Assembly: GCF_003344785.1 (NCBI RefSeq)
Contig: NZ_QPMK01000024.1
Location: 1-60,067, forward strand
Origin: Thalassococcus profundi
Lineage (GTDB): Bacteria > Pseudomonadota > Alphaproteobacteria > Rhodobacterales > Rhodobacteraceae
Direction: 5' to 3'
DNA: 60,067 nucleotides
A program made the translations under genes and the position numbers. Positions 1 through 60,067 of this stretch are shown one piece after another; position 1 is the first letter of the stretch; each line of letters begins with the position of its first letter. A model generated the notes under the pieces. That model saw only the letters and a list, made by a program, of their open reading frames with translations, did no database searches and was not told the origin of the DNA.

Positions 1-115
1 CCGTCGCCGGATCGCCCTACGCCATCACCGCGGCGGCGGCGGAGGGCACGGGCCTCGGCAACTACGCGATCACCTACGACACCGGCAGCTTCGACGTGAC
101 CCCGGCGCCGCTGAC
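1..115. other. Left copy of a 115-bp terminal direct repeat (circular overlap)
   Basis: Bases 1-115 are identical to 59953-60067. The nearest other relative, inside the repeat unit around 1021-1135, differs at several positions, so the match is specific. Overlapping the ends keeps the 255-bp repeat register (60063 corresponds to 111) and the codon phase (the offset 59952 is divisible by 3). This fits a circular molecule with assembly overlap. Confidence 0.8.
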
Positions 116-2222
116 GATCACCCCCGACGATCAGAGCAAGACCTACGGCGAGCTCTTCGCCTTCGACGGGACGGAGTTCGTGGCGACGGGTCTGCTGTTC
201 TCCGACGCGGTGACCTCGCTGTCGCTGACCAGCGCCGGGGCGGCAGCCGACGCGCCGGTGGCCGGGTCTCCCTACGCGATCACGGGGTCGGCGGCGGAGG
301 GCTCGGGCCTCGGCAACTACGCGATCACCTACGACACTGGCAGCTTCGACGTGGCCCCGGCGCCGCTGACGATCACGCCGGACGATCAGAGCAAGACCTA
401 CGGCGAGCTCTTCACCTTCGACGGGACCGAGTTCGTCGCCACGGGGCTTCTGTTCAGTGACGCGGTGACCTCGCTGGCGCTCACGAGCGCGGGCGCTGCG
501 GCGGATGCGACCGTGGCCGGGTCGCCCTACGCCATCACCGGGTCGGCGGCGGAGGGCACGGGCCTCGGCAACTACGCGATCGCCTACGACACCGGGGCGC
601 TGGACGTGACCCCGGCGCCGCTGACGATCACCCCCGACGATCAGAGCAAGACCTACGGCGAGCTCTTCGCCTTCGACGGGACGGAGTTCGTGGCGACGGG
701 GCTGCTGTTCTCCGACGCGGTGACCTCGCTGGCGCTCACGAGCGCGGGCGCCGCGGCGGATGCGACCGTGGCCGGGTCTCCCTACGCCATCACCGGGTCG
801 GCGGCGGAGGGCACGGGCCTCGGCAACTACGCGATCACCTACGACACCGGCAGCTTCGACGTGACCCCGGCGCCGCTGACGATTACCCCCGACGATCAGA
901 GCAAGACCTACGGCGAGCTCTTCACCTTCGATGGCACCGAGTTCGTGGCGACGGGTCTGCTGTTCTCCGACGCGGTGACCTCGCTGTCGCTGACCAGCGC
1001 AGGCGCCGCGGCGGATGCGAGCGTCGCCGGATCGCCTTACGCCATCACCGCGGCTGCGGCGGAGGGCACGGGCCTCGGCAACTACGCGATCACCTACGAC
1101 ACCGGCAGCTTCGACGTGACCCCGGCGCCGCTGACGATCACGCCCGATGACCAGAGCAAGACTTACGGCGAGCTCTTCACCTTCGACGGGACGGAGTTCG
1201 TGGCGACGGGTCTGCGCTTGAGCGATACGGTTGTTTCGGTTGACCTGGCCAGCGCCGGGGCGGCAGCCGACGCGCCGGTGGCCGGGTCTCCCTACGCGAT
1301 TACCGGGGCAGGAGCCGCGGGCACGGGCCTTAACAACTACACGATCACCTACAACACCGGCGACCTCGACGTGGCCCCGGCGCCGCTGACGATCACGCCG
1401 GACAATATCAGGAAGGTCTTCGGCGAGCTCTATGTCTTTGACGGGACGGAGTTCACCGCCACCGGCCTGCTGTTCTCGGACGTGGTCACCAGCCTCACGC
1501 TGGCCAGCGCGGGGGCGGCGGCGGATGCGCCTGTCGCGGGCAGCCCCTATGCCATCACGGCGAGCAATCCGGTCGGCACGGGTCTCGGGAATTACGTCAT
1601 TACGCTGAACCCGCCGGCAGCCGACGGCGGGCTGACGGTGACACCGCCGACGCCGGCGCAGGATGTGCCGACCCCCGAGCCGGATATCGGCGCGCCGCCC
1701 AACCCCGCGGACGAGCTGGGCCTCATCCTGGCCGGCTTTGGCACCGAGGAGGCCGCTCGGACCCTGAACGCGGTGCTGGGCTTTGCCGCGACGCTCGAAG
1801 TGGCGGCGGATGCCTGTTCTCAGAACCTCGCCGATACCGACCGCTACCTCGCCTGCCTGTCGGACGCGCTGGACGATTTCGCCAACGAGCTGGACGCGAT
1901 CTCGACCCAGCTGCCGCCGGGGATGGAGGACGTGGCCCAGATCGTGCGCACGGCGCGGGTGCGGACCGATGCGGCCCGCGCACGGGCGGCGTCGCGTCTG
2001 GCCGGGGCCACCACGGATGCCGAGCGCAGCGCGATCCGTCGCGATGCGCTGAACGAGGCCCGCGCCGCCGTCGGCACCGCGGCGAGCGAGATCCGCAAGG
2101 CGATCAGCTTTGCCCGGGCCGAGGACCCGGAGTTGGCGGCGCTGCAGACCGCGACGGTGACAACGGTGGCGGCCGCGGTCGACAGCGTCGGGATCAAGCT
2201 GTCGCGGGCCGTCGGGCTGTGA
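1..2222 (+). CDS. TpsA-type exoprotein, C-terminal part (continues from the right end of the window)
   Basis: The reading frame is open from the first bases and ends at TGA 2220-2222; it has no start of its own. It holds six complete 85-residue MBG-like repeats (each opening with a PLTITPDDQSKTYGELF-like stretch and closing with GLGNYAITYDTG), then a proline-rich linker (about 1640-1710) and a roughly 165-residue charged, probably helical C-terminal domain. Codon phase matches the tpsA frame that begins at 55161 when the identical 115-base ends are overlapped; the joined protein would be 2337 residues. Known of the family: TpsA proteins are exported through a TpsB pore and act as adhesins, contact-dependent toxins or matrix proteins. 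I see no toxin domain in the tail, so an adhesin is the better guess. Short-read assembly may have miscounted the repeats. Confidence 0.85.
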   Translation, partial: VAGSPYAITAAAAEGTGLGNYAITYDTGSFDVTPAPLTITPDDQSKTYGELFAFDGTEFVATGLLFSDAVTSLSLTSAGAAADAPVAGSPYAITGSAAEGSGLGNYAITYDTGSFDVAPAPLTITPDDQSKTYGELFTFDGTEFVATGLLFSDAVTSLALTSAGAAADATVAGSPYAITGSAAEGTGLGNYAIAYDTGALDVTPAPLTITPDDQSKTYGELFAFDGTEFVATGLLFSDAVTSLALTSAGAAADATVAGSPYAITGSAAEGTGLGNYAITYDTGSFDVTPAPLTITPDDQSKTYGELFTFDGTEFVATGLLFSDAVTSLSLTSAGAAADASVAGSPYAITAAAAEGTGLGNYAITYDTGSFDVTPAPLTITPDDQSKTYGELFTFDGTEFVATGLRLSDTVVSVDLASAGAAADAPVAGSPYAITGAGAAGTGLNNYTITYNTGDLDVAPAPLTITPDNIRKVFGELYVFDGTEFTATGLLFSDVVTSLTLASAGAAADAPVAGSPYAITASNPVGTGLGNYVITLNPPAADGGLTVTPPTPAQDVPTPEPDIGAPPNPADELGLILAGFGTEEAARTLNAVLGFAATLEVAADACSQNLADTDRYLACLSDALDDFANELDAISTQLPPGMEDVAQIVRTARVRTDAARARAASRLAGATTDAERSAIRRDALNEARAAVGTAASEIRKAISFARAEDPELAALQTATVTTVAAAVDSVGIKLSRAVGL
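111..1640 (+). repeat. Six tandem 255-bp units encoding MBG-like domains
   Basis: The ten-base mark CTGACGATCA (with small variants) recurs at 111, 366, 621, 876, 1131 and 1386, exactly 255 bases (85 codons) apart. The first four units are nearly identical in DNA and the last two diverge. Three more units in the same register lie at 59298, 59553 and 59808, giving nine across the closed circle. Confidence 0.93.
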
Positions 2223-2235
2223 TGCGGGGGTCGTG

Positions 2236-4152
2236 ATGTTGCTGCGCTGCCTGGTCATCGTGCTGTCCGTCCTGGTTCTGGGCGGGCAGGCGACGGCCGA
2301 GCAGCGGGTGGCGCTGGTAATCGGCAATTCCGAATACCAGCAGTTCGATCCCCTGGAAAATCCGCGCAACGACGCGCTCGACATTTCCGTGGCGCTGCGC
2401 GGGCTCGGGTTCGACGTGACGCTGGAAATCGACGTGACCACCGACCGCATGGACGCGGTGCTCGACCGGTTCGGCGCGGCGGCGGAAACCGCCGACGTGG
2501 TGCTGTTCTTCTACGCCGGACATGGGTTTCAGGCGGCGGGGCGCAACTACCTCGTGCCCGCCGATGCCGCGATCCGGTCGGCAGAGGACGTGACGACGCA
2601 GACTACCGGCCTCGACCGGGTGCTGGCCGCGATGGAGCGGTCGCGGGGCGTCAAGCTGGTGTTGCTCGACGCCTGCCGGGACAACCCCTTTGGTGCCACG
2701 TTGGAGGACGCCGGTGTCGGCAGCGGTCTGGCGCGGGTCGGGACCGCGGCGGATTTCCTCTTTGCCTATGCCACGCAGCCCGACAACGTGGCCTATGACG
2801 GCACCGGGCGAAATTCCTTCTTTACCGAGGCGGTGCTGCATCACATCTACACCCCTGGCCAGGACATCCAGCAGATGATGATCGGCGTGCGACGCGACGT
2901 GCTGGCCGCGACAGGCGGCAAGCAGATCCCGTGGGAAAATTCCTCGCTCACCCGTGCGTTCCAGTTCGACGACAGCCCGCCGTCGATCTCGGAGGAATCG
3001 ATGCTGTACCAGCTGGCGGTGAACGCGGGAGATCCGCAGCTGCTGACGCTCTACGTCGACCGCTACCCAGAGGGGTCGCATATCGAGGAGGCGGTGGCGT
3101 TTCTGCAGACCGGTCCCGAGACGCAGACGCGCTCGCTGGGGCTGGCGGACGATGCCGACCGGCTTTGGGACCTGGCCCGGCGCAGTCGGATGCGGCCGCT
3201 GCTCGAGGTCTTTGTCGAGCGTTACCCCGAGGATCCGAATGTCGAGGAAGCGCGGCGCCTGCTGGACGCGATCCCGCGGCCCGAGGACGCCTTGCCGGGC
3301 GCGATCTGCCAGCGGCTGGCGACGCATCCGCGCGACGCCACGGCGGACAATCCCGGCGTGCCCTTCGACCGGCTGGCGCAGAATGCGCTGAGCGCGATCC
3401 AGGCCTGCAGCGCGGCGGCGGCGCAATCGCCGGAGCTGCCGCATTACGTGGCGCTGCTGGCACGGGCCACGGCGGCGTCGGGCGACCTGCCGCAGGCGGT
3501 GCGGCTCTATCGAGATGCGGCGGGGCGGGGCGACCTGCGGGCGATGGTGAGCCTCGCGCAGCTCTACGAGACCGGCACCGGCGTCGCGCCGGACCCTGCG
3601 GCGGCGCTGCAACTCTACCGTACGGCCGCCGAGGCGGGCAGCCAGGATGCGATGATCAACCTCGCGATCTCGCTGCTTGAAGGTTCGGGCGGGCCGCAGG
3701 AGGTGGAGGATGCCGTGGCGCTGCTGAAACGCGCCTCGGTCGAAGGGTCGTCGAAGGCGACCTACAACCTTGGGGTGCTGGCCCAGGATGGCCGGATCGA
3801 CACGCCCCGCGACGCGCTCGACTATTTCACCCGCGCTGCCCGCGATGGCGCGCGCGAAGGCTACCTTGCCGCCGCGATCCTTCTGGATGAAGGCCGCGGA
3901 GTGGAGCGCGACCCGGACCGGGCCGCGGTCATGCTGTTGCGCGGCGCTGCAGAGGACCGCGGCGACGTGGTGCGTCAGCTGACCGAAAATGCCGACCAGT
4001 GGTCGCGAGACACCATCGCCGCGGTGCAGGAGCGGCTGCAGGCGGCAGGCTATTACACCAGCACCATCGACGGGCTGCCGGGGCGGAATTTCAGCGCCGC
4101 ACTCGCGCAATGGCGCAACGGCGGATTTGTCGCCGAGGTACTGGTCAACTGA
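2236..4152 (+). CDS. Secreted caspase-family (C14) protein with Sel1 repeats
   Basis: The protein has about 638 residues. An N-terminal signal peptide (residues 1-21) precedes a caspase-like domain opening with RVALVIGNSEY. The catalytic dyad is visible: His in FFYAGHG (about residue 96) and Cys in LLDACRDNPF (about 147). A linker with short TPR-like segments follows, then Sel1-type repeats (about 410-560) and a C-terminal peptidoglycan-binding-like stretch (IAAVQERLQAAGYY... DGLPG). It starts 13 bases after the tpsA stop, behind a GCGGGGG stretch, so it is probably the third gene of the tpsB-tpsA operon. GTG at 2233 is an alternative start. A role in processing or controlling the exoprotein is inference; a periplasmic orthocaspase of other function is possible. 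Confidence 0.85.
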   Translation: MLLRCLVIVLSVLVLGGQATAEQRVALVIGNSEYQQFDPLENPRNDALDISVALRGLGFDVTLEIDVTTDRMDAVLDRFGAAAETADVVLFFYAGHGFQAAGRNYLVPADAAIRSAEDVTTQTTGLDRVLAAMERSRGVKLVLLDACRDNPFGATLEDAGVGSGLARVGTAADFLFAYATQPDNVAYDGTGRNSFFTEAVLHHIYTPGQDIQQMMIGVRRDVLAATGGKQIPWENSSLTRAFQFDDSPPSISEESMLYQLAVNAGDPQLLTLYVDRYPEGSHIEEAVAFLQTGPETQTRSLGLADDADRLWDLARRSRMRPLLEVFVERYPEDPNVEEARRLLDAIPRPEDALPGAICQRLATHPRDATADNPGVPFDRLAQNALSAIQACSAAAAQSPELPHYVALLARATAASGDLPQAVRLYRDAAGRGDLRAMVSLAQLYETGTGVAPDPAAALQLYRTAAEAGSQDAMINLAISLLEGSGGPQEVEDAVALLKRASVEGSSKATYNLGVLAQDGRIDTPRDALDYFTRAARDGAREGYLAAAILLDEGRGVERDPDRAAVMLLRGAAEDRGDVVRQLTENADQWSRDTIAAVQERLQAAGYYTSTIDGLPGRNFSAALAQWRNGGFVAEVLVN

Positions 4153-4216
4153 GGCGCCTTTTTTAACGTCAGATTCCTATATTGACGTCACAATCGGTAG
4201 GGTTTTGCGATTGGCT

Positions 4217-5548
4217 ATGGGCAACGTGTGGCGACGACGGCGCGGGCAAAGCGAGGATTACGACACCTGGGCCCAGCTGGGCGTGCGCGGCTGGGCCTAC
4301 AGCGATTGTCTGCCGGTGTTCCGGGATCTCGAAAACAACGAGGTTCTGAACGACGCTTATCACGGCTCGGACGGCGACCTGCACGTGTCCGCTCCGCGCA
4401 ACCGCCACCCGCTCAGCGAGGCCTTCGTGAAGGCGGCGCAGGAGGTGGGCATCCCCTACAACCCCGATTTCAACGGCGCGGTTCAGGAAGGGGTCGGCTT
4501 CTACCAGACGACGACCCATAACGGTCGCCGATGGAGCGCCGCCCAGGCCTTTTTGCGCAAGGCGGCAAAGCGGTCCAACCTGACGATCCGCACGGAAACG
4601 GTTGTCAGCCGGCTGACCTTTGACGGAACCCGCGCGACCGGCGTGGAACTGGACACCGGGCAGACCATCACGGCAAGGGCCGAGGTCGTGATGTGCGCCG
4701 GGGCCTTCGAGACACCGCGTCTGCTGCAGCTGTCCGGCATCGGTAACGCCGACGAGTTGCGCAACCTTGGAATCGAGATGATCTGCGACCTGCCCGGCGT
4801 GGGCGAGAACTACCAGGATCACCTTGAATCGACCGTCCAGTGCGAAGTCAACGACCCCATTTCGACCTTTCGGCATGACAAGGGCGTTCGCGCTGTGATG
4901 CACATGATGCACTATTTGGCAACGCGCCGCGGCCTGCTGACCTCGAACGTCTGCGAAACCGGCGAATTCATCGACATATCGGGGGGCGGGACTCCCGACA
5001 TGCAGTTCCATGTGTTGCCCGACATGGTTGCCGGGCTGGACCGTCCGGCGATTGATGCGCATGGCATCTCGATCGGCCGGTGTTTCCTGCGCCCTGCCTC
5101 GCCCGGCTCGTACAAGATCAGATCCGCCGATCCCAAGGAACCTGCGGTCTTTGTGAGCGGCGCGCTGACCGATCGGCAGGATGCGGAGATTCTGATGCGC
5201 GGGGTCCGGAAATCCATCGAGATCATGGACGCGCCCGCCCTGGCCAGATACATCAAACGCCGGCACCTGCCCGAACCGGGGGTGGAGACCGACGACGCGG
5301 CGCTTGAGGAGTACGTCCGCAAGACCGCCAAGACACTCTTTCACCCCTCCTGCACCGTCAAGATGGGGTCCGACACCGATCGGATGGCCTGTCTGGACAG
5401 CGAGTTGCGGGTGCGCGGCGTGCAGGGCCTGCGGGTCTGCGACGCTTCGGCCATGCCCGGCCTCGTCAGCGGCAACACCAACGCCCCGGCCATGATGATC
5501 GCGGAACGGGACGCGCGTTTCATCCTCGGACAGGACCGGCTGCACTGA
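4217..5548 (+). pseudogene. GMC-family oxidoreductase, 5'-truncated
   Basis: About 443 residues match the GMC (glucose-methanol-choline) FAD oxidoreductase family from just after the first FAD-binding segment: GQSEDYDTWAQLG, then PGVGENYQDH, and the C-terminal region with the SCTVKMG motif (the family His is replaced by Ser-Cys context HPSCTVKMG, which is normal) and VCDASAMPGLVSGNTNAP. Intact members are about 530 residues and open with a GxGxxG nucleotide-binding motif. Here roughly 85 residues including that motif are missing; the frame upstream (3989-4216) reads through the end of the caspase gene in another frame. An enzyme without the dinucleotide fold should not bind FAD, so this is called a remnant. 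The break falls between about 4160 and 4215. Confidence 0.82.
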
Positions 5549-5692
5549 CCGATCGGACCGGCCACGCGCTATGACAGGGTAACGACACGCGCAACGGAGC
5601 GAGCGCCCAACTCGCGGCGCTGATACGGGTAATAGAAATTATGTTAATTCAACGCGCATAATGCCACCCGCACACGACCAAGCCGAAGCGCC

Positions 5693-6349
5693 TCAGCTCA
5701 GTGCCTGGAACTCTACACGGCGGTTCTCATCCGCTCGGGGATTGCCGGCATTGTAGGGGAAGCGTTCGCCCATGCCGACGGTTTCCATCCGTGACGGGTC
5801 GATGCCGCATTCCTCGTTCAGGTGGCGGGCGACCTCGCGCGCGCGCAGGATCGACAGGCGCTCGTTGTAGTCCTCCGATCCCGAGGCGTCGGTGTGGCCG
5901 ACGATGCGGATCAGCTGGATATCGCTTTGCTCAAGAACCTGGCACATGGTGTCGAGCTTCGGCTTTTCCGCGTCCGAGAGCGCGGCGGAGTCAAAGCCGA
6001 AGGTGATGTTCAGATTGACCTGAAGCTCGGGGTCGAGCTGGCCGAAGACCATCGGCTGGTCCGGATCCGCCGCGGCCTGGATCGGCCTGTTCGGATCCAT
6101 CGGTTCTGTTGTCGCCTCGGCAGAGACGGCGACGTTGGGGTCCGCGGATTCGACCGAGACATCCTCGACCGTGACCAGCTTGAGCCCGCGGGTGGCCCCA
6201 AGCCCGTTCGAATCCGCCTCGCTGAACACCTGTTTCTGCTTGTTGAACCGCTCGACCAGCTCGTCGACCGAAAGTGGGTCTTCGGCGAGGGCGGGACCCG
6301 CGGCCAGCAGGCCGCCAAGCAGGAGGGCAAAGGACAGGGAATGACGCAT
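5693..6349 (-). CDS. OmpA-family outer-membrane/peptidoglycan-binding protein
   Basis: About 218 residues. The chosen ATG (6347-6349) has an AGGTGA ribosome site and opens directly into a signal peptide (MRHSLSFALLLGGLLAAGPALA). A longer frame to 6388 lacks support. A short variable region leads to a C-terminal OmpA-like domain with the peptidoglycan-contact pattern GHTDASGSEDYNERLSILRA and a final ADENRRVEF. Such domains bind diaminopimelate in the cell wall. It stands alone, convergent to the GMC remnant and divergent from pppA, so it may anchor the nearby secretion apparatus, but no sequence evidence links it specifically to the T6SS. Confidence 0.85.
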   Translation of the reverse strand: MRHSLSFALLLGGLLAAGPALAEDPLSVDELVERFNKQKQVFSEADSNGLGATRGLKLVTVEDVSVESADPNVAVSAEATTEPMDPNRPIQAAADPDQPMVFGQLDPELQVNLNITFGFDSAALSDAEKPKLDTMCQVLEQSDIQLIRIVGHTDASGSEDYNERLSILRAREVARHLNEECGIDPSRMETVGMGERFPYNAGNPRADENRRVEFQALS

Positions 6350-6498
6350 GGGAGTCACCTTGGTCAAAAAAGAGTTTGTTGCGAACACGCGCTAGGGTAT
6401 CATCAAACCAGTTTGAAAACAGCCCTTTTCAGAGTGTCTGCATGGCCGAACCGTTCACGATCTGTCGCGTCTCGCGCGGTTTCGGCTGAGGCTCGCGG

Positions 6499-7257
6499 AT
6501 GTCTGCCCCGATCACCCGCGTTCCACCGATCTGGCCCATGGCCGCCCCGCAATTCCACGGTGCCGGACTGACCCATGCCGGGCTGGTGCGCGAACGCAAC
6601 GAGGACTCGATCCTGACCGATCCGTCCGGCGTGCTCTGGGCGGTGGCGGACGGCATGGGTGGCTACGGCCACGGCGACGTCGCCTCGGACATCGTCATCG
6701 ACCGGCTGTCGCAGGTGGCCGAGGGTACGCTCTCTACCCATGCCCTGCGCAGCCGTCTCATCGAGGCGAACAGCGCGATCCTGGCAAAAGGCGGCGAGCC
6801 GGGCATGAACCAGATGGGTTCGACCGTGGTGGCGGCACTGATCCAGAATTCCGTCGCCACCATCGCCTGGGCCGGGGATTGCCGCGCCTACCTTATGCGC
6901 CACGGCGCACTGCGGCTGCTGACCCGCGATCATACGGTCGTGCAGGAGATGGTCGAACAGGGGCTGTTGCGCGACACCGCCCGCGAAAGCCACCCCGAAA
7001 GCCATGTCGTCACCCGTGCCATCGGGTTCGAACGGGATGTGGAGATCGACATGCTGCAGGTGCCGCTGGTGCCCGGCGACCGGCTGCTGCTGTGCAGCGA
7101 CGGGCTCACCGCCTGCCTGTCGGACCAGGACATCGGCAGCTACATGCGGGCGGGGACGACGCCGCAGGGCCTGTGCAATGCGCTTGTCGCCGCCGCGCTC
7201 GAAGCCGGTGCGCCCGACAACGTGTCGGCGATCTGCGTCTTTGCGACCGGGGGTTAG
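6499..7257 (+). CDS. pppA: T6SS PP2C-type serine/threonine phosphatase
   Basis: A 252-residue PP2C domain with the usual metal and phosphate motifs in order: RERNEDS, VADGMGGYGHGD, MGSTVVAALI, GDCRAYL, LTRDHTVVQEM, LLLCSDGL and GAPDNVSAI. In T6SS loci PppA reverses PpkA phosphorylation of the FHA protein and so disassembles or repositions the machine; ppkA (40956) and tagH (21695) are both present here. It leads a tightly packed rightward operon: the peptidase gene starts 3 bases after its stop. A second in-frame ATG at 6538 is possible. In agrobacterial systems TagF and PppA are fused; here they are separate genes. Confidence 0.92.
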   Translation: MSAPITRVPPIWPMAAPQFHGAGLTHAGLVRERNEDSILTDPSGVLWAVADGMGGYGHGDVASDIVIDRLSQVAEGTLSTHALRSRLIEANSAILAKGGEPGMNQMGSTVVAALIQNSVATIAWAGDCRAYLMRHGALRLLTRDHTVVQEMVEQGLLRDTARESHPESHVVTRAIGFERDVEIDMLQVPLVPGDRLLLCSDGLTACLSDQDIGSYMRAGTTPQGLCNALVAAALEAGAPDNVSAICVFATGG

Positions 7258-7260
7258 AGG

Positions 7261-8145
7261 ATGCGCGAAGGTGCCGTGATCGGGCCGATCATCGTGGCCA
7301 TCGGGCTGGTTGTCGCCGCCATTGCCCTTGCGGTGGTCGGCGCGCTGCTCCAGACCGCCGATGGCAGCACAGAGTTGCGGCTGGAACGGGCCGAGGCCGA
7401 GACCGCCCAGCTGCGCAGCCAGATCGACACCCTGCGCACCGAATTGCGCGACGTACAGGCCGAGCTGGACACCCAGGCCGAGGACGTGGCGCTGGCCGCC
7501 GCCAACCCGACCTATGCGCCCCCCGCCGCGACGGACCTTGGCGTGACCGCCCCTGTGATCCTGGGCCAGGACGAGGGCGAAGGCGAGGAGCCGCCGGGCA
7601 CGGAGGCGATGACCGAGGTGATGAAGCTCGCCAAGGAACGGTTCAACAAGGGCATCACCCAGCCGCGCAATTCGGTGATGCTCGAGGTGCTGGGCGCGCC
7701 GCGCGAAAGCAAGACGGTCGATTGCAGCGGCGTCACGCAGCCCCGGCTCAAGGCGCAGCTGGAAACACGGCAGGTCGGGCCGATCCGGGTGACGATGCTG
7801 AAACCGGCGCTCGAAAGCCTCGAACGGATCATGGCCAAGCTGCAGGCAACGGAACCCGACATCTACGAAGCGCTCGGCACCGCCGGGGCGCTCTGTGCGC
7901 GGCTGATCCGGGGGTCGCGGTCGTCCTGGTCGAATCATTCCTGGGGCACGGCGATCGACGTCAAGTTGCAGGGCCGGCTCGACGGGTTCGGCGACGGCGG
8001 CACCCAGTTCGGCCTGCTGCTGCTGGCCGAGCTTTTCAACGAGGAAGGCTGGTACTGGGGCGCGACCTACAATCGCGAGGATTCGATGCATTTCGAGGTC
8101 GGCGTCGAGACGCTGAAGAAATGGCAGGCCGAGGGCCAGCTGTAG
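7261..8145 (+). CDS. Membrane-anchored M15-family peptidoglycan peptidase
   Basis: 294 residues. One N-terminal transmembrane helix (residues 6-30) is followed by a short coiled coil (about 38-75), a proline-rich linker and a C-terminal M15 (VanY/D-Ala-D-Ala carboxypeptidase-like) domain. The zinc site is visible as SNHSWGTAID (His about 226, Asp about 233) and MHFEV (His about 277). It sits between pppA and the chimera gene with 3-base gaps, so it is made with T6SS parts. Because it is anchored on the periplasmic side and not fused to a spike or Hcp, a house-keeping role is likelier than an effector: opening the cell wall for the membrane complex, as MltE does in E. coli. That role is inference. 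Confidence 0.85.
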   Translation: MREGAVIGPIIVAIGLVVAAIALAVVGALLQTADGSTELRLERAEAETAQLRSQIDTLRTELRDVQAELDTQAEDVALAAANPTYAPPAATDLGVTAPVILGQDEGEGEEPPGTEAMTEVMKLAKERFNKGITQPRNSVMLEVLGAPRESKTVDCSGVTQPRLKAQLETRQVGPIRVTMLKPALESLERIMAKLQATEPDIYEALGTAGALCARLIRGSRSSWSNHSWGTAIDVKLQGRLDGFGDGGTQFGLLLLAELFNEEGWYWGATYNREDSMHFEVGVETLKKWQAEGQL

Positions 8146-8148
8146 CCC

Positions 8149-10590
8149 ATGGCCCGCGGACCGGACCCTTCCGCGCTGGACCGTGCCGCCGTGCCGGTGC
8201 TGGACCTGGTCGAGGATTTCGACCGCCGCAGCCGCGTCGGCGAACATGCGCTACTGGCCGAGGCCGAGGCGGCCCTGGCGCGATTCGAAAAGGACGCCAC
8301 CCGCGGCGGCGCGCTGTCCACGACGATCAAGCCCGCGCGCTACGGGCTTGCGGTGCTGCTGGACCTGCGCGCGCGGCAGGCCAGGGACGTGTCGCTGGGC
8401 ACCTGGTCGGTGCTGGCGCAGCGCCAGCTGTTCGAGGGCCGCGACGTGACGCTCGCCCGGATCCGCGATTTCCGCGACACGGCGCAGAAGCAGGGCGCGG
8501 ACTATGCCGAACTGGAGCGTTTTCTGTCCGGCCTGATTGCCCGCGCCGAGGAAGGGCGCCATGCGCACCGGCCCGTGGCCTCGGGGAACTGGGGTCTGCG
8601 GATCGGCGCCTATCTGGTCCTGCTGCTGCTGGTTCTGGCAGGCTATGCCGGATGGCTTGAATACCGGTTCCAGACCCGGCTGGCGGCGGTGTTCGAGCAG
8701 GATGCGCTGACCATCGGGCTGGACCGGCCGCAAAGGGCGGCCGAGCTGGTGCCGCGGCTCGACGACCTGCGCGCGGCGGTGCGCCGGGTCACCGCGGCCG
8801 AACAGCGCGCGCCGCTGCGCCGGATCGTGACCCTGCCGCTGGTCGACGGCGAGGCGCGGGCGCGGGCCGCCTATGCCGCCGCCGTGCGCCGTCATGTCCC
8901 GCCGGCGATCGCGACGGGCATCGAAGACGTCTTGGCGCGCGAGGGCGAGGGGTTGGTGCTCTACGACGCGCTGCGCGCCTGGTCGGTGCTGACCGGGGAC
9001 GAGGCCTGGAGCCCGGCCTACCTGGCCGGCTGGCTCGAAGACATCGGGCAGGCGGTGGGCCTGGCGGGTTTGCAGTCGCATCTCGGCCCGCTCCAGGGCC
9101 CGTCGATAGACATCACCCCCGCCGACACCACCGTCATGGACCAGGCCCGCGTTTTTGCCGCCGAGGTGCCGGAACCGGCCCGCGCCTGGCTTGAACTGCT
9201 GCGGGCGGAACGCATGCGCGCCCTGCCCGCATGGGTTCCGACCGAAGAGGTGCCTGGCATCGGCGACGTGCTGCTGCGCCGGTCCGGCGTGGACATCGCG
9301 ACACCGCTGCCGGGGCTTTTCACCGCCCATGGCTGGACCGAGGCGCGCGACTTCGCCGTCGGCGGCGCGGTGCAGCAGGCCCGTGACCTGGCGCCGCGCA
9401 TCACCGGCCAGCCCCTGCCCGCGCTGAACCGGTCGCCCGACCTGCTGATGGACCGGCTGCACTCGGAAACCATCGCATTCTGGAAGGACTGGCTGGCCGA
9501 TCTCCGGGTGCGTCCCTTCGCGCAGCGCGAAACCGCCATCGTCGTGTCGGGTGCGCTGGCACAGCCCGAAAACCCCCTCACGCAGTTGTTGCGGGAAGTC
9601 TGGGAGCAGGCCGGCGGCAACGACCGGGCCCGCAGCCACCCGCAGCAACTGGTGCTGGCGCGCGAATTCGGCGCGATGATCCAGTATGTCGAACAGGGTC
9701 GGATGGGCGAGATCGCGCGGCTCTTCTCGACCCTCAACGTCGCTCTGGGCGCCATCGACGTCACCCAGGGCCGCGGCACGCAGCGGCTGATGTCGGTGCA
9801 GGACCGCGCCCGCTCCATCGCCGCGCTGAAAAGCGCGCCGCGCATCGTGGTGCAGATCGCCGAGGACGTGCTGGCGCAATCCGCCCAGCCCGAAACGCAG
9901 GGCAATGCCTCCAATCCCTTGACCCGAAGCTGGCAGCAGGAGGTGTTCCCGATGTGCCAGACCCTGACCTCGGGGCATTACCCGTTCGTGAACGGCCCCG
10001 ACGCGTCTCCCGCCGAACTAGCCGCGCTGCTGGGACCGCAGGGCGTGCTGACGACCTTCGTTCTGCAGAACGCAGCACCTTTGCTCGACACCGAGCAAAG
10101 CCCGTGGCGCTGGAAACCCGAGGCGAGCTTTGCCGGGCTCGCACAAGAAAGCGCCGCCTTTCTCGAACGCGCCGCGCAGGTCTCCGGCGGGCTCTTCGGC
10201 CCCGACGGCACCCTGCGTCACGATCTGACACTCGCCGCGCTTGCCGAACGCGGGCAGACCATGGTCGCCATCGGCGGCGCGGCCGAACCGGTGCGCGCCA
10301 CCGGCGCCCCCGCGACGCTGAGCTGGCCCGGCCCGCAGCCCGACGCCGGGGTCGAGGTCAGCTTTCGCGACGCCGCCGATTCCGCGCGCATCCGGCACAC
10401 CGGCCCCTGGGGCCTGCTGCGGCTGATGGACGGCCTGCGGCTGCGGCTGCGTGACGACGGCGCACGGGTGCTGCTGGACCTGCGGACGGATTCGGGCCGG
10501 GTGTTTCTTGAAATGACCTTTGGTCAGGCGCTCAACCCCGTGTCCGTGCGCCCTGCCCTGCAAGGCTTTGCCTGCCCGCCCGCGCTGTGA
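8149..10590 (+). CDS. TssL-TssM-like chimera: DotU-like head, one membrane helix, IcmF-type C-terminal domain
   Basis: 813 residues with a layout that is neither TssL nor TssM. Residues about 40-140 resemble the cytosolic DotU fold (ARYGLAVLLDLRARQ... ELERFLSGLIARAEE). One transmembrane helix follows (about 150-170, IGAYLVLLLLVLAGYAGWL), then about 640 periplasmic residues ending in an IcmF/TssM-type region: SWQQEVFPMCQTLTSGHYPF and WPGPQPDAGVEVSF align by eye with DVLPFCVSATSGRYPF and WPGPDGTNMITLSF in the TssM encoded at 13492-17031. There is no Walker A motif, so the NTPase domain of true TssM is absent. The canonical tssL and tssM are both intact, so this is an extra part. It may be a second inner-membrane scaffold joined to the peptidase encoded just before it. 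Confidence 0.75.
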   Translation: MARGPDPSALDRAAVPVLDLVEDFDRRSRVGEHALLAEAEAALARFEKDATRGGALSTTIKPARYGLAVLLDLRARQARDVSLGTWSVLAQRQLFEGRDVTLARIRDFRDTAQKQGADYAELERFLSGLIARAEEGRHAHRPVASGNWGLRIGAYLVLLLLVLAGYAGWLEYRFQTRLAAVFEQDALTIGLDRPQRAAELVPRLDDLRAAVRRVTAAEQRAPLRRIVTLPLVDGEARARAAYAAAVRRHVPPAIATGIEDVLAREGEGLVLYDALRAWSVLTGDEAWSPAYLAGWLEDIGQAVGLAGLQSHLGPLQGPSIDITPADTTVMDQARVFAAEVPEPARAWLELLRAERMRALPAWVPTEEVPGIGDVLLRRSGVDIATPLPGLFTAHGWTEARDFAVGGAVQQARDLAPRITGQPLPALNRSPDLLMDRLHSETIAFWKDWLADLRVRPFAQRETAIVVSGALAQPENPLTQLLREVWEQAGGNDRARSHPQQLVLAREFGAMIQYVEQGRMGEIARLFSTLNVALGAIDVTQGRGTQRLMSVQDRARSIAALKSAPRIVVQIAEDVLAQSAQPETQGNASNPLTRSWQQEVFPMCQTLTSGHYPFVNGPDASPAELAALLGPQGVLTTFVLQNAAPLLDTEQSPWRWKPEASFAGLAQESAAFLERAAQVSGGLFGPDGTLRHDLTLAALAERGQTMVAIGGAAEPVRATGAPATLSWPGPQPDAGVEVSFRDAADSARIRHTGPWGLLRLMDGLRLRLRDDGARVLLDLRTDSGRVFLEMTFGQALNPVSVRPALQGFACPPAL

Positions 10591-10685
10591 CGGATTTTTC
10601 TGCGCGGCCCGGTAATCCTCGTATATACTGGCGGCATTGAGACTAACCCATTTCCAGCAAGCCCCGGATGGAAGGCGCCCCCGCT

Positions 10686-13007
10686 ATGGCCATTGATTTC
10701 AAGTTCGATCGCATTGCCTACCTGGTCACCCCCCTGCCCCTGTTCGACGGCCTTGACGCGATGCTCTTCGCGCACCTGTCGGGCCGCGACGAAGTGAGTC
10801 GCTGCTTTCGCTACACCGTGCTGGCTCGCAGCCCCGATCCCAACATCAAGTCGCAGGACCTGCTGGGCCAGAACGTCACCGTCGCTGTGGTGGGAGAACC
10901 CGACAGCTTCACGCTGCGGTTTTTCAACGGCATCGTCGACCAGTTCCGGTTCGAGGGCAACGACGACGAGGACATGTTCATGTACCGGCTGGTGCTGCGT
11001 CCCAAGCTGTGGATGCTGTCTAAGACCACCGACAACCGAATTTTCCAGGAAGTGTCGGCCATCGATATCGTCAAGCAGTTGTTCGACGAACACGGCGTGA
11101 CCGATTACCGGCTGGACCTCACCGGCACGCCCGAGCCGCGCGACTATTGCGTGCAATACGGGGAAACCGATCTGGATTTCGTGCAACGGCTGCTCGAAGA
11201 AGAAGGCATCTTCTACAGTTTCGTCTTTTCCGAGGACAAGCACGAACTGGTCCTGTCGGACGATCCCATGGCGCTGGACACCCCCGGCGGCTTCGGCGAA
11301 CTGCGGTTCGAGCCGAATTTCGTGCCGGATCAGGACGGGCTCGGGGTGATCACGAAACTCACCCGGACCGAAAAGATCGTCTCGGGCTCGCACACCCTGA
11401 CCGACTACAATTTCGAAACGCCCTCCACCGACCTGATCGCCCGGTCCGAGAATCTCATGGGCCACGAGAACGACGGGATGGAGCGGTACACCTATCCCGG
11501 CCGGCACGGAACGCAAGGCCTGGGGGAAAAGCTGGCCGGGTTCCGCAACCGGCAGGACCAGGCGCTGGCGCAGCAAATCTGGGCGGAGTCCTCGGCGGCG
11601 ATGTTCTGCGCCGGCTGCGCCTTCAGCCTCGTCGACTACCCGCGGGACGAAGAGAACATCGACTACATGATCCTGGCGGTCGATTACGACATCTGGGATG
11701 GCCAGTATTCCTCCCGCGCGACCCGCAACCGGCCCGAGGGCATCTTTACCAGTTACCGCATGGTGCCGCAGGAGTCGGGCTACTGCCCGCCGCAGATCAC
11801 GCCGAAGCCGGTGATGAAGGGCCCGCAGACCGCCATCGTCGTGGGCCCCGCCGGCGAAGAGATCTACACCGACGAATATGCCCGCGTGAAAGTGCAGTTC
11901 TACTGGGACCGCGAAGGCGGGCACGACGAGAATTCGACCTGTTTCATCCGCGTCTCGTCGGTCTGGGCCGGGTCCGGCTGGGGCTTTATCCAGATCCCGC
12001 GCATCGGGCAGGAGGTGATCGTCGACTTCCTCGACGGCGACCCGGATCGGCCGATCATCACCGGGCGGGTCTACAACGCCGAACAGATGCCCCCCTACGC
12101 CCTGCCCGGCAACATGACGCAATCGGGGTGGAAGTCCAACAGCTCCAAGGGCGGGGGCGGCTGGAACGAGCTGCGCTTCGAGGATCTGAAAGGGTCGGAA
12201 GAGGTCTATTTCCAGGCCGAGAAGGATCACACCGAATGGATCAAGAACAACGAGACCCGCAACATCGACAACGACTTTGCCGAAACCGTCGGCCATGACG
12301 CCAAGCAGGACGTCATCAACAACCGCGACGAAACCGTCGGCAACAACAAGACCACGCAGGTCGGCGTCAACCGCGACGTTACCATCGGCAACAACGACAC
12401 TGAAAGCGTCGGCAACAATCGCTCCCTGACGGTCGGGGTCAACGAGGTTATCTCGGTCGGGTCGAACTCGGACGAAACCATCGGCGCCAACCACAGCCAG
12501 ACCGTCGGCATCAGCCAGACCATCAGCGTGGGGGCGATGCGGGTCGACACCGTCGGCGCCGCCGAGACCCGCACCGTTGGCGCGGCCCAGGTCAACACCA
12601 TCGGCGCGGTGCGGCAGATGACCGTCGGTGCCAGCCAGAGCCACGACATCGGCCTCACCGACAGCTGGACGATCGGCGGCGGACAGTCGGTCGAGATCGG
12701 CCAGGACCAGGCGACGATGGTCGGCAAGAACTACAGCCTGCAGATCGCCGAGGAAAGCTCGACCACCGTAGGCAAGAACCGGGCGGTCACCGTCGCGGAA
12801 GATCAGCGGACCGAGGTCGGCAAGAACATCATCGTCAAGGCCGGCGACAGCATCACCTTCACCTGCGGCAAGGCCAATTTCCAGATGAAGAAGGACGGCA
12901 CCATCGTGATCGAGGGCAAGGACGTCACGATCAAGGGGTCCGGCAAGATCAACGTGAAGGCCAGCAGCGATGTCACCGTCAAGGGGAGCAAGATCGACCT
13001 GAACTGA
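10686..13007 (+). CDS. tssI: T6SS spike protein VgrG (TssI)
   Basis: About 773 residues. The gp27-like base comes first (residues 1-370, with YGETDLDFVQRLLEEEGIFYSF), then the gp5-like OB fold (VGPAGEEIYTDEYARVKVQFYWDREG, WAGSGWGFIQIPRIGQEVIVDFLDGDPDRPIITGRVYN), then a long beta-helical needle made of about twenty TVG-N-type repeats, ending in KGSKIDLN. No toxin domain is attached, so cargo must ride on the tip or through adaptors. ATG 10686 follows a GGAAGGCG stretch; ATG 10668 is an alternative. TATACT at 10624-10629 could be a -10 element but has no good -35. The 3' end overlaps the convergent tagF by 29 bases. It is the only vgrG in the window. Confidence 0.96.
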   Translation: MAIDFKFDRIAYLVTPLPLFDGLDAMLFAHLSGRDEVSRCFRYTVLARSPDPNIKSQDLLGQNVTVAVVGEPDSFTLRFFNGIVDQFRFEGNDDEDMFMYRLVLRPKLWMLSKTTDNRIFQEVSAIDIVKQLFDEHGVTDYRLDLTGTPEPRDYCVQYGETDLDFVQRLLEEEGIFYSFVFSEDKHELVLSDDPMALDTPGGFGELRFEPNFVPDQDGLGVITKLTRTEKIVSGSHTLTDYNFETPSTDLIARSENLMGHENDGMERYTYPGRHGTQGLGEKLAGFRNRQDQALAQQIWAESSAAMFCAGCAFSLVDYPRDEENIDYMILAVDYDIWDGQYSSRATRNRPEGIFTSYRMVPQESGYCPPQITPKPVMKGPQTAIVVGPAGEEIYTDEYARVKVQFYWDREGGHDENSTCFIRVSSVWAGSGWGFIQIPRIGQEVIVDFLDGDPDRPIITGRVYNAEQMPPYALPGNMTQSGWKSNSSKGGGGWNELRFEDLKGSEEVYFQAEKDHTEWIKNNETRNIDNDFAETVGHDAKQDVINNRDETVGNNKTTQVGVNRDVTIGNNDTESVGNNRSLTVGVNEVISVGSNSDETIGANHSQTVGISQTISVGAMRVDTVGAAETRTVGAAQVNTIGAVRQMTVGASQSHDIGLTDSWTIGGGQSVEIGQDQATMVGKNYSLQIAEESSTTVGKNRAVTVAEDQRTEVGKNIIVKAGDSITFTCGKANFQMKKDGTIVIEGKDVTIKGSGKINVKASSDVTVKGSKIDLN

Positions 13008-13488
13008 TCTGTGCCAGCACCGGCATCAGCGTGTCGAGCGCGCGCGGCGCGGTGCCGGGCCACCAGAGCGCCGGTGCCTCGGGCAGCTCCGGCCCCTGCC
13101 CCGGCGCCGGATCGGGGATCTGCGACAGCGCCGCCAGCAGCGCGTCCGGCCCCATGCCGCGGTCAAGCGCCGCGATGAGGTGCGGCCAGGCGGCATCGGC
13201 CCAGCGGTCCGCCGCCGGCTGCGGCGCGTCGCCATGTCCGACGCAGGCGACCAGCGGATAGGCCCGCCCCACCGCATCCAGCCCTGGTTCGATCAGCAGC
13301 AGGAAGGCGCCCTTGGCCGTGCGCAGCAGCGCCCGCACGCCGCCTTCGGGCCAGCCCACCGGATCCTGCACCAGCGGCGCGAAATGCAGGGTCAGCCAGC
13401 GGTCCAGCACCGGCTGCACGCCCGGCGCCAGCCCCCGCGCCACGAAATCCCCCGCCGCGGGCAGCTTGCCGAACAGGCCGGTCGGCAT
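12979..13488 (-). CDS. tagF: T6SS-associated regulator TagF
   Basis: 169 residues opening with MPTGLFGKLPAAGDFVARGL, the family signature, followed by FAPLVQDP and LVACVGHGD. TagF proteins restrain T6SS assembly by sequestering the FHA protein, and loss of TagF bypasses the need for PpkA in P. aeruginosa. It is the last gene of the leftward tss operon, 3 bases after tssM. Its final 29 bases run under the 3' end of vgrG on the other strand, so transcription from the two operons collides here. Confidence 0.9.
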   Translation of the reverse strand: MPTGLFGKLPAAGDFVARGLAPGVQPVLDRWLTLHFAPLVQDPVGWPEGGVRALLRTAKGAFLLLIEPGLDAVGRAYPLVACVGHGDAPQPAADRWADAAWPHLIAALDRGMGPDALLAALSQIPDPAPGQGPELPEAPALWWPGTAPRALDTLMPVLAQISSGRSCSP

Positions 13489-13491
13489 CCG

Positions 13492-16400
13492 TCAGAACCC
13501 GCGCGGGCAGGTAAAGCCCGAAAACATCGTCAGGTCGAAGGGGTTCTCGACCGAATTGGCGCGCAGGTTGAAGGCGGCGGAATAGCCGCCGGTCGCCAGG
13601 CTCAGGCTGAACACCTCGGGCAGCGCCGTCGCGGCCAGCCGGCCCTTGCGAATGAGCCGCAGGATCGCCCAGCTCCCGGTCTCAGAGGTGACTAGTTCCG
13701 CGGTGCCGTTCACCGGGGCAAAGCTGAGGGTGATCATGTTGGTGCCGTCCGGCCCCGGCCAGGTCATCGGCGTCGGGCGCGCCGCGGCGTTGAAATAGGT
13801 CAGCACCTGGCCATCGACGTTCAGCGTCACGCGGCTGGCATTGCCGGACAGATCCTTGGGTTCGAGCGAAAAGGCCATGACCGGACCGGCCCCGCCGGGA
13901 AATAGCGCGTCGCGCATGGCGCGGGCGTTCTCGAAGGGTTGCAGCAGCTTGGCATCGAGCCCGAAATCGGCGCGCCATTTCCAAGGCCGCACGGTGTTGT
14001 CGATATAGGGCTGCAGGTGGTCGCTGATAAAGCTGTCCACCAACCCGCCGCTGCCGAAGAGCCGGGCAAAATCCAGCGTGTTGACGTCGATGGCGCTGCT
14101 CTGGTCGAACGGGTAGCGCCCCGAGGTGGCAGAGACGCAGAACGGCAGCACGTCGGCGCGCCAGCGGGCGTTGAGCTGCGCGATCACCGCCTCGCGGGTG
14201 ACGCTGATCGTATCGCCCGCGATGCCGGCGATCCAGCTGTCGATCGGGTCGGGCAGGCTCGCCGCCTCGTTGGCGATGGCACCGGTCAGCTGCGGGAGGC
14301 CGCCGCGCGCCAGCAGCGCCGCCTGCGGGTCAGGGCTGGCGGCGACGGTCTGCAATTCGTTCGACAGCGCCGTCAGCGCCGCCACCGCATCGTCCAGAAG
14401 CGGCGGCTGGCCATCCACCTCCTGCACCGTGGCACGGATAGGGGCGAAGTGATCGCTGACCGGCGTGCCCGGCGGCGCGGGCGGCGGCCCGCTGTCCTGC
14501 GCCCGCGCGATCTTGGCCCCGGTCTTGACCAGCTTGCCGAGCTTGCCCAGTTTCGACACCGCCTTGAGCCCGGCCCTTTCCGCCGCGGCATTGCCTTCGC
14601 CGCCCTCGTCCTCGACCCGCGCCAGATGCGTTTCGAAGACCACCGAGTCGAGCAGCCGTTTCAGCGCGCTGTCGACCGAAGCCAGGTCCTTGAGGTTCTG
14701 CCGCGCCTGTACCAGGTCGTCGATCGGGGTCAGCCGGATGTCACGCAGGAACCCGTCCCACTGGGCGATGAAGTCGTCATAGTAAAGCTTGAGGATATCC
14801 GCCTCGAGCGTGTCAACCGACGCGTCGGAGCTTTCCGAACAGCCCCCGGCAAAGACCGCACGGTCCAGCGTCGCCTGCGCCGCGACCTCGGGCACCAGCG
14901 GCAGAACGGCGGTGTGGAACCCGTCATAGGTAAAGGCGCCGGGCAGGCCGATGCGGAGGGTCCGCTCCGACAGGCGCGTCAGGACGCGGGCGCCGTTGGG
15001 GCCGGTCTTTTCCGCCGGAATCCAGTCCGGCAGACCCGCGACCGACGGGTCAGAACGCAGGTTGCGATAGGCGCGCACCGCAAGCGGAATGGTGCAGATG
15101 CTTTCCAGCGCCGTCGACACCAGCGCCGGGTCCGAGGCGATCTTGTCCTCCTCTCCTGCCATGCGGACCAGCGCCGCCAGCTGGTGATCGACCGACTCGT
15201 CCGTGGGAAAGGGATCGATGGGAGCGAATTCCGGCAGCACGGTCTGCCACCAGACCCCGAGGAACGCGGGGTCGTAGGGCGCCTGCCCGGTCAGCATCTG
15301 GTAGGATTTCAGCGCGCCCAGCAGGAATTCGGGATCGCGCGAATGGCGCCACATCGTAGCTTCGAGCAGCGCCAGCATGCGCGGTTCGAGGATGTTGCGC
15401 AGCGTGTGGTCGTAGGCGATGCGGTTGACCTGCGCGAGTTCGGCCTCGGCGGTCGGCCCCAGCAGGGTGAGCGCGCCGCCCTCGGCCGTGGTGGCGGCGT
15501 TCACCGTCTCGTTGGCCGCGTCGAGTGCGAGGTTCAGGTCCAGCGGATCGGTCGGCGCCTGCCGTGCGGCGACGTTGGCAAGCCGTGCCGAGAGGTTGGC
15601 CAGCTGCCGTTCCTGTTCGCCCAGGGCGCCGTTGTATCGCAGGAACGAGAACAGGAAGAGCGTCGCCAGAACCACCACAGTCAGCGTCGCCCCGGCCAGC
15701 GTGCCGCGCCAGATCCAGCGGCGCCGCTCTTCGGCGCGGGGATCGAAGCGGCCCAGACCGGCCTCGGGAAAGATCAGATCGGTGAGCAGGTTGCGCAGGA
15801 AAAAGCTCCGGGTGACGCCATGCGCCCGGCGTTCGGGCAGCGGCGCCGACAGGCCCAGCGACGCGGCGATGCCCGACACCATGCGGTCGATGGGCGAGCC
15901 TTCCTGCGTGGCCGAGGTGAAATAGAGGCCGCGCAGCCACGGGCTGTCCTCGTAGCGCGATTCTCCAAAGACCGCCTCGATCAGCACCTTGAGAGGCGCG
16001 GTCAGCTGGTCGAGCTGGCCCGGAAACCGGAAGATCTCGGCGCGCTGTTCCAGCGGTACATCCTCCGCGATGCGCGCGGTCATGCGCTCTTCAAGCGCCT
16101 CTTGCAGCACCTTCATCTCGCGCTCGACTGTCACGCCGTCCACGCGGTCGGCAGTGCCCAGCGTGGCGCCCCAGACCTGTTCGCGCTCGCGCGCGTTCAG
16201 GTCGCCGAAGAAGGATTCGAAGCCCGGCACCAGGTCGACCTTGGTGATCATCAGGTAGACCGGCAGCTTGAGCCCGCTCTCCGCCCGCACTTCGGCCAGG
16301 CGCTTGCGGATCTCGCGCCCGTGTTCGCGGATCGACACGTCGTCGCCCGCCAGCTCCTGCACCGACAGCGTCAGGATCACGCCGTTGAGCGCCCGTCGGC

Positions 16401-17031
16401 CGCGATGCTTGACCAGCAGGTCGATGAAGCCTTTCCATTCGGCGGAATCCACGTCCGGGTCGCTTTGCTGCTGCACATAGCGCCCGGCGGTGTCGATCAG
16501 CACCGCGTCCTCGGTGAAGAACCAGTCGCAGTTGCGGGTGCCGCCGATGCCCTTCAGGTCGTCGCCCAGGTCGATGGGGAAATGCAGCCCCGACTGCCGC
16601 AGCGCCGTGGTCTTGCCGGTGCCGGGCGGGCCGATGATCACATACCAGGGCATGTCGCGCAGGAACTTGCGGCCGCCCAGTTTCGACCGTTTCATCTGTT
16701 CGAGGATGCCCTGGAACTTGGTCTGTACCTCGGCCAGGTTCTCGTCCCCGGGGCGCGCCGCCATCTCGGGCGGCGGGGCGGCCAGCTCCGCGACGAAGGC
16801 GCGGTTCGCGCGGGCCGCGCGCATTGCCCGGACCAGCATCGACACCAGCCACAGGATGATGATCACCCCGATCACCACGATCCGCGTCAGGTCCCCGGCC
16901 AGCGGCGCCGCGTCGCCGACGCTGATCAGCGGCCCGTAGAACCAGATCAGCACGCAGAGGATGGTGATGCCGATCAGGGTCCAGAGGAACCGCGAGAACA
17001 GGAAGCCGAGGATCTTCTTCAGAAAGGACAT
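13492..17031 (-). CDS. tssM: T6SS membrane-complex protein TssM (IcmF)
   Basis: 1179 residues, a normal size. Two N-terminal membrane helices (about 12-37 and 50-68) bracket a short loop; the cytosolic NTPase domain has an intact Walker A (GPPGTGKT, 134-141) and an LIDTAGRY segment; a third helix lies near 440-465; the large periplasmic domain ends with the IcmF C-terminal region. TssM with TssL and TssJ forms the trans-envelope channel. The preserved nucleotide-binding site contrasts with the chimera encoded at 8149-10590, which lacks it. The gene lies 3 bases after tssL. Confidence 0.96.
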   Translation of the reverse strand: MSFLKKILGFLFSRFLWTLIGITILCVLIWFYGPLISVGDAAPLAGDLTRIVVIGVIIILWLVSMLVRAMRAARANRAFVAELAAPPPEMAARPGDENLAEVQTKFQGILEQMKRSKLGGRKFLRDMPWYVIIGPPGTGKTTALRQSGLHFPIDLGDDLKGIGGTRNCDWFFTEDAVLIDTAGRYVQQQSDPDVDSAEWKGFIDLLVKHRGRRALNGVILTLSVQELAGDDVSIREHGREIRKRLAEVRAESGLKLPVYLMITKVDLVPGFESFFGDLNAREREQVWGATLGTADRVDGVTVEREMKVLQEALEERMTARIAEDVPLEQRAEIFRFPGQLDQLTAPLKVLIEAVFGESRYEDSPWLRGLYFTSATQEGSPIDRMVSGIAASLGLSAPLPERRAHGVTRSFFLRNLLTDLIFPEAGLGRFDPRAEERRRWIWRGTLAGATLTVVVLATLFLFSFLRYNGALGEQERQLANLSARLANVAARQAPTDPLDLNLALDAANETVNAATTAEGGALTLLGPTAEAELAQVNRIAYDHTLRNILEPRMLALLEATMWRHSRDPEFLLGALKSYQMLTGQAPYDPAFLGVWWQTVLPEFAPIDPFPTDESVDHQLAALVRMAGEEDKIASDPALVSTALESICTIPLAVRAYRNLRSDPSVAGLPDWIPAEKTGPNGARVLTRLSERTLRIGLPGAFTYDGFHTAVLPLVPEVAAQATLDRAVFAGGCSESSDASVDTLEADILKLYYDDFIAQWDGFLRDIRLTPIDDLVQARQNLKDLASVDSALKRLLDSVVFETHLARVEDEGGEGNAAAERAGLKAVSKLGKLGKLVKTGAKIARAQDSGPPPAPPGTPVSDHFAPIRATVQEVDGQPPLLDDAVAALTALSNELQTVAASPDPQAALLARGGLPQLTGAIANEAASLPDPIDSWIAGIAGDTISVTREAVIAQLNARWRADVLPFCVSATSGRYPFDQSSAIDVNTLDFARLFGSGGLVDSFISDHLQPYIDNTVRPWKWRADFGLDAKLLQPFENARAMRDALFPGGAGPVMAFSLEPKDLSGNASRVTLNVDGQVLTYFNAAARPTPMTWPGPDGTNMITLSFAPVNGTAELVTSETGSWAILRLIRKGRLAATALPEVFSLSLATGGYSAAFNLRANSVENPFDLTMFSGFTCPRGF

Positions 17032-17034
17032 CGT

Positions 17035-18372
17035 TCAGACCTTTTTCTGCAGGATGATTTCGACCCGGCGGTTGCGCGCGCGGCCCTCGCGCGTGCCGTT
17101 GTCCGCAATCGGCTCGGTCGCGGCCTTGCCTTCGGAGGTGACGAGCCCCGCCGGCACGCCGGCCGCGACCAGCATGTCGGCGATGGTCTTGGCGCGCGCC
17201 TCGGACAGACCCTGGTTGGACCGGAACGGGTTCGAGGTCTGCACCGGGATGCTGTCGGTGTGGCCCACGACCTTGACCGCGCCGATGAAGTCGATGTTGT
17301 CGCGGATCACCTGCGCGACGCTGGCCACCAGCGGGCCGTAGCCGTCGTTGAGATCGGCCTTGGACGACCGGAACACCTCGGGATTGGTGGCCTGCATGAC
17401 GACCACGGCAATCGACACGTCTTCGCGCCCCGTCAGCGCCTTCGCGGTGTTCTCGGGCGCCGCCTCGGCAAAGAGCGGCAGCAGTTCAAAGACCAGCGGA
17501 TCGGCGGTCAGCTGCGGCGCCTCGACGGTTTCGATCACCGGGCGGAAGATGTCGGCGCGCTCCGGAGGCGGCAGCACCGAGGCGAGGGTAAAGAGCTGCT
17601 CGCCCCGGTTCGACAGCTGGATCGACAGCCCGACATAGACGGCGGTGATCAGTGCCAGCGCCATCAGGCCGATGGACCACAGCGGCACGATGAAGCGGCG
17701 TTCGTCATCCGTCGCCTCGACGCCTTTCCAGTTCGGCGCCAGCGGCGCCTCGGCCTGGTCGCGGTCGTGCAGCAGCCGGTTCATCTGCACCCGCATCTGC
17801 GCAATCGCCGCCTCGCCCGACCCGCCGTTGATCCGATACTTGCCGCGGAACCCCAGCGACAGGCACAGGAACACCAGCTCCAGCAGTTGCGGGTCGCGTT
17901 CGGGATAGCGGATCAGGTCCTCGGCCAGGTCGAAGAACCGCTCGCCCGCGTCGACATTGCCGTACATCGACACCACAAGCGGCATCCGGGGCCAGCCGGA
18001 ATGCCCGCCCCAAGGCGTGTTCAGCGCGATGTCGTCCAGCAGCGCGCCCACGAACCACGCGCCCTGGTCGGCCCGCGATAGCGGCACCCCGGCGGACACG
18101 GCGGAATCGCGGGCATGGGTCAGGCTTTCCAGCAGGCGGGTGCGCAGCACGTCCGGGTTGTCGGGCGCGGTGGCCCGCTCGAGCTCGGGCGCCATGCCCA
18201 GGAGCGCGGCATAGGCGTTGACCAGAGGGTTATCGCTGGCGCGCGAGATCCGCACCGGCGCCACCGGCGCGGCCCCGGCCTGGCGCTGCGCGGGCTGGGC
18301 GCTGCGGCGCACCGGCCGGATGCGGGTGCGCCCGGCGTCGTTCTCAAGGCCAAAGGGATCGTCTGCGCTCAT
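17035..18372 (-). CDS. tssL: T6SS membrane-complex protein TssL with C-terminal OmpA domain
   Basis: 445 residues. A cytosolic DotU domain (about 55-230; ALLDDIALNTPWGGHSGWP, ERDPQLLELVFLCLSLGFRGKYRI) precedes one membrane helix (about 255-275, PLWSIGLMALALITAVYVGL) and a periplasmic OmpA-like peptidoglycan-binding domain (VKVVGHTDSIPVQTSNPFRSNQGLSEARA ... ARNRRVEI in outline). Such 'evolved' TssL proteins anchor the complex to the cell wall without a separate TagL. It lies between tssK and tssM with gaps of a few bases. Confidence 0.96.
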   Translation of the reverse strand: MSADDPFGLENDAGRTRIRPVRRSAQPAQRQAGAAPVAPVRISRASDNPLVNAYAALLGMAPELERATAPDNPDVLRTRLLESLTHARDSAVSAGVPLSRADQGAWFVGALLDDIALNTPWGGHSGWPRMPLVVSMYGNVDAGERFFDLAEDLIRYPERDPQLLELVFLCLSLGFRGKYRINGGSGEAAIAQMRVQMNRLLHDRDQAEAPLAPNWKGVEATDDERRFIVPLWSIGLMALALITAVYVGLSIQLSNRGEQLFTLASVLPPPERADIFRPVIETVEAPQLTADPLVFELLPLFAEAAPENTAKALTGREDVSIAVVVMQATNPEVFRSSKADLNDGYGPLVASVAQVIRDNIDFIGAVKVVGHTDSIPVQTSNPFRSNQGLSEARAKTIADMLVAAGVPAGLVTSEGKAATEPIADNGTREGRARNRRVEIILQKKV

Positions 18373-18376
18373 GTCA

Positions 18377-19708
18377 TCACCGGCTCACCGCGTAACAGTC
18401 GATCTGGGGTTCCCGCTCGAGGTTCCCCGCCACCCCCAGCACGAAGCCCGGCGCATCCGCCAGCGCCGCCCAGTGCTCGGACGTGCGGTCCAGTTCCAGG
18501 CACAGCCGGTCGCCGTCGTAGGGGATCTCGCGCGGCTGGCTGTTCAGCGGCTTGAGCGGGATACCGGTCAGCCGCGATTTCCAGAGCGAGTCGAAGGCAT
18601 CCGCCGCTCCAACCGTGGCCTGATCGACGAAAATCTTGCGCAGCAGCTTTTCCGAGATGTCGCCGCCCACGCGCAGCACGATGCGGCTGCTGGCGATGAT
18701 CTCGGGGTTGTCGATGCGCACGGTCCAGATGTTCTCGGAATGGCGCGACACCCGCAGCGCACGGCTCTTGGGCTCCACGTGCCGCAGCGACAGCACCAGC
18801 GACCGCAGCGTGTCCGCCAGCGCCTGGAAGCTCAGCTGAGGATCGGTGTGATCGTAGTCCGGCAGATCGCCCAGGCGGCGCGCCGAGGCGCCAAAGGTGG
18901 CCATCCGCCCGGCCAGCCCCGCCAGTTCCTGGTACAGTGCCGAAGGGTGATCGTTGAGCTGCGCCCCCATATGCGCCAGCCGCGGCCGCGCGGCATTGGC
19001 CAGCTCCAGGATCAGCAGGTTCTCCATGGAGGCACCTGTACCGCCCAGCACCATGGCCCCATGCGCATCGGCGATGCGGTCGAGCCCGGTCACCATCTCC
19101 TTCAGGAGCTGGCCGTACCAGTCCACCGCACCGATGTTGAGCGCCGGCGGGATGAAGTCCTTGTCGAGCGCCACCGCCCCCTCGGCGGTCAGCCCCTCGA
19201 TCCGGGCAACCGGCAGGGTGCTGTAGCCCGCGACCTCGTCGCCGGGCAGCAGCAGCTTGGGGGCAAGCGCGGCGACCTCGATCTCGGTCGGTTCGGCGCC
19301 GCCGCGGATGATGTCTCGCACTTCGATCACCGTACCGCGATAGCGGGTGCCGCTGGGGTCGGCATGGGCCGGGTCGATCTGCGCGCCGCTGCCCGCCGTG
19401 GGCAGCGCGAGGTAGACATGCCCCGCGCCGGACTTGGCGCTGACCGGCACCGACGCCACCGACTCCGTGTCGCCGGGCACCGCGAAGAAGGTGCCGTCGG
19501 GCAGCACGCCCTCGGCCACCGCCACGGCGACCTGTCCTTCCTCCAGGGCGATCGTGTCCAGCTCCAGCTTCGTAAAGCCGAAGGCATGGCGCGGCAGGGC
19601 CCCCAGGACCTGGCGGATCAGCCAGTCCGTGTGCCGGTCCTGCTGTTGCAGATGCTGGGTCCGAAGGAACAGCCCCTCGGACCAGACCACCTTGTTCCTG
19701 TCAGTCAT
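18377..19708 (-). CDS. tssK: T6SS baseplate protein TssK
   Basis: 443 residues beginning MTDRNKVVWSEGLFLRTQHLQQQDRH, the standard TssK opening, and continuing with the shell-like domain and a C-terminal head (VRIDNPEIIASSRIVLRVGG). TssK trimers connect the baseplate (TssE-F-G and VgrG) to the TssL/TssM membrane complex. Full length and in the usual position between tssJ and tssL. Confidence 0.96.
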   Translation of the reverse strand: MTDRNKVVWSEGLFLRTQHLQQQDRHTDWLIRQVLGALPRHAFGFTKLELDTIALEEGQVAVAVAEGVLPDGTFFAVPGDTESVASVPVSAKSGAGHVYLALPTAGSGAQIDPAHADPSGTRYRGTVIEVRDIIRGGAEPTEIEVAALAPKLLLPGDEVAGYSTLPVARIEGLTAEGAVALDKDFIPPALNIGAVDWYGQLLKEMVTGLDRIADAHGAMVLGGTGASMENLLILELANAARPRLAHMGAQLNDHPSALYQELAGLAGRMATFGASARRLGDLPDYDHTDPQLSFQALADTLRSLVLSLRHVEPKSRALRVSRHSENIWTVRIDNPEIIASSRIVLRVGGDISEKLLRKIFVDQATVGAADAFDSLWKSRLTGIPLKPLNSQPREIPYDGDRLCLELDRTSEHWAALADAPGFVLGVAGNLEREPQIDCYAVSR

Positions 19709-19729
19709 GTTCGTCCTTCTGACGTGGTC

Positions 19730-20182
19730 TCAGACCGCGGCAAGCGACAGCCCGCCCGATCCGACCGTGATGAGAAGCCCCTGGCTAGCGCCGGGCGCTG
19801 GGATCTTGTCGCGCACCGTGCGTCCGGTGGGGCTGATGAAGCCGCCGACCACGCCGATCATGCTGGTCGAGGGCTGGATGGTGATGGCGCGGCTCGCCGA
19901 TCCGCCGGGGGCCAGGACCAGTTGGTCGGCCTTGACGAGGTCGCTACCCAGCGCGCCGGACGGGTCCTGCAGGGCAAAGTAGTCGGCGGCGTCGAAGGCG
20001 CCCGAGCCGGACAGCTGCAGGATCGACAGGGTCACCGGGCGGTCGCCGCCGCCCGAGCCGCGGTTCATGCCGGGCTGGGCGCGGGCGGTGACCGTCAGGA
20101 CCGTCGGTTCCTCCGGCCCGCAACCGGCCAGCGCGAGGCCTGCGGCAGAAGTCAGCAGAAAGGTACGGCGTGGAAAAATCAT
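19730..20182 (-). CDS. tssJ: T6SS outer-membrane lipoprotein TssJ
   Basis: About 150 residues. The ATG at 20180-20182 is preferred because it follows an AAGGGAG ribosome site and begins a clean lipoprotein signal (MIFPRRTFLLTSAAGLALAGC; lipobox LAGC). An in-frame extension to a TTG at 20266 would overlap tagH and spoil the signal. The mature part is the transthyretin-like TssJ domain that binds the periplasmic end of TssM. The FPRRTF segment resembles a weak twin-arginine pattern; Sec export with lipidation is more likely. Confidence 0.92.
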   Translation of the reverse strand: MIFPRRTFLLTSAAGLALAGCGPEEPTVLTVTARAQPGMNRGSGGGDRPVTLSILQLSGSGAFDAADYFALQDPSGALGSDLVKADQLVLAPGGSASRAITIQPSTSMIGVVGGFISPTGRTVRDKIPAPGASQGLLITVGSGGLSLAAV

Positions 20183-20186
20183 CGTC

Positions 20187-21695
20187 TCAACTCCCTTTGT
20201 TTTCATAGGCATCTCTGAAATCGGCCCCGACATCTCCAAGGAACTGCTTTTCGGCCGATTGCGCAATGTCGCGGTAGCGGTCTTCGTAGATCTGCCACAA
20301 CTTCGCCTTGCGGCCCCCTGCGGCGAGGGATTCGAGCAGGCCGACGTCGGCCATCTCCTTTTCGATCTCCGCCGGGTCGAACTTGTCGACCATGCGCCGC
20401 AGCGCGATCTGCAGGGCGCTCCAGGTTCGGACCTGGTGGTCGGCCAGGTCGCGAAAGGCCGCCGGCACCGCCTGGTCGGGGGCGAGGTAGCCGCGCCCCC
20501 GCGGACGGATCAGCGCCGCAAGCGCGTCCTCGGGTGTGGCAAGGAACTTGAGAGGGTTCACATCGGCATTGGCGATGATGGTCTGGGCCACGCGGACCTT
20601 CTGCTTTTCCTGCGCACGGGTGCGCAACAGCAGCATCACCCCCTCGACGAGGTCGTGCAGGCACTGCCCGAGATGCGCCATTTCGGCGGCGGGATCCTCG
20701 GGCCGGGGCAGGCTTTCGGGGTCCAGACCCATGCCGCGCAGCAGTGCGTCGCGCAGGTCGCCGTCCTCGGCGGAGAGGGGCCGCGGCGCCGGTTTGGGCG
20801 CGGCCGCGTGGGCTGGCAGCACTTCCGGTTCGGGTTCGGGTTCGGGCGGCGCCGATTCCGGCAAGGGTTCGGGCGGCACCGGCGCGGGGTCCGGCGCCTC
20901 GAAAAGCGGCGCGTCGAACAGCGGTTTCTCCGCAGCAGGCGGCTCTTCCGGAGCCTCGGCGGGTAGTGGCCTCTCCGCGACCGGCTCGACCTTCCAGCTG
21001 TCGAAAATGTCCTTCTTGACCGGCGGCGCCTCGGGCTCGGGTTCCGGCGCGCGCGGTCTGGCCGCCTCCTCCTCTCGTGGCGTCGACGTGTCGAAATATC
21101 CGCCGCGCGACGGGCGGTCCGGCGCGGACTCGGACTCTTGCGATTGCGGGCGGCGCAGGTCGAGCCCGAACGGATCGGCCTGGTCCAGCGGTCGCGGGTT
21201 GCGCGCCACTTCCTTGTGCCGCTCGTCGGGTTTGCCGTCGCTGCGCAGGCCGAACGGGTCCGGCAGGTTCGCCGGGCGCGGCGCCACCGGCTCGGGCGGC
21301 GGGGCGGGCGGTTCGTCGGCAAAGAAGCCGCCGCGCGCCGCCGGGCCCGGTTTCGGTGCCTCCGTCCCAGGCGCTGCCCCCCGCGCGGCTTCGACGCGCA
21401 GCACGAAATCGCCCATGTGCAGCCGCATCCCCGGCTCTACCGGCACGGATTTGCCGGTGCCCACCGGGCTGGAGGCATTGTCGATGAAAAGCCCGCCGGA
21501 CGAGGCATCGGTCACCATGATGCGCCCGCCCTCCTCGCTCAGGATGCAGTGGCGGCGCGAGACATAGGCGCTCGGATCGTCGAGCTGCCAGTCGGCATCG
21601 TCGCCACGCCCGATGCTGAGCTGGCCGCCGGTGAACAGGTGTTCCGACACCGCCTGCGGCCCCGGCGCGGATTCGATGACAAGGCGCAGGGTCAT
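20187..21695 (-). CDS. tagH: T6SS FHA-domain protein TagH (Fha)
   Basis: 502 residues. The N-terminal FHA domain (about 1-105) shows the phosphothreonine-binding pattern: IGRGDDADWQLDD, SRRHC and GLFIDNAS. A long Pro/Glu-rich disordered linker (about 110-300) leads to the C-terminal TagH domain (about 305-500, DALLRGMGL ... DRYRDIAQSAEKQFL). In the threonine phosphorylation pathway PpkA phosphorylates the FHA protein, PppA reverses this and TagF represses it; all four are in this window. It overlaps tssG by four bases and precedes tssJ. Confidence 0.93.
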   Translation of the reverse strand: MTLRLVIESAPGPQAVSEHLFTGGQLSIGRGDDADWQLDDPSAYVSRRHCILSEEGGRIMVTDASSGGLFIDNASSPVGTGKSVPVEPGMRLHMGDFVLRVEAARGAAPGTEAPKPGPAARGGFFADEPPAPPPEPVAPRPANLPDPFGLRSDGKPDERHKEVARNPRPLDQADPFGLDLRRPQSQESESAPDRPSRGGYFDTSTPREEEAARPRAPEPEPEAPPVKKDIFDSWKVEPVAERPLPAEAPEEPPAAEKPLFDAPLFEAPDPAPVPPEPLPESAPPEPEPEPEVLPAHAAAPKPAPRPLSAEDGDLRDALLRGMGLDPESLPRPEDPAAEMAHLGQCLHDLVEGVMLLLRTRAQEKQKVRVAQTIIANADVNPLKFLATPEDALAALIRPRGRGYLAPDQAVPAAFRDLADHQVRTWSALQIALRRMVDKFDPAEIEKEMADVGLLESLAAGGRKAKLWQIYEDRYRDIAQSAEKQFLGDVGADFRDAYENKGS

Positions 21696-22738
21696 GCGGC
21701 ACTCCTTTCCGGCGGTCGTTCGGTGACATTGGCAAAGCTCAGGTCGTCGGCATCGCGCGCCGGATCGGGGTTGAGCCAGGTGGTGCGGCCCAGCTGGCAG
21801 GACCCAAGCCGCGCCGCGGGCACTTCGTCGGCGGCCAGGATCAGCCTCAGGCCGAAGGCGATATCCTTTCCGGCGGCAAAGACCAGCGCCTGCCGCAGCC
21901 GGTCCCGCGCGGCGGTGTCATCCAGAAAAGCGGTAAACTCCGCCAGCGTCAGCGGCCCCACCCGCAGTTCCGCATGGGCCTGCCGGTCGAAGACCCGGCC
22001 GCCGACCACGGCACCGGTGCCGAGACCGGCGTGCTGCATCCCCAACCGGCTTTGCAGGTGCTCCGGCAGGTCGATCCAGACACCCAGGTATTCCGTCAGC
22101 GCCACCGGCACGCCCAGCACCGTCTCCAGGAACGCGGTCAGCCGTTCGGGGCTGCGCGCCTCGAGCGCCAGCGACGTGGCATGGCGCAGTTTCGCCCCGT
22201 CGAGCCGTACGTCCCCGGTCGTGGTCCCCGGCAGCCCCAGCCCGGCGAGAGAGCGCATCATCGCCGTGACCCGCCCGCCGTCGCCATGGGCGATATGGAC
22301 CTCGGGCCGGGCGTCGGCCCAGGCCCGCCAGTAGAGCGCGATCATCCGGTGCTGCAGCATGTTGACGAAGTCGAGGAAGGAGGTGTCCGCGCTCGCCCCC
22401 TGGCTGTCTCCGGCGAACCAGCGGTTCGACAGGCGCTGCATGATCCAGCGCGTCATATGCAGAGGCATCGGGCCTTCCGGTCCGATCAGGCCCAGCACGT
22501 TGACGTTGATCTGCGGCGGCGCCTCGGCCGCGCCGGGCGTGACCTCGGCGACATCGCTGGCGGCGAAGGCCATGCGCGCGCTCTGGCCCAGACGCGCCGG
22601 TTCGCGCCCGGCTCCGCCCGCCCGGCCAAAGCGCAGCTCGGCGGTTTCGAGCTGGCGCAGCAGCTCGAAAAAATCCATGCCCGCGACTGCCGAGGGGTCG
22701 GTCAGATCAGGGCGCGTGTTCCGGGCGTCATCGGCCAT
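21692..22738 (-). CDS. tssG: T6SS baseplate protein TssG
   Basis: 348 residues from the ATG at 22736-22738, MADDARNTRPDLTDPSAVAGMDFFELLRQLE, which matches the usual TssG start. A longer frame to 23272 is only the antisense-like shadow of tssF and is not used. Conserved blocks include GLIGPEGPMPLHMT, FLDFVNMLQHRMIALYWRAW and the C-terminal LGSCQLGRTTWL. TssG joins two TssF copies in each baseplate wedge. It overlaps the 3' end of tssF by 37 bases, which implies translational coupling. Confidence 0.95.
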   Translation of the reverse strand: MADDARNTRPDLTDPSAVAGMDFFELLRQLETAELRFGRAGGAGREPARLGQSARMAFAASDVAEVTPGAAEAPPQINVNVLGLIGPEGPMPLHMTRWIMQRLSNRWFAGDSQGASADTSFLDFVNMLQHRMIALYWRAWADARPEVHIAHGDGGRVTAMMRSLAGLGLPGTTTGDVRLDGAKLRHATSLALEARSPERLTAFLETVLGVPVALTEYLGVWIDLPEHLQSRLGMQHAGLGTGAVVGGRVFDRQAHAELRVGPLTLAEFTAFLDDTAARDRLRQALVFAAGKDIAFGLRLILAADEVPAARLGSCQLGRTTWLNPDPARDADDLSFANVTERPPERSAA

Positions 22739-24579
22739 CGAACCTCCGTCTGGGCCTGGGTGAGCTGTGTGCGGGTGCAGACAAACGAATTGATCGCGGA
22801 ATGGCGCGCAAAGAGCCGCGCCAGAAGCGCCGAGAGCAGCAGCGCCGAGCCGCCGGACAGCAGCCCTTCGTTGATGTCGAGCGTGATTTCCGTGCCATGG
22901 CCAAAACACAGCGGCCCCGGCACTTGCAGCCGTTCGACCACCGGACGCGACCGCAGCCGCACGAGCGAAGCGCCGTGCCGCGCCAGCGCCGGGTCGCCGC
23001 GGTCGGCGTAGAGCTTGATGAGGGCGCGCAGCGGCTCGGCGCCAGCCTCGTCCCCGGCGAGCGAGATGTGGTTCAGCGACAGCTGCGAGATCCAGCGCCA
23101 GGTCAGGTCGTCGATGCGCCGCTCGTCCGTCGCACCCGAAGGCAGGCTGGCGCGCAGGCTGGCGCGCGGGCGTTTCACCGGCGACAGCAGCGTCACGGTC
23201 TGCACCGGATCGCCAGAGTCCAGCGTCAGCACCGGCATGTCGTCGAGGATCGGCAGGTCGCGGTTGGTGCAAAGTGCGCGCACGTCCAACCGCCGCAGCG
23301 GCGCCGCGGCACGCCGCTGGCTGGGTCGGCCCACAGAGATGTAGAAGTCGTCGCCGACATAGCTGCTGCGGGTCTGGCCGCGCCGGACCTCTTCGGTGTC
23401 GGGGCGGCGCGGACGGCGGTCGGCGGAATAGACATGGCCGCTGTCGGCCTGCGCTTCGGTCGAGAAGAGCGGCGTCACCCGCGCCTGCGGGCCCTCGTTT
23501 TCGGCATCTTCGACCCGCAACAGGCGGTAGATCTCAAAATCCCGCGGGCGGGTGCGGTCGGCCTGAACGATATGCGCGGCGCGGTTGGCGCGCAGTTCGA
23601 CGATGTTGCATTCGTGCTCGAACAAGTTGACCACCGGCGTCACGAAGAGCTGAAAGTCGGCGGCCGAGATGCTGGTCAGCTCGGGCCGTTCGCGGTCCAG
23701 CAGCACCACCAGTTCGACGTCATGGGTGCCGCTGGCGCGGATCACCGGCGACAACCCGTCGAGCCGCAGGAAATAGAACCGCTCGGGCATCAGGAAGTAT
23801 TCCCGGAGCAGGCGGTAGCCTTCGAAGGACGACCGGACCCGCGGCAGCAGCGCCTCGGCATCGTCGATGCCGACCATGGCGGGCGCGCCGACCCGCCGGA
23901 ATCGGGTGGTTGCGTCGGCCGGCCGCGCCACCGCCCCGGCGCCGAAACCGAACACCGCGTCGAAGATCGTACCACCACGGGTGCCGGCCCCGAAGTAGAG
24001 GTCGAGCCGGTCCAGCGACAGGTCCGCCAACGATCCCGCGCCCTGCCGCTTCAGCGCGATGCGAATGCCCGCCGCGGCCCCGCGCGCGGCGGGCTCTCCG
24101 ACGCCGGCCTGCGCCAGCGCGCCCTTGTCCTGCAGATAGCCGACCGCGCCGATCTGTACCGGCCAGAGGTGAACGGGCTGCGCGGTCGTGTAGGTGCAGC
24201 GGGTCTGCTGCCCTTCGCGCAGGCCCGACATCATCCGCGTGCCGCGCTTCATCACGTGGCCGTCGAACATGCGCTGTACCTGCGGCCCGGGCGTCATCGC
24301 CGCCATGGTCATCGCGGGCGCCGGGCCGGCAAGGTCGGGATACAGCGTGTCGATCAGGTTGCGGGTATAGCGGCTGGCCTCGCCATCGACCTTGAGCCGG
24401 GTCCGCGCGGCCAGAAAGGCGACGCCCTCCAGCAATCGCTCCACGTAAGGGTCCGGACAGGGGATCGCATCCATCGACAGGTTGCGCGCGACATTGGGAT
24501 GCAGCGCCGCGAATTCCTGCGCAAGCGAGCGGATATGCGACAGCTCCTCTTCGTAATATTCGAGAAACGCCTGGTCCAT
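22702..24579 (-). CDS. tssF: T6SS baseplate protein TssF
   Basis: 625 residues starting MDQAFLEYYEEELSHIRSLAQEFAALHP, the typical TssF opening, followed by PDPYVERLLEGVAFLAAR. Full length. TssF is the gp6-like baseplate wedge protein that recruits VgrG and contacts TssK. Its ATG shares its first base position with the tssE stop region, so tssE and tssF are translationally coupled. Confidence 0.96.
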   Translation of the reverse strand: MDQAFLEYYEEELSHIRSLAQEFAALHPNVARNLSMDAIPCPDPYVERLLEGVAFLAARTRLKVDGEASRYTRNLIDTLYPDLAGPAPAMTMAAMTPGPQVQRMFDGHVMKRGTRMMSGLREGQQTRCTYTTAQPVHLWPVQIGAVGYLQDKGALAQAGVGEPAARGAAAGIRIALKRQGAGSLADLSLDRLDLYFGAGTRGGTIFDAVFGFGAGAVARPADATTRFRRVGAPAMVGIDDAEALLPRVRSSFEGYRLLREYFLMPERFYFLRLDGLSPVIRASGTHDVELVVLLDRERPELTSISAADFQLFVTPVVNLFEHECNIVELRANRAAHIVQADRTRPRDFEIYRLLRVEDAENEGPQARVTPLFSTEAQADSGHVYSADRRPRRPDTEEVRRGQTRSSYVGDDFYISVGRPSQRRAAAPLRRLDVRALCTNRDLPILDDMPVLTLDSGDPVQTVTLLSPVKRPRASLRASLPSGATDERRIDDLTWRWISQLSLNHISLAGDEAGAEPLRALIKLYADRGDPALARHGASLVRLRSRPVVERLQVPGPLCFGHGTEITLDINEGLLSGGSALLLSALLARLFARHSAINSFVCTRTQLTQAQTEVRWPMTPGTRALI

Positions 24580-25328
24580 CAGCGCACCTCCAGCGCGGTC
24601 ATGGCCTGACCGTTGTCGAGGTCGATGCTGGTCGACAGGCGCAGCCGCTCGGGCACCGGCGACAGCAGCAGGACCCCGTCGATGTCGATGCGCAGCCCGG
24701 TCTTTTCGCCGCTGCGCACGCGCACCTTGACGCTCTCCTTCTTCAACCGCGGCTCGTAGATGTTCAGCACCGCCTTGATCTCGCGGGCAAGATCGTCCTT
24801 GTCGAAATCCGATCCCATGCGCCCGGAAAAGGACGGCACGCCGTAGTTGAGCACTGAGGCGCGCACCTCGGGGAAGTCGGCCAGCTGGCTGGTCGGGTCC
24901 GGGTGGTCCAGGGCTTCGCGGTCGCTGAGCAGGAACTTCGCCTCCATACGTTCGATGTTGAACAGCATTTCGATGTCGCGGCGCACCGCCTCGCGCAGCA
25001 CGTCGGCGGTCACGATCACGCCGCTCTCCTCGAGCCTGCGGCGCCGCGTGGTAAGCTGCACCACCCGATGCGCCAGCTGCCGCGTGTCGGGCGACAGATC
25101 CTCGCGCCGTTCGATGGCACGAGCGCCGCCCGCGATGAGCGCGGCGGCGTCCTCTTCGGCATCGGCCCGGTCGCTGCCGGCCTCGGCCATGATCTCGGTC
25201 ACCAGATCGCGGCGCAGCGCGTCGGATTCGGCGACCAGACCCGGCAGGTCGTCGACCAGCCTGTCCCAGAGAGACGGCTGGACGGCTTCCTGCCGGGACA
25301 CGGAGGGGGCATTGGTGCGGTCAGTCAC
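24579..25328 (-). CDS. tssE: T6SS baseplate protein TssE with N-terminal extension
   Basis: 249 residues. The C-terminal 150 residues carry the gp25-like fold (VLREAVRRDIEMLFNIER, DFPEVRASVLNYGVPSFSG, YEPRLKKESVKVRV). Most TssE proteins are 130-180 residues; the extra N-terminal 80-90 residues are charged and alanine-rich, probably helical. They may contact neighbouring baseplate proteins or be a lineage feature. TssE nucleates sheath polymerisation on the baseplate. Confidence 0.93.
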   Translation of the reverse strand: MTDRTNAPSVSRQEAVQPSLWDRLVDDLPGLVAESDALRRDLVTEIMAEAGSDRADAEEDAAALIAGGARAIERREDLSPDTRQLAHRVVQLTTRRRRLEESGVIVTADVLREAVRRDIEMLFNIERMEAKFLLSDREALDHPDPTSQLADFPEVRASVLNYGVPSFSGRMGSDFDKDDLAREIKAVLNIYEPRLKKESVKVRVRSGEKTGLRIDIDGVLLLSPVPERLRLSTSIDLDNGQAMTALEVR

Positions 25329-25354
25329 AGATCAATGCCCCGCCCCTGCGATCC

Positions 25355-25843
25355 TCAGACACCCGCGGCGATGTCGTAGCTGATCTCGTGCTCGTCGCCC
25401 GCCGAGTGGTCATCGGCCTGCACGACGTATTTCACGGTGACGTTCTCGAACACGAGGCCAAGCGCCTCTTCCATGATCTCGCCGCCCTCGACATCCCCGA
25501 TCCCGAGGATCTCGGATTTCGAGATGGTGACGTTCTCCATGGTGATGATCAGGTAGTCGAGATGCGCGTCACCGCTGTCCTTGCGGACCGACAGGATCAT
25601 GTCCGGGAAGGACTTGCCCTGCATACAGGCCAGTTGAAGGTACGGGGTCGAGGCGTCGACGAACTTCTTGAGCATCAGGGCGCCGACCTGGGCGCGGGCG
25701 CGCGACCGGCCCTTGCCGACCTGCGCGGCCGACCCCTGTTCGATGTTCCACATGATGTCGTGGATGTCGATCTCGTCTTCGTGCTCGGTACGCTGCGATT
25801 CACCGGCGATGTCGCCGATCTTGAGATATCCGGTTAATGGCAT
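25355..25843 (-). CDS. hcp: T6SS inner-tube protein Hcp (TssD)
   Basis: 162 residues, MPLTGYLKIGDIAGESQRTEHEDEIDI, with the standard Hcp features EIDIHDIMWNIEQG and LTITMENVTISKSE-like strands. The ATG follows a strong AAAGGAGACC ribosome site, fitting the high expression expected of the tube subunit. No C-terminal toxin extension is present. It sits 32 bases after tssC inside the main leftward operon. Confidence 0.96.
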   Translation of the reverse strand: MPLTGYLKIGDIAGESQRTEHEDEIDIHDIMWNIEQGSAAQVGKGRSRARAQVGALMLKKFVDASTPYLQLACMQGKSFPDMILSVRKDSGDAHLDYLIITMENVTISKSEILGIGDVEGGEIMEEALGLVFENVTVKYVVQADDHSAGDEHEISYDIAAGV

Positions 25844-25875
25844 TTGGTGGTCTCCTTTTGGTTAAATAAATTCTC

Positions 25876-27384
25876 TTACGATTTCACCGAGGGTAGTTCC
25901 GACACCAGCCGCAGGGACGCGTTGATCCCCTCAAGCTGGTAGTGCGGGCGGAGGAAGAACCGGGCGTTGTAATATCCGGGCCGTCCTTCAACGCTGTCCA
26001 CCTGCACTTCTGCGGCGGCCAGCGGTCGTTTGGCCTTGGCCTTGTCGTCGGCCATGGCGGGGTTGGCGAGAACGTAGCGGTTGATCCACTCGCTCAACCA
26101 GACCTGCATGTCGGCACGTTCCTTGAACGTCCCGACCTTGTCCCGCGCGATCGCCTTGAGGTAATGGGCAAAGCGGCTGACGGGGAAGAGATACGGCAGG
26201 TTCGCGGACAGCCGCTCGTTCGCCTGCGCATCCGGGTCGACCAGCCGGCCGGCGCGGGTTTCGTCGTCCTGCAGGCTGTGGGCGCCGATGAAGGCGGCGA
26301 CGTCGGTGTTCTTGCGGTGCAGGATCGGCATCATGCCGAGCTTGGCCAGCTCTGCCTCGCGCCGGTCGTCGATGGCGATCTCGGTGGGACATTTCATCGC
26401 CACGCTGCCGTCGTCGGTCGGGAAGGTATGCACCGGCAGGTTCATCACCGTGCCGCCCGATTCCACGCCCCGGATCTGCGTCCCCCAGCCGGAAATCTTG
26501 TGGCTGCGATTGATGTTCACGCCCATCGCAAAAGCCGCGTTCATCCAGACGTAGTTCTCGTGGTTGCCCTCGATCTCTTCCTCGAAATCGAAGCCCTTGA
26601 CCGGCACCGTCTCGGCGCCGTAGGGCAGCCGTCCCAGCACGCGCGGCATGGTCAGACCGATATAGCGCGCATCCTCGCTTTCGCGCAGCGACTGCCACGA
26701 GGCATAGTCGGGGCTGCTGACGATCTGTTCGAGGTCCTGCGGGTTGGGCAGTTCCGACCAGCTTTCCATGCGGAAGAGCTGCGGCGCGGCGGCGGCGATG
26801 AACGGCGCATGCGCGGCGGCGCAGATACCGCTGAGGTTGCGCAGCATGCCCACGTCCTTGGGCTTGTGACTGAACTCGTAGGCGCCGACGATGGCGCCGA
26901 AGGGTTCGCCCCCGAACATGGAATACTCGTCGCTGTAGATCTTCTTGAAGATCGGCGACTGGTCCCACATCTGGCCCTCGTAATCCTCGAGATGATCGGC
27001 CAGTTCGTCCTTCTTGACGTTCAGCACCCGGATCTTGAGCTTCTGATCCGTTTCGGTGTTGTTGACGAGGTAATGCAGCCCGCGCCAGGTGCCTTCGATC
27101 TGGCGCACCTCGGGGGCATGCAGGATCTCGTTCATCTGCTTGGTCAGGATCTGGTCGATCCCGGCGATCAGCGACTTGATCGACTTGACCGCATTGCCGG
27201 AAATGGCCGCGGTTCCGGCTTTTTCCTGCGCGGCCAGCGCCAGGTTGGCGACCAGCGCCTGAAGCTTCTCGCCTTCGGAATCCTTGACCCGGAAATCCTT
27301 TTCCAGCAGTTCGCTGAATTCACCGAGATCAAGCGCTTCGGCTTCCGCGGCGCCGCCGGCGGCCTGCTTTTCCTGTTCAGCCAT
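25876..27384 (-). CDS. tssC: T6SS contractile sheath large subunit TssC
   Basis: 502 residues with the conserved TssC landmarks: EILHAPEVRQIEGTWRGLHYLV, PFGAIVGAYEFSH, AAHAPFIAAAAP, PRVLGRLPYG, MKCPTEIAIDDRREAELAKLG and the C-terminal NARFFLRPHYQLEGINASLRLV. With TssB it forms the sheath that contracts to propel the Hcp tube. It starts 3 bases after tssB. Confidence 0.97.
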   Translation of the reverse strand: MAEQEKQAAGGAAEAEALDLGEFSELLEKDFRVKDSEGEKLQALVANLALAAQEKAGTAAISGNAVKSIKSLIAGIDQILTKQMNEILHAPEVRQIEGTWRGLHYLVNNTETDQKLKIRVLNVKKDELADHLEDYEGQMWDQSPIFKKIYSDEYSMFGGEPFGAIVGAYEFSHKPKDVGMLRNLSGICAAAHAPFIAAAAPQLFRMESWSELPNPQDLEQIVSSPDYASWQSLRESEDARYIGLTMPRVLGRLPYGAETVPVKGFDFEEEIEGNHENYVWMNAAFAMGVNINRSHKISGWGTQIRGVESGGTVMNLPVHTFPTDDGSVAMKCPTEIAIDDRREAELAKLGMMPILHRKNTDVAAFIGAHSLQDDETRAGRLVDPDAQANERLSANLPYLFPVSRFAHYLKAIARDKVGTFKERADMQVWLSEWINRYVLANPAMADDKAKAKRPLAAAEVQVDSVEGRPGYYNARFFLRPHYQLEGINASLRLVSELPSVKS

Positions 27385-27387
27385 CCA

Positions 27388-27921
27388 TCAATCCTCCTTC
27401 TTGGTGGCGGCCATCGCCTGTTCGGCGGCCTGGGCCAGCAGCGGCTGGTTGGTCAGCAGCTGCGCGATGCGCTTCTCGGCATCGACCTTGCCGTCCATGT
27501 ATCCCAGCAGTTCCTCGAGCTGCTTGCGCATGGTCAGCAGTTCCGCCAGCGCGGGCACCTGTTCGGCCACCTTGTCGGGGGCGAAATCCGACATGCTCTT
27601 GAACGACAGGTCGACGAAAAGCTCTTCCTCGGCCTCTTCGCCCTCGGCGGTCGGCAGGGTGTTCTTGACCCGCGTCTTCACGCGCGGCGACAGCGCCTCC
27701 ATGAACTTGGAGAAGCGGCCCGCATCGGTTTCGACGAAGGTCCGGTCGTTGATCGGCTTCTGGGCTTCCTTGGTCTCGGACGCCCCGGCAAGATCGGCCA
27801 TCACGCCCATCACGAAGGGCAGTTCGATCGTGGTGGGGCTGCCGTAATGCTCCACGTCATAGGCGATCTGCACGCGCGGCGCGCGGTTTCGTTCGATGAC
27901 CTTCTGCTTGCTGTCACTCAT
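27388..27921 (-). CDS. tssB: T6SS contractile sheath small subunit TssB
   Basis: 177 residues. Conserved blocks RAPRVQIAYDVEHYG, LPFVMGVMADLAG and the C-terminal helix (ALAELLTMRKQLEELLGYMDG) identify it. The helix around the end of the protein is where ClpV recognition normally depends on exposed sheath elements. It precedes tssC by 3 bases and follows tssA by 34 bases. Confidence 0.97.
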   Translation of the reverse strand: MSDSKQKVIERNRAPRVQIAYDVEHYGSPTTIELPFVMGVMADLAGASETKEAQKPINDRTFVETDAGRFSKFMEALSPRVKTRVKNTLPTAEGEEAEEELFVDLSFKSMSDFAPDKVAEQVPALAELLTMRKQLEELLGYMDGKVDAEKRIAQLLTNQPLLAQAAEQAMAATKKED

Positions 27922-27955
27922 CTTCAGTCCTTCCCTTGTGCGTCAAATTCATACG

Positions 27956-29095
27956 TCATTTCTTCTTGCCCTCTTCCACGCCCGCGATATTGCGGAATTC
28001 CTTCAGACCCGAGGGCGCGATCTCTTCCATCAATTCGAGAAAATCCATTTTCACCATCCGCCGCATCCGCCGCGCGAGATGCGGGATCGGGCTGCTGGGT
28101 TCGGTGCGTTCGTAAAAGCCGATGATGCGCTCCAGCGCCGCCTCGACATCCTCGCGCGAGGCAACCGTCCCGGGCGGGGCGGCAGCGGCGGCCGTCGACG
28201 GGGCGGGCGCGGCACCGTTTGCCGCGGCGGGCGCAGGGGCCGCGGGGTTGTCCTCCACCGGCGCCGCATTCGCCGCCGAAGCGCCCACGGCCTTTTCCAG
28301 CGTCTGGCGGCACAGTCCCAGGAATTCGGTCAGCTCGGTCAGCGCGAGGCCCGGCTGGCTGCCAAAGCCGCCCTTCTCGTTCACCGCAGAGACCAGCGCC
28401 GCGATCGCCGTATCGCAGGCCGTGAGGCCGGCGATCATCTCCGCGGCGCGGTCGGGTTCTTCCGTGGCCATGGCGCGGGCGGCGGCGGTGACGCGGTTGA
28501 CCCGTTGGCCATGCGCGGCGACCAGCGAATCCTTTTCGGCCTGGCTCAGACCCGACGCGGCCCTGTTGAGCATCTCGAAATCGCTCAGCACCGCCGCGGC
28601 CAGGTCGTCGCCGGTAATCGGCCCGATCCCGCGCGGGTTCAGCATCATCCCGAAGCGCAGGTCGCAGAGCAAGCCGTCGTCGTCGTTCTCGAGCTGCTTG
28701 ATCGCGTTCAGCCGCGGCAGCGCCGCCATCTTGGCGTCGTCGCGGTCGCGCAGCGCCGGGTGCAGGCTGTCCCAATATTGCTCCACGCTGCCGGTCAGAA
28801 CCGACAGACCCTCGGCGAGGCCCGCAAACCCGTTCAGGTTGTAATTCGCGCGCACAAGGATCGTGAGCAGCCGCAGGTCGCGGCCCTGGTCGGCCAGGTC
28901 GTGACCCTGATCCAGCAGCCCCTGCCAGTCCACATTCGGCACTGCCTCGGCCACGGATCCGTCTGAATTCAGCCGGTTGGACCGCGCGGCGGGATCCATC
29001 ATGCGCTCCAAGGCATGGAACTGCGCGTCGTTGCGCAGTTCGTCACCCGATGGCGAATCGTCACGAATGCTGGTCAGGAGGCGATCAATGTCCAT
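27956..29095 (-). CDS. tssA: T6SS cap/baseplate-assembly protein TssA (ImpA-type N-terminus)
   Basis: 379 residues. The N-terminal ImpA-related domain is clear: SPSGDELRNDAQFHALE, DWQGLLDQGHDLADQGRDLRLLTILVRA, GSVEQYWDSLHP. A long Ala/Pro linker (about 285-320) leads to a C-terminal segment with EDVEAALERIIGFYERTEPSSPIPHLARR, typical of short TssA proteins. TssA starts and caps the growing tail. It is the first gene of the leftward tss operon, so the promoter for tssA to tagF should lie in 29096-29223. Confidence 0.95.
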   Translation of the reverse strand: MDIDRLLTSIRDDSPSGDELRNDAQFHALERMMDPAARSNRLNSDGSVAEAVPNVDWQGLLDQGHDLADQGRDLRLLTILVRANYNLNGFAGLAEGLSVLTGSVEQYWDSLHPALRDRDDAKMAALPRLNAIKQLENDDDGLLCDLRFGMMLNPRGIGPITGDDLAAAVLSDFEMLNRAASGLSQAEKDSLVAAHGQRVNRVTAAARAMATEEPDRAAEMIAGLTACDTAIAALVSAVNEKGGFGSQPGLALTELTEFLGLCRQTLEKAVGASAANAAPVEDNPAAPAPAAANGAAPAPSTAAAAAPPGTVASREDVEAALERIIGFYERTEPSSPIPHLARRMRRMVKMDFLELMEEIAPSGLKEFRNIAGVEEGKKK

Positions 29096-29223
29096 GCCTC
29101 AAAGCCTTACGAATAATCTAATCAACGTGGCGAAGTCTCTCAGATGTTTTTGATTCTGGCAACAATTCCAGCGGTATGGATTTCCACCATAGGTGGTTTG
29201 CCCGCGACACGGCGGTTTCCGGG
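29096..29223 (-). promoter_or_regulatory. Leader region of the tssA-tagF operon
   Basis: This 128-base gap lies between the end of the TonB-like gene and the tssA start and must hold the tssA promoter unless transcription reads through from the exb cassette. It contains GAATAATCTAATCAAC at 29111-29126, which matches 13 of 16 bases of a site in the clpV-ppkA gap (40865-40880). A small hairpin CCACC-ATA-GGTGG (29184-29196) has no convincing T-tract. No clear sigma-70 pair was assigned. Confidence 0.4.
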
Positions 29224-30861
29224 CTAGGGCGGCGCGGGGCCGGTCTTTACGAAAAGGTAAACCCATTCGCCGCGAAACGACGGATCGGCGGCGCGCGCGT
29301 CGGCGATCCGCGCCTGCATCTCGGCGAGGTACGGCAGCGCCGGTTCCACGAGCGGCCTGTCCCCTTCGTAGAGCGGTTGGCTGGCGGCAAAGGCCACGGC
29401 GATATCCTGGCCGAACGGCGGCGCGATCCGCAGGTCGAGGTCATCGCCGCGCCCCACCGACACCGTTTCCGCCGGAGCCAGACGGCGCAGGGGACGGCGG
29501 GCGTTGGGCACGAGATGCAGCACCTGACCACTCGCGTCAAAGTAATCCACGTAGACGTAGGCGGGGTAGTCCGGCGCGGTCAGGTCGATGGTCAGGCGGT
29601 CGCCTTCGTCGAAGGCATATTCCCGCACCTGCGCGTGTTCGCCGACAAGATCGCTGTCGGTCAGCTGTTCTTCGGATTGCGGCAGGCCCATCGCGGCGAT
29701 GCCGTCCAGCAGGGCGCATTGCGGGCGCGGCAGGATTTGCAGCGCATCGCGCAGCGGCAGAGCGGTTCCGACTTGCGCTTGCAGGGTTTCCAGCAGCGGC
29801 GCGCGCGCAGCCGCCTCCGGCACGTGGCCGCGCAACTCCAGCGCGCCGGTGTCAGGGTCGAAGACCGTGTGCACCCGCGCGCAGTCCGGCGCCGCCATCG
29901 CCGCTGCCATGCGGTCGCGCTGCTCCTGCCCCGCCGCTTGTCCCGGCAACAGAAACGCCTCCAGCGTGGCGAGGCTCTGCGCATCGAGGCTGACACGCCC
30001 CGCACCGCTCCACGCGAGCCCCGCCGTCACGACCGCACCGCCGGAGGCCAGCGCGGAGGCCTGCCGCGCCTGCGGCGCGCGGGCGGACAACGGCACCGGA
30101 GCGAGTGCCATTGCAGCGGCGTCTGCTCCGACCGGGGTTTCGGCCGCTACCGGCGGCGGTGTGGGTTCGGCGCGGACCCGTGCGGCAGATGGCGCATCGG
30201 CCGCGATCGGTGCCGCGTCGGCCAGCCGGGCCGACAGGACCGCGCCGACTGCTGCGACGGACATCGCCTTGACGGGCTGGGCGGGCACAGCTTCGGCGGT
30301 GTCCTGGCGCGCCGCGATGGCGGGTTGCGCCGCGGGGACGGTCCGCGCCACCACGACCCGCGCGGCGCTGGCCTGTACAGCGTCGTCCGCTGCCATCGCC
30401 CGCATCTGGTCCGGCTGGGCGGCAACGGCCTTCACCGGTTGCGCCCGCACCTCCCCCGCCCTCGCAGCAGACGGGGCAAGCGCCGCGGTCGTAGCGGCCT
30501 CGGGACGCAGCGCCGCGACCGGCGCGACCGGATCGGTCCGGGCGGACAGGACCGCGCCCGACGCGGGCAAGGCCGTCACCGCATCGGCGTTCGGGCTTTG
30601 CACCGGGGCGCGGCGCACCGGCACGGCCTGCCCCGGCATCCGCGCGCCGCTGGCCTCGGCCCGGGCCGCCTGTTCGACCTCCGGCTCCTGTGGCACCGCC
30701 CGGTCGCGCGGCACCGCCATCGTGGCCAGCATCACCCGGGTGTCGCCGCCGCCCTGTTGTGGCACCGTCCGCGGCGCCAGCCAGGGCAGCAGCGCAAGCC
30801 CCGCGCCCACGTGCAGCGCCAGCGATGCGGCGACTGCCAGACCGCCCCGCGCGACGCTCAT
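29224..30861 (-). CDS. TonB-like membrane protein with Ala/Pro-rich spacer and DUF4384-like C-terminal domain
   Basis: 545 residues. One N-terminal signal-anchor helix (about 8-28, LAVAASLALHVGAGLALLPWL) is followed by about 280 residues of Ala/Pro/Val-rich periplasmic spacer, then a small BON-like region (CARVHTVFDPDTGALELRGHVPEAA) and a DUF4384-like beta domain (YVYVDYFDASGQVLHLVPNARRPLRRL, about 450-545). The classic TonB C-terminal domain is not seen. The same two-part ending occurs in the kinase PpkA of this locus (SLWVMVVDNTGKVFHVLPNINR). It is last in a coupled exbB-exbD-exbD operon, so it is probably the proton-motor-driven arm; its target may be a T6SS component and not a TonB-dependent receptor. 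That is inference. Confidence 0.72.
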   Translation of the reverse strand: MSVARGGLAVAASLALHVGAGLALLPWLAPRTVPQQGGGDTRVMLATMAVPRDRAVPQEPEVEQAARAEASGARMPGQAVPVRRAPVQSPNADAVTALPASGAVLSARTDPVAPVAALRPEAATTAALAPSAARAGEVRAQPVKAVAAQPDQMRAMAADDAVQASAARVVVARTVPAAQPAIAARQDTAEAVPAQPVKAMSVAAVGAVLSARLADAAPIAADAPSAARVRAEPTPPPVAAETPVGADAAAMALAPVPLSARAPQARQASALASGGAVVTAGLAWSGAGRVSLDAQSLATLEAFLLPGQAAGQEQRDRMAAAMAAPDCARVHTVFDPDTGALELRGHVPEAAARAPLLETLQAQVGTALPLRDALQILPRPQCALLDGIAAMGLPQSEEQLTDSDLVGEHAQVREYAFDEGDRLTIDLTAPDYPAYVYVDYFDASGQVLHLVPNARRPLRRLAPAETVSVGRGDDLDLRIAPPFGQDIAVAFAASQPLYEGDRPLVEPALPYLAEMQARIADARAADPSFRGEWVYLFVKTGPAPP

Positions 30862-31259
30862 GGCCCGGACGGGGTGACCACGATCACCACCTCCCCGAGC
30901 GCCGCCGCCTCGAGTGCCGACACCAAGGGCATCAGGTGGCGCATGGCGACGTCGCGGTGGGCGTTGATACGGATCAGGCGCGCCGCGTCCCGCGCCGCCG
31001 CCGCCTCGATCTGCGCCAGCCAGTCATCGCCCACCGCATCCCCGTTCACCGCGAGCGCGCCGTCGCGTGCCACCGACAGGGTGACGCCGCCGCCCGGCAT
31101 GTCCTGTCCCGAGACGGCGATCGGCGGCACCACTTCGAACGGCGCCGAGGCGTCGAACCGCGCGACCAGCAGGAAGAACACCAGCAGGAAGAACACCACG
31201 TCGACCAGCGCGATGATCGGCTCTGCCGGAGGCCGGTGATCGGCGCGGCGCAGCCTCAT
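30858..31259 (-). CDS. exbD: ExbD/TolR-family motor protein (second copy)
   Basis: 133 residues with one N-terminal membrane helix (IIALVDVVFFLLVFFLLVARF) that keeps the essential proton-carrying Asp (residue 20) and a periplasmic ExbD domain. It overlaps the previous exbD and the following TonB-like gene by four bases each (ATGA type), so the whole cassette is translationally coupled. ExbD/TolR dimers sit inside the ExbB/TolQ pentamer and convert proton flow into movement. Confidence 0.88.
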   Translation of the reverse strand: MRLRRADHRPPAEPIIALVDVVFFLLVFFLLVARFDASAPFEVVPPIAVSGQDMPGGGVTLSVARDGALAVNGDAVGDDWLAQIEAAAARDAARLIRINAHRDVAMRHLMPLVSALEAAALGEVVIVVTPSGP

Positions 31260-31663
31260 GCGCCGTCCTCCAGCCGCACCAGCCGCGCATCGCCGACCCC
31301 CGCCGCCGCGACAGCGTCCATGACCTGCGTCAGCGCCCAGAGCGGCGCCGCACCCGTCGGCAGGATCAGCACCCGGGGCGCGCCGGACAGGGCCGCCGTC
31401 AACCCGGCGGGCGTCAGTGCCTGCCCGCGCAGCACCACCTCTCCGCCGGCGCCGATCCGCAAGAGCAGCGTGCCGCCCGCCACAGCGCCGCCGTCCACTT
31501 GCGCCGCTCCGGCCATCGGATCGCCGCCCCGCACCACCGGGATCATGTCGAGATCGCGGTAGACCGAGGTGACCATGAAATAGACCAGCAGGATGAACAG
31601 CACGTCGATCAGCGGCACCAGCGTTACGCGTCGCCGCACCGTCGCGGGCCGCGCCAGCCTCAC
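31256..31663 (-). CDS. exbD: ExbD/TolR-family motor protein (first copy)
   Basis: 135 residues. The membrane helix VPLIDVLFILLVYFMV has the conserved Asp at residue 20. The two ExbD proteins in this cassette are clearly different from each other (the periplasmic parts share little), so they may form a heterodimer in one motor, as described for some two-ExbD systems. Four-base overlaps join it to exbB upstream and exbD downstream. Confidence 0.88.
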   Translation of the reverse strand: MRLARPATVRRRVTLVPLIDVLFILLVYFMVTSVYRDLDMIPVVRGGDPMAGAAQVDGGAVAGGTLLLRIGAGGEVVLRGQALTPAGLTAALSGAPRVLILPTGAAPLWALTQVMDAVAAAGVGDARLVRLEDGA

Positions 31664-32286
31664 GGCGTGTCCTCGCCGCCGCGCAGCCCGCGCGCGAGGG
31701 TCACGCGACCAATGAGGCGCTCCATTTCGGAGGTACCGGCTTCGACCCGCGCCTGCAGGATCGCTGCGCCGACGACTGCGGGAATCGCCACCACCAGCCC
31801 GGCTGCGGTGGTCAGCAGCGCCTGCCAGATACCGCCCGCCAGGATCGCGGCATTGGCCGACCCCTCGGCAAGTTCCAGCGAGCGGAACGACTGGATCATG
31901 CCCAGCACCGTGCCCAGCAGGCCCAGCAGTGGCGCGATCATGCCCACCAGTTCCAGCAGCCGGATGCCGCGCCCCATCGCCGCCACTTCGGCATTGCCCA
32001 ACTGCTGCAGATCCGCGGCCAGCAGAGGCGCAGGCACCTTCCGCCGCAGCAAATCTCCGGCCCGCAGCGCGACCCGCCCCGCCGGCGCGCGGTTGTCACC
32101 GGGCGGGTCGGGCCAGCCCTGACCGGATTCGATCGCATGCAGCCAGTCGGCGCGCGCCCCCTGCCCCGCGCTCAGCCCGCGCAGCGCCAGAAGCCGCGCC
32201 ACGAAAACCGACAAGGACACTACCGACAGCACGGCCAGCACCAGCAGGACGGGCCCCGCGCTCCCCAGTTCATCGAGACCGATCAT
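31660..32286 (-). CDS. exbB: ExbB/TolQ/MotA-family proton channel
   Basis: 208 residues with three membrane helices: about 10-30, 110-135 and 155-180. The functional Thr-containing motifs are present: GMIAPLLGLLGTVLGMIQSF and ALLTTAAGLVVAIPA. The size fits ExbB/TolQ and not MotA. No TolA, TolB, Pal or TonB-dependent receptor gene is nearby. It starts 3 bases after the small secreted protein and is coupled to exbD. Confidence 0.9.
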   Translation of the reverse strand: MIGLDELGSAGPVLLVLAVLSVVSLSVFVARLLALRGLSAGQGARADWLHAIESGQGWPDPPGDNRAPAGRVALRAGDLLRRKVPAPLLAADLQQLGNAEVAAMGRGIRLLELVGMIAPLLGLLGTVLGMIQSFRSLELAEGSANAAILAGGIWQALLTTAAGLVVAIPAVVGAAILQARVEAGTSEMERLIGRVTLARGLRGGEDTP

Positions 32287-32289
32287 GGC

Positions 32290-32706
32290 CTATTTCACCA
32301 GTGGTGTGGCCGCCTTGCTTTGCAGCGCCAGCACGGCAAAGCAGTCCATCTCCTCGCCGTTTTGCGGACGGCAGGCCGAGATGTCGTGCAGCAGGATTTC
32401 CGAGATGCCGTCACAGGCGATGCCGGGAAATTCGAACAGCTTCAGCGTTGTTCGCTCCAGCGGCAGCGGGGCCGCATCGACGGTCAGCAGCTGGTCGATG
32501 ACGCCGCCGGTGTCGAGGATCGCAAGCGACAGTTCGAATGCCGCGAGCGTGCGGCCCAGATCGTTGCGGAAGAGGAAAAAGGCACGGCAGGTGCCGGCGT
32601 CACCGGCTTCGAGCTTGTTGAGTTCGACGGTCAGGCCGCCGTCCTGCGCCTGCGCGGGTCCCGACAGGGCAAGCGCGGCCAACACGGCCAGGGGGAATCG
32701 TTTCAA
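32290..32706 (-). CDS. Small secreted four-cysteine protein leading the exb cassette
   Basis: About 138 residues if it starts at the TTG 32704-32706. That start is chosen because AAAAGGAG lies just upstream and the protein then opens straight into a signal peptide (LKRFPLAVLAALALSGPAQAQ as read). A longer frame to 32883 gives an implausible Arg-rich leader. The mature part has four cysteines (in GTCRAFF, IACDGI, SACRP, MDCFAV), suggesting two disulfides in the periplasm. I do not recognise the family. Its position as first gene of the ExbB-ExbD-ExbD-TonB-like operon suggests a periplasmic partner of that motor. Confidence 0.72.
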   Translation of the reverse strand: MKRFPLAVLAALALSGPAQAQDGGLTVELNKLEAGDAGTCRAFFLFRNDLGRTLAAFELSLAILDTGGVIDQLLTVDAAPLPLERTTLKLFEFPGIACDGISEILLHDISACRPQNGEEMDCFAVLALQSKAATPLVK

Positions 32707-32802
32707 TGCAAGGCTCCTTTTTGTAATGACCCAGGAATAACAGTTTTCGCCGCGCCTTTGGGCAATTTTGCGCGGCGGACCGCCGGTGCGCGACCCGACT
32801 TC

Positions 32803-32822
32803 GGCGGGCCCGCGGGCCCGCC
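32803..32822. promoter_or_regulatory. Perfect 20-bp palindrome in a divergent gap
   Basis: GGCGGGCCCGCGGGCCCGCC equals its own reverse complement. It lies midway between the divergent exb cassette (start 32706) and the DUF6484 gene (start 32901). It could be an operator or a cruciform/hairpin; there is no T-tract for a terminator. Confidence 0.5.
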
Positions 32823-32834
32823 TCTGCAAAGCCC

Positions 32835-32863
32835 TTGGTGAATCGACGGCGCCGTGAAATACT
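32835..32863 (+). promoter_or_regulatory. Candidate sigma-70 promoter for the DUF6484 gene
   Basis: TTGGTG (32835-32840), a 17-base spacer, then AATACT (32858-32863). Predicted start of transcription is near 32870, about 30 bases before the ATG at 32901. Only moderate consensus match. Confidence 0.35.
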
Positions 32864-32900
32864 GCATCCATTGGTTGAAGCACATTGCGGAGTGACGGAC

Positions 32901-33323
32901 ATGGATGTCAGGGAACAGGTCGATGGCGTGGTGATCGGCCTTCTGCTGGGATTTCGGGACGGCGCGCCGCTTGTGGTCTTTCCCTCCAACCCCCACGATC
33001 ACGCGATTCCCGCCCGCAGCCTCTGCGCGCTGACCGCCGAGGACGCGGGCCGCGAGGTCGCCCTCCTGTTCGAGGACGGCGCCCGCGACCGGCCGCTGAT
33101 CATCGGCCGCATCGTCGAACCGGCGCGGCAGGATAGTGCGCCCCAGGTCATCCACGACGGCGAGACCACCCGCATCACCGCGCAGGACCGGATCGAACTG
33201 CGCGTCGGCAAGGCCGCCATCGTGATGGAAAAGGACGGCCACATCACTATCCGCGGCACCCACCTGGTCAGCCATGCCTCGGCGTCCAACCACATCCGCG
33301 GCGGGTCCGTGAACCTGAACTGA
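32901..33323 (+). CDS. DUF6484-type T6SS protein with a VgrG-tip-like C-terminus
   Basis: About 140 residues from ATG 32901 (GGAG at 32889). The first 90 residues (VDGVVIGLLLGFRDGAPLVVFP... LFEDGARDRPLIIGRI) are a small beta-barrel related to the VgrG OB fold. The last 45 residues follow the end of the VgrG needle: RIELRVGKAAIVMEKDGHITIRG and ending GGSVNLN, against SITFTCGKANFQMKKDGTIVIEG and ending KGSKIDLN in VgrG. Such proteins accompany DUF2169 and DUF4150 genes in T6SS loci, as here. A likely role is an extra spike segment or docking adaptor for the PAAR-like effector (inference). Confidence 0.75.
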   Translation: MDVREQVDGVVIGLLLGFRDGAPLVVFPSNPHDHAIPARSLCALTAEDAGREVALLFEDGARDRPLIIGRIVEPARQDSAPQVIHDGETTRITAQDRIELRVGKAAIVMEKDGHITIRGTHLVSHASASNHIRGGSVNLN

Positions 33324-33334
33324 CGGACCCGACC

Positions 33335-33682
33335 ATGCCCGTGCCGATCCTCGAAGACATCGTGCGGCAACATGCCGAAGAGGCGGCGCATCTATGGTGC
33401 GTCTACGATTTCCACCTGCTGAACCCCGACGACAATCCCGACATGGACGAAGAGCGCCTGTCACGCCTGATCGAGCGGCTGGATGCGCATCTTGACGGGG
33501 TCCGGGTGGCCGGAGAGGGTGGAGTTACCATCGCGCAGGAGCGCTACGACGACTTTCCCGAGGCCGGAGAGCTGTTCGTGCTGCGGATGCTGCAACCGGG
33601 CGCGCGGCACCTGACGGTCCGCGACCTCGACCTCGACGCGGTGCGCCGCTACCTCGCCGCGCACCTGCCCGCCGACGCCTGA
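33335..33682 (+). CDS. Short TIGR02270-like T6SS accessory protein
   Basis: 115 residues. PVPILEDIVRQHAEEAAHLWCVYDFHLLNPD and LIERLDAHLDGVRVAGEGG match by memory the start of the TIGR02270 family found in T6SS spike clusters. Full family members run on for several hundred HEAT-like residues; this one stops after the first domain, with GELFVLRMLQPGARHLTVRDLDL near the end. It follows the DUF6484 gene by 11 bases, probably in one transcript. Function unknown; partner of spike loading is a guess from context. Confidence 0.6.
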   Translation: MPVPILEDIVRQHAEEAAHLWCVYDFHLLNPDDNPDMDEERLSRLIERLDAHLDGVRVAGEGGVTIAQERYDDFPEAGELFVLRMLQPGARHLTVRDLDLDAVRRYLAAHLPADA

Positions 33683-33692
33683 GGCGGTCGGA

Positions 33693-34598
33693 TCATTCGG
33701 ACTGCACCGGCACCTCGTCGAACGCCTCCCAGGTGTCGCCGCGCAGACGCAGCACGTCCTTTTCGCCCAGCGACCAGAGCGAGTCCGGCCCGCGCGCGAG
33801 GTTGTAGAAGGTTTCCGCCAGCTCCATCGCATCCGGGTCGACCGCCAGTCCCTCATCGCGGTCGAAGATCATCAGTGCCCGGTGCATCGCAACCCGCACA
33901 TGCCCGGCATATTCCGCGATGCCCCAGATGTCGGCCAGTGGTTCCGGGGGCGTCACCACTTCGAAGGAATCGCGGCGGCCATGGGCCACCACACCGGCCT
34001 GGCCGCCGAGGTAAACCACGCCGTCGTCCGCGCAGGTGACGCAGAGAAAGGCCAGGTTGGTCGTCGCCTGCACCGGCGTCCAGACCGCGCCATCGTACCA
34101 CCAGATCACCCCGTCGCGGCCCGCGGCGTAAAGCTCTGAGGCCGAGAAGCCCGCGATCGCCTCGAAGTGGTTTTCGGGGTAGTCCTCCTGCAGATCGGCG
34201 TCCGGGCCGATGTCTTCCCAATCCTCGGTGTTCCGCCGGCGGTAGACCTGGTGGTTGCCGCCGCAGACCAGCACCGCGCCGTCGATGGCCAGCAGGTCAC
34301 GCAACGGCGCGCGCAGGTCGTCGATGCCGTCCTCGGTCACGCCTGTCTCGTCCAGGATCAGGACGTCGCCGCCTTCGGCCACCGCCCAGAGCAGACCGCG
34401 CGCGTCATAGTCGAGCCCTACGAAGGTCATCGGGAACAGGCCCCGATCCTGTGCGAGGCTGTCGGTGATCGTATATATCGACCCGTGCGGAAAGCTGTCG
34501 TCGAAAGCGAATTCGTCCAGGATCACCGCGCCAGCCGCGATGGAATCGTCGCGCACCGCGGCGACGGTCAGGGACATTTCTTTCAGCAGCGGCAGCAT
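33693..34598 (-). CDS. Beta-propeller-like protein, probable immunity protein of the GHH2 effector
   Basis: 301 residues with repeated 40-50-residue blade-like segments (VGLDYDARGLLWAVAEGGDVLIL, GFSASELYAAGRDGVIWWYDG, CADDGVVYLGGQAGVVAHGR, GPDSLWSLGEKDVLRLRG). It is acidic and has no signal peptide, so it is cytoplasmic. Its ATG directly follows the effector stop codon (TAGATG), the tightest coupling possible. In T6SS effector loci this position usually holds the immunity gene, and an acidic protein suits neutralising a basic nuclease. The fold assignment is by eye. Confidence 0.6.
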   Translation of the reverse strand: MLPLLKEMSLTVAAVRDDSIAAGAVILDEFAFDDSFPHGSIYTITDSLAQDRGLFPMTFVGLDYDARGLLWAVAEGGDVLILDETGVTEDGIDDLRAPLRDLLAIDGAVLVCGGNHQVYRRRNTEDWEDIGPDADLQEDYPENHFEAIAGFSASELYAAGRDGVIWWYDGAVWTPVQATTNLAFLCVTCADDGVVYLGGQAGVVAHGRRDSFEVVTPPEPLADIWGIAEYAGHVRVAMHRALMIFDRDEGLAVDPDAMELAETFYNLARGPDSLWSLGEKDVLRLRGDTWEAFDEVPVQSE

Positions 34599-35912
34599 CT
34601 AGCCCCCTCCCCCACTTGCGCGAAGCTTGGCGGCGCGCACCTTGCCCATCTTGACCGCATCGGGAATTTCCTTGCTCGACCGGCCGCACTTGTCCGCCCG
34701 AAGCGGCGTTTCGTCCTTCGCTCCAAGCGTATTGACATGGTAATCGTCCAGTTGCGCCTCGATACAGGCCGGGTCGCATTTCGACAGAGGAAAGGTCTTT
34801 TCCATCGCCTTGATGGCTTCTTTCTTCTGCTCTCCATAGGTCATCGAGGTCTTTTTCTGCGGCTTCGACTGCCCTTGGACCTGCAGCGGAACGTTTTCGA
34901 TTGAATGTCCCCGTGCCATGATCGCGGCCTTCATTTCGGTATGCATCATGCCGTGCGATCCGGTGGTATTGGAACAGCCTTCGGCGCAGACCACCGGCGC
35001 CTTTTTGGGGTCGTAAGGCGGCGGTTTCTTGTAGCCCGCCGGCGGCTTTTCGGGCGGGGTGTGAATCACCAGCGGCAGTTCGCCCGGCTTCGGGTTCTCG
35101 CCCCGGCCCTTGTTGAAGAAGGACGAGGCCGGCACCACGTGGTGCCCGGTCTGCCCCGGACAGGGGCAGGTGTTGCCGTCGCCGTATTCAGGCAACTTGC
35201 ACGCCAGCGCGGCAAGACAGCCATCCTTCTGCGCCTTGTCGGCCATCGCGATGAGCTCTTCGTTGGTGCGCACCTTTCCGGCGGCCACCCTGGGCGACTT
35301 CGACGGTTTCGGGGCCGAGCTGCGGTCCGACGGACCGGAATGGGTAAAGCCATCGGTCTCGCGCTTGCCCGGAGACTTGTCGAGCCCGGCCTTCTTGCAG
35401 GATGCGGCGACGTCTTCCTCGCTTTTGCAGGCCTCCTGGATCTTGGCCTTTTCGCCCGCGCAGGGGTCGCCGGGCGGCGGAACCCAGGGCTGGCCGATCT
35501 TGGGCCAGGGCGGCACGTTCGGCGGCGAGCCGTGGTTGTTGGTCGAAATGTCCGAGAACCGGGTGAGGTTCTTGCCCTCGGCCTTCACGTTCATCGAAAA
35601 CGCCTGGGAATAACTCTTGCCGGTGTTCTTGGAACTGACGACGCCCTTCTTGGCCGCCGCCCCGGCCTCGTCGCCGGTGGTCTTGGTGAAGTAGGACGAA
35701 TTCTTCTGGTTGACCGTCTTGCCGCCGATCTTGACCGTGCCGGTGCCCTTGTCGGTGTCGCTGTCCATGCCGAAGTTGGGATAGGGGATCGGCACGCCCG
35801 GCGGCGTCGGCGGCGCCTCGGGCGGGGTCATGCAGACATCGGGAAAGGCCGCGATGATCTTGTTGGCCTGTGCCTTGCAGGACACTTCAAGCGCGTTTGC
35901 GAACACCGTCAT
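34599..35912 (-). CDS. T6SS effector: DUF4150 PAAR-like domain with C-terminal Tox-GHH2 nuclease
   Basis: 437 residues from ATG 35910-35912, which has a GGAGG site. Residues 1-140 are a DUF4150 (PAAR-like) spike tip: VKIGGKTVNQKNSSYFTKTTGDEAG, NVKAEGKNLTRFSDISTNNHGSPPNVPPWP. A Lys/Ser-rich linker with several cysteines follows, then a GHH-type HNH/EndoVII nuclease: GQTGHHVVPASSFF (256-258 GHH) and GSHGMMHTEMK (His 320, His 324). This family cuts DNA in rival cells. It lies in a module with a DUF2169 adaptor and ends against its likely immunity gene. Confidence 0.87.
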   Translation of the reverse strand: MTVFANALEVSCKAQANKIIAAFPDVCMTPPEAPPTPPGVPIPYPNFGMDSDTDKGTGTVKIGGKTVNQKNSSYFTKTTGDEAGAAAKKGVVSSKNTGKSYSQAFSMNVKAEGKNLTRFSDISTNNHGSPPNVPPWPKIGQPWVPPPGDPCAGEKAKIQEACKSEEDVAASCKKAGLDKSPGKRETDGFTHSGPSDRSSAPKPSKSPRVAAGKVRTNEELIAMADKAQKDGCLAALACKLPEYGDGNTCPCPGQTGHHVVPASSFFNKGRGENPKPGELPLVIHTPPEKPPAGYKKPPPYDPKKAPVVCAEGCSNTTGSHGMMHTEMKAAIMARGHSIENVPLQVQGQSKPQKKTSMTYGEQKKEAIKAMEKTFPLSKCDPACIEAQLDDYHVNTLGAKDETPLRADKCGRSSKEIPDAVKMGKVRAAKLRASGGGG

Positions 35913-36943
35913 GCCGCCGCCCTCCTCTCGGCCGAGCGGAACACCGCGGCGCCGCAACCGCCGTCGTCGCCCGAGGCTTCGATCATCAGCGGATTACCGG
36001 GACTGTAGCCCTTCTCGAACGCGGTCAGCGCCCATCCCACCATCAGCGGCACCATCGCCGCGCCGACGTTGCCGACCGAATCCGCGGGCGTCCACAGGTC
36101 CTGCACATCACGGTGTTCGCGCAGCAGCCGCTGCATCGCCAGCGCCGCCTGCTTGAAGAAATACGCCTCTCCCGACATGTCCGTGACGCGGTAGTCTATC
36201 GCGCCATAGGTGATGCCGGACATCACCAGCGCATCACGACAGGCGGTGGTCATGCCGTCGCCGCGCAGGGGCCTGTCTGCGGAATTGTAGAGATAGGCGT
36301 CTTCCCGCGCGAGCCCGAGACCGGTGAGGGTGAAATGCGTGGGCGGACCGGCAGCGCAGAGGATCGCCGCCGCCGCCTCTCCGGGGATGAACCCGTTGGC
36401 GTTGCCGGGCATCAGCAGGCGGCGTTCGCGCAGGAAATGCGCCACCGCCGGCCCGGTCAGCAGGCTGTCCACTCCCAGGATCAGCGCGTGCTTCGCCTCG
36501 CCGCGGGAGAACATCCGTCGCACCCGTTCGAGCGCCACGATCCCCGAAGGGCGGCCATGGCTAACCGTGTGCAGCTTGGTCCGCGCCGGCAGGCCCGAGA
36601 ACTCCAGCACCCGCGCGCCGAAGCGGTCGACGTCGCGCACCGGGCGGCCCGGGCGGCTGTCTTCCGCCAGGCAAAGAATGACCTGCAGGTCGGCGCGCGC
36701 AGCGTCCTGACCGTCCAGCGCGTCGACCACCGCCCCGGCGGCCAGGTGCGCCATCCGCTTTTCGCCCAGCCAGTCGCGCGGCAGCGGCACCGGCGCGCCA
36801 AGCAGCCAGTCGCCGCCGGGCACGATGAACTGCGTCTCGACGATCCCGTCGAGCGCCCCGCGCATCGCCGCGCAGCTTGATGCGGCATCGAGCCCGACCG
36901 CGGTCACCATGCCCGTCGACAGGATATTGACGCCGCTGCTCAT
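35909..36943 (-). CDS. Ketosynthase-fold protein lacking the catalytic triad, T6SS spike module
   Basis: 344 residues. The thiolase/beta-ketoacyl synthase fold is recognisable (VNILSTGMVTAVGLDAASSCAAMRG at the start; GIVALERVRRMFSRGEAKHALILGVDSLL). All three catalytic residues appear lost: the nucleophile Cys position is Arg (HTVSHGRPSG, about 131), the first His loop reads VTDMSGEAYFF, and the second His is Asn (SVGNVGAAM). An acyl-transfer activity is therefore unlikely. It overlaps the effector and the DUF2169 gene by four bases on each side, so it is made in step with them and probably helps fold, modify or load the effector (inference). Confidence 0.72.
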   Translation of the reverse strand: MSSGVNILSTGMVTAVGLDAASSCAAMRGALDGIVETQFIVPGGDWLLGAPVPLPRDWLGEKRMAHLAAGAVVDALDGQDAARADLQVILCLAEDSRPGRPVRDVDRFGARVLEFSGLPARTKLHTVSHGRPSGIVALERVRRMFSRGEAKHALILGVDSLLTGPAVAHFLRERRLLMPGNANGFIPGEAAAAILCAAGPPTHFTLTGLGLAREDAYLYNSADRPLRGDGMTTACRDALVMSGITYGAIDYRVTDMSGEAYFFKQAALAMQRLLREHRDVQDLWTPADSVGNVGAAMVPLMVGWALTAFEKGYSPGNPLMIEASGDDGGCGAAVFRSAERRAAA

Positions 36944-38058
36944 GCCGGCGTGTCCGTGTCCGCATCCACCGGGCGGCGGCCGCGGTCGGCGGTCAGGTCG
37001 CGGTAGGCTTTGCCCGTCCGCTTGGCGCGCAGCTGGCCGGGGCGCGGCCGGCCGATCCAGGCTTCGGTGAACTCGGTCACCAGCCGCTTCATCGGCACCT
37101 GCACACGCCAGACCAGCGACAGCCGCCGCGCCTCGGTGTCGAACAGCAGCGTGTCGGGATGAAGCACGCCCTCGAAGGCACAGTCCCAGTCGCGATAGAG
37201 CCGCAGCGGCAGGCTCGGGTCCGGCAGACGGAACGCCTCGCGCCCGGACGGCGTGAGGTTGAGGATCACCACCTCGAGGCTGCGCTGCGGCTTGTCGATC
37301 TGCTGGTCCGGCCCGACCTGCTGGTAATGGCGTTCGTCGAAATCCTCCGGCAGGAAGGGAAAGACGTTGTCCTGCCAGTGCTGGTCGTAGGTGCCGCCCA
37401 GGCGCAGGCGGTCAGGCCGACCGCGCCAGACCGGGCCCAGGGCCATCGGGCGATAGTCTCCGTAGGGCGAGGTGACGGGCACGCCCACCTCTTCGGTATT
37501 GGGCAGCGGCTGACCGGACAGCTTGGACTGGTTGCGGAACGAGGCAAAGCCGCGGCCGTGCGGATTGTCCATGTAGGCGGGCGGTTTCGGATCGTCTGGG
37601 TTGAGCCGGTCGATACCCCCGAACGCGGTTTCATAGCCAAAGGGCTGCCGGGTAAAGGGATAGGGATCGGTGGTCATCACCTGCGGGCCCATCACCCGCC
37701 ATTCGCGGTGGCCGGTGACGTGGAACTGCTTCTGCCAGGACCCGACCCGCAGACCGACCTGCACACGCGGCACCCGGCGCCCGCCCGGCGAATAGGCCGC
37801 GCCCTGCAGGACGATATCGCATTTCGGCTTGCGAAAGGCGAAGTCGGTCTCCCACCGCGTCGCGGAAAAGCCCGGCTCCCCGGTCAGTTCGTCCGCATAG
37901 ACCAGCGGCGACTGGTCCGCCACCGGCTGCGGTGCCGCCCCGGCCCGGTCGGGAAAGGCAAAGGTGCCCTTGATGACGAAGACGAAATGTTCCCGCCCCG
38001 CCACATCCATGCCGACGGTATGCTGATGGACAAAGCCCGGCCGGTTAAAGACCCTCAT
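36940..38058 (-). CDS. DUF2169-family T6SS effector-loading adaptor
   Basis: 372 residues. Conserved DUF2169 segments are present: RPGFVHQHTVGMDVAGREHFVFVIKGTF, SATRWETDFAFRKPKCDIVLQGAAYSP, PFTRQPFGYETAFGG, YMDNPHGRGF and PNTEEVGVPVTSPYGDYRP. In Agrobacterium a DUF2169 protein acts as the chaperone/adaptor that loads a DUF4150-linked DNase onto VgrG; this locus has the same gene pair. It follows clpV by 11 bases and overlaps the ketosynthase-like gene. Confidence 0.9.
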   Translation of the reverse strand: MRVFNRPGFVHQHTVGMDVAGREHFVFVIKGTFAFPDRAGAAPQPVADQSPLVYADELTGEPGFSATRWETDFAFRKPKCDIVLQGAAYSPGGRRVPRVQVGLRVGSWQKQFHVTGHREWRVMGPQVMTTDPYPFTRQPFGYETAFGGIDRLNPDDPKPPAYMDNPHGRGFASFRNQSKLSGQPLPNTEEVGVPVTSPYGDYRPMALGPVWRGRPDRLRLGGTYDQHWQDNVFPFLPEDFDERHYQQVGPDQQIDKPQRSLEVVILNLTPSGREAFRLPDPSLPLRLYRDWDCAFEGVLHPDTLLFDTEARRLSLVWRVQVPMKRLVTEFTEAWIGRPRPGQLRAKRTGKAYRDLTADRGRRPVDADTDTPA

Positions 38059-38069
38059 GGCCTCTTACC

Positions 38070-40820
38070 TCACGCAAACTCATAGCCGAAGCCCTCCGCC
38101 CCGCCGGTCACCGTCACGCGGCCGAGGTCCCTGCCCTCCAGCCGCCAGCTCAGGATTCGGCGGCTGAGCTCGGGCATCAGCGTGTTTGTGAGGATCGCGT
38201 CGATCATCCGGCCGCCGCTTTCGATCTCGGTGCAACGGTCCTTGATCACCTGCATGGCGCCGTCGCCGATCACCAACTCGGCGCCGTAGCCTTCGCCCAG
38301 CCGTTTGGCGAGGCTGCGCAGCTTGTGGCCCGCGATCGCCTCGATCATCGTATCCGACAGCGGGTAATAGGGGATCGTCACCACCCGCCCCAGAAGCGCC
38401 GCCGGAAAGACGTCGAGCAGCGGCTTGCGCAGCGCGGCGTTCAGTTCCTCGGCATCGGCGGCGACCTTGCCGTCCTCGGTCATCGCCATGATCTCGTCAG
38501 AGCCGACATTCGAGGTCAGCAGGATCAGTGTGTTCTTGAAGTCGATCCGCCGGCCTTCGCTGTCGTCCATCATGCCCTTGTCGAAGACCTGGAAAAAGAT
38601 TTCGTGCACATCCGAATGGGCCTTTTCCACCTCGTCCAGCAGGACGACGGAATAGGGCCGCCGCCGCACCGCTTCGGTCAGGATGCCGCCCTTGCCGTAG
38701 CCCACGTATCCCGGCGGCGCGCCCTTCAGCGTGCTGACCGTATGCGCCTCCTGAAACTCGCTCATATTGATCGAGATGAGGTTGTCCTCGCCGCCGTACA
38801 TGAGTTCTGCCAGCGCCAGCGCGGTTTCGGTCTTGCCGACGCCGGACGGGCCGCAAAGCATGAAGACGCCCACCGGTTTCTCGGGCGGCTTGAGCCCCGC
38901 CGCAGAGGTCTGGATGCGGTTCGCGATCATTTCCATCGCGTGATCCTGACCGACCACACGCTCGGCCAGGGTCTGGGCCAGCGACAGCGCGCGCTCGGTC
39001 TGGCTGGCCAGCATCCGGCCCATGGGAATGCCGGTCCAGTCCTGCACCACGGCGCCCACCGCCAGCCGGTCGACCGAGGGCAGGATCAGCGGCGTTTCGC
39101 CCTGCGCCATCGCCAGCTCGGCCATCTGCGCCTTGAGCCGCGTCAGAGTCGCGTCGCGGTCGAAAGGCTCTGTTTCCCCCTCATCGGTGACTTCCATCTC
39201 CGGCGCGCCTTCGGCTTCGGCCATCTCCTCGACCGCCTCGGCATCGGCATCGCCCAGATCGCCGGTGTCGTCCACCGCCGCCCCGAGTCCGCGCAACTGC
39301 GCCCGCAGGTCCAGGATCTCGTCCACCAGGACCTTCTCCGCATCCCAGCGCGCCGCCGCCGCCTCCATCGCCGCCGAGGCTTCGGCGAGACCCGCCTGCA
39401 CCGCCGCCTTGCGCTCTTCGACCTCGATGCCGATGGCTTCCTCGCGCGAAATGATACCGTCCTCGATCTCCAGCGCATCGAGCCGGCGCTGGATGTCCTC
39501 GACCTCCGCGGGCGTCGCATGCTGGCTGACCGCGACCCGCGCGCAGGCGGTGTCCAGGAGGCTGATCGCCTTGTCGGGCAGTTGCCGCGACGGAATATAG
39601 CGATGCGACAGCTTCACCGCCGCCTCGATCGCCTCGTCCAGCAGTTCGACCTTGTGATGTTTCTCGAGCACCCCCGCGACGCCCCGGCACATGAGAATGG
39701 CCTTGGCCTCGTCCGGTTCCTCGACCTTGACCACCTGGAACCGGCGGGTCAGGGCCGGATCAGGTTCGATATGCTGCTTGTATTCGGCCCAGGTCGTGGC
39801 CGCGATGGTGCGCAACTCGCCCCGCGCCAGCGCCGGTTTCAGCAGGTTCGCCGCGTCGCCGGTTCCGGCCGCGCCCCCTGCCCCGATCAGCGTATGCGCC
39901 TCGTCGATGAACAGGATGATCGGCACGTCGCTCGACTGCACCTCGTCGATCACCGCCTTCAGACGCTTCTCGAACTCGCCCTTCACGCTAGCCCCGGCCT
40001 GCATCAGCCCGATGTCGAGCATGTGCAGGTGCACGTTCGCCAGTTGCGGCGGCACGTCGCCCTTGGCCAAACGCTGGGCAAAGCCCTCGACCACCGCCGT
40101 CTTGCCCACCCCGGCCTCGCCGGTGAGGATCGGGTTGTTCTGCTTGCGCCGCATCAGGATGTCGACGATCTGGCGGATCTCGGGGTCGCGCCCCACCACC
40201 GGGTCCATCTTGCCGGACTTCGCCCGCTCAGTCAGGTCGGTGGCATATTGCTCCAGCGCCGACTTGCCGCCGGGCTTGGCCTTGGCCCCCTTCGGCGCCT
40301 CCTCGGCCACCGAGTCGCCGCTGCGCTCGATCGACGCCGCCAGAAGGTTGTCGAGGTCGGCGATCATCGCATCCGGGTCGAACTTGTCGAATTCGAGACT
40401 GATCTTGAACAGCAGCCCCTCGAGCACCGGCACCTTCAGCGCCGCGAGGATCACATAGGCAGACCGCACGGAATCGTCGCCGTAGTCGAAGGATCCGAAG
40501 TTCCAGCCTTCCTGGATCGCGCGGAAGATGTGGTCGGAAAACTCTTCGACCGACCCCGCACCATGCGGGAGCGCATCGGTGGCCTTGAGCACGTCGCCGT
40601 CGAACCTGTGCCGGTCGACCCCAGCCGCCTGCATCAAGAGCGCCAGGTCGGACCCTTCGGTATCGGCCAGCGCGGTGATGAAATGCACCAGTTCCACATA
40701 GGGATTGCCGCGCCGCTTCGCCGCCTGGGCCGCCCCGGAAAAAGCCTTGAGGCAGACCGGGTTCAGCTTGCCAACCAGTTCCTTGCGCTTGATGGTTTCG
40801 GTCGATCCGCGTGTCGCCAT
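38070..40820 (-). CDS. tssH: T6SS sheath-recycling AAA+ ATPase ClpV (TssH)
   Basis: About 916 residues from ATG 40818-40820 (GGAGGG upstream). An N-terminal domain (VKLNPVCLKAFSGAAQAAKRRGNPYVELVHF in outline) precedes two AAA+ modules: Walker A GEAGVGKT with FIDEAHTLIG, and GPSGVGKT with LLDEVEKAHSDV. The middle coiled coil has an unusual acidic insert (DDTGDLGDADAEAVEEMAEAEGAP region). ClpV unfolds contracted TssB/TssC sheath. It heads the effector operon and is divergent from ppkA, separated from the main tss operon by 9 kb. Confidence 0.96.
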   Translation of the reverse strand: MATRGSTETIKRKELVGKLNPVCLKAFSGAAQAAKRRGNPYVELVHFITALADTEGSDLALLMQAAGVDRHRFDGDVLKATDALPHGAGSVEEFSDHIFRAIQEGWNFGSFDYGDDSVRSAYVILAALKVPVLEGLLFKISLEFDKFDPDAMIADLDNLLAASIERSGDSVAEEAPKGAKAKPGGKSALEQYATDLTERAKSGKMDPVVGRDPEIRQIVDILMRRKQNNPILTGEAGVGKTAVVEGFAQRLAKGDVPPQLANVHLHMLDIGLMQAGASVKGEFEKRLKAVIDEVQSSDVPIILFIDEAHTLIGAGGAAGTGDAANLLKPALARGELRTIAATTWAEYKQHIEPDPALTRRFQVVKVEEPDEAKAILMCRGVAGVLEKHHKVELLDEAIEAAVKLSHRYIPSRQLPDKAISLLDTACARVAVSQHATPAEVEDIQRRLDALEIEDGIISREEAIGIEVEERKAAVQAGLAEASAAMEAAAARWDAEKVLVDEILDLRAQLRGLGAAVDDTGDLGDADAEAVEEMAEAEGAPEMEVTDEGETEPFDRDATLTRLKAQMAELAMAQGETPLILPSVDRLAVGAVVQDWTGIPMGRMLASQTERALSLAQTLAERVVGQDHAMEMIANRIQTSAAGLKPPEKPVGVFMLCGPSGVGKTETALALAELMYGGEDNLISINMSEFQEAHTVSTLKGAPPGYVGYGKGGILTEAVRRRPYSVVLLDEVEKAHSDVHEIFFQVFDKGMMDDSEGRRIDFKNTLILLTSNVGSDEIMAMTEDGKVAADAEELNAALRKPLLDVFPAALLGRVVTIPYYPLSDTMIEAIAGHKLRSLAKRLGEGYGAELVIGDGAMQVIKDRCTEIESGGRMIDAILTNTLMPELSRRILSWRLEGRDLGRVTVTGGAEGFGYEFA

Positions 40821-40955
40821 CTGCGGCACCCTCCAAAATATATTGTTGTCACCGAAAGCCGGTGGAATAATCAAATCGAGTTATTCCCGTATGATAGTCC
40901 GGTTTCGATTTGGAATCGACAGTTTTGATAGGCCCACGGGCAGAGAGGGTTTTCG
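40821..40955. promoter_or_regulatory. Divergent clpV-ppkA control region with two inverted repeats
   Basis: The 135-base gap between two divergent T6SS genes is AT-rich compared with its surroundings. It holds GAATAA-N10-TTATTC (40865-40886) and TCGATT-TGG-AATCGA (40905-40919). The left repeat includes GAATAATCAAATCGAG, which matches the tssA leader at 13 of 16 positions. TATGAT at 40890-40895 could be a rightward -10. A common regulator of the two operons is plausible but unproven. Confidence 0.45.
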
Positions 40956-43049
<2,094 letters not shown>

Positions 43050-43434
43050 AATCGGGTCGAACGCGTCCGATTGAACGACCCCCGAATTTCGAACACTGAC
43101 ATAAGCTTTGATTTGCAGCCTGCCGATCCGCGCCGAGGGAATGCGGTGCAGGAAACTGGCTAGACCGGGCGGAATCCGTCGCATGACGTTTCGAAGGTCG
43201 GTCCTGGCAGTGCAGCGAAGCCACGCGGCAGAGCGGCTCGTGCTGGCGCGATTGCTGGTCAGGGTCACCTTTTTTCATGTCCAAGCACTAGGCATCAAGA
43301 ACGCAGAGCAAAAGCCACTGGCCTCTGCTATTCAGACGACCCGAGCGATGATTGCGGAGCACGGAGAGCTGGCACAGATTGCAATTCAGGCAACTGAGAA
43401 AAACATCTTCGACTGGTCGTTTAAAAATTCCCCA
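43050..43434. other. 385-base gap after ppkA, no confident gene
   Basis: An open frame at 43108-43452 (+, 114 codons; possible start at 43183) reads as a moderately plausible protein with a helical C-terminal half, but it has no ribosome site, no recognised family and runs under the end of hipA. AATCGG...CCGATT (43050-43072) is an inverted repeat just after the ppkA stop, without a T-tract. Base composition drops here compared with the T6SS genes, marking the border of the accessory region. Confidence 0.4.
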
Positions 43435-44754
43435 TCACAGGATGCCGGATAGCCTCAGGCCGCCAAGCCGCCCCATTAAAGCTTCGCTGACACTGTCGAA
43501 AATTGCTGGCCGAAACCCGTCCGGCAGGGTATTCGCCGCAACATCGAGGGCGTCACAGGCACGTGATTCGACCTCTTCGATCAAGGCCACGATACGTTTC
43601 CGCGACAGGCCTGCGCGCATGGCGGTTTGAACGAAATGTCGGCCATGGATCTGGTCAAATCGGTAGTGTCGGCTGTTCCCGACCGACATCGCCATCTTCA
43701 TCTGTTTGCGTTTGATCTGGCGCGCATCCAACGCTCCCTGCGCGGTCACAATGTCGTAGAGCGGAGTCATGCGGTAACTGCCTCCAGGGCTTAGGAACAC
43801 GCTGAAATTCTTGGCATGGGCGTCTGTCGCGCCCATCAGCCAGAAGATGATCTGAGCTTTGAGGAAGGTTTCCTGATCCTCGATTGCCATGTCGCTGCCC
43901 TGGAGCAGGTTCAGGACATCGACCATCCCCGGCCCGCCCTCGTTCTGGTATTTAAGCGTTGGCGGAACGGACAGCGCCTGACAGCAATCTTCCTGCGGCA
44001 GGCGTAATAGCCGGCCATCCTTTGTCCAGCGGCGGTCAAAACGTTCGATGACCAGCGCCTTGGTTTCGCCGAAGGTCTCGATCGTTGCGGTGTTCACCGG
44101 CAGACCGAAGGCTTCGGTGAGTTTCAGGCAAAAGTACTCGTTCTCGACACTGTCCGACAGGTCGATGCCTCCGGGCAGTTTCCCGATTTGCATCTTGAAC
44201 AGATGTGTTGTCGGCGTGGCGCCATGCGGCTTGATCCACTGCCCTTCATGCCGCAGCAACGCGGTCTTTTCCTGCGCGCCAGCGATGGAAATCCGGAACG
44301 CGTCGTCACTGGATAGGCCAAGTGGCGCCTGACTCAGCCCATTCAGGAGCTTTTCGACGGCAGCCGCGTCAACCGGTTCGCCCTCGATCTGGCCGGTCGC
44401 GTCCGGGGCCTCGTCTTCGCCGGCGATGAACTGGAGCGCGCCCACGCAATCATGTCCGATCTTGGTCAGCAGGTTGTAGGCATCGATCCCACGCGCGCCA
44501 ACCTTTTCGGCGACAAGGCGGCGGAGGTGGTCCGAATCCGGCAGCAGGTTTTCGAAGACGGCCATGACGGGTTCGCCCCGATAAGGCGTCTCGCGCAACG
44601 GCAGCGACAAGGAGACCGGCATGGCATGCTCCCATTCCAGCCAGTCCTCGACGTAGGAAAACCCGATGGCTCCGCTAGCCTCTCGGCTCAGAGTGCCGAT
44701 GCGGCGATTGTTCATGTAGACCCGTAAAGGCGCATAGGCCGGCCGCCGCCCCAT
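43435..44754 (-). CDS. hipA: HipA-family toxin kinase
   Basis: 439 residues with the usual three parts: N-terminal subdomain (LRVYMNNRRIGTLSREASGAIGFSY), HipA-N (LSLPLRETPYRGEPVMAVFENLLPD) and the kinase core with ISIAGAQEKTALL, KPHGATPTTHLFK, ENEYFCLKL, VIERFDRRW, FWLMGATDAHAKNFSVF and MTPLYDIVTA. E. coli HipA phosphorylates glutamyl-tRNA synthetase and induces dormancy. Its start codon overlaps the hipB stop (TGATG). On a plasmid it probably adds post-segregational stability. No truncation seen. Confidence 0.93.
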   Translation of the reverse strand: MGRRPAYAPLRVYMNNRRIGTLSREASGAIGFSYVEDWLEWEHAMPVSLSLPLRETPYRGEPVMAVFENLLPDSDHLRRLVAEKVGARGIDAYNLLTKIGHDCVGALQFIAGEDEAPDATGQIEGEPVDAAAVEKLLNGLSQAPLGLSSDDAFRISIAGAQEKTALLRHEGQWIKPHGATPTTHLFKMQIGKLPGGIDLSDSVENEYFCLKLTEAFGLPVNTATIETFGETKALVIERFDRRWTKDGRLLRLPQEDCCQALSVPPTLKYQNEGGPGMVDVLNLLQGSDMAIEDQETFLKAQIIFWLMGATDAHAKNFSVFLSPGGSYRMTPLYDIVTAQGALDARQIKRKQMKMAMSVGNSRHYRFDQIHGRHFVQTAMRAGLSRKRIVALIEEVESRACDALDVAANTLPDGFRPAIFDSVSEALMGRLGGLRLSGIL

Positions 44755-45005
44755 CAGAAGATCTTTTCGATGTCGCTGGCATCACCCTTGGACCGCGCGC
44801 CGATCCGGAATTCCAGATCGAGGGCGGCAAGAACAGCGAGGATGGTATCCAGCTTTGCAGGCTTCTCGCCGCTCTCGATGGTCGAGATCGTCGCTTGCCG
44901 CAGCCCGGCGCGTTCGGCAAGTTGCTGCTGTGTCCAGTCGCGCTTCTTGCGCGCCCGCTGGATCAGAGTGCCGATCTGTTTTGGTGTGCGGGCCAGGTCG
45001 CTCAT
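44754..45005 (-). CDS. hipB: HipB-like XRE-family antitoxin
   Basis: 83 residues with one Cro/CI-type helix-turn-helix (LIQRARKKRDWTQQQLAERAGLRQATISTIESGEKPAKLDTILAVLAAL). The C-terminal tail is short and charged, as in HipB. It would neutralise HipA and repress its own promoter. The array of ATACGC-containing repeats directly upstream (45015-45101) is the likely operator. Confidence 0.92.
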   Translation of the reverse strand: MSDLARTPKQIGTLIQRARKKRDWTQQQLAERAGLRQATISTIESGEKPAKLDTILAVLAALDLEFRIGARSKGDASDIEKIF

Positions 45006-45014
45006 TCAACAGAA

Positions 45015-45101
45015 ATACGCCTAAGCGAATAGACAGTCAATATGCGCCTTGGCGTATCAACTGATTTTATACGCTTCAGAGAATAGATGATTTTTATACG
45101 C
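45015..45101. promoter_or_regulatory. Four ATRCGC repeats at exact 27-bp spacing upstream of hipB (putative HipB operators)
   Basis: ATACGC, ATGCGC, ATACGC and ATACGC start at 45015, 45042, 45069 and 45096, each 27 bases apart. The first three units also share a downstream half (AAGCGAAT, GGCGTAT, AGAGAATA) giving an imperfect dyad. The 27-base pitch is about 2.5 helical turns, so alternate sites face opposite sides. E. coli hipBA also has four operators, so autorepression by HipB is the natural reading. Confidence 0.6.
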
Positions 45102-45160
45102 TGTAGAGTGTGCAAAAGAGTGGCTTTCGACCCGCGCAGCATGACACCCCCACTGCTGTC

Positions 45161-45633
45161 ATGCGCCTGAAGACGGCCGCGTATCTCGAGAAGACGCGGA
45201 TCCCGATCACGATCAATGTCGGATTCGGAGACGCGCTTGGAAACGCCGACTACATGCTCGACTACGGTTCTCTGCTCGACTATCCCTCGGCATCGGTACG
45301 CGCCTACTCCCTGAGACGGTCATCGCGGAGAAGTGCCAGGCGGTCGTCGCGCTCGGTGTCATCAATGGTCGGATGAAGGACTACTACGACCTATGGGCGC
45401 TGCCGAAGGCCGTCGATCTCGATCCGGAGGACTTGCTGGCCAGCATCGAGAAGACCTTTGAGCGGCGTACGACGGAAGTCCCGAAAGAGCGACCGCCAGG
45501 CCTTTCCCAGGAGTTCGCCACCGACCCAACAAAGTCCGCACAGTGGCACGCCTATTCCGAGGCGACCGAGATCGAAGGCATGAGCCTTGCGCAGGTCGTC
45601 GATGACATATGGACCACGCTTGAACCAATCTGA
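45161..45633 (+). pseudogene. AbiEii/AbiGii-type nucleotidyltransferase toxin, 5'-truncated and frameshifted
   Basis: Two frames together spell the C-terminal half of an AbiEii protein: MRLKTAAYLEKTRIPITINVGFGD ... SVRAYSL in one frame, then ETVIAEKCQAVVALGVINGRMKDYYDLWAL in the next, ending DDIWTTLEPI. One base is missing near 45313 (CTGAG where CTGGAG is expected). The N-terminal half with the nucleotidyltransferase GS...D motif and the AbiEi antitoxin gene are absent. The remnant was probably displaced by arrival of hipBA, whose operator ends 60 bases away. Confidence 0.8.
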
Positions 45634-45695
45634 CCGCGCGCGCCGGCACCGAGAAATAGTCGAGGCCGGCGTCGGATTCGGTTCACACCACAGGC

Positions 45696-46298
45696 TCATG
45701 TCCCAGTCTCGGACAACACGCCCGCATCTTCCAGCTGCTCCCGATCCGGCAGCTCTTGCAGCGACTCCAGATCGAAGGCGACCAGGAACTGATCCGTCGT
45801 CACGTAGGTATAGGGCGCCCCGCGCCGCGGCGACCGCGGGCCGGTGCCGATCAGGCCGCGGGCATGCAGCCGGCCGATCAGATCTCGGCTGATCTCCTTG
45901 CCGAAGATGTCCCTCAGCCCGTCCCGAGTGATCGGCTGGTGATAGGCGATGGCGGCCAGGACCGCGATATCGTACTCGCGCAGGTCGAGGTCCTGCCCGC
46001 CCACATCCGCAGCCGCCCGGATCGCCGCCGCATAGACCGGCCGGGTGCGCAGCATCCAGCCGTCGGCAACGCGGGCCACCTCGAACGACCGTCCTTCAAG
46101 ATCGGCGATAAGGTCTTCAATCAGGAGGTCGACCGACGCGCCCTGCCCCACCACGCGGCCGAGGTCCTCGCACGGTACCGGCGAGGCGCTGGCGAAGAGC
46201 ACCGCCTCGATCCGCCGCATCCATTCGCGCCAGCGCAACTCGGCGGGCAGGTCGTCCAACTCCCGGTCGAGCGTCTGATCTGTGTGATCTTTGGCCAT
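45696..46298 (-). CDS. scpB: Plasmid-encoded ScpB-like segregation/condensation protein
   Basis: About 200 residues, the normal ScpB size, with two winged-helix domains: RRIEAVLFASASPVPCEDLGRVVG and LREYDIAVLAAIAYHQPITRDGLRDIFGKEISRDLIGRLHARGLI, then GAPYTYVTTDQFL. Chromosomal ScpB works with ScpA and SMC to condense DNA. Neither partner is in the window. It directly follows the DUF1403 gene; ATG 46296-46298 or the GTG at 46299-46301 right after the DUF1403 stop can start it. Plasmid scpB-DUF1403 pairs are familiar from rhizobial and roseobacter replicons. Confidence 0.87.
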   Translation of the reverse strand: MAKDHTDQTLDRELDDLPAELRWREWMRRIEAVLFASASPVPCEDLGRVVGQGASVDLLIEDLIADLEGRSFEVARVADGWMLRTRPVYAAAIRAAADVGGQDLDLREYDIAVLAAIAYHQPITRDGLRDIFGKEISRDLIGRLHARGLIGTGPRSPRRGAPYTYVTTDQFLVAFDLESLQELPDREQLEDAGVLSETGT

Positions 46299-46301
46299 CA
46301 C

Positions 46302-47192
46302 TCAGACCCCATAGAGCCGGAAGGTGTCGCGCCCGGTCAGCTCGCGCACGGCGCCCAACTCAACCAGCCGGTCGCAGAACCGACGTGCCGCGCGATCGGA
46401 ACGCAGCGAGACGAGCGACGCCGGCGCGACCGCGTCGCGGCTCAGGAACAGTACCAAAGCCTCATCGGATCCTTTCGCCCGGAGCTTTGGCGCGACCTCC
46501 TTCAAACGCGCCACACGGCGGGCAAGATCAGTGGCATCTCTGGTCGCTTCGGTCGCTGCCGCCGCGATCGCCCGATGACAGGCCATTTGCATGTCTGCGC
46601 CGCTCTTCCGCAAATCGACCCGTTTTAGTCCGAGCGCCAGAAGCGGCAGGACATAAGACCATCCGAGCCCTTGCGCCAAAGCCGCGTCAGCCAAGATCAA
46701 CGCCGTAGTGGCATCCCGCGGACGATCCTCGATCAAGGCTTGGAGTACGGCCGCGGCACGCGGGACCGGCGCTCCCTGCCCGACATCGAGCCACGTTGCG
46801 ATCTGCTCCGCTTCAACATCAGGCAACGCCCGCTGCAGCGCCTTGGTCGAAACCGGGCGTTCGACCGCGCGCTGCCAGGACAGGCAGACCTCTCCCGCCG
46901 GTCCGGGGCTGTCGCCGGGCTGCAAGAATGCCACCGCATCACGCAGCTCCGACGCCCGTTCCGGGCGTCCCTGGTGCGTCACACACGCTTCCGCAGTGCG
47001 CAGCGCCAGCCGCGCCCGTAGCAAGGTCTGGGGGACATCCTCGTGTCTCAGCACAAGATGGAGATGGCCAAGTGCCGCCCCCGACAAAAAAGCTACATCC
47101 TCAGGAGTTTCGGCACGTCCTGAGGTGATCCAGGCAGGCAGCTGCTGTAGTTTTGGCAGGTCGTCCGAGATCATGGCGGGCTGGAATATCAT
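46302..47192 (-). CDS. DUF1403-family protein
   Basis: 296 residues. The family core VLQALIEDRPRDATTALILADAALAQGLGWSYVLPLLALGLKRVDLR is clear, with an N-terminal LPAWITSGRAETPEDVAFLSGAALGHLH. The function is unknown. DUF1403 genes lie next to plasmid scpB copies in alphaproteobacteria, and the two are adjacent here, so they may work together in plasmid maintenance. No signal peptide or membrane segment. Confidence 0.85.
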   Translation of the reverse strand: MIFQPAMISDDLPKLQQLPAWITSGRAETPEDVAFLSGAALGHLHLVLRHEDVPQTLLRARLALRTAEACVTHQGRPERASELRDAVAFLQPGDSPGPAGEVCLSWQRAVERPVSTKALQRALPDVEAEQIATWLDVGQGAPVPRAAAVLQALIEDRPRDATTALILADAALAQGLGWSYVLPLLALGLKRVDLRKSGADMQMACHRAIAAAATEATRDATDLARRVARLKEVAPKLRAKGSDEALVLFLSRDAVAPASLVSLRSDRAARRFCDRLVELGAVRELTGRDTFRLYGV

Positions 47193-48413
47193 GCCACAAC
47201 ACTAGTCTCTTGCGGCGCTTTCGTCCACAATATGATGCACAAACCGCCCCACTCTTCTGGTTCCATTCATGTCCAATAAGTTTGCATTATCAGTCATTGT
47301 CGAATATGCTCGGAAACAGGTCAATTCCATCGCTGTTGTCGATGCCGGATTGCTGAAAACCATGAGATTCAGGCTCTTTGCCAGAAACAAGCCGGAGTTC
47401 ATAAGGTTCCTACCGGTGTTTTTGAACCTGAACGGGTCGGTATTTGTGGGACTGCTGTTGTCTCGCGGCTTTTCGGTCGGCGGACGGCTCTCGCGTTAAA
47501 CGCGAGCTAGACCGAGATCGCGCATCGAACCGGCCGATGCCGCTCGTCAGCGGAAAATACTGCAACATCGGGCCCTGGGCCAACTGATCGCACTATGGAG
47601 CGATGATGGTTAGCGCCTGCCGGAGGATCGGTGTATCGAGAATGTCATGATCGTCTCGCCGGGCTTTCAGAGACATTCGTGGCCGTTCGTTTATTTTCGG
47701 CGGCGAGGCACAGCGTTGCCGTTCAGTCAGAACCTCGCGCCCCACAGATCCCCCTGCTCTCGCCGCCCGCCCAATCATTGGGATTTTCTGCATCCGCCAC
47801 GGCATGTCGTTCAAGTTTCTTGGCCCCCCTTACCCCAACGGTCGGACAGGGTATCATCGGTGGCTCTGCGAAACTCGTCACCATCCAACGGGCCGTGAAA
47901 TCGGCAAGGCAAAGTCGGAGAATTGCGATCCAGGTCTTCGGGACAATGGGGGCCGAATATCGGCTCTTCCGCGCGATCATCATACATGCCGCAGTGGCCA
48001 ACCCCGAAAGGACATGACCGGCACGGTTTCAGGTGAAAGGCCAACTCGGACCGCGACCAGGAGCCTCTGCGCTTCTAGAGACCACCGTTCCAAATCGAAC
48101 ACGTCCTGCCCCTGCCGGCCACGCGCGCCAGCGAAATTCGAAACCGTCATGCGTCGAACGACCCGATGCGCGGCGCCCAGGAAGACAAGGGGCTCAATGC
48201 ACCAACGTCCTCTTCGTCGGGCGTGCTCGCGCCAAGCGTCGGACCAGCAGGCGTGAAGGCCGTTCCATAGACGAAAAAATCCACGTGGCGATTCGCTGAG
48301 CGCTGGACGCCCTGCCCGCTTCCGCTTGTTCACAGCTGTGGACATCTTCATCTTCGCGATGCTCATCCCCGAGCCGCACAAAGCCCGGAAAGACGTCAAG
48401 CTCGCCATAGCGA
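47193..48413. other. 1.2-kb degraded region without a confident gene
   Basis: Only short frames are open on either strand. The best are 47269-47499 (+, 76 codons), 47811-48044 (-, 77 codons, cysteine-containing start CRSCPFGVGHCGMYDD) and 47980-48417 (-, 145 codons, containing STAVNKRKRAGRPALSESP). None has a recognised family and a good ribosome site. Base composition is lower in GC than the T6SS region. It looks like decayed mobile or accessory DNA. The palindrome at 48329 lies within it. Confidence 0.45.
48329..48344. promoter_or_regulatory. Near-palindrome GTTCACAGCTGTGGAC (parS-like)
   Basis: A 16-base dyad with one mismatched pair, sharing 13 of 16 bases with the two perfect palindromes at 49241 and 49690. 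It fits the GTT-N4-GC-N4-AAC-like layout of RepB sites closely but not exactly. On the minus strand it reads STAVN. Confidence 0.45.
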
Positions 48414-49261
48414 TCAAGCGTCACAAAGATCCCTGACCGAACGAGTTCTTTCGCACCGAAGAACCGAGGTCGCGCGTCTCCATTTCTTCTTCCAACGCGC
48501 CAAGGCGCGCGTCGATCTATTCGGGAACTCTTCCCGACCTGCGGAGTCTTCATCAGTCGTCCGAACCGTGATGAGAAACTTTGCACTGCCGACGCCTTCT
48601 TCATCCGTGATTGACGCCGGGTATCCGCCCGGCCACCGAAAACCGTGGCCGTCGGCATAGGGCAGGTGGAATGTGAGCTCCATTCTTCGGCAGCTGGCGC
48701 ATTGGCTTTGACCTGAACGTTCTCACTGACACGGCGATCGCGCAGGGAAGCGACCTCAAACGAAACGCCATCGTCGTCCTGACATTGGTCGCGCAACATG
48801 GGACGACCTGCCGCCTTGTCGGCCACGATGCCGACAAAGACGGGATAACGGGCAAAGGCACGCACCGATTTTTCCGTAACCTTGCGCCGAACCTGATGGG
48901 ACTCCTTGTTCCGGATCGCCTCACGTGCGTGAGACCGGCGCTCGTGATCCAGACTGGCCGTGATGGCCGTCAGATCATCCAGCGCCATGTCGTCCTCGGC
49001 ACATCCCTGGCGCAGGGAGTGGGCTACGCCGGCGCGTTTCAGGGGGTGTACGACCACCTGCTCTGCGACGAAGAACGCCGCCGTGATCCTTTCATCGCTC
49101 TGACCCTTTCCGCGCAGCGCCGCGTGTTGCGCTAGAGGGACGGTTCCCTCTTTAGTGGCCTCGGCTTCAGAAGAGGGGATTTCGAACGTGCGTTTCTCGC
49201 TTCCCGGAATCTTTGTCACAGTCCTTTTTCCGCTCGGCATGTCCACCGCGGTGGACGTCAT
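48414..49261 (-). pseudogene. Frameshifted hypothetical gene coupled to repC
   Basis: The first frame starts at ATG 49259-49261, overlapping the repC stop as ATGA. Its first 200 codons read like a protein (PSGKRTVTKIPGSEKRTFEIP, MALDDLTAITASLDHERRSH, ARYPVFVGIVADKAAG). Near 48685 the plausible sequence moves to another frame (MELTFHLPYADGHGFRWPGGYPASITDEEG, to about 48520) and later fragments switch again. I read this as a gene broken by at least one frameshift. The family is not recognised. The alternative is that the whole 48194-49261 frame is real with an odd C-terminus. Confidence 0.4.
49241..49256. promoter_or_regulatory. Perfect 16-bp palindrome GTCCACCGCGGTGGAC downstream of repC (candidate parS)
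   Basis: It begins two bases past the repC stop codon. An identical copy lies inside repC at 49690-49705. repABC plasmids carry 16-bp palindromes bound by RepB in or near the operon, so these are good centromere candidates. Confidence 0.6.
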
Positions 49262-50313
49262 GCAGGGGCCGTCCCGGTACGGGAAAGCCTTTCCAACAAC
49301 ACTTTTGGACTGAAATCAGCTTCTCTTCGACCAAGCGTGATGCTGTGGAAGTACGCGCCAATATCTCGAATGCGATTGCTCATCTGAAGAATGACGAAGA
49401 TGGCGCATGTCGCTTTTCGAGAGCCAATCTTTCGAGCAGCGCTTTCGAAGGTGTTTTCGTGGATTCCCATCATTGGTGCGAGTGTTCGTGCATGCCTTTC
49501 GGCGTCGCTCCAATTCCTGAGGGAGCCCGTGGCAAATGATGTGGCCTGGTCGCAAACGGTGGTGAGCGTTTGCACTGAAGGTGTTTGACTGTCGCTCTGG
49601 CTTTCAAGATCTTTTTGTTCTTTTTCAGACTTAGAATGGTGGCGGGCAGTTTGTCCGTCATTGGCGGGCAGTTGCGTCGTTTCCGGGGCGTCCACCGCGG
49701 TGGACATCTGTTTGCACTGAGCGTCGAGTTCGTCGAACAATGCACGATACTCCGCGATCGAAAGCTTCCTGCGAAGAATGCGACGTACTTGAAGCGTTCG
49801 TTCGTTCTCGGGGTCTGCTTCGTCGATATGCGCGAGCCTGGTCAGGATTTTCTTCCGTAAAAAAACGCGATCCCGACGCGCGTTCTCCAAGTCTTGGGCT
49901 GCCGAAAGGAGTTCGTCGGCCCGCGTGAGCAAGGGTGTCAGCGACAAGCCGAAACTGATGCTCTGACCTGCGGACGACTTTACCCGGTATCTCTTGCGAT
50001 TTGAGCTGTCGTGGCGTGCCATGAACCCGAGCGCGACAAAGCGATCTATGTGCCTACGGAGGGTTCGTTCATCGATCCCGCCAATTCGGCGGCAGATTTC
50101 GGCATTGGAAGCGAACACCGTATCTCCATGTCCAGGCTTGAGAAAGCTCAGCATTGCTTGGAGCGTTTGAACATGTCCTGGACGGAGGCCGAACAGGCTG
50201 CGCGTATCCCGGAGCGCGCGGAAGACCGCCCAGATGTCGATGTCAGTTTTGGACGTAGTTGGGGTGCCCTTGGCAACGCCAACGGTCTGAACGGAAAGTT
50301 TTGTGAATGCCAT
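49258..50313 (-). CDS. repC: Plasmid replication initiator RepC (repABC family)
   Basis: About 351 residues. The conserved N-terminal winged-helix region is clear: DIWAVFRALRDTRSLFGLRPGHVQTLQAMLSFLKPG, ASNAEICRRIGGIDERTLRRHIDRFVALGFMARHDSSNRKRYRV, ISFGLSLTPLLTRADELLSAAQDLENARR. The C-terminal half is variable. ATG 50313 has no strong ribosome site; GTG 50343 behind GGGGAAG is an alternative. In repABC plasmids the origin lies inside repC; here the AT-rich tract near 49590-49640 is the best candidate. Its translation should be limited by the antisense RNA in the repB-repC gap. Confidence 0.9.
   Translation of the reverse strand: MAFTKLSVQTVGVAKGTPTTSKTDIDIWAVFRALRDTRSLFGLRPGHVQTLQAMLSFLKPGHGDTVFASNAEICRRIGGIDERTLRRHIDRFVALGFMARHDSSNRKRYRVKSSAGQSISFGLSLTPLLTRADELLSAAQDLENARRDRVFLRKKILTRLAHIDEADPENERTLQVRRILRRKLSIAEYRALFDELDAQCKQMSTAVDAPETTQLPANDGQTARHHSKSEKEQKDLESQSDSQTPSVQTLTTVCDQATSFATGSLRNWSDAERHARTLAPMMGIHENTFESAARKIGSRKATCAIFVILQMSNRIRDIGAYFHSITLGRREADFSPKVLLERLSRTGTAPA
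49690..49705. promoter_or_regulatory. Perfect 16-bp palindrome GTCCACCGCGGTGGAC inside repC (candidate parS)
   Basis: Identical to the copy at 49241-49256 and located in the coding sequence of repC, where it encodes STAVD. It lies about 50 bases from the AT-rich stretch near 49590-49640 that may be the origin. Confidence 0.6.
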
Positions 50314-50415
50314 GTTTGTTGAACGACGACCATTCCGGCCCACATCTTCCCCGGCTCTTCACGCGTTTTCCAGCGTGAAAAGGCAATAAAAAGTCGTCCA
50401 CCGAATCGGTGACTC

Positions 50416-50444
50416 TTGACTGCTATGTCGGAGATTGCTACATC
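50416..50444 (+). promoter_or_regulatory. Promoter of the antisense ctRNA
   Basis: TTGACT (50416-50421), a 17-base spacer and TACATC (50439-50444), opposite to the repABC direction in the repB-repC gap. The inverted repeat CACCGA-A-TCGGTG (50399-50411) lies just upstream. Confidence 0.6.
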
Positions 50445-50450
50445 ACAGGT

Positions 50451-50503
50451 GCTAATCAGATGATGAGGGCTCTCCGGGGGAAACCTTGGAGGGCTCTTTT
50501 CTT
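50451..50503 (+). ncRNA. Counter-transcribed RNA (incompatibility RNA) of the repABC operon
   Basis: A roughly 50-55-nt RNA is predicted from the promoter at 50416-50444 to the terminator hairpin at 50472-50491. Position (between repB and repC), orientation (antisense) and size agree with ctRNAs of rhizobial repABC plasmids, which pair with the repC leader and lower RepC synthesis. It would set copy number and incompatibility. Confidence 0.7.
50472..50503 (+). terminator. Rho-independent terminator of the ctRNA
   Basis: An eight-pair stem CTCCGGGG / CCTTGGAG closed by a GAAA tetraloop (two G-T pairs) is followed by GGCTCTTTTCTTT. It is the strongest terminator-like structure noticed in the window. 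Confidence 0.75.
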
Positions 50504-50553
50504 TCTGGTCTTCGCCTTTCTCCTCTGCTCGTGTTTCTGGGTATGATCGGGGA

Positions 50554-51522
50554 TCAGGTCCCCGGTCCTCTCTCATTCTGCCATTGTTTGAAAAGCTGCC
50601 GCAGCGTGGTGTCCGCGCGCTCTTCAAGCCATTGGCCGAATTCCGGGTTGTCCTTGCGGGTGATCTTGATGGCGACCGATTTGCCATCGACTGAAACTGT
50701 GCCGACAGGGCGCCCGCTTTCGTCCTTTACCAGGGTCGTTTGACCACGCGCGTTTCGGTTGGCCGCGCCGCGCGTCCTGTTGGAGCACGCGAGATAGACA
50801 GCCTGAAACCTGTCCGAACTCGGTGTGGAGTCAGGCAAAGAGGCAAGGGTCTCGCGCGCAATGTCGACAAGCGGGACCTTCTCTGAAAGAGCCGCCAGAT
50901 CACCCCATTGGCGTCGACCGACGCCATGAGCCGGTCCGATAAGCCGGACGAGCGCGTCCGGCAGTTGCTCAATGACGACACGATGGTTCGACACACCTTG
51001 CCGGGTGAGGCCCAGAGCATCCTGGATGACGCCAGGCTTGTAACCGGCTTCTTGCATCTCTTTGATAAAAAGAGATTTTTCAATAAAGGACGGATCCAGC
51101 CGCAGGTTGTTTTCCTGACCTTGCGCGATCAGAGAGGCATCGTCGTCGAGGGTTCGGACAATCGCTTTGACGGTGCCGCCAACTCTGCGAATGGCTGCAA
51201 GCCTGCGGCGGCCGTAGATGATGCGATATCGATCCGGCTGGTCCGAGGGGCGAACCATGATCGGCACTTGCTGACCATGCTTCCGAATGCTTTCCGCGAG
51301 CTCTTCGATGCTGCTGTCTTCCAGGATCAGACGATCCCGGAGGCCATCCACATCGATCCGGTCGGGCTCGATATCCCGAATTGAATTGGCGGTGATCTCC
51401 CGGAGAGAGTCCCGCAATCCACCGACCGAGCCCGGGAGCTTCGTGGCTTTGACCGGGGCAGGGGAGGGGGCTGTCGGCTCTTTCTCATCTTTCGGAGGTT
51501 GGTTGAAGATATTTCGGGCCAT
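50554..51522 (-). CDS. repB: ParB-family partition protein RepB
   Basis: 322 residues from ATG 51520-51522, which shares a base with the repA stop (TGATG). ParB N-terminal nuclease-like/CTPase domain (LRDRLILEDSSIEELAESIRKHGQQVPIMVRP, YRIIYGRRRLAAIRR), helix-turn-helix (YKPGVIQDALGLTRQGVSNHRVVIEQLP) and a C-terminal RepB region are present. It should bind the palindromes near repC and, with RepA, segregate the plasmid and repress the operon. Confidence 0.95.
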   Translation of the reverse strand: MARNIFNQPPKDEKEPTAPSPAPVKATKLPGSVGGLRDSLREITANSIRDIEPDRIDVDGLRDRLILEDSSIEELAESIRKHGQQVPIMVRPSDQPDRYRIIYGRRRLAAIRRVGGTVKAIVRTLDDDASLIAQGQENNLRLDPSFIEKSLFIKEMQEAGYKPGVIQDALGLTRQGVSNHRVVIEQLPDALVRLIGPAHGVGRRQWGDLAALSEKVPLVDIARETLASLPDSTPSSDRFQAVYLACSNRTRGAANRNARGQTTLVKDESGRPVGTVSVDGKSVAIKITRKDNPEFGQWLEERADTTLRQLFKQWQNERGPGT

Positions 51523-52721
51523 CAGCGACGTCCCCATGCCATTTGGATCGTCTGCTCCAGTTCATCGGCAACGCTATTCACGCTGGTCAAAGCCCGATCG
51601 ATGGTCTTCCGAATGAGCTGGCTCGGGTCTACCTCGTAGATGGTTTGCTGCGTCATGCCGGCATCGGAAATGGCTGTCGACTTGAGCATCGGCTCGGTCA
51701 TGACCTGGCCCGCAAGGATTGAACGCAGGTAGCCGGCCATCTGCGTCTGCGGCCCGTCCGAAGGCTCGTAGCGTGTGATCAGGAACTTTACGAAGTCCCA
51801 AGTGACCTGCCGTCCAATTGCCTCTTCGACGGCTTTCACGGTTTCCGAAGCCAGTTTGAGAAACTGGCTCATCGAAGCGATGTCGAGCATCCCGGGGACC
51901 ACCGTCACGAGCAAGCCCGTGGACGCGGCCAATGCCGTCAATGTCAGAAAGCCCAATTGCGGAGGGCAATCGATCAGCACGATGTCATAGTCGGAATCGA
52001 CTTCCTCCAACGCCAGAGCAAGACGCTCTGCGAAAATCGGCTGAACCCTGCGCGCGAGGGCATTCGCTGTCTCTGTCTCGTATTCGGACAACATCAAGCC
52101 AGCCGGGACCATGTCGAGCTTGTGGAAGTACGTTTTCTGGATGACCTCCGAGAGCGGAACCTGATCGTCGTATCTCAATGCGTCGTAGATGGTGCCGCCG
52201 TCTGCGAATTCGAGCTCAGGCCGGAATCCGAAAAAGGTAGTCAAACTGGCTTGCGGGTCGAGGTCCAGCACAAGCACACGGTAGCCGCGCAGGGCATACC
52301 TGTGTGCCAGGTGGATCGTCGCCGTCGTCTTGGAACTGCCGCCCTTGAAATTCACGACCGAAATGACCTGAAGGCGGTCGCCATCTTGGCGGCCGGGTCT
52401 GTAGGCGTCAGCGTTTTTCCCGGTCCGGGCCAGAATGTTGCGGAGGTCGTCAACTTCCTCTGCCGAGTAGAACCTGTGTCCGCGACCGTCAGTGTGAACG
52501 TCCGGGAAACTGCCGTCTTTGTGGCGGTTGCGCAGATTCGACGTACTCACACGCAGCAACTCGGCAACCTCGGTCGAACTGAAGCGGCGCAAGGACTTGC
52601 GTTCTTCCGGCTCGAAGGCAACTTTCATCTGCCGGTCCAGCGACTCGGCTAGACTGTCTGCGAATGCGCCGATGTCGGAAGAGCCTACGCCTTGCGCAAA
52701 GGCAGTATTTCGATCATCCAT
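51522..52721 (-). CDS. repA: ParA-family partition ATPase RepA
   Basis: 399 residues from ATG 52719-52721 (AGAGGCGG upstream); a GTG at 52781 would extend it by 20 poor residues. An N-terminal helix-turn-helix (FSSTEVAELLRVSTSNLRNRHKDGSFPDV) precedes the ParA ATPase: deviant Walker A FKGGSSKTT, LDLDPQASLT, and IDCPPQLGFLTL. RepA forms a gradient on the nucleoid that moves RepB-bound plasmid copies and represses the repABC promoter. First gene of the operon. Confidence 0.95.
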   Translation of the reverse strand: MDDRNTAFAQGVGSSDIGAFADSLAESLDRQMKVAFEPEERKSLRRFSSTEVAELLRVSTSNLRNRHKDGSFPDVHTDGRGHRFYSAEEVDDLRNILARTGKNADAYRPGRQDGDRLQVISVVNFKGGSSKTTATIHLAHRYALRGYRVLVLDLDPQASLTTFFGFRPELEFADGGTIYDALRYDDQVPLSEVIQKTYFHKLDMVPAGLMLSEYETETANALARRVQPIFAERLALALEEVDSDYDIVLIDCPPQLGFLTLTALAASTGLLVTVVPGMLDIASMSQFLKLASETVKAVEEAIGRQVTWDFVKFLITRYEPSDGPQTQMAGYLRSILAGQVMTEPMLKSTAISDAGMTQQTIYEVDPSQLIRKTIDRALTSVNSVADELEQTIQMAWGRR

Positions 52722-52851
52722 GTTCTGCCGCCTCTCGTGGCCTTTGCTAAGGCTCTTTGTCGTTCTGACGGTCGAAGCCACGTCTGACGCGTTTTGCCGT
52801 CAGAAAGGAAATGCCACGAACGTGTGAGTCCGGCAAGAAGAATCTAAATAT

Positions 52852-52870
52852 TGTGGAAAAGTTATCCACA
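52852..52870. promoter_or_regulatory. Paired DnaA-box-like sites upstream of repA
   Basis: TTATCCACA (52862-52870) is a consensus DnaA box, and TTTTCCACA lies on the opposite strand at 52852-52860. Together they form an inverted repeat TGTGGA-N7-TCCACA (52852-52870). The region to 52940 is AT-rich. This may be part of the repABC promoter or an origin-assisting site. Confidence 0.5.
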
Positions 52871-53476
52871 GCACCAATAGGCGCAGGAATTGCATGATTT
52901 TTTCTAACCCGCTGGTTATAAATGATAAAAATGCAACCGGCGAAGTCGGACTCCTGGCGGAGTTAATCTGATCTCGGGACCTGCCCCTCAGCCTCGTCTG
53001 GACATGCGAGAGGCTTTAGGTGCCTTTGCCGCAACGATTCTTGCGGCTGATTCCGGGCAACAAGACAGAAGATCAGCGTCAATTCGCTGAGCGGCAGCCG
53101 ATCAGACGGCGCCACGGCTCCCGCCGTTCGTATCACTGCGGTGACAATCGACAAAAACTGTCCGAAACTTCATCGAACGGCTTCCAAAACGGCACCCCCG
53201 CTGGGCGTCAAGGAATGCCCGTTGGATCGGGCAGGCGTAACCGTCTCAACGTCCCGTGTTGCGAAGAGGACATTTGCGACAGCACGGCGCCGTCTTTTGA
53301 AAGCCCCTGATGTCCGCGCAACATACCCGGTGCGCAAGACACGCTCTGATAGAAAACCCTTGCAATGACCGGGATTTCGCGCCTAGCGTTCTAGTCGGGT
53401 CCGGTTGCGCCTTCCCTGCCGGTCCTGCCGTTTTCAGTACGCGCGATTTAAGACTTTTTGAATGGAGCCGACCGGA
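52871..53476. other. About 600-base gap between repA and tpsB, no confident gene
   Basis: Short open frames on both strands (for example 53141-53368, +) are Arg-rich and resemble no family. The left part is AT-rich and should hold the leftward repA promoter. On the right, TTGCAA (53360-53365) and TAGCGT (53384-53389) are a weak candidate promoter for tpsB with an 18-base spacer. Confidence 0.5.
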
Positions 53477-55210
53477 ATGACGATCGGAAAACACCTGTCC
53501 GACTACATGGTCCGGCACTCCACGAGACTGGCATTTCTGCTACTTGTCCCGACGCTGCCGCAAGGCGGCTTTGCCCAGACTGCGAGTTCCGTCACGCCCG
53601 ATAGTTTCCAGCCAGAGTTGCAACGGCTCGATGGCGCGGTCGTCTTTTCCGGGGCCACCAACGCGCTCGCGCCCGAAGGGGCCGAGTTGATCGGCATCAC
53701 GCTCTCGGGTGTGCGGATCGAGGGCGCGCTGCCGCAGATGACGGCGGCGAATGCTGCGGTCGAGGCGCGGCTGACCCGTGGACGTATTCAGGTATCGGAG
53801 CTTTTCGACGCGACCACGGCGCTGGAAGCGGCCTATGCCAACGCAGGCTACGTGCTGTCGCGCGTGGTGCTGCCACAGCAGACTTTGCGCGACGGCGGCG
53901 TGTTGCGCATCGAGGTGGTGAACGGCTTTGTCGAGACGGTCGATGCCTCGAGCCTGCCGCCCAACGTGCGCGAGAGGGTCGCGGCATTGACCGCACCGCT
54001 GGTGGACAGGCCGAACGTGGCGCTGCCGGAACTGGAACGCCAGCTGCTGCTGGCAGGGGATACGGCGGGCGTGGCGCTGGGATCGGCACTGACCGCGGGC
54101 CAGCAGCCCGGCGGCACGGTGGTGCGGCTGGATGGGGAGTTTCGCAAGGTCACCGGCTTTGTCGGCTTCGACAATCTCGCCTCCGAGGACCTTGGCCGGT
54201 TCGTGCTGAACGCCGGGGTCGAGTTCAACAGCCCCTTCGGATTTGGCGAATCCTTCTATGGACGGCTCACCGCCTCGCCGCATGACATTTTTTCGGAGGA
54301 TCCGCGCTATCGCATCCTGGCGGTCGGTACGGTCGTGCCGCTGGGAACCTCGGGGCTGAGCCTCAACCTCGAGTTGACCACCAGCGACACCACGCCGGAC
54401 GACGACACCACGCCGACGCGGTCCAATTTCGACCGCCAGTCGGTGCGGCTGATCTATCCGTGGATCCGGTCGCGGCAGTACAACCTGACGACGCAGATGG
54501 CGCTGGATTTTCAACAGGACGAACAGGATCTCATCGCCGGCGGCACCACGACGCCGATCTACGAGGACCGCCTGACGGTCCTGCGGCTCAGCGCAAGCGC
54601 CAACTACATCCACAAGGACAACGCCTTTTCCGAGGCGAGCGTGGTCCTGTCGCGCGGCATCGACGCCTTCGGGGCGCGGACCGAAGACGATGCGGCCGGA
54701 TCGACGCCGCTGTCGCGCCAGGGGGCGGATGCGGAATTCACCAAGCTGACCTTGGCCGGATACCACCAGAGGTCGCTGGCGGAGCGGGTGACGCTGTCGC
54801 TCTCGGCCCGCGCGCAGACTTCTTTCGGCGATCCGCTGGTGACGGCGGAGCAGATCAGCATCGGCGGGGCGCGCGATCTTTCGGCCTTCGAGTCCGGTGA
54901 CCTGCGCGGCGACAGCGGCTGGCTGGCGCGGGCCGAGCTTGCCCGGCAATTTCCGGTCACGCTGGGCCAGACGCCGCTGCTGCTGAGCCCGTACATTTTT
55001 GCGGCCGCCGGTGGCGTCACCATCGAAGAGCCGACGGCGGTCGAATTCGGGCACGAAAGCGCCCATTCCTTCGGCGTCGGACTGGACCTTATTTCACAAA
55101 CCGAATCCAGATTTCGATCAAATTCGTTGAGGATCGAACTTGCCAAAGGAGACAGGGATCATGGCTCGGACGAGACACGATTCAGCATTTCAGGCAATTT
55201 CCGTTTCTGA
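53477..55210 (+). CDS. TpsB/FhaC/ShlB-type outer-membrane transporter
   Basis: 577 residues from ATG 53477, which has GGAG 9 bases upstream; ATG 53462 has no such site. A signal peptide (to GGFAQ) precedes a ShlB-type POTRA region (about 60-150; LIGITLSGVRIEGALP, LFDATTALEAAYANAGYVLSRVVLP, GGVLRIEVVNGFVETV), then a 16-strand barrel ending in ISGNFRF with the expected C-terminal Phe. The signature VTAEQISIGGARDLSAFESGDLRGDSGW in the barrel matches the TpsB substrate-pore loop. It overlaps tpsA by 50 bases, so both are made together, and it exports TpsA to the cell surface. Confidence 0.93.
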   Translation: MTIGKHLSDYMVRHSTRLAFLLLVPTLPQGGFAQTASSVTPDSFQPELQRLDGAVVFSGATNALAPEGAELIGITLSGVRIEGALPQMTAANAAVEARLTRGRIQVSELFDATTALEAAYANAGYVLSRVVLPQQTLRDGGVLRIEVVNGFVETVDASSLPPNVRERVAALTAPLVDRPNVALPELERQLLLAGDTAGVALGSALTAGQQPGGTVVRLDGEFRKVTGFVGFDNLASEDLGRFVLNAGVEFNSPFGFGESFYGRLTASPHDIFSEDPRYRILAVGTVVPLGTSGLSLNLELTTSDTTPDDDTTPTRSNFDRQSVRLIYPWIRSRQYNLTTQMALDFQQDEQDLIAGGTTTPIYEDRLTVLRLSASANYIHKDNAFSEASVVLSRGIDAFGARTEDDAAGSTPLSRQGADAEFTKLTLAGYHQRSLAERVTLSLSARAQTSFGDPLVTAEQISIGGARDLSAFESGDLRGDSGWLARAELARQFPVTLGQTPLLLSPYIFAAAGGVTIEEPTAVEFGHESAHSFGVGLDLISQTESRFRSNSLRIELAKGDRDHGSDETRFSISGNFRF

Positions 55211-58200
55211 CCGCCCGGTCGTCCTGATCTTCTCGACCGGCCTTCTGATCGGGGCCATCGCGCTTCTGCCCGTCGTTGGATGGGCGCAGGAGCTGCCAAC
55301 CGGCGGCACCGTCGCCGAAGGCTCTGTCAACATCGGCGCGCGCGACGGGTCGAGCATGACCGTTACCCAGAACAGCGACCGCGCCGTGGTCGACTGGCAG
55401 AGCTTTTCGATAGGGCAGGGCGGGCACGTGGGCTTTTCCCAGCCGTCCAGCTCCAGCGCGATCCTCAACCGCGTCACCGGTAGCGCCACCAGCGAGATTC
55501 ACGGGCGGATGACCGCCAACGGCCAGGTCTTCGTGGTCAACCCAAACGGCATCTTCATCGGACCGAACGGGCAGGTGACGGCGGGCGGCGGCTTTGTCGC
55601 GTCGACCCTCGATACCCGGAACGAGGATTTCATGGCGGGCCGCCTGCGGTTCGAGGGGCTCGGCAATTCCGCGCCGGTGGAGAACGCCGGGCGCGTCACC
55701 ATCGGCCGCGGCGGCTATGCCGCGCTGCTGGGCGGGCAGGTCAGCAACTCGGGTGTCGTGACGGTGCCGCTGGGGCGGATCGGGCTGGGGGCGGGCGAAC
55801 AGGCCACGCTCGACCTGTCGGGCGACCGGTTCCTGCAGATCGGAGTGCCGTCAGAGTCGGATGATCCCGGCGTGCGAGCCCTGATCGAGAATTCCGGCAA
55901 GCTGTCCGCGGATGGCGGACAGATCGAGATGCGCGCGGCAACGGCGCGCAACGCCGCCCGGCAGGCCATCAACCTGAGCGGTGTGGCCGAGGCGCGGTCA
56001 GTGTCGGTGCGCAACGGCGCCATCGTTCTGGGCGGCGGGGCAGGCGGGTCGGTCAAGGTGACCGGCCGCGTCACCACCAGGGCGCGGCAACCCGTGCGGC
56101 GGGCGCCGATCCAGGTCGAGACCTCCCTGCGGCCGCAACTGCGGCCCGGTGGCGGAGAGATCACCATCACCGGCCGGGATATCGCCCTGGCCGGGGCGAC
56201 GATTTCCGCGGATGGCGCCAGCGGCGGTCACGTGCGCATCGGCGGCGACTACCAGGGCGGCGGCACGCTGCCCACGGCGCGCAGTCTGACGGTCGACGCC
56301 GACACGACGATCACCGCCAATGCCGAAGGCAATGGCGACGGCGGGCGGATCATCCTTTGGTCCGACCTCTACACACAATTCAGCGGCAGCATTGGCGCAC
56401 GCGGCGGCGATACCGGCGGCGACGGCGGCTTTGTCGAAGTGTCGGGCAAGCAGGTGCTGGCCTTCAGCGGTCTGGTCGACACCCGGGCGCCGCAGGGCCG
56501 GTCGGGGACGTTGCTTCTTGACCCGGTAGATGTGACGATCCAGGACATCGACCCGACCACGCCGGGATACGAGGACAGCGACGGTAACTTCGGTCCCGAC
56601 GGCACCTTTACGGCGGGCACCTCGGTCATCAACGTCAACGACCTCGAGGTCAATCTCGAGATGGGCGATGTCGTGGTCAGCACCGGCACGCCGGGCGACG
56701 GACGCGGCGGCGCGGGCAACATCACCGTCGACGCGCCGATCGACTGGCTGCTGGCCTCGACCCTGACGCTGAATTCCAACAACAATATCGACGTGAACCA
56801 GCCGGTGACGAGTCCCAGCGGGAGCCTGGTGCTCACCGCGCCGGGGAATATCTCTTTCTTTACCGGAGCCGACGTGACCGTGGGCAGCCTGTCGGCCACA
56901 GCCACGAACCTGTCGGTCGCCACGGCTGATGTGGTCGAGAACGGCGGCGGCGGCACGGTCGCGGTCCAGTCGTTTTCCCTGAACGGTGGCAGCTGGACGC
57001 AGAACGCGCCGGTGCTGTCGGCGTTTTCCGCAACGAATTTCGAAATGTCCGACAGCGCCACCTTCCTGCGCGCCGCGGGCGGCGACGGTTCGGTGGCGAC
57101 CCCCTACCGGCTCACGGATATCTTCGGGCTGCAGGGCGTGGGATCGCAAAGCCTGCTCGACCAGAACTTCGTGATCGCCAACACCATCGACGCGACCGGC
57201 ACGGCGAACTGGACCGCGGGCCTGTCCAGCCCGGCGGGCTTCAAGCCGATCCAGGGTCTCGGATTCACCGGGTTTTCCGGTACGCTCGACGGGCAGGGCT
57301 TTGCCGTCGACGGGCTCTTCATCGACACCGATCAGGCGGAATCGACACTGGTCGACAACGCGGGCTTGTTCGGCCTGACCCGAGGCGCAACGGTCACCGA
57401 TCTGGCCCTGACCAATGTCGACATCCAGGGCGGGCCGCAGGTTGGCGCTCTGGCGGCCGAGGCGATCAATTCCACCTTCGACACGATCACAGTGACCGGA
57501 CGGGTCGGGGACGCCGTTGCTGATGCCGATTACGTCGGCGGGATCGCGGGCGAGCTGCAACAGAGCGACCTGACCAATTCCTCCTTCACCGGCACGATCG
57601 ACTCAGACATCACCAGCGAGATTTTCCAGTACATCGGAGGCCTGGCGGGCTACCTCTTCGATGGCACGATTTCCGGCGGCACCTTCAACGGCTCCATCGC
57701 CGCCAACGGCGGCACGAGCGGCACCAACGAGCGGTCCATCGGCGGGATCGTCGGCAGTGACCTCGGCCTTGTCTCCGACAGCACCGCGACCGGCACGATC
57801 AGCGTCACGGGCCAGGGCATCACCCAGGTCGGCGGGCTTGTCGGACGCGGGCTGAGCACCGATGCGATCAGCAATTCCCAGGCTGCCGTCGACATCGACG
57901 TGGTCATGACCGGCGACGAGCTGGTGAGCGCCGGCGGGCTGGTCGGAGAGGCGAGCGTGTCGATCCTCGACTCCTCTGCCAGCGGCAATGTCACTGTGGA
58001 AAGCGGCGGCGCGCCGGTGGTCGGCGGCCTGATCGGGTCTTCGCTGAACTCTGCGGCGACCGAGCCGATCAGCAACGTGCAGGCCTCGGGCGACGTGACC
58101 GTGACCGCCACCGGCGGCGCGATCGAGGCGACGCAGGGTCGGGTCGGCGGCCTGATCGGCGAGAATATCGCGCCGATTTCGCAGGGGCAGGCCAGCGGCA

Positions 58201-60067
58201 ACGTTGTGGTCACCTCGGCGGTGACGCCGTTCGACGTGGGCGGTTTTGCCGGAGCCAACGTGCCGGCGACGGATTCCAGCGGGCGGATCGGCAGCATCAC
58301 GGAATCCTTCGCCACCGGGTCGGTGACTGCCACGCTCTCGGTCGACGACGACAACAGCGTCGGCGGCTTTGTCGGCGGAAACGAAGGCAGCATCTCGGAC
58401 AGCTACGCCGAAGGCGCGGTAGACCTGACCGAAGGCGGGTTTGCCTCGGAATTCGGGGGGGCCGATGCCTACGTCGGCGGCTTCGCCGGCTACAACATCG
58501 CACAGATCGTCCGCACCGCGGCGCGCGGCCCGGTCGATGCCGTCGGCGATTTTTTCACCCTTCTGGTCGGCGGGCACACCGGCGCCAATCTTGACGGTGC
58601 GATCACCGACAGCTACGCGGCCGGTCCGTCGGTCAATGCCGTGTCGAACACGCAGCTGAGCGTCGGCGGACTGGTGGGCGCCACCTCCGGCGGCACGATC
58701 ACCAACGGCTTTGCCAGCACGGCGGTGACCTTCGGCGGATCGGGTACCAGCGCCTCGGGCGGGCTCATCGGCCTGAACTTCGATTTCGACGGCTTGACCT
58801 CGGGGCCGACCACACCCGTGACGGGCGGCTTCTGGGACCTCGATACCACGGGCCAGCCGGACGACGGCGCGCCGGGCGACTACGGCACCGGCCTGACACT
58901 GGGCGAGATCCAAGACACCGACGGCTTCCTGGCCACCGCAGGCGCTGCGGGCTGGGATTTCGAAACCGTCTGGGCACCGGGCGACGCGGGCAACCTGCCG
59001 GCGCTCTACACCATCGACCCGGTGGTCTTTGCCCGGCCCGACCCCGTCACCCTGACCTACGGCACCGCCGAGACGACCCCGATCACCGGCTCGGTCTTCG
59101 GCGGACCGGCGCTTTATGTTTTCGACACGCCGGGCGATACGCTCGACACCTCGACCGCCTTCGACGCGCCGGTCTTCTCGGACAACACGGTGGGCACGCA
59201 AAGCGTGAGCATCTCGCCGGGGCCCTTCACCAGCGCCCTCGGGCAGGACTACCGGGCGGTGTCCTCCACCGCCGAGGCCGAGATCACGCCCGCGCCGCTG
59301 ACCGTGACGCCGGACGACCAGACCAAGGATTACGGCCAGACCCTGACCTTCAACGGCACCGATTTCACCGCGTCCGGCCTGCAATATGCCGACACCGTCG
59401 ACACTGTGACCCTGTCGAGCACCGGCGCGGTCGACACCGCGGGCGTCGCGCTGTCGCCCTACGACATTCTTGCCTCGAACGCCCTCGGCACCGGCCTTGG
59501 CAACTACGACATCACCTACGGCACCGGGTCGCTGGACGTGCAGCCGATACCCGGAACGATCACCATCGAGGACCAGAGCAAGCAATACGGCACCGCCTTC
59601 AGCTTTGCCGGGACGGAGTTCACCACCTCGGGCTTCCTCTTCTCCGACGCCGTGACGCAAATGGACCTAGCCAGCGCCGGCGCCGCGGCGGATGCGCCGG
59701 TGGCCGGCTCGCCCTATGCGATAACCGGCACCGTCGCCGATGGCACCGGTCTCGCGAATTACGTGCTGACCGTTCAGGACGGATCCATGGAGGTCACCCC
59801 GGCGCCGCTGACGATCACGCCGGAGGACCAGTCCAAGACCTACGGCGAGCTCTTCACCTTCGACGGCACCGAGTTCGTCGCCACGGGGCTTCTGTTCAGT
59901 GACGCGGTGACCTCGCTGGCGCTGACCAGCGCCGGGGCGGCAGCCGACGCGGCCGTCGCCGGATCGCCCTACGCCATCACCGCGGCGGCGGCGGAGGGCA
60001 CGGGCCTCGGCAACTACGCGATCACCTACGACACCGGCAGCTTCGACGTGACCCCGGCGCCGCTGAC
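55161..60067 (+). CDS. TpsA-type filamentous haemagglutinin-like exoprotein, N-terminal part (continues at window start)
   Basis: ATG 55161 follows AAGGAGA. A long signal peptide (to about residue 43, WAQE) leads to the TPS secretion domain with VDWQSFSIGQGGHVGFSQP and the diagnostic NPNGI (127-131) in VVNPNGIFIGPNGQV. A beta-helical stalk follows (to about 57500), then GLUG-type repeats (about 57600-58850; GGLIGENIAPISQGQASGN, GGFVGGNEGSISDSYAEG) and three MBG-like repeats, running off the end. Overlapping the identical ends continues the frame to 2222: 2337 residues in all. Operon order tpsB-tpsA-caspase. A surface adhesin or biofilm protein is the likely role. Confidence 0.92.
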   Translation, partial: MARTRHDSAFQAISVSDRPVVLIFSTGLLIGAIALLPVVGWAQELPTGGTVAEGSVNIGARDGSSMTVTQNSDRAVVDWQSFSIGQGGHVGFSQPSSSSAILNRVTGSATSEIHGRMTANGQVFVVNPNGIFIGPNGQVTAGGGFVASTLDTRNEDFMAGRLRFEGLGNSAPVENAGRVTIGRGGYAALLGGQVSNSGVVTVPLGRIGLGAGEQATLDLSGDRFLQIGVPSESDDPGVRALIENSGKLSADGGQIEMRAATARNAARQAINLSGVAEARSVSVRNGAIVLGGGAGGSVKVTGRVTTRARQPVRRAPIQVETSLRPQLRPGGGEITITGRDIALAGATISADGASGGHVRIGGDYQGGGTLPTARSLTVDADTTITANAEGNGDGGRIILWSDLYTQFSGSIGARGGDTGGDGGFVEVSGKQVLAFSGLVDTRAPQGRSGTLLLDPVDVTIQDIDPTTPGYEDSDGNFGPDGTFTAGTSVINVNDLEVNLEMGDVVVSTGTPGDGRGGAGNITVDAPIDWLLASTLTLNSNNNIDVNQPVTSPSGSLVLTAPGNISFFTGADVTVGSLSATATNLSVATADVVENGGGGTVAVQSFSLNGGSWTQNAPVLSAFSATNFEMSDSATFLRAAGGDGSVATPYRLTDIFGLQGVGSQSLLDQNFVIANTIDATGTANWTAGLSSPAGFKPIQGLGFTGFSGTLDGQGFAVDGLFIDTDQAESTLVDNAGLFGLTRGATVTDLALTNVDIQGGPQVGALAAEAINSTFDTITVTGRVGDAVADADYVGGIAGELQQSDLTNSSFTGTIDSDITSEIFQYIGGLAGYLFDGTISGGTFNGSIAANGGTSGTNERSIGGIVGSDLGLVSDSTATGTISVTGQGITQVGGLVGRGLSTDAISNSQAAVDIDVVMTGDELVSAGGLVGEASVSILDSSASGNVTVESGGAPVVGGLIGSSLNSAATEPISNVQASGDVTVTATGGAIEATQGRVGGLIGENIAPISQGQASGNVVVTSAVTPFDVGGFAGANVPATDSSGRIGSITESFATGSVTATLSVDDDNSVGGFVGGNEGSISDSYAEGAVDLTEGGFASEFGGADAYVGGFAGYNIAQIVRTAARGPVDAVGDFFTLLVGGHTGANLDGAITDSYAAGPSVNAVSNTQLSVGGLVGATSGGTITNGFASTAVTFGGSGTSASGGLIGLNFDFDGLTSGPTTPVTGGFWDLDTTGQPDDGAPGDYGTGLTLGEIQDTDGFLATAGAAGWDFETVWAPGDAGNLPALYTIDPVVFARPDPVTLTYGTAETTPITGSVFGGPALYVFDTPGDTLDTSTAFDAPVFSDNTVGTQSVSISPGPFTSALGQDYRAVSSTAEAEITPAPLTVTPDDQTKDYGQTLTFNGTDFTASGLQYADTVDTVTLSSTGAVDTAGVALSPYDILASNALGTGLGNYDITYGTGSLDVQPIPGTITIEDQSKQYGTAFSFAGTEFTTSGFLFSDAVTQMDLASAGAAADAPVAGSPYAITGTVADGTGLANYVLTVQDGSMEVTPAPLTITPEDQSKTYGELFTFDGTEFVATGLLFSDAVTSLALTSAGAAADAAVAGSPYAITAAAAEGTGLGNYAITYDTGSFDVTPAPL
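59298..60067 (+). repeat. Three further 255-bp MBG-like units (59298, 59553, 59808)
   Basis: Units start exactly 510 and 255 bases before the one at 60063, which equals 111 at the left end. The first two are diverged, the third is almost identical to the units at the left end. Sequence identity between units longer than the read-graph overlap could collapse copies in an assembly. Confidence 0.9.
59953..60067. other. Right copy of the 115-bp terminal direct repeat
   Basis: Identical to bases 1-115. It falls within the tpsA repeat region, and overlapping the two copies preserves reading frame and repeat period. The closed molecule would be 59,952 bp. Confidence 0.8.

What the first reader, a model, noticed from the sequence alone, without database searches (positions are those of the whole stretch)
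29224..32706. A proton-motor-like ExbB-ExbD-ExbD-TonB-like cassette built into a T6SS locus
Seen: five leftward genes, the last four joined by four-base overlaps, encode a secreted four-cysteine protein, ExbB, two different ExbD proteins (both with the proton-carrying Asp) and a long TonB-like arm. No TonB-dependent receptor or Tol-Pal gene is near; the cassette is flanked by tssA and spike genes. The arm lacks a TonB C-terminal domain and instead ends in a BON-like/DUF4384-like module that the T6SS kinase PpkA also carries. Inference: the proton-motive force is used to sense or act on the envelope for T6SS activation, with the arm and PpkA binding a common periplasmic partner. I know of no described T6SS with such a motor.
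Basis: partly seen in the sequence, partly recalled or inferred. Interest (0 to 1): 0.82.

Follow-up and report, generated by a model that had tools for sequence, protein, structure and literature searches.

The report
Proton motor paired with T6SS kinase
A bacterial proton-powered motor, of the kind that normally drives iron uptake, has been built into a type VI secretion (toxin-firing) gene cluster with its iron-uptake tip replaced by a copy of the sensor end of the cluster's own control kinase, which suggests that the proton gradient helps decide when the weapon is assembled.

Summary
Window 29224-32706 (-) encodes a secreted four-Cys protein, ExbB, two ExbDs with the conserved Asp, and a TonB-type arm whose tip is a Cys-pair/BON-like plus DUF4384 module instead of TonB_C. 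The set is tied to T6SS: among 295 genomes of the family, arm type 1 (32) or a second type (18) occurs in 50 of 72 with TssC and 0 of 223 without. All five genes are in 73 of 80 named loci; the other 7 are cut at a contig end. The genome's paralogous operon ends in a true TonB, so the cassette is probably a co-opted TonB energizer. The arm tip is homologous to the periplasmic module of the T6SS kinase PpkA (profile E 4e-10; one related kinase 38% identical over 223 aa). In the second lineage arm and kinase again share a module (E 3e-21), although the two lineages' modules are not detectably alike. Best reading: a proton-powered input to the PpkA-Fha switch. Motor parts and shared module are shown by sequence; action on PpkA is inferred. 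Against necessity, close relatives keep the same T6SS and PpkA without the cassette. The papers I could search gave no description of it.

The parts
32290..32706 (-). secreted four-Cys protein (138 aa, TTG start inferred), no named family; member of an alphaproteobacterial family that often precedes exbB-exbD-exbD
   Evidence: no Pfam or NCBIfam match; Cys40, 98, 112, 122 invariant in 29 of 29 rows; no PDB relative by profile
31660..32286 (-). ExbB-type proton-channel subunit (208 aa)
   Evidence: Pfam MotA_ExbB 1.6e-27; PDB ExbB 3.9e-12, TolQ 5.4e-9
31256..31663 (-). ExbD1 (135 aa, GTG start), proton-carrying Asp20
   Evidence: Pfam ExbD 4.1e-11; D20 invariant
30858..31259 (-). ExbD2 (133 aa), proton-carrying Asp20
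   Evidence: Pfam ExbD 1.1e-16; PDB ExbD 6tyi 0.0083; D20 invariant
29224..30861 (-). arm (545 aa): one N-terminal TM, Ala/Pro-rich stem, Cys-pair/BON-like plus DUF4384 tip
   Evidence: Pfam DUF4384 at 417-496; 73 of 80 named loci carry the whole set
30787..30843 (-). arm TM helix with the SxxxH motif (residues 13-17) of TonB-type stems
   Evidence: SxxxH in 69 of 71 full-length arms of named loci, the other 2 SxxxN; 8 of 918 non-arm ORFs with a TM-like stretch
29227..30009 (-). arm tip, residues 285-545; invariant Cys327 and Cys382; AlphaFold2 model mean pLDDT 91
   Evidence: homologous to the PpkA periplasmic module
40956..43049 (+). PpkA: Ser/Thr kinase, TM about residue 298, periplasmic module homologous to the arm tip
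   Evidence: Pfam Pkinase 5.6e-34
6499..7257 (+). PppA-type PP2C phosphatase, the only PP2C_2 match of the genome
20187..21695 (-). FHA protein (T6SS_FHA_C), the expected PpkA target
27956..29095 (-). tssA, next gene downstream of the arm
   Evidence: ImpA_N 5.6e-29
13492..27921 (-). T6SS core: tssM, tssL (with OmpA domain), tssK, tssJ, fha, tssG, tssF, tssE, hcp, tssC, tssB
38070..40874 (-). clpV/tssH
   Evidence: NCBIfam VI_ClpV1

Best explanation
The cassette is a T6SS-dedicated, proton-motive-force-driven motor of the ExbBD/TolQR class, made from a cys-exbB-exbD-exbD-tonB iron-uptake operon by replacing the TonB tip with the periplasmic module of a PpkA-type T6SS kinase. Proposed mechanism: ExbB with an ExbD1/ExbD2 pair passes protons and drives the arm through its SxxxH helix; the arm tip either pairs with the matching module of PpkA or competes with it for one envelope ligand, so that proton-driven movement of the arm changes PpkA dimerisation and hence Fha phosphorylation and T6SS assembly. 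The secreted four-Cys protein is a periplasmic helper of the motor (its family also accompanies ordinary TonB operons). Shown by sequence: motor subunits, SxxxH stem, likeness to a TonB operon, shared module, T6SS linkage. Inferred: direction of the change (TonB first), proton flow, arm-PpkA contact, effect on phosphorylation.
For: Motor parts with conserved functional residues and SxxxH in 69 of 71 arms (8 of 918 non-arm ORFs). T6SS link: 50 of 72 TssC+ against 0 of 223 TssC- genomes. Co-option: own paralogue on C10 is cys-ExbB-ExbD-ExbD-TonB_C, with ABC-transporter genes that I read by eye as siderophore type and a receptor a few kb away; 7 of 8 arms scanned beside non-T6SS Exb sets gave TonB_C/TonB_2. 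Shared module: A8 vs PpkA1 E 4.4e-10, A5 vs PpkA2 E 2.7e-21; unrelated profiles 0.03-0.65; arm tip vs the kinase of G122 E 5e-45; one Azospirillum plasmid match is a T6SS-locus kinase. Arm type and kinase type agree: PpkA1 in 32 of 32 arm1 genomes and PpkA2 in 0 of 32; PpkA2 in 16 of 18 arm2 genomes. Arm2 lies within 2 kb of PpkA2 in 13 of 18. Arm and PpkA distances correlate given TssC: partial r 0.69, p 0.0005 (the floor of 2000 permutations), 27 genomes. Passages of PMC6082577 and PMC12607579 report periplasmic partners of PpkA: TagQRST, RtkS, TssW.
Against: The cassette is dispensable in evolution: in the window's own T6SS lineage 5 of 7 sampled genomes lack it, and G088, G009, G118 and G068 keep PpkA1 with its module next to a cassette-free tssA region. 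Of the 22 TssC+ genomes without arm1 or arm2, 8 have PpkA1 and 5 have PpkA2 at E <= 3e-24, so the kinase module does not need the arm. Three arm2 genomes (G026, G175, G240) also carry PpkA1; in G175 the arm2-PpkA2 pair is more than 1.5 Mb from tssC and in G026 on another contig. ExbD2 correlates with PpkA nearly as well as the arm (0.60, p 0.0005). Three named loci with the whole cassette (L084, L086, L119) show no core T6SS gene in the DNA held. A passage of PMC12607579 says that in species without TagQRST PpkA activates T6SS constitutively, i.e. an input may not be needed. DUF4384 occurs in unrelated proteins (listing). No experiment.
Confidence: 0.55

Rival explanations
1. The motor works on the envelope, not on the kinase: like TolA it pulls on or remodels peptidoglycan or the outer membrane so that the T6SS can assemble or fire through it, and the tip binds an envelope ligand that PpkA merely also senses.
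For: Likeness to a trans-envelope Ton system; OmpA-domain and M15 peptidase genes in the same cluster, though about 22 kb from the cassette in the window; tssA starts within 3.5 kb of the cassette in 65 of 80 named loci.
Against: The tip type follows the kinase type and arm2 stands tail to tail with ppkA2 in 10 of 13 arm2 loci; relatives with the same T6SS genes lack the cassette.
Confidence: 0.22
2. It is a T6SS-linked nutrient-uptake energizer: the arm energises an outer-membrane receptor that imports a metal or siderophore delivered through T6SS-secreted proteins.
For: All upstream parts are shared with TonB operons; a review of T6SS in metal transport exists (PMC8602904, search listing only).
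Against: No TonB C-terminal domain, no receptor barrel on the contig, tip homologous to a kinase module.
Confidence: 0.08
3. The shared tip is a generic envelope-binding module acquired twice by chance; the cassette has its own job unrelated to PpkA.
For: DUF4384 is mentioned in papers on caspase-like proteins of other bacteria (listing); arm-less relatives keep the PpkA module.
Against: Two lineages in which arm and kinase match each other but not detectably across lineages; 32 of 32 and 16 of 18 concordance; partial correlation.
Confidence: 0.15

Closest known systems
TonB-ExbB-ExbD energizer (alphaproteobacterial form cys-exbB-exbD-exbD-tonB)
   Same: same gene order, two ExbDs, ExbB channel, SxxxH stem, same secreted Cys protein family
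   Different: tip is the kinase-type module, not TonB_C; next to tss genes, no receptor linked
TolQRA-Pal
   Same: ExbB/TolQ and ExbD/TolR family subunits, trans-periplasmic arm
   Different: operon has no tol genes beyond the motor pair; a ybgC-tolQ-tolR-like set is elsewhere in the genome (C7; gene names by eye)
GldLM motor of the type IX secretion system
   Same: proton-driven motor serving a secretion machine (PMC8986121 passages)
   Different: different machine and arm; there torque for secretion and gliding, here a kinase input is proposed
TagQRST, RtkS and TssW partners of the PpkA-PppA-Fha pathway
   Same: partners that meet PpkA on its periplasmic side (PMC6082577, PMC12607579 passages)
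   Different: no proton motor is described in the passages seen; homology to the cassette not tested
Zorya ZorAB
   Same: MotA/ExbB-family motor in another bacterial conflict system; ZorA2 NCBIfam match 0.043, far below cut-off
   Different: recalled; not compared further

Membership tests
TonB system | ExbB-family channel and ExbD with membrane Asp | tested here: met
TonB system | arm with N-terminal TM carrying SxxxH | tested here: met
   69 of 71 full-length arm1, 10 of 13 arm2; 8 of 918 non-arm ORFs with a TM-like stretch. That this motif marks TonB/TolA stems is recalled
TonB system | TonB C-terminal domain | tested here: not met
   no TonB_C or TonB_2 in the window arm at E <= 1, DUF4384 instead; the C10 paralogue has it
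TonB system | linked TonB-dependent receptor | tested here: not met
   no PF00593 match on contig C17
Tol-Pal system | tolA, tolB and pal in the operon | tested here: not met
   the operon ends with the DUF4384 arm, then tssA
T6SS accessory module | stable linkage and co-occurrence with tss genes | tested here: met
   68 of 80 named loci with core tss genes within the flanks of up to 10 kb; 50 of 72 vs 0 of 223 genomes
T6SS accessory module | needed for T6SS regulation or activity | not testable with these tools
   needs mutants; 5 of 7 genomes of the window's T6SS lineage lack it
PpkA-PppA-Fha (TPP) pathway | kinase, PP2C phosphatase and FHA protein in the locus | tested here: met
TagQRST input complex | TagQ, TagR, TagS, TagT | not tested
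   no model run; restricted to Pseudomonas according to a passage of PMC6082577

The most novel reading that the evidence does not exclude
A mechanochemical kinase switch: a TonB-derived proton motor carries, on its arm, a duplicate of the kinase's own sensor domain and uses the proton gradient to load or unload the T6SS kinase, so that the weapon assembles only in an energised, intact envelope; two T6SS lineages have independently matched arm tip and kinase.
Probability: 0.35. Interest if true: 0.92.

Novelty: new variant of a known kind. Interest (0 to 1): 0.8.

Why it matters
How PpkA kinases are controlled outside a few model species is described as poorly understood (passages of PMC6082577 and PMC12607579). 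This is a candidate input present in 50 of 72 sampled TssC-positive genomes of one family, and it would be the first case known to me of a Ton/Tol-type proton motor in a T6SS and of such a motor acting on a kinase. It can be tested by deletions in cultivable marine bacteria such as Leisingera.

Tried and rejected

Mistakes found and corrected: G122's match was first counted as an arm; it is a kinase, so arm1 genomes are 32, not 33 as; G122 stays mislabelled in the TssC tree, and one kinase row (L068) sat in A1, so A8 (no kinases) was compared again. G162's match is also a kinase. My blastp screen with full-length PpkA missed the L068 kinase although its kinase domain matches at 2e-59 (cause not found), so kinase counts may be too low. 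'g6403' was an ORF antisense to pppA and the M15 peptidase. The first SxxxH count (52 of 78) used too strict a hydropathy cut and included truncated ORFs; one search replaces it. The control (74 of 989) still held the arms; without them it is 8 of 918, and the SxxxH test used the spoilt control. One origin of the two T6SS cassette lineages is neither shown nor rejected (p-AU 0.52).

Literature: combined T6SS with ExbB, ExbD, TonB-like, DUF4384 or proton terms. I judged by titles and abstract openings and saw 20 of 62, 15 of 113 and 12 of 40 papers; none shown describes this cassette. No paper holds both 'type VI secretion' and 'DUF4384'. The library lacks most subscription papers and preprints.
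Full report
What is there. Window 29224-32706 on the minus strand holds, in transcription order, a secreted four-cysteine protein (32290-32706), ExbB (31660-32286), ExbD1 (31256-31663), ExbD2 (30858-31259) and a 545-residue arm (29224-30861); the last four overlap by four bases each, and the first ends three bases before exbB. Pfam gives MotA_ExbB 1.6e-27, ExbD 4.1e-11 and 1.1e-16, and for the arm DUF4384 1.2e-11 with a BON_like match below its cut-off; no TonB_C. The next gene is tssA. The locus is a full T6SS: tssM, L, K, J, fha, G, F, E, hcp, C, B, A, clpV, vgrG, tagF, PpkA and a PP2C phosphatase. The window is one whole contig with repABC genes, so probably a plasmid.

Motor. Asp20 is invariant in 30 of 30 ExbD rows, 15 of each type, taken from 15 of the 29 complete family cassettes. 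ExbB aligns with solved ExbB and TolQ over the channel region. The arm's single N-terminal helix carries SxxxH, the motif by which TonB and TolA stems engage ExbB/ExbD (recalled). It is in 69 of 71 full-length arms (78 arms examined from 80 named loci, 7 truncated); the other two have SxxxN. In the second lineage it is in 10 of 13 arms. Of non-arm ORFs with a TM-like stretch in the same loci 8 of 918 have it. These are sequence facts; proton flow is inferred.

Origin. The same genome has another cys-exbB-exbD-exbD operon on contig C10, ending in a protein with TonB_2/TonB_C (7.1e-9, 4.1e-6), with ABC-transporter genes next to it that I read by eye as siderophore type, and a TonB-dependent receptor about 4 kb away. 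Its four-Cys protein is 31% identical to the window's. In a class-wide sample 36 of 385 genomes have the four-Cys family. Of 8 arms scanned beside non-T6SS Exb sets near such genes, 7 carry TonB_C or TonB_2; the eighth, a 217-residue ORF of L190, had no Pfam match. In many other loci the four-Cys gene stands without detected Exb genes. In an ExbB tree of 51 rows the window type (16 rows) and the second T6SS type (14 rows) are each one side of a branch (99/99 and 100/100), and the TonB-type rows, not themselves one clade, fall outside both; a common origin of the two T6SS types is not rejected. I infer that the T6SS cassette is a TonB energizer with a new tip; the tree is unrooted, and the direction rests on the wider spread of the TonB form.

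Association with T6SS. In 295 genomes sampled evenly from the family, 34 matched the arm; two of these matches, G162 and G122, are kinases, leaving 32 arm1 genomes. Eighteen others have arm2 (E below 1e-50), each with the four-Cys gene a few kb upstream on the same strand. TssC occurs in 72 genomes. Arm1 or arm2: 50 of 72 with TssC, 0 of 223 without (Fisher 1.4e-39; genomes are not independent). Arm1 and TssC share a contig in 25 genomes and are 2.9-10.7 kb apart in 24 of them, 747 kb in G093; in the other 7 they are on different contigs. The five genes are complete in the window and in 28 of the 31 other arm1 loci; the other three are cut at the contig start. In a scan of 84,980 species genomes 156 stretches matched and the best 80 were kept; by the record titles, which I read by eye against recalled taxonomy, all but three are Rhodobacterales, and those three are named only as bacterium or alphaproteobacterium. 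73 of 80 have all five genes and the other 7 are cut; 68 of 80 have core tss genes in flanks of up to 10 kb. Five more have the M15 peptidase gene, four of them also ppkA. L084, L086 and L119 have the whole cassette and no core T6SS gene found; L096, L103, L112 and L145 are cut short.

Shared module. Arm-tip alignment A8 (66 arms, no kinases) against the periplasmic part of PpkA (A7, 8 rows): probability 96.7, E 4.4e-10, 192 columns, covering the Cys-pair/BON-like part and DUF4384 (A1, which held one kinase row, gave 1.7e-11). The kinase of G122, which stands beside tssM and tagF matches and a gene read by eye as PP2C, matches the window arm tip at 38% over 223 residues, E 5e-45. Outside the family, A1 matched 4 of the other class genomes (147 searched in all); the two strong matches, G344 and G424, are kinase-type proteins by eye, the first degenerate; the two weak ones, G337 and G296, were not examined. 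One of three Azospirillum plasmid matches was opened and is a kinase in a T6SS locus. In the second lineage arm2 stands tail to tail with ppkA2 in 10 of 13 arm2 loci, and their modules match at E 2.7e-21. Across lineages the modules are not detectably alike: A1/A5 0.04, A6/A7 0.017, A5/A7 0.17, against 0.03-0.65 for unrelated profiles. All four modules have an invariant Cys pair 52-59 residues apart. The AlphaFold2 model of the arm tip has mean pLDDT 91; a profile match to YscD (E 1e-4) agrees with a BON-type first half.

Arm and kinase go together. PpkA1 is in 32 of 32 arm1 genomes (E <= 1e-62) and PpkA2 in none of them; PpkA2 is in 16 of 18 arm2 genomes, the two without being 73% and 71% complete. 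Three arm2 genomes have PpkA1 as well. Arm2 is within 2 kb of PpkA2 in 13 of 18, in some of them far from TssC. In 27 arm1 genomes the arm-PpkA distance correlation given TssC is 0.69 (p 0.0005, the floor of 2000 permutations); ExbD2 0.60 (0.0005), four-Cys 0.38 (0.028), ExbB 0.22 (0.089), ExbD1 0.14 (0.19). Without the window lineage and G083, 24 genomes: arm 0.70 (0.0005), ExbD2 0.50 (0.0005), four-Cys 0.38 (0.016), ExbB 0.32 (0.0075), ExbD1 0.19 (0.14).

Against. In the TssC tree the window's T6SS lineage has seven sampled members; G088, G009, G118, G068 and G022 lack the arm. At G088 the tssA match is followed by the clpV match after about 205 bases, the effector block being absent too, and ppkA is kept with its module. 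So the cassette is an option, not a necessity. G088 and G009 are 99% complete, G118, G068 and G022 84, 76 and 85%. Of the 22 TssC+ genomes without either arm, 8 have PpkA1 and 5 PpkA2, so the kinase module stands without the arm.

Reading. PpkA is reported to meet partners on its periplasmic side: TagQRST in Pseudomonas, RtkS in Serratia, TssW in Acidovorax; one of the papers also says that PpkA is constitutively active where TagQRST is missing (passages of PMC6082577 and PMC12607579). A motor whose arm ends in a copy of that same domain is most simply a proton-driven input to the kinase. I rate this at 0.55; an envelope-remodelling motor is the main rival.

Known or not. RefSeq-type annotation names the genes one by one in a T6SS locus of the same layout on Pseudosulfitobacter plasmid pDSM107133_a, and 28 plasmid records match the arm protein, some of them kinases. 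The paper searches listed under Tried and rejected showed no description of an Exb motor in a T6SS; a paper on T6SSs in a squid symbiosis has no hit for exb, TolR, TonB or PpkA (PMC9515649), nor does one on plasmid T6SS for exb or TonB (PMC9113992, two passages seen). T9SS has the proton motor GldLM (PMC8986121, passages), so proton motors in secretion systems are known; this tip in this machine I have not found described.

Noticed in passing
window 1-60067; 49258-50343, 50554-51537, 51522-52781 (-): The window is an entire contig with RepC, RepB and RepA/ParA genes, so the T6SS is probably on a repABC plasmid.
   Followed up: partly
window 8149-10590 (+): A second IcmF/TssM-like gene with a weak DotU-like start, beside vgrG.
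   Followed up: no
window 7261-8145 (+): M15 D-Ala-D-Ala carboxypeptidase-like gene right after pppA; matches occur in five named cassette loci, in four of them with ppkA.
   Followed up: partly
window 33693-38058 (-): PAAR-like gene with a GHH2 nuclease-type toxin domain, a DUF2169 gene, a ketoacyl-synthase-like gene and a propeller-like gene between the cassette and clpV; not found, like the cassette, in G088.
   Followed up: partly
G128:C9:120037 and other places listed: Second, weak TssC-like matches inside open frames often over 1000 residues in many family genomes.
   Followed up: no
L221 7718 (+); L187, L197-L202 and others: The four-Cys gene stands alone without detected Exb genes, once beside clpV in a T6SS genome.
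   Followed up: no
L068 4207-6237 (+): A T6SS kinase whose periplasmic module is much closer to the arm tip than PpkA1's is, a possible donor type.
   Followed up: partly
L332 1588-3486; L333 1-1811: Caspase-family proteins annotated near the T6SS kinase in Pseudosulfitobacter and Azospirillum plasmids.
   Followed up: no
window 53462-55210 (+) and 96-2222 (+): ShlB-type two-partner secretion gene and MBG-repeat protein near the contig ends.
   Followed up: no
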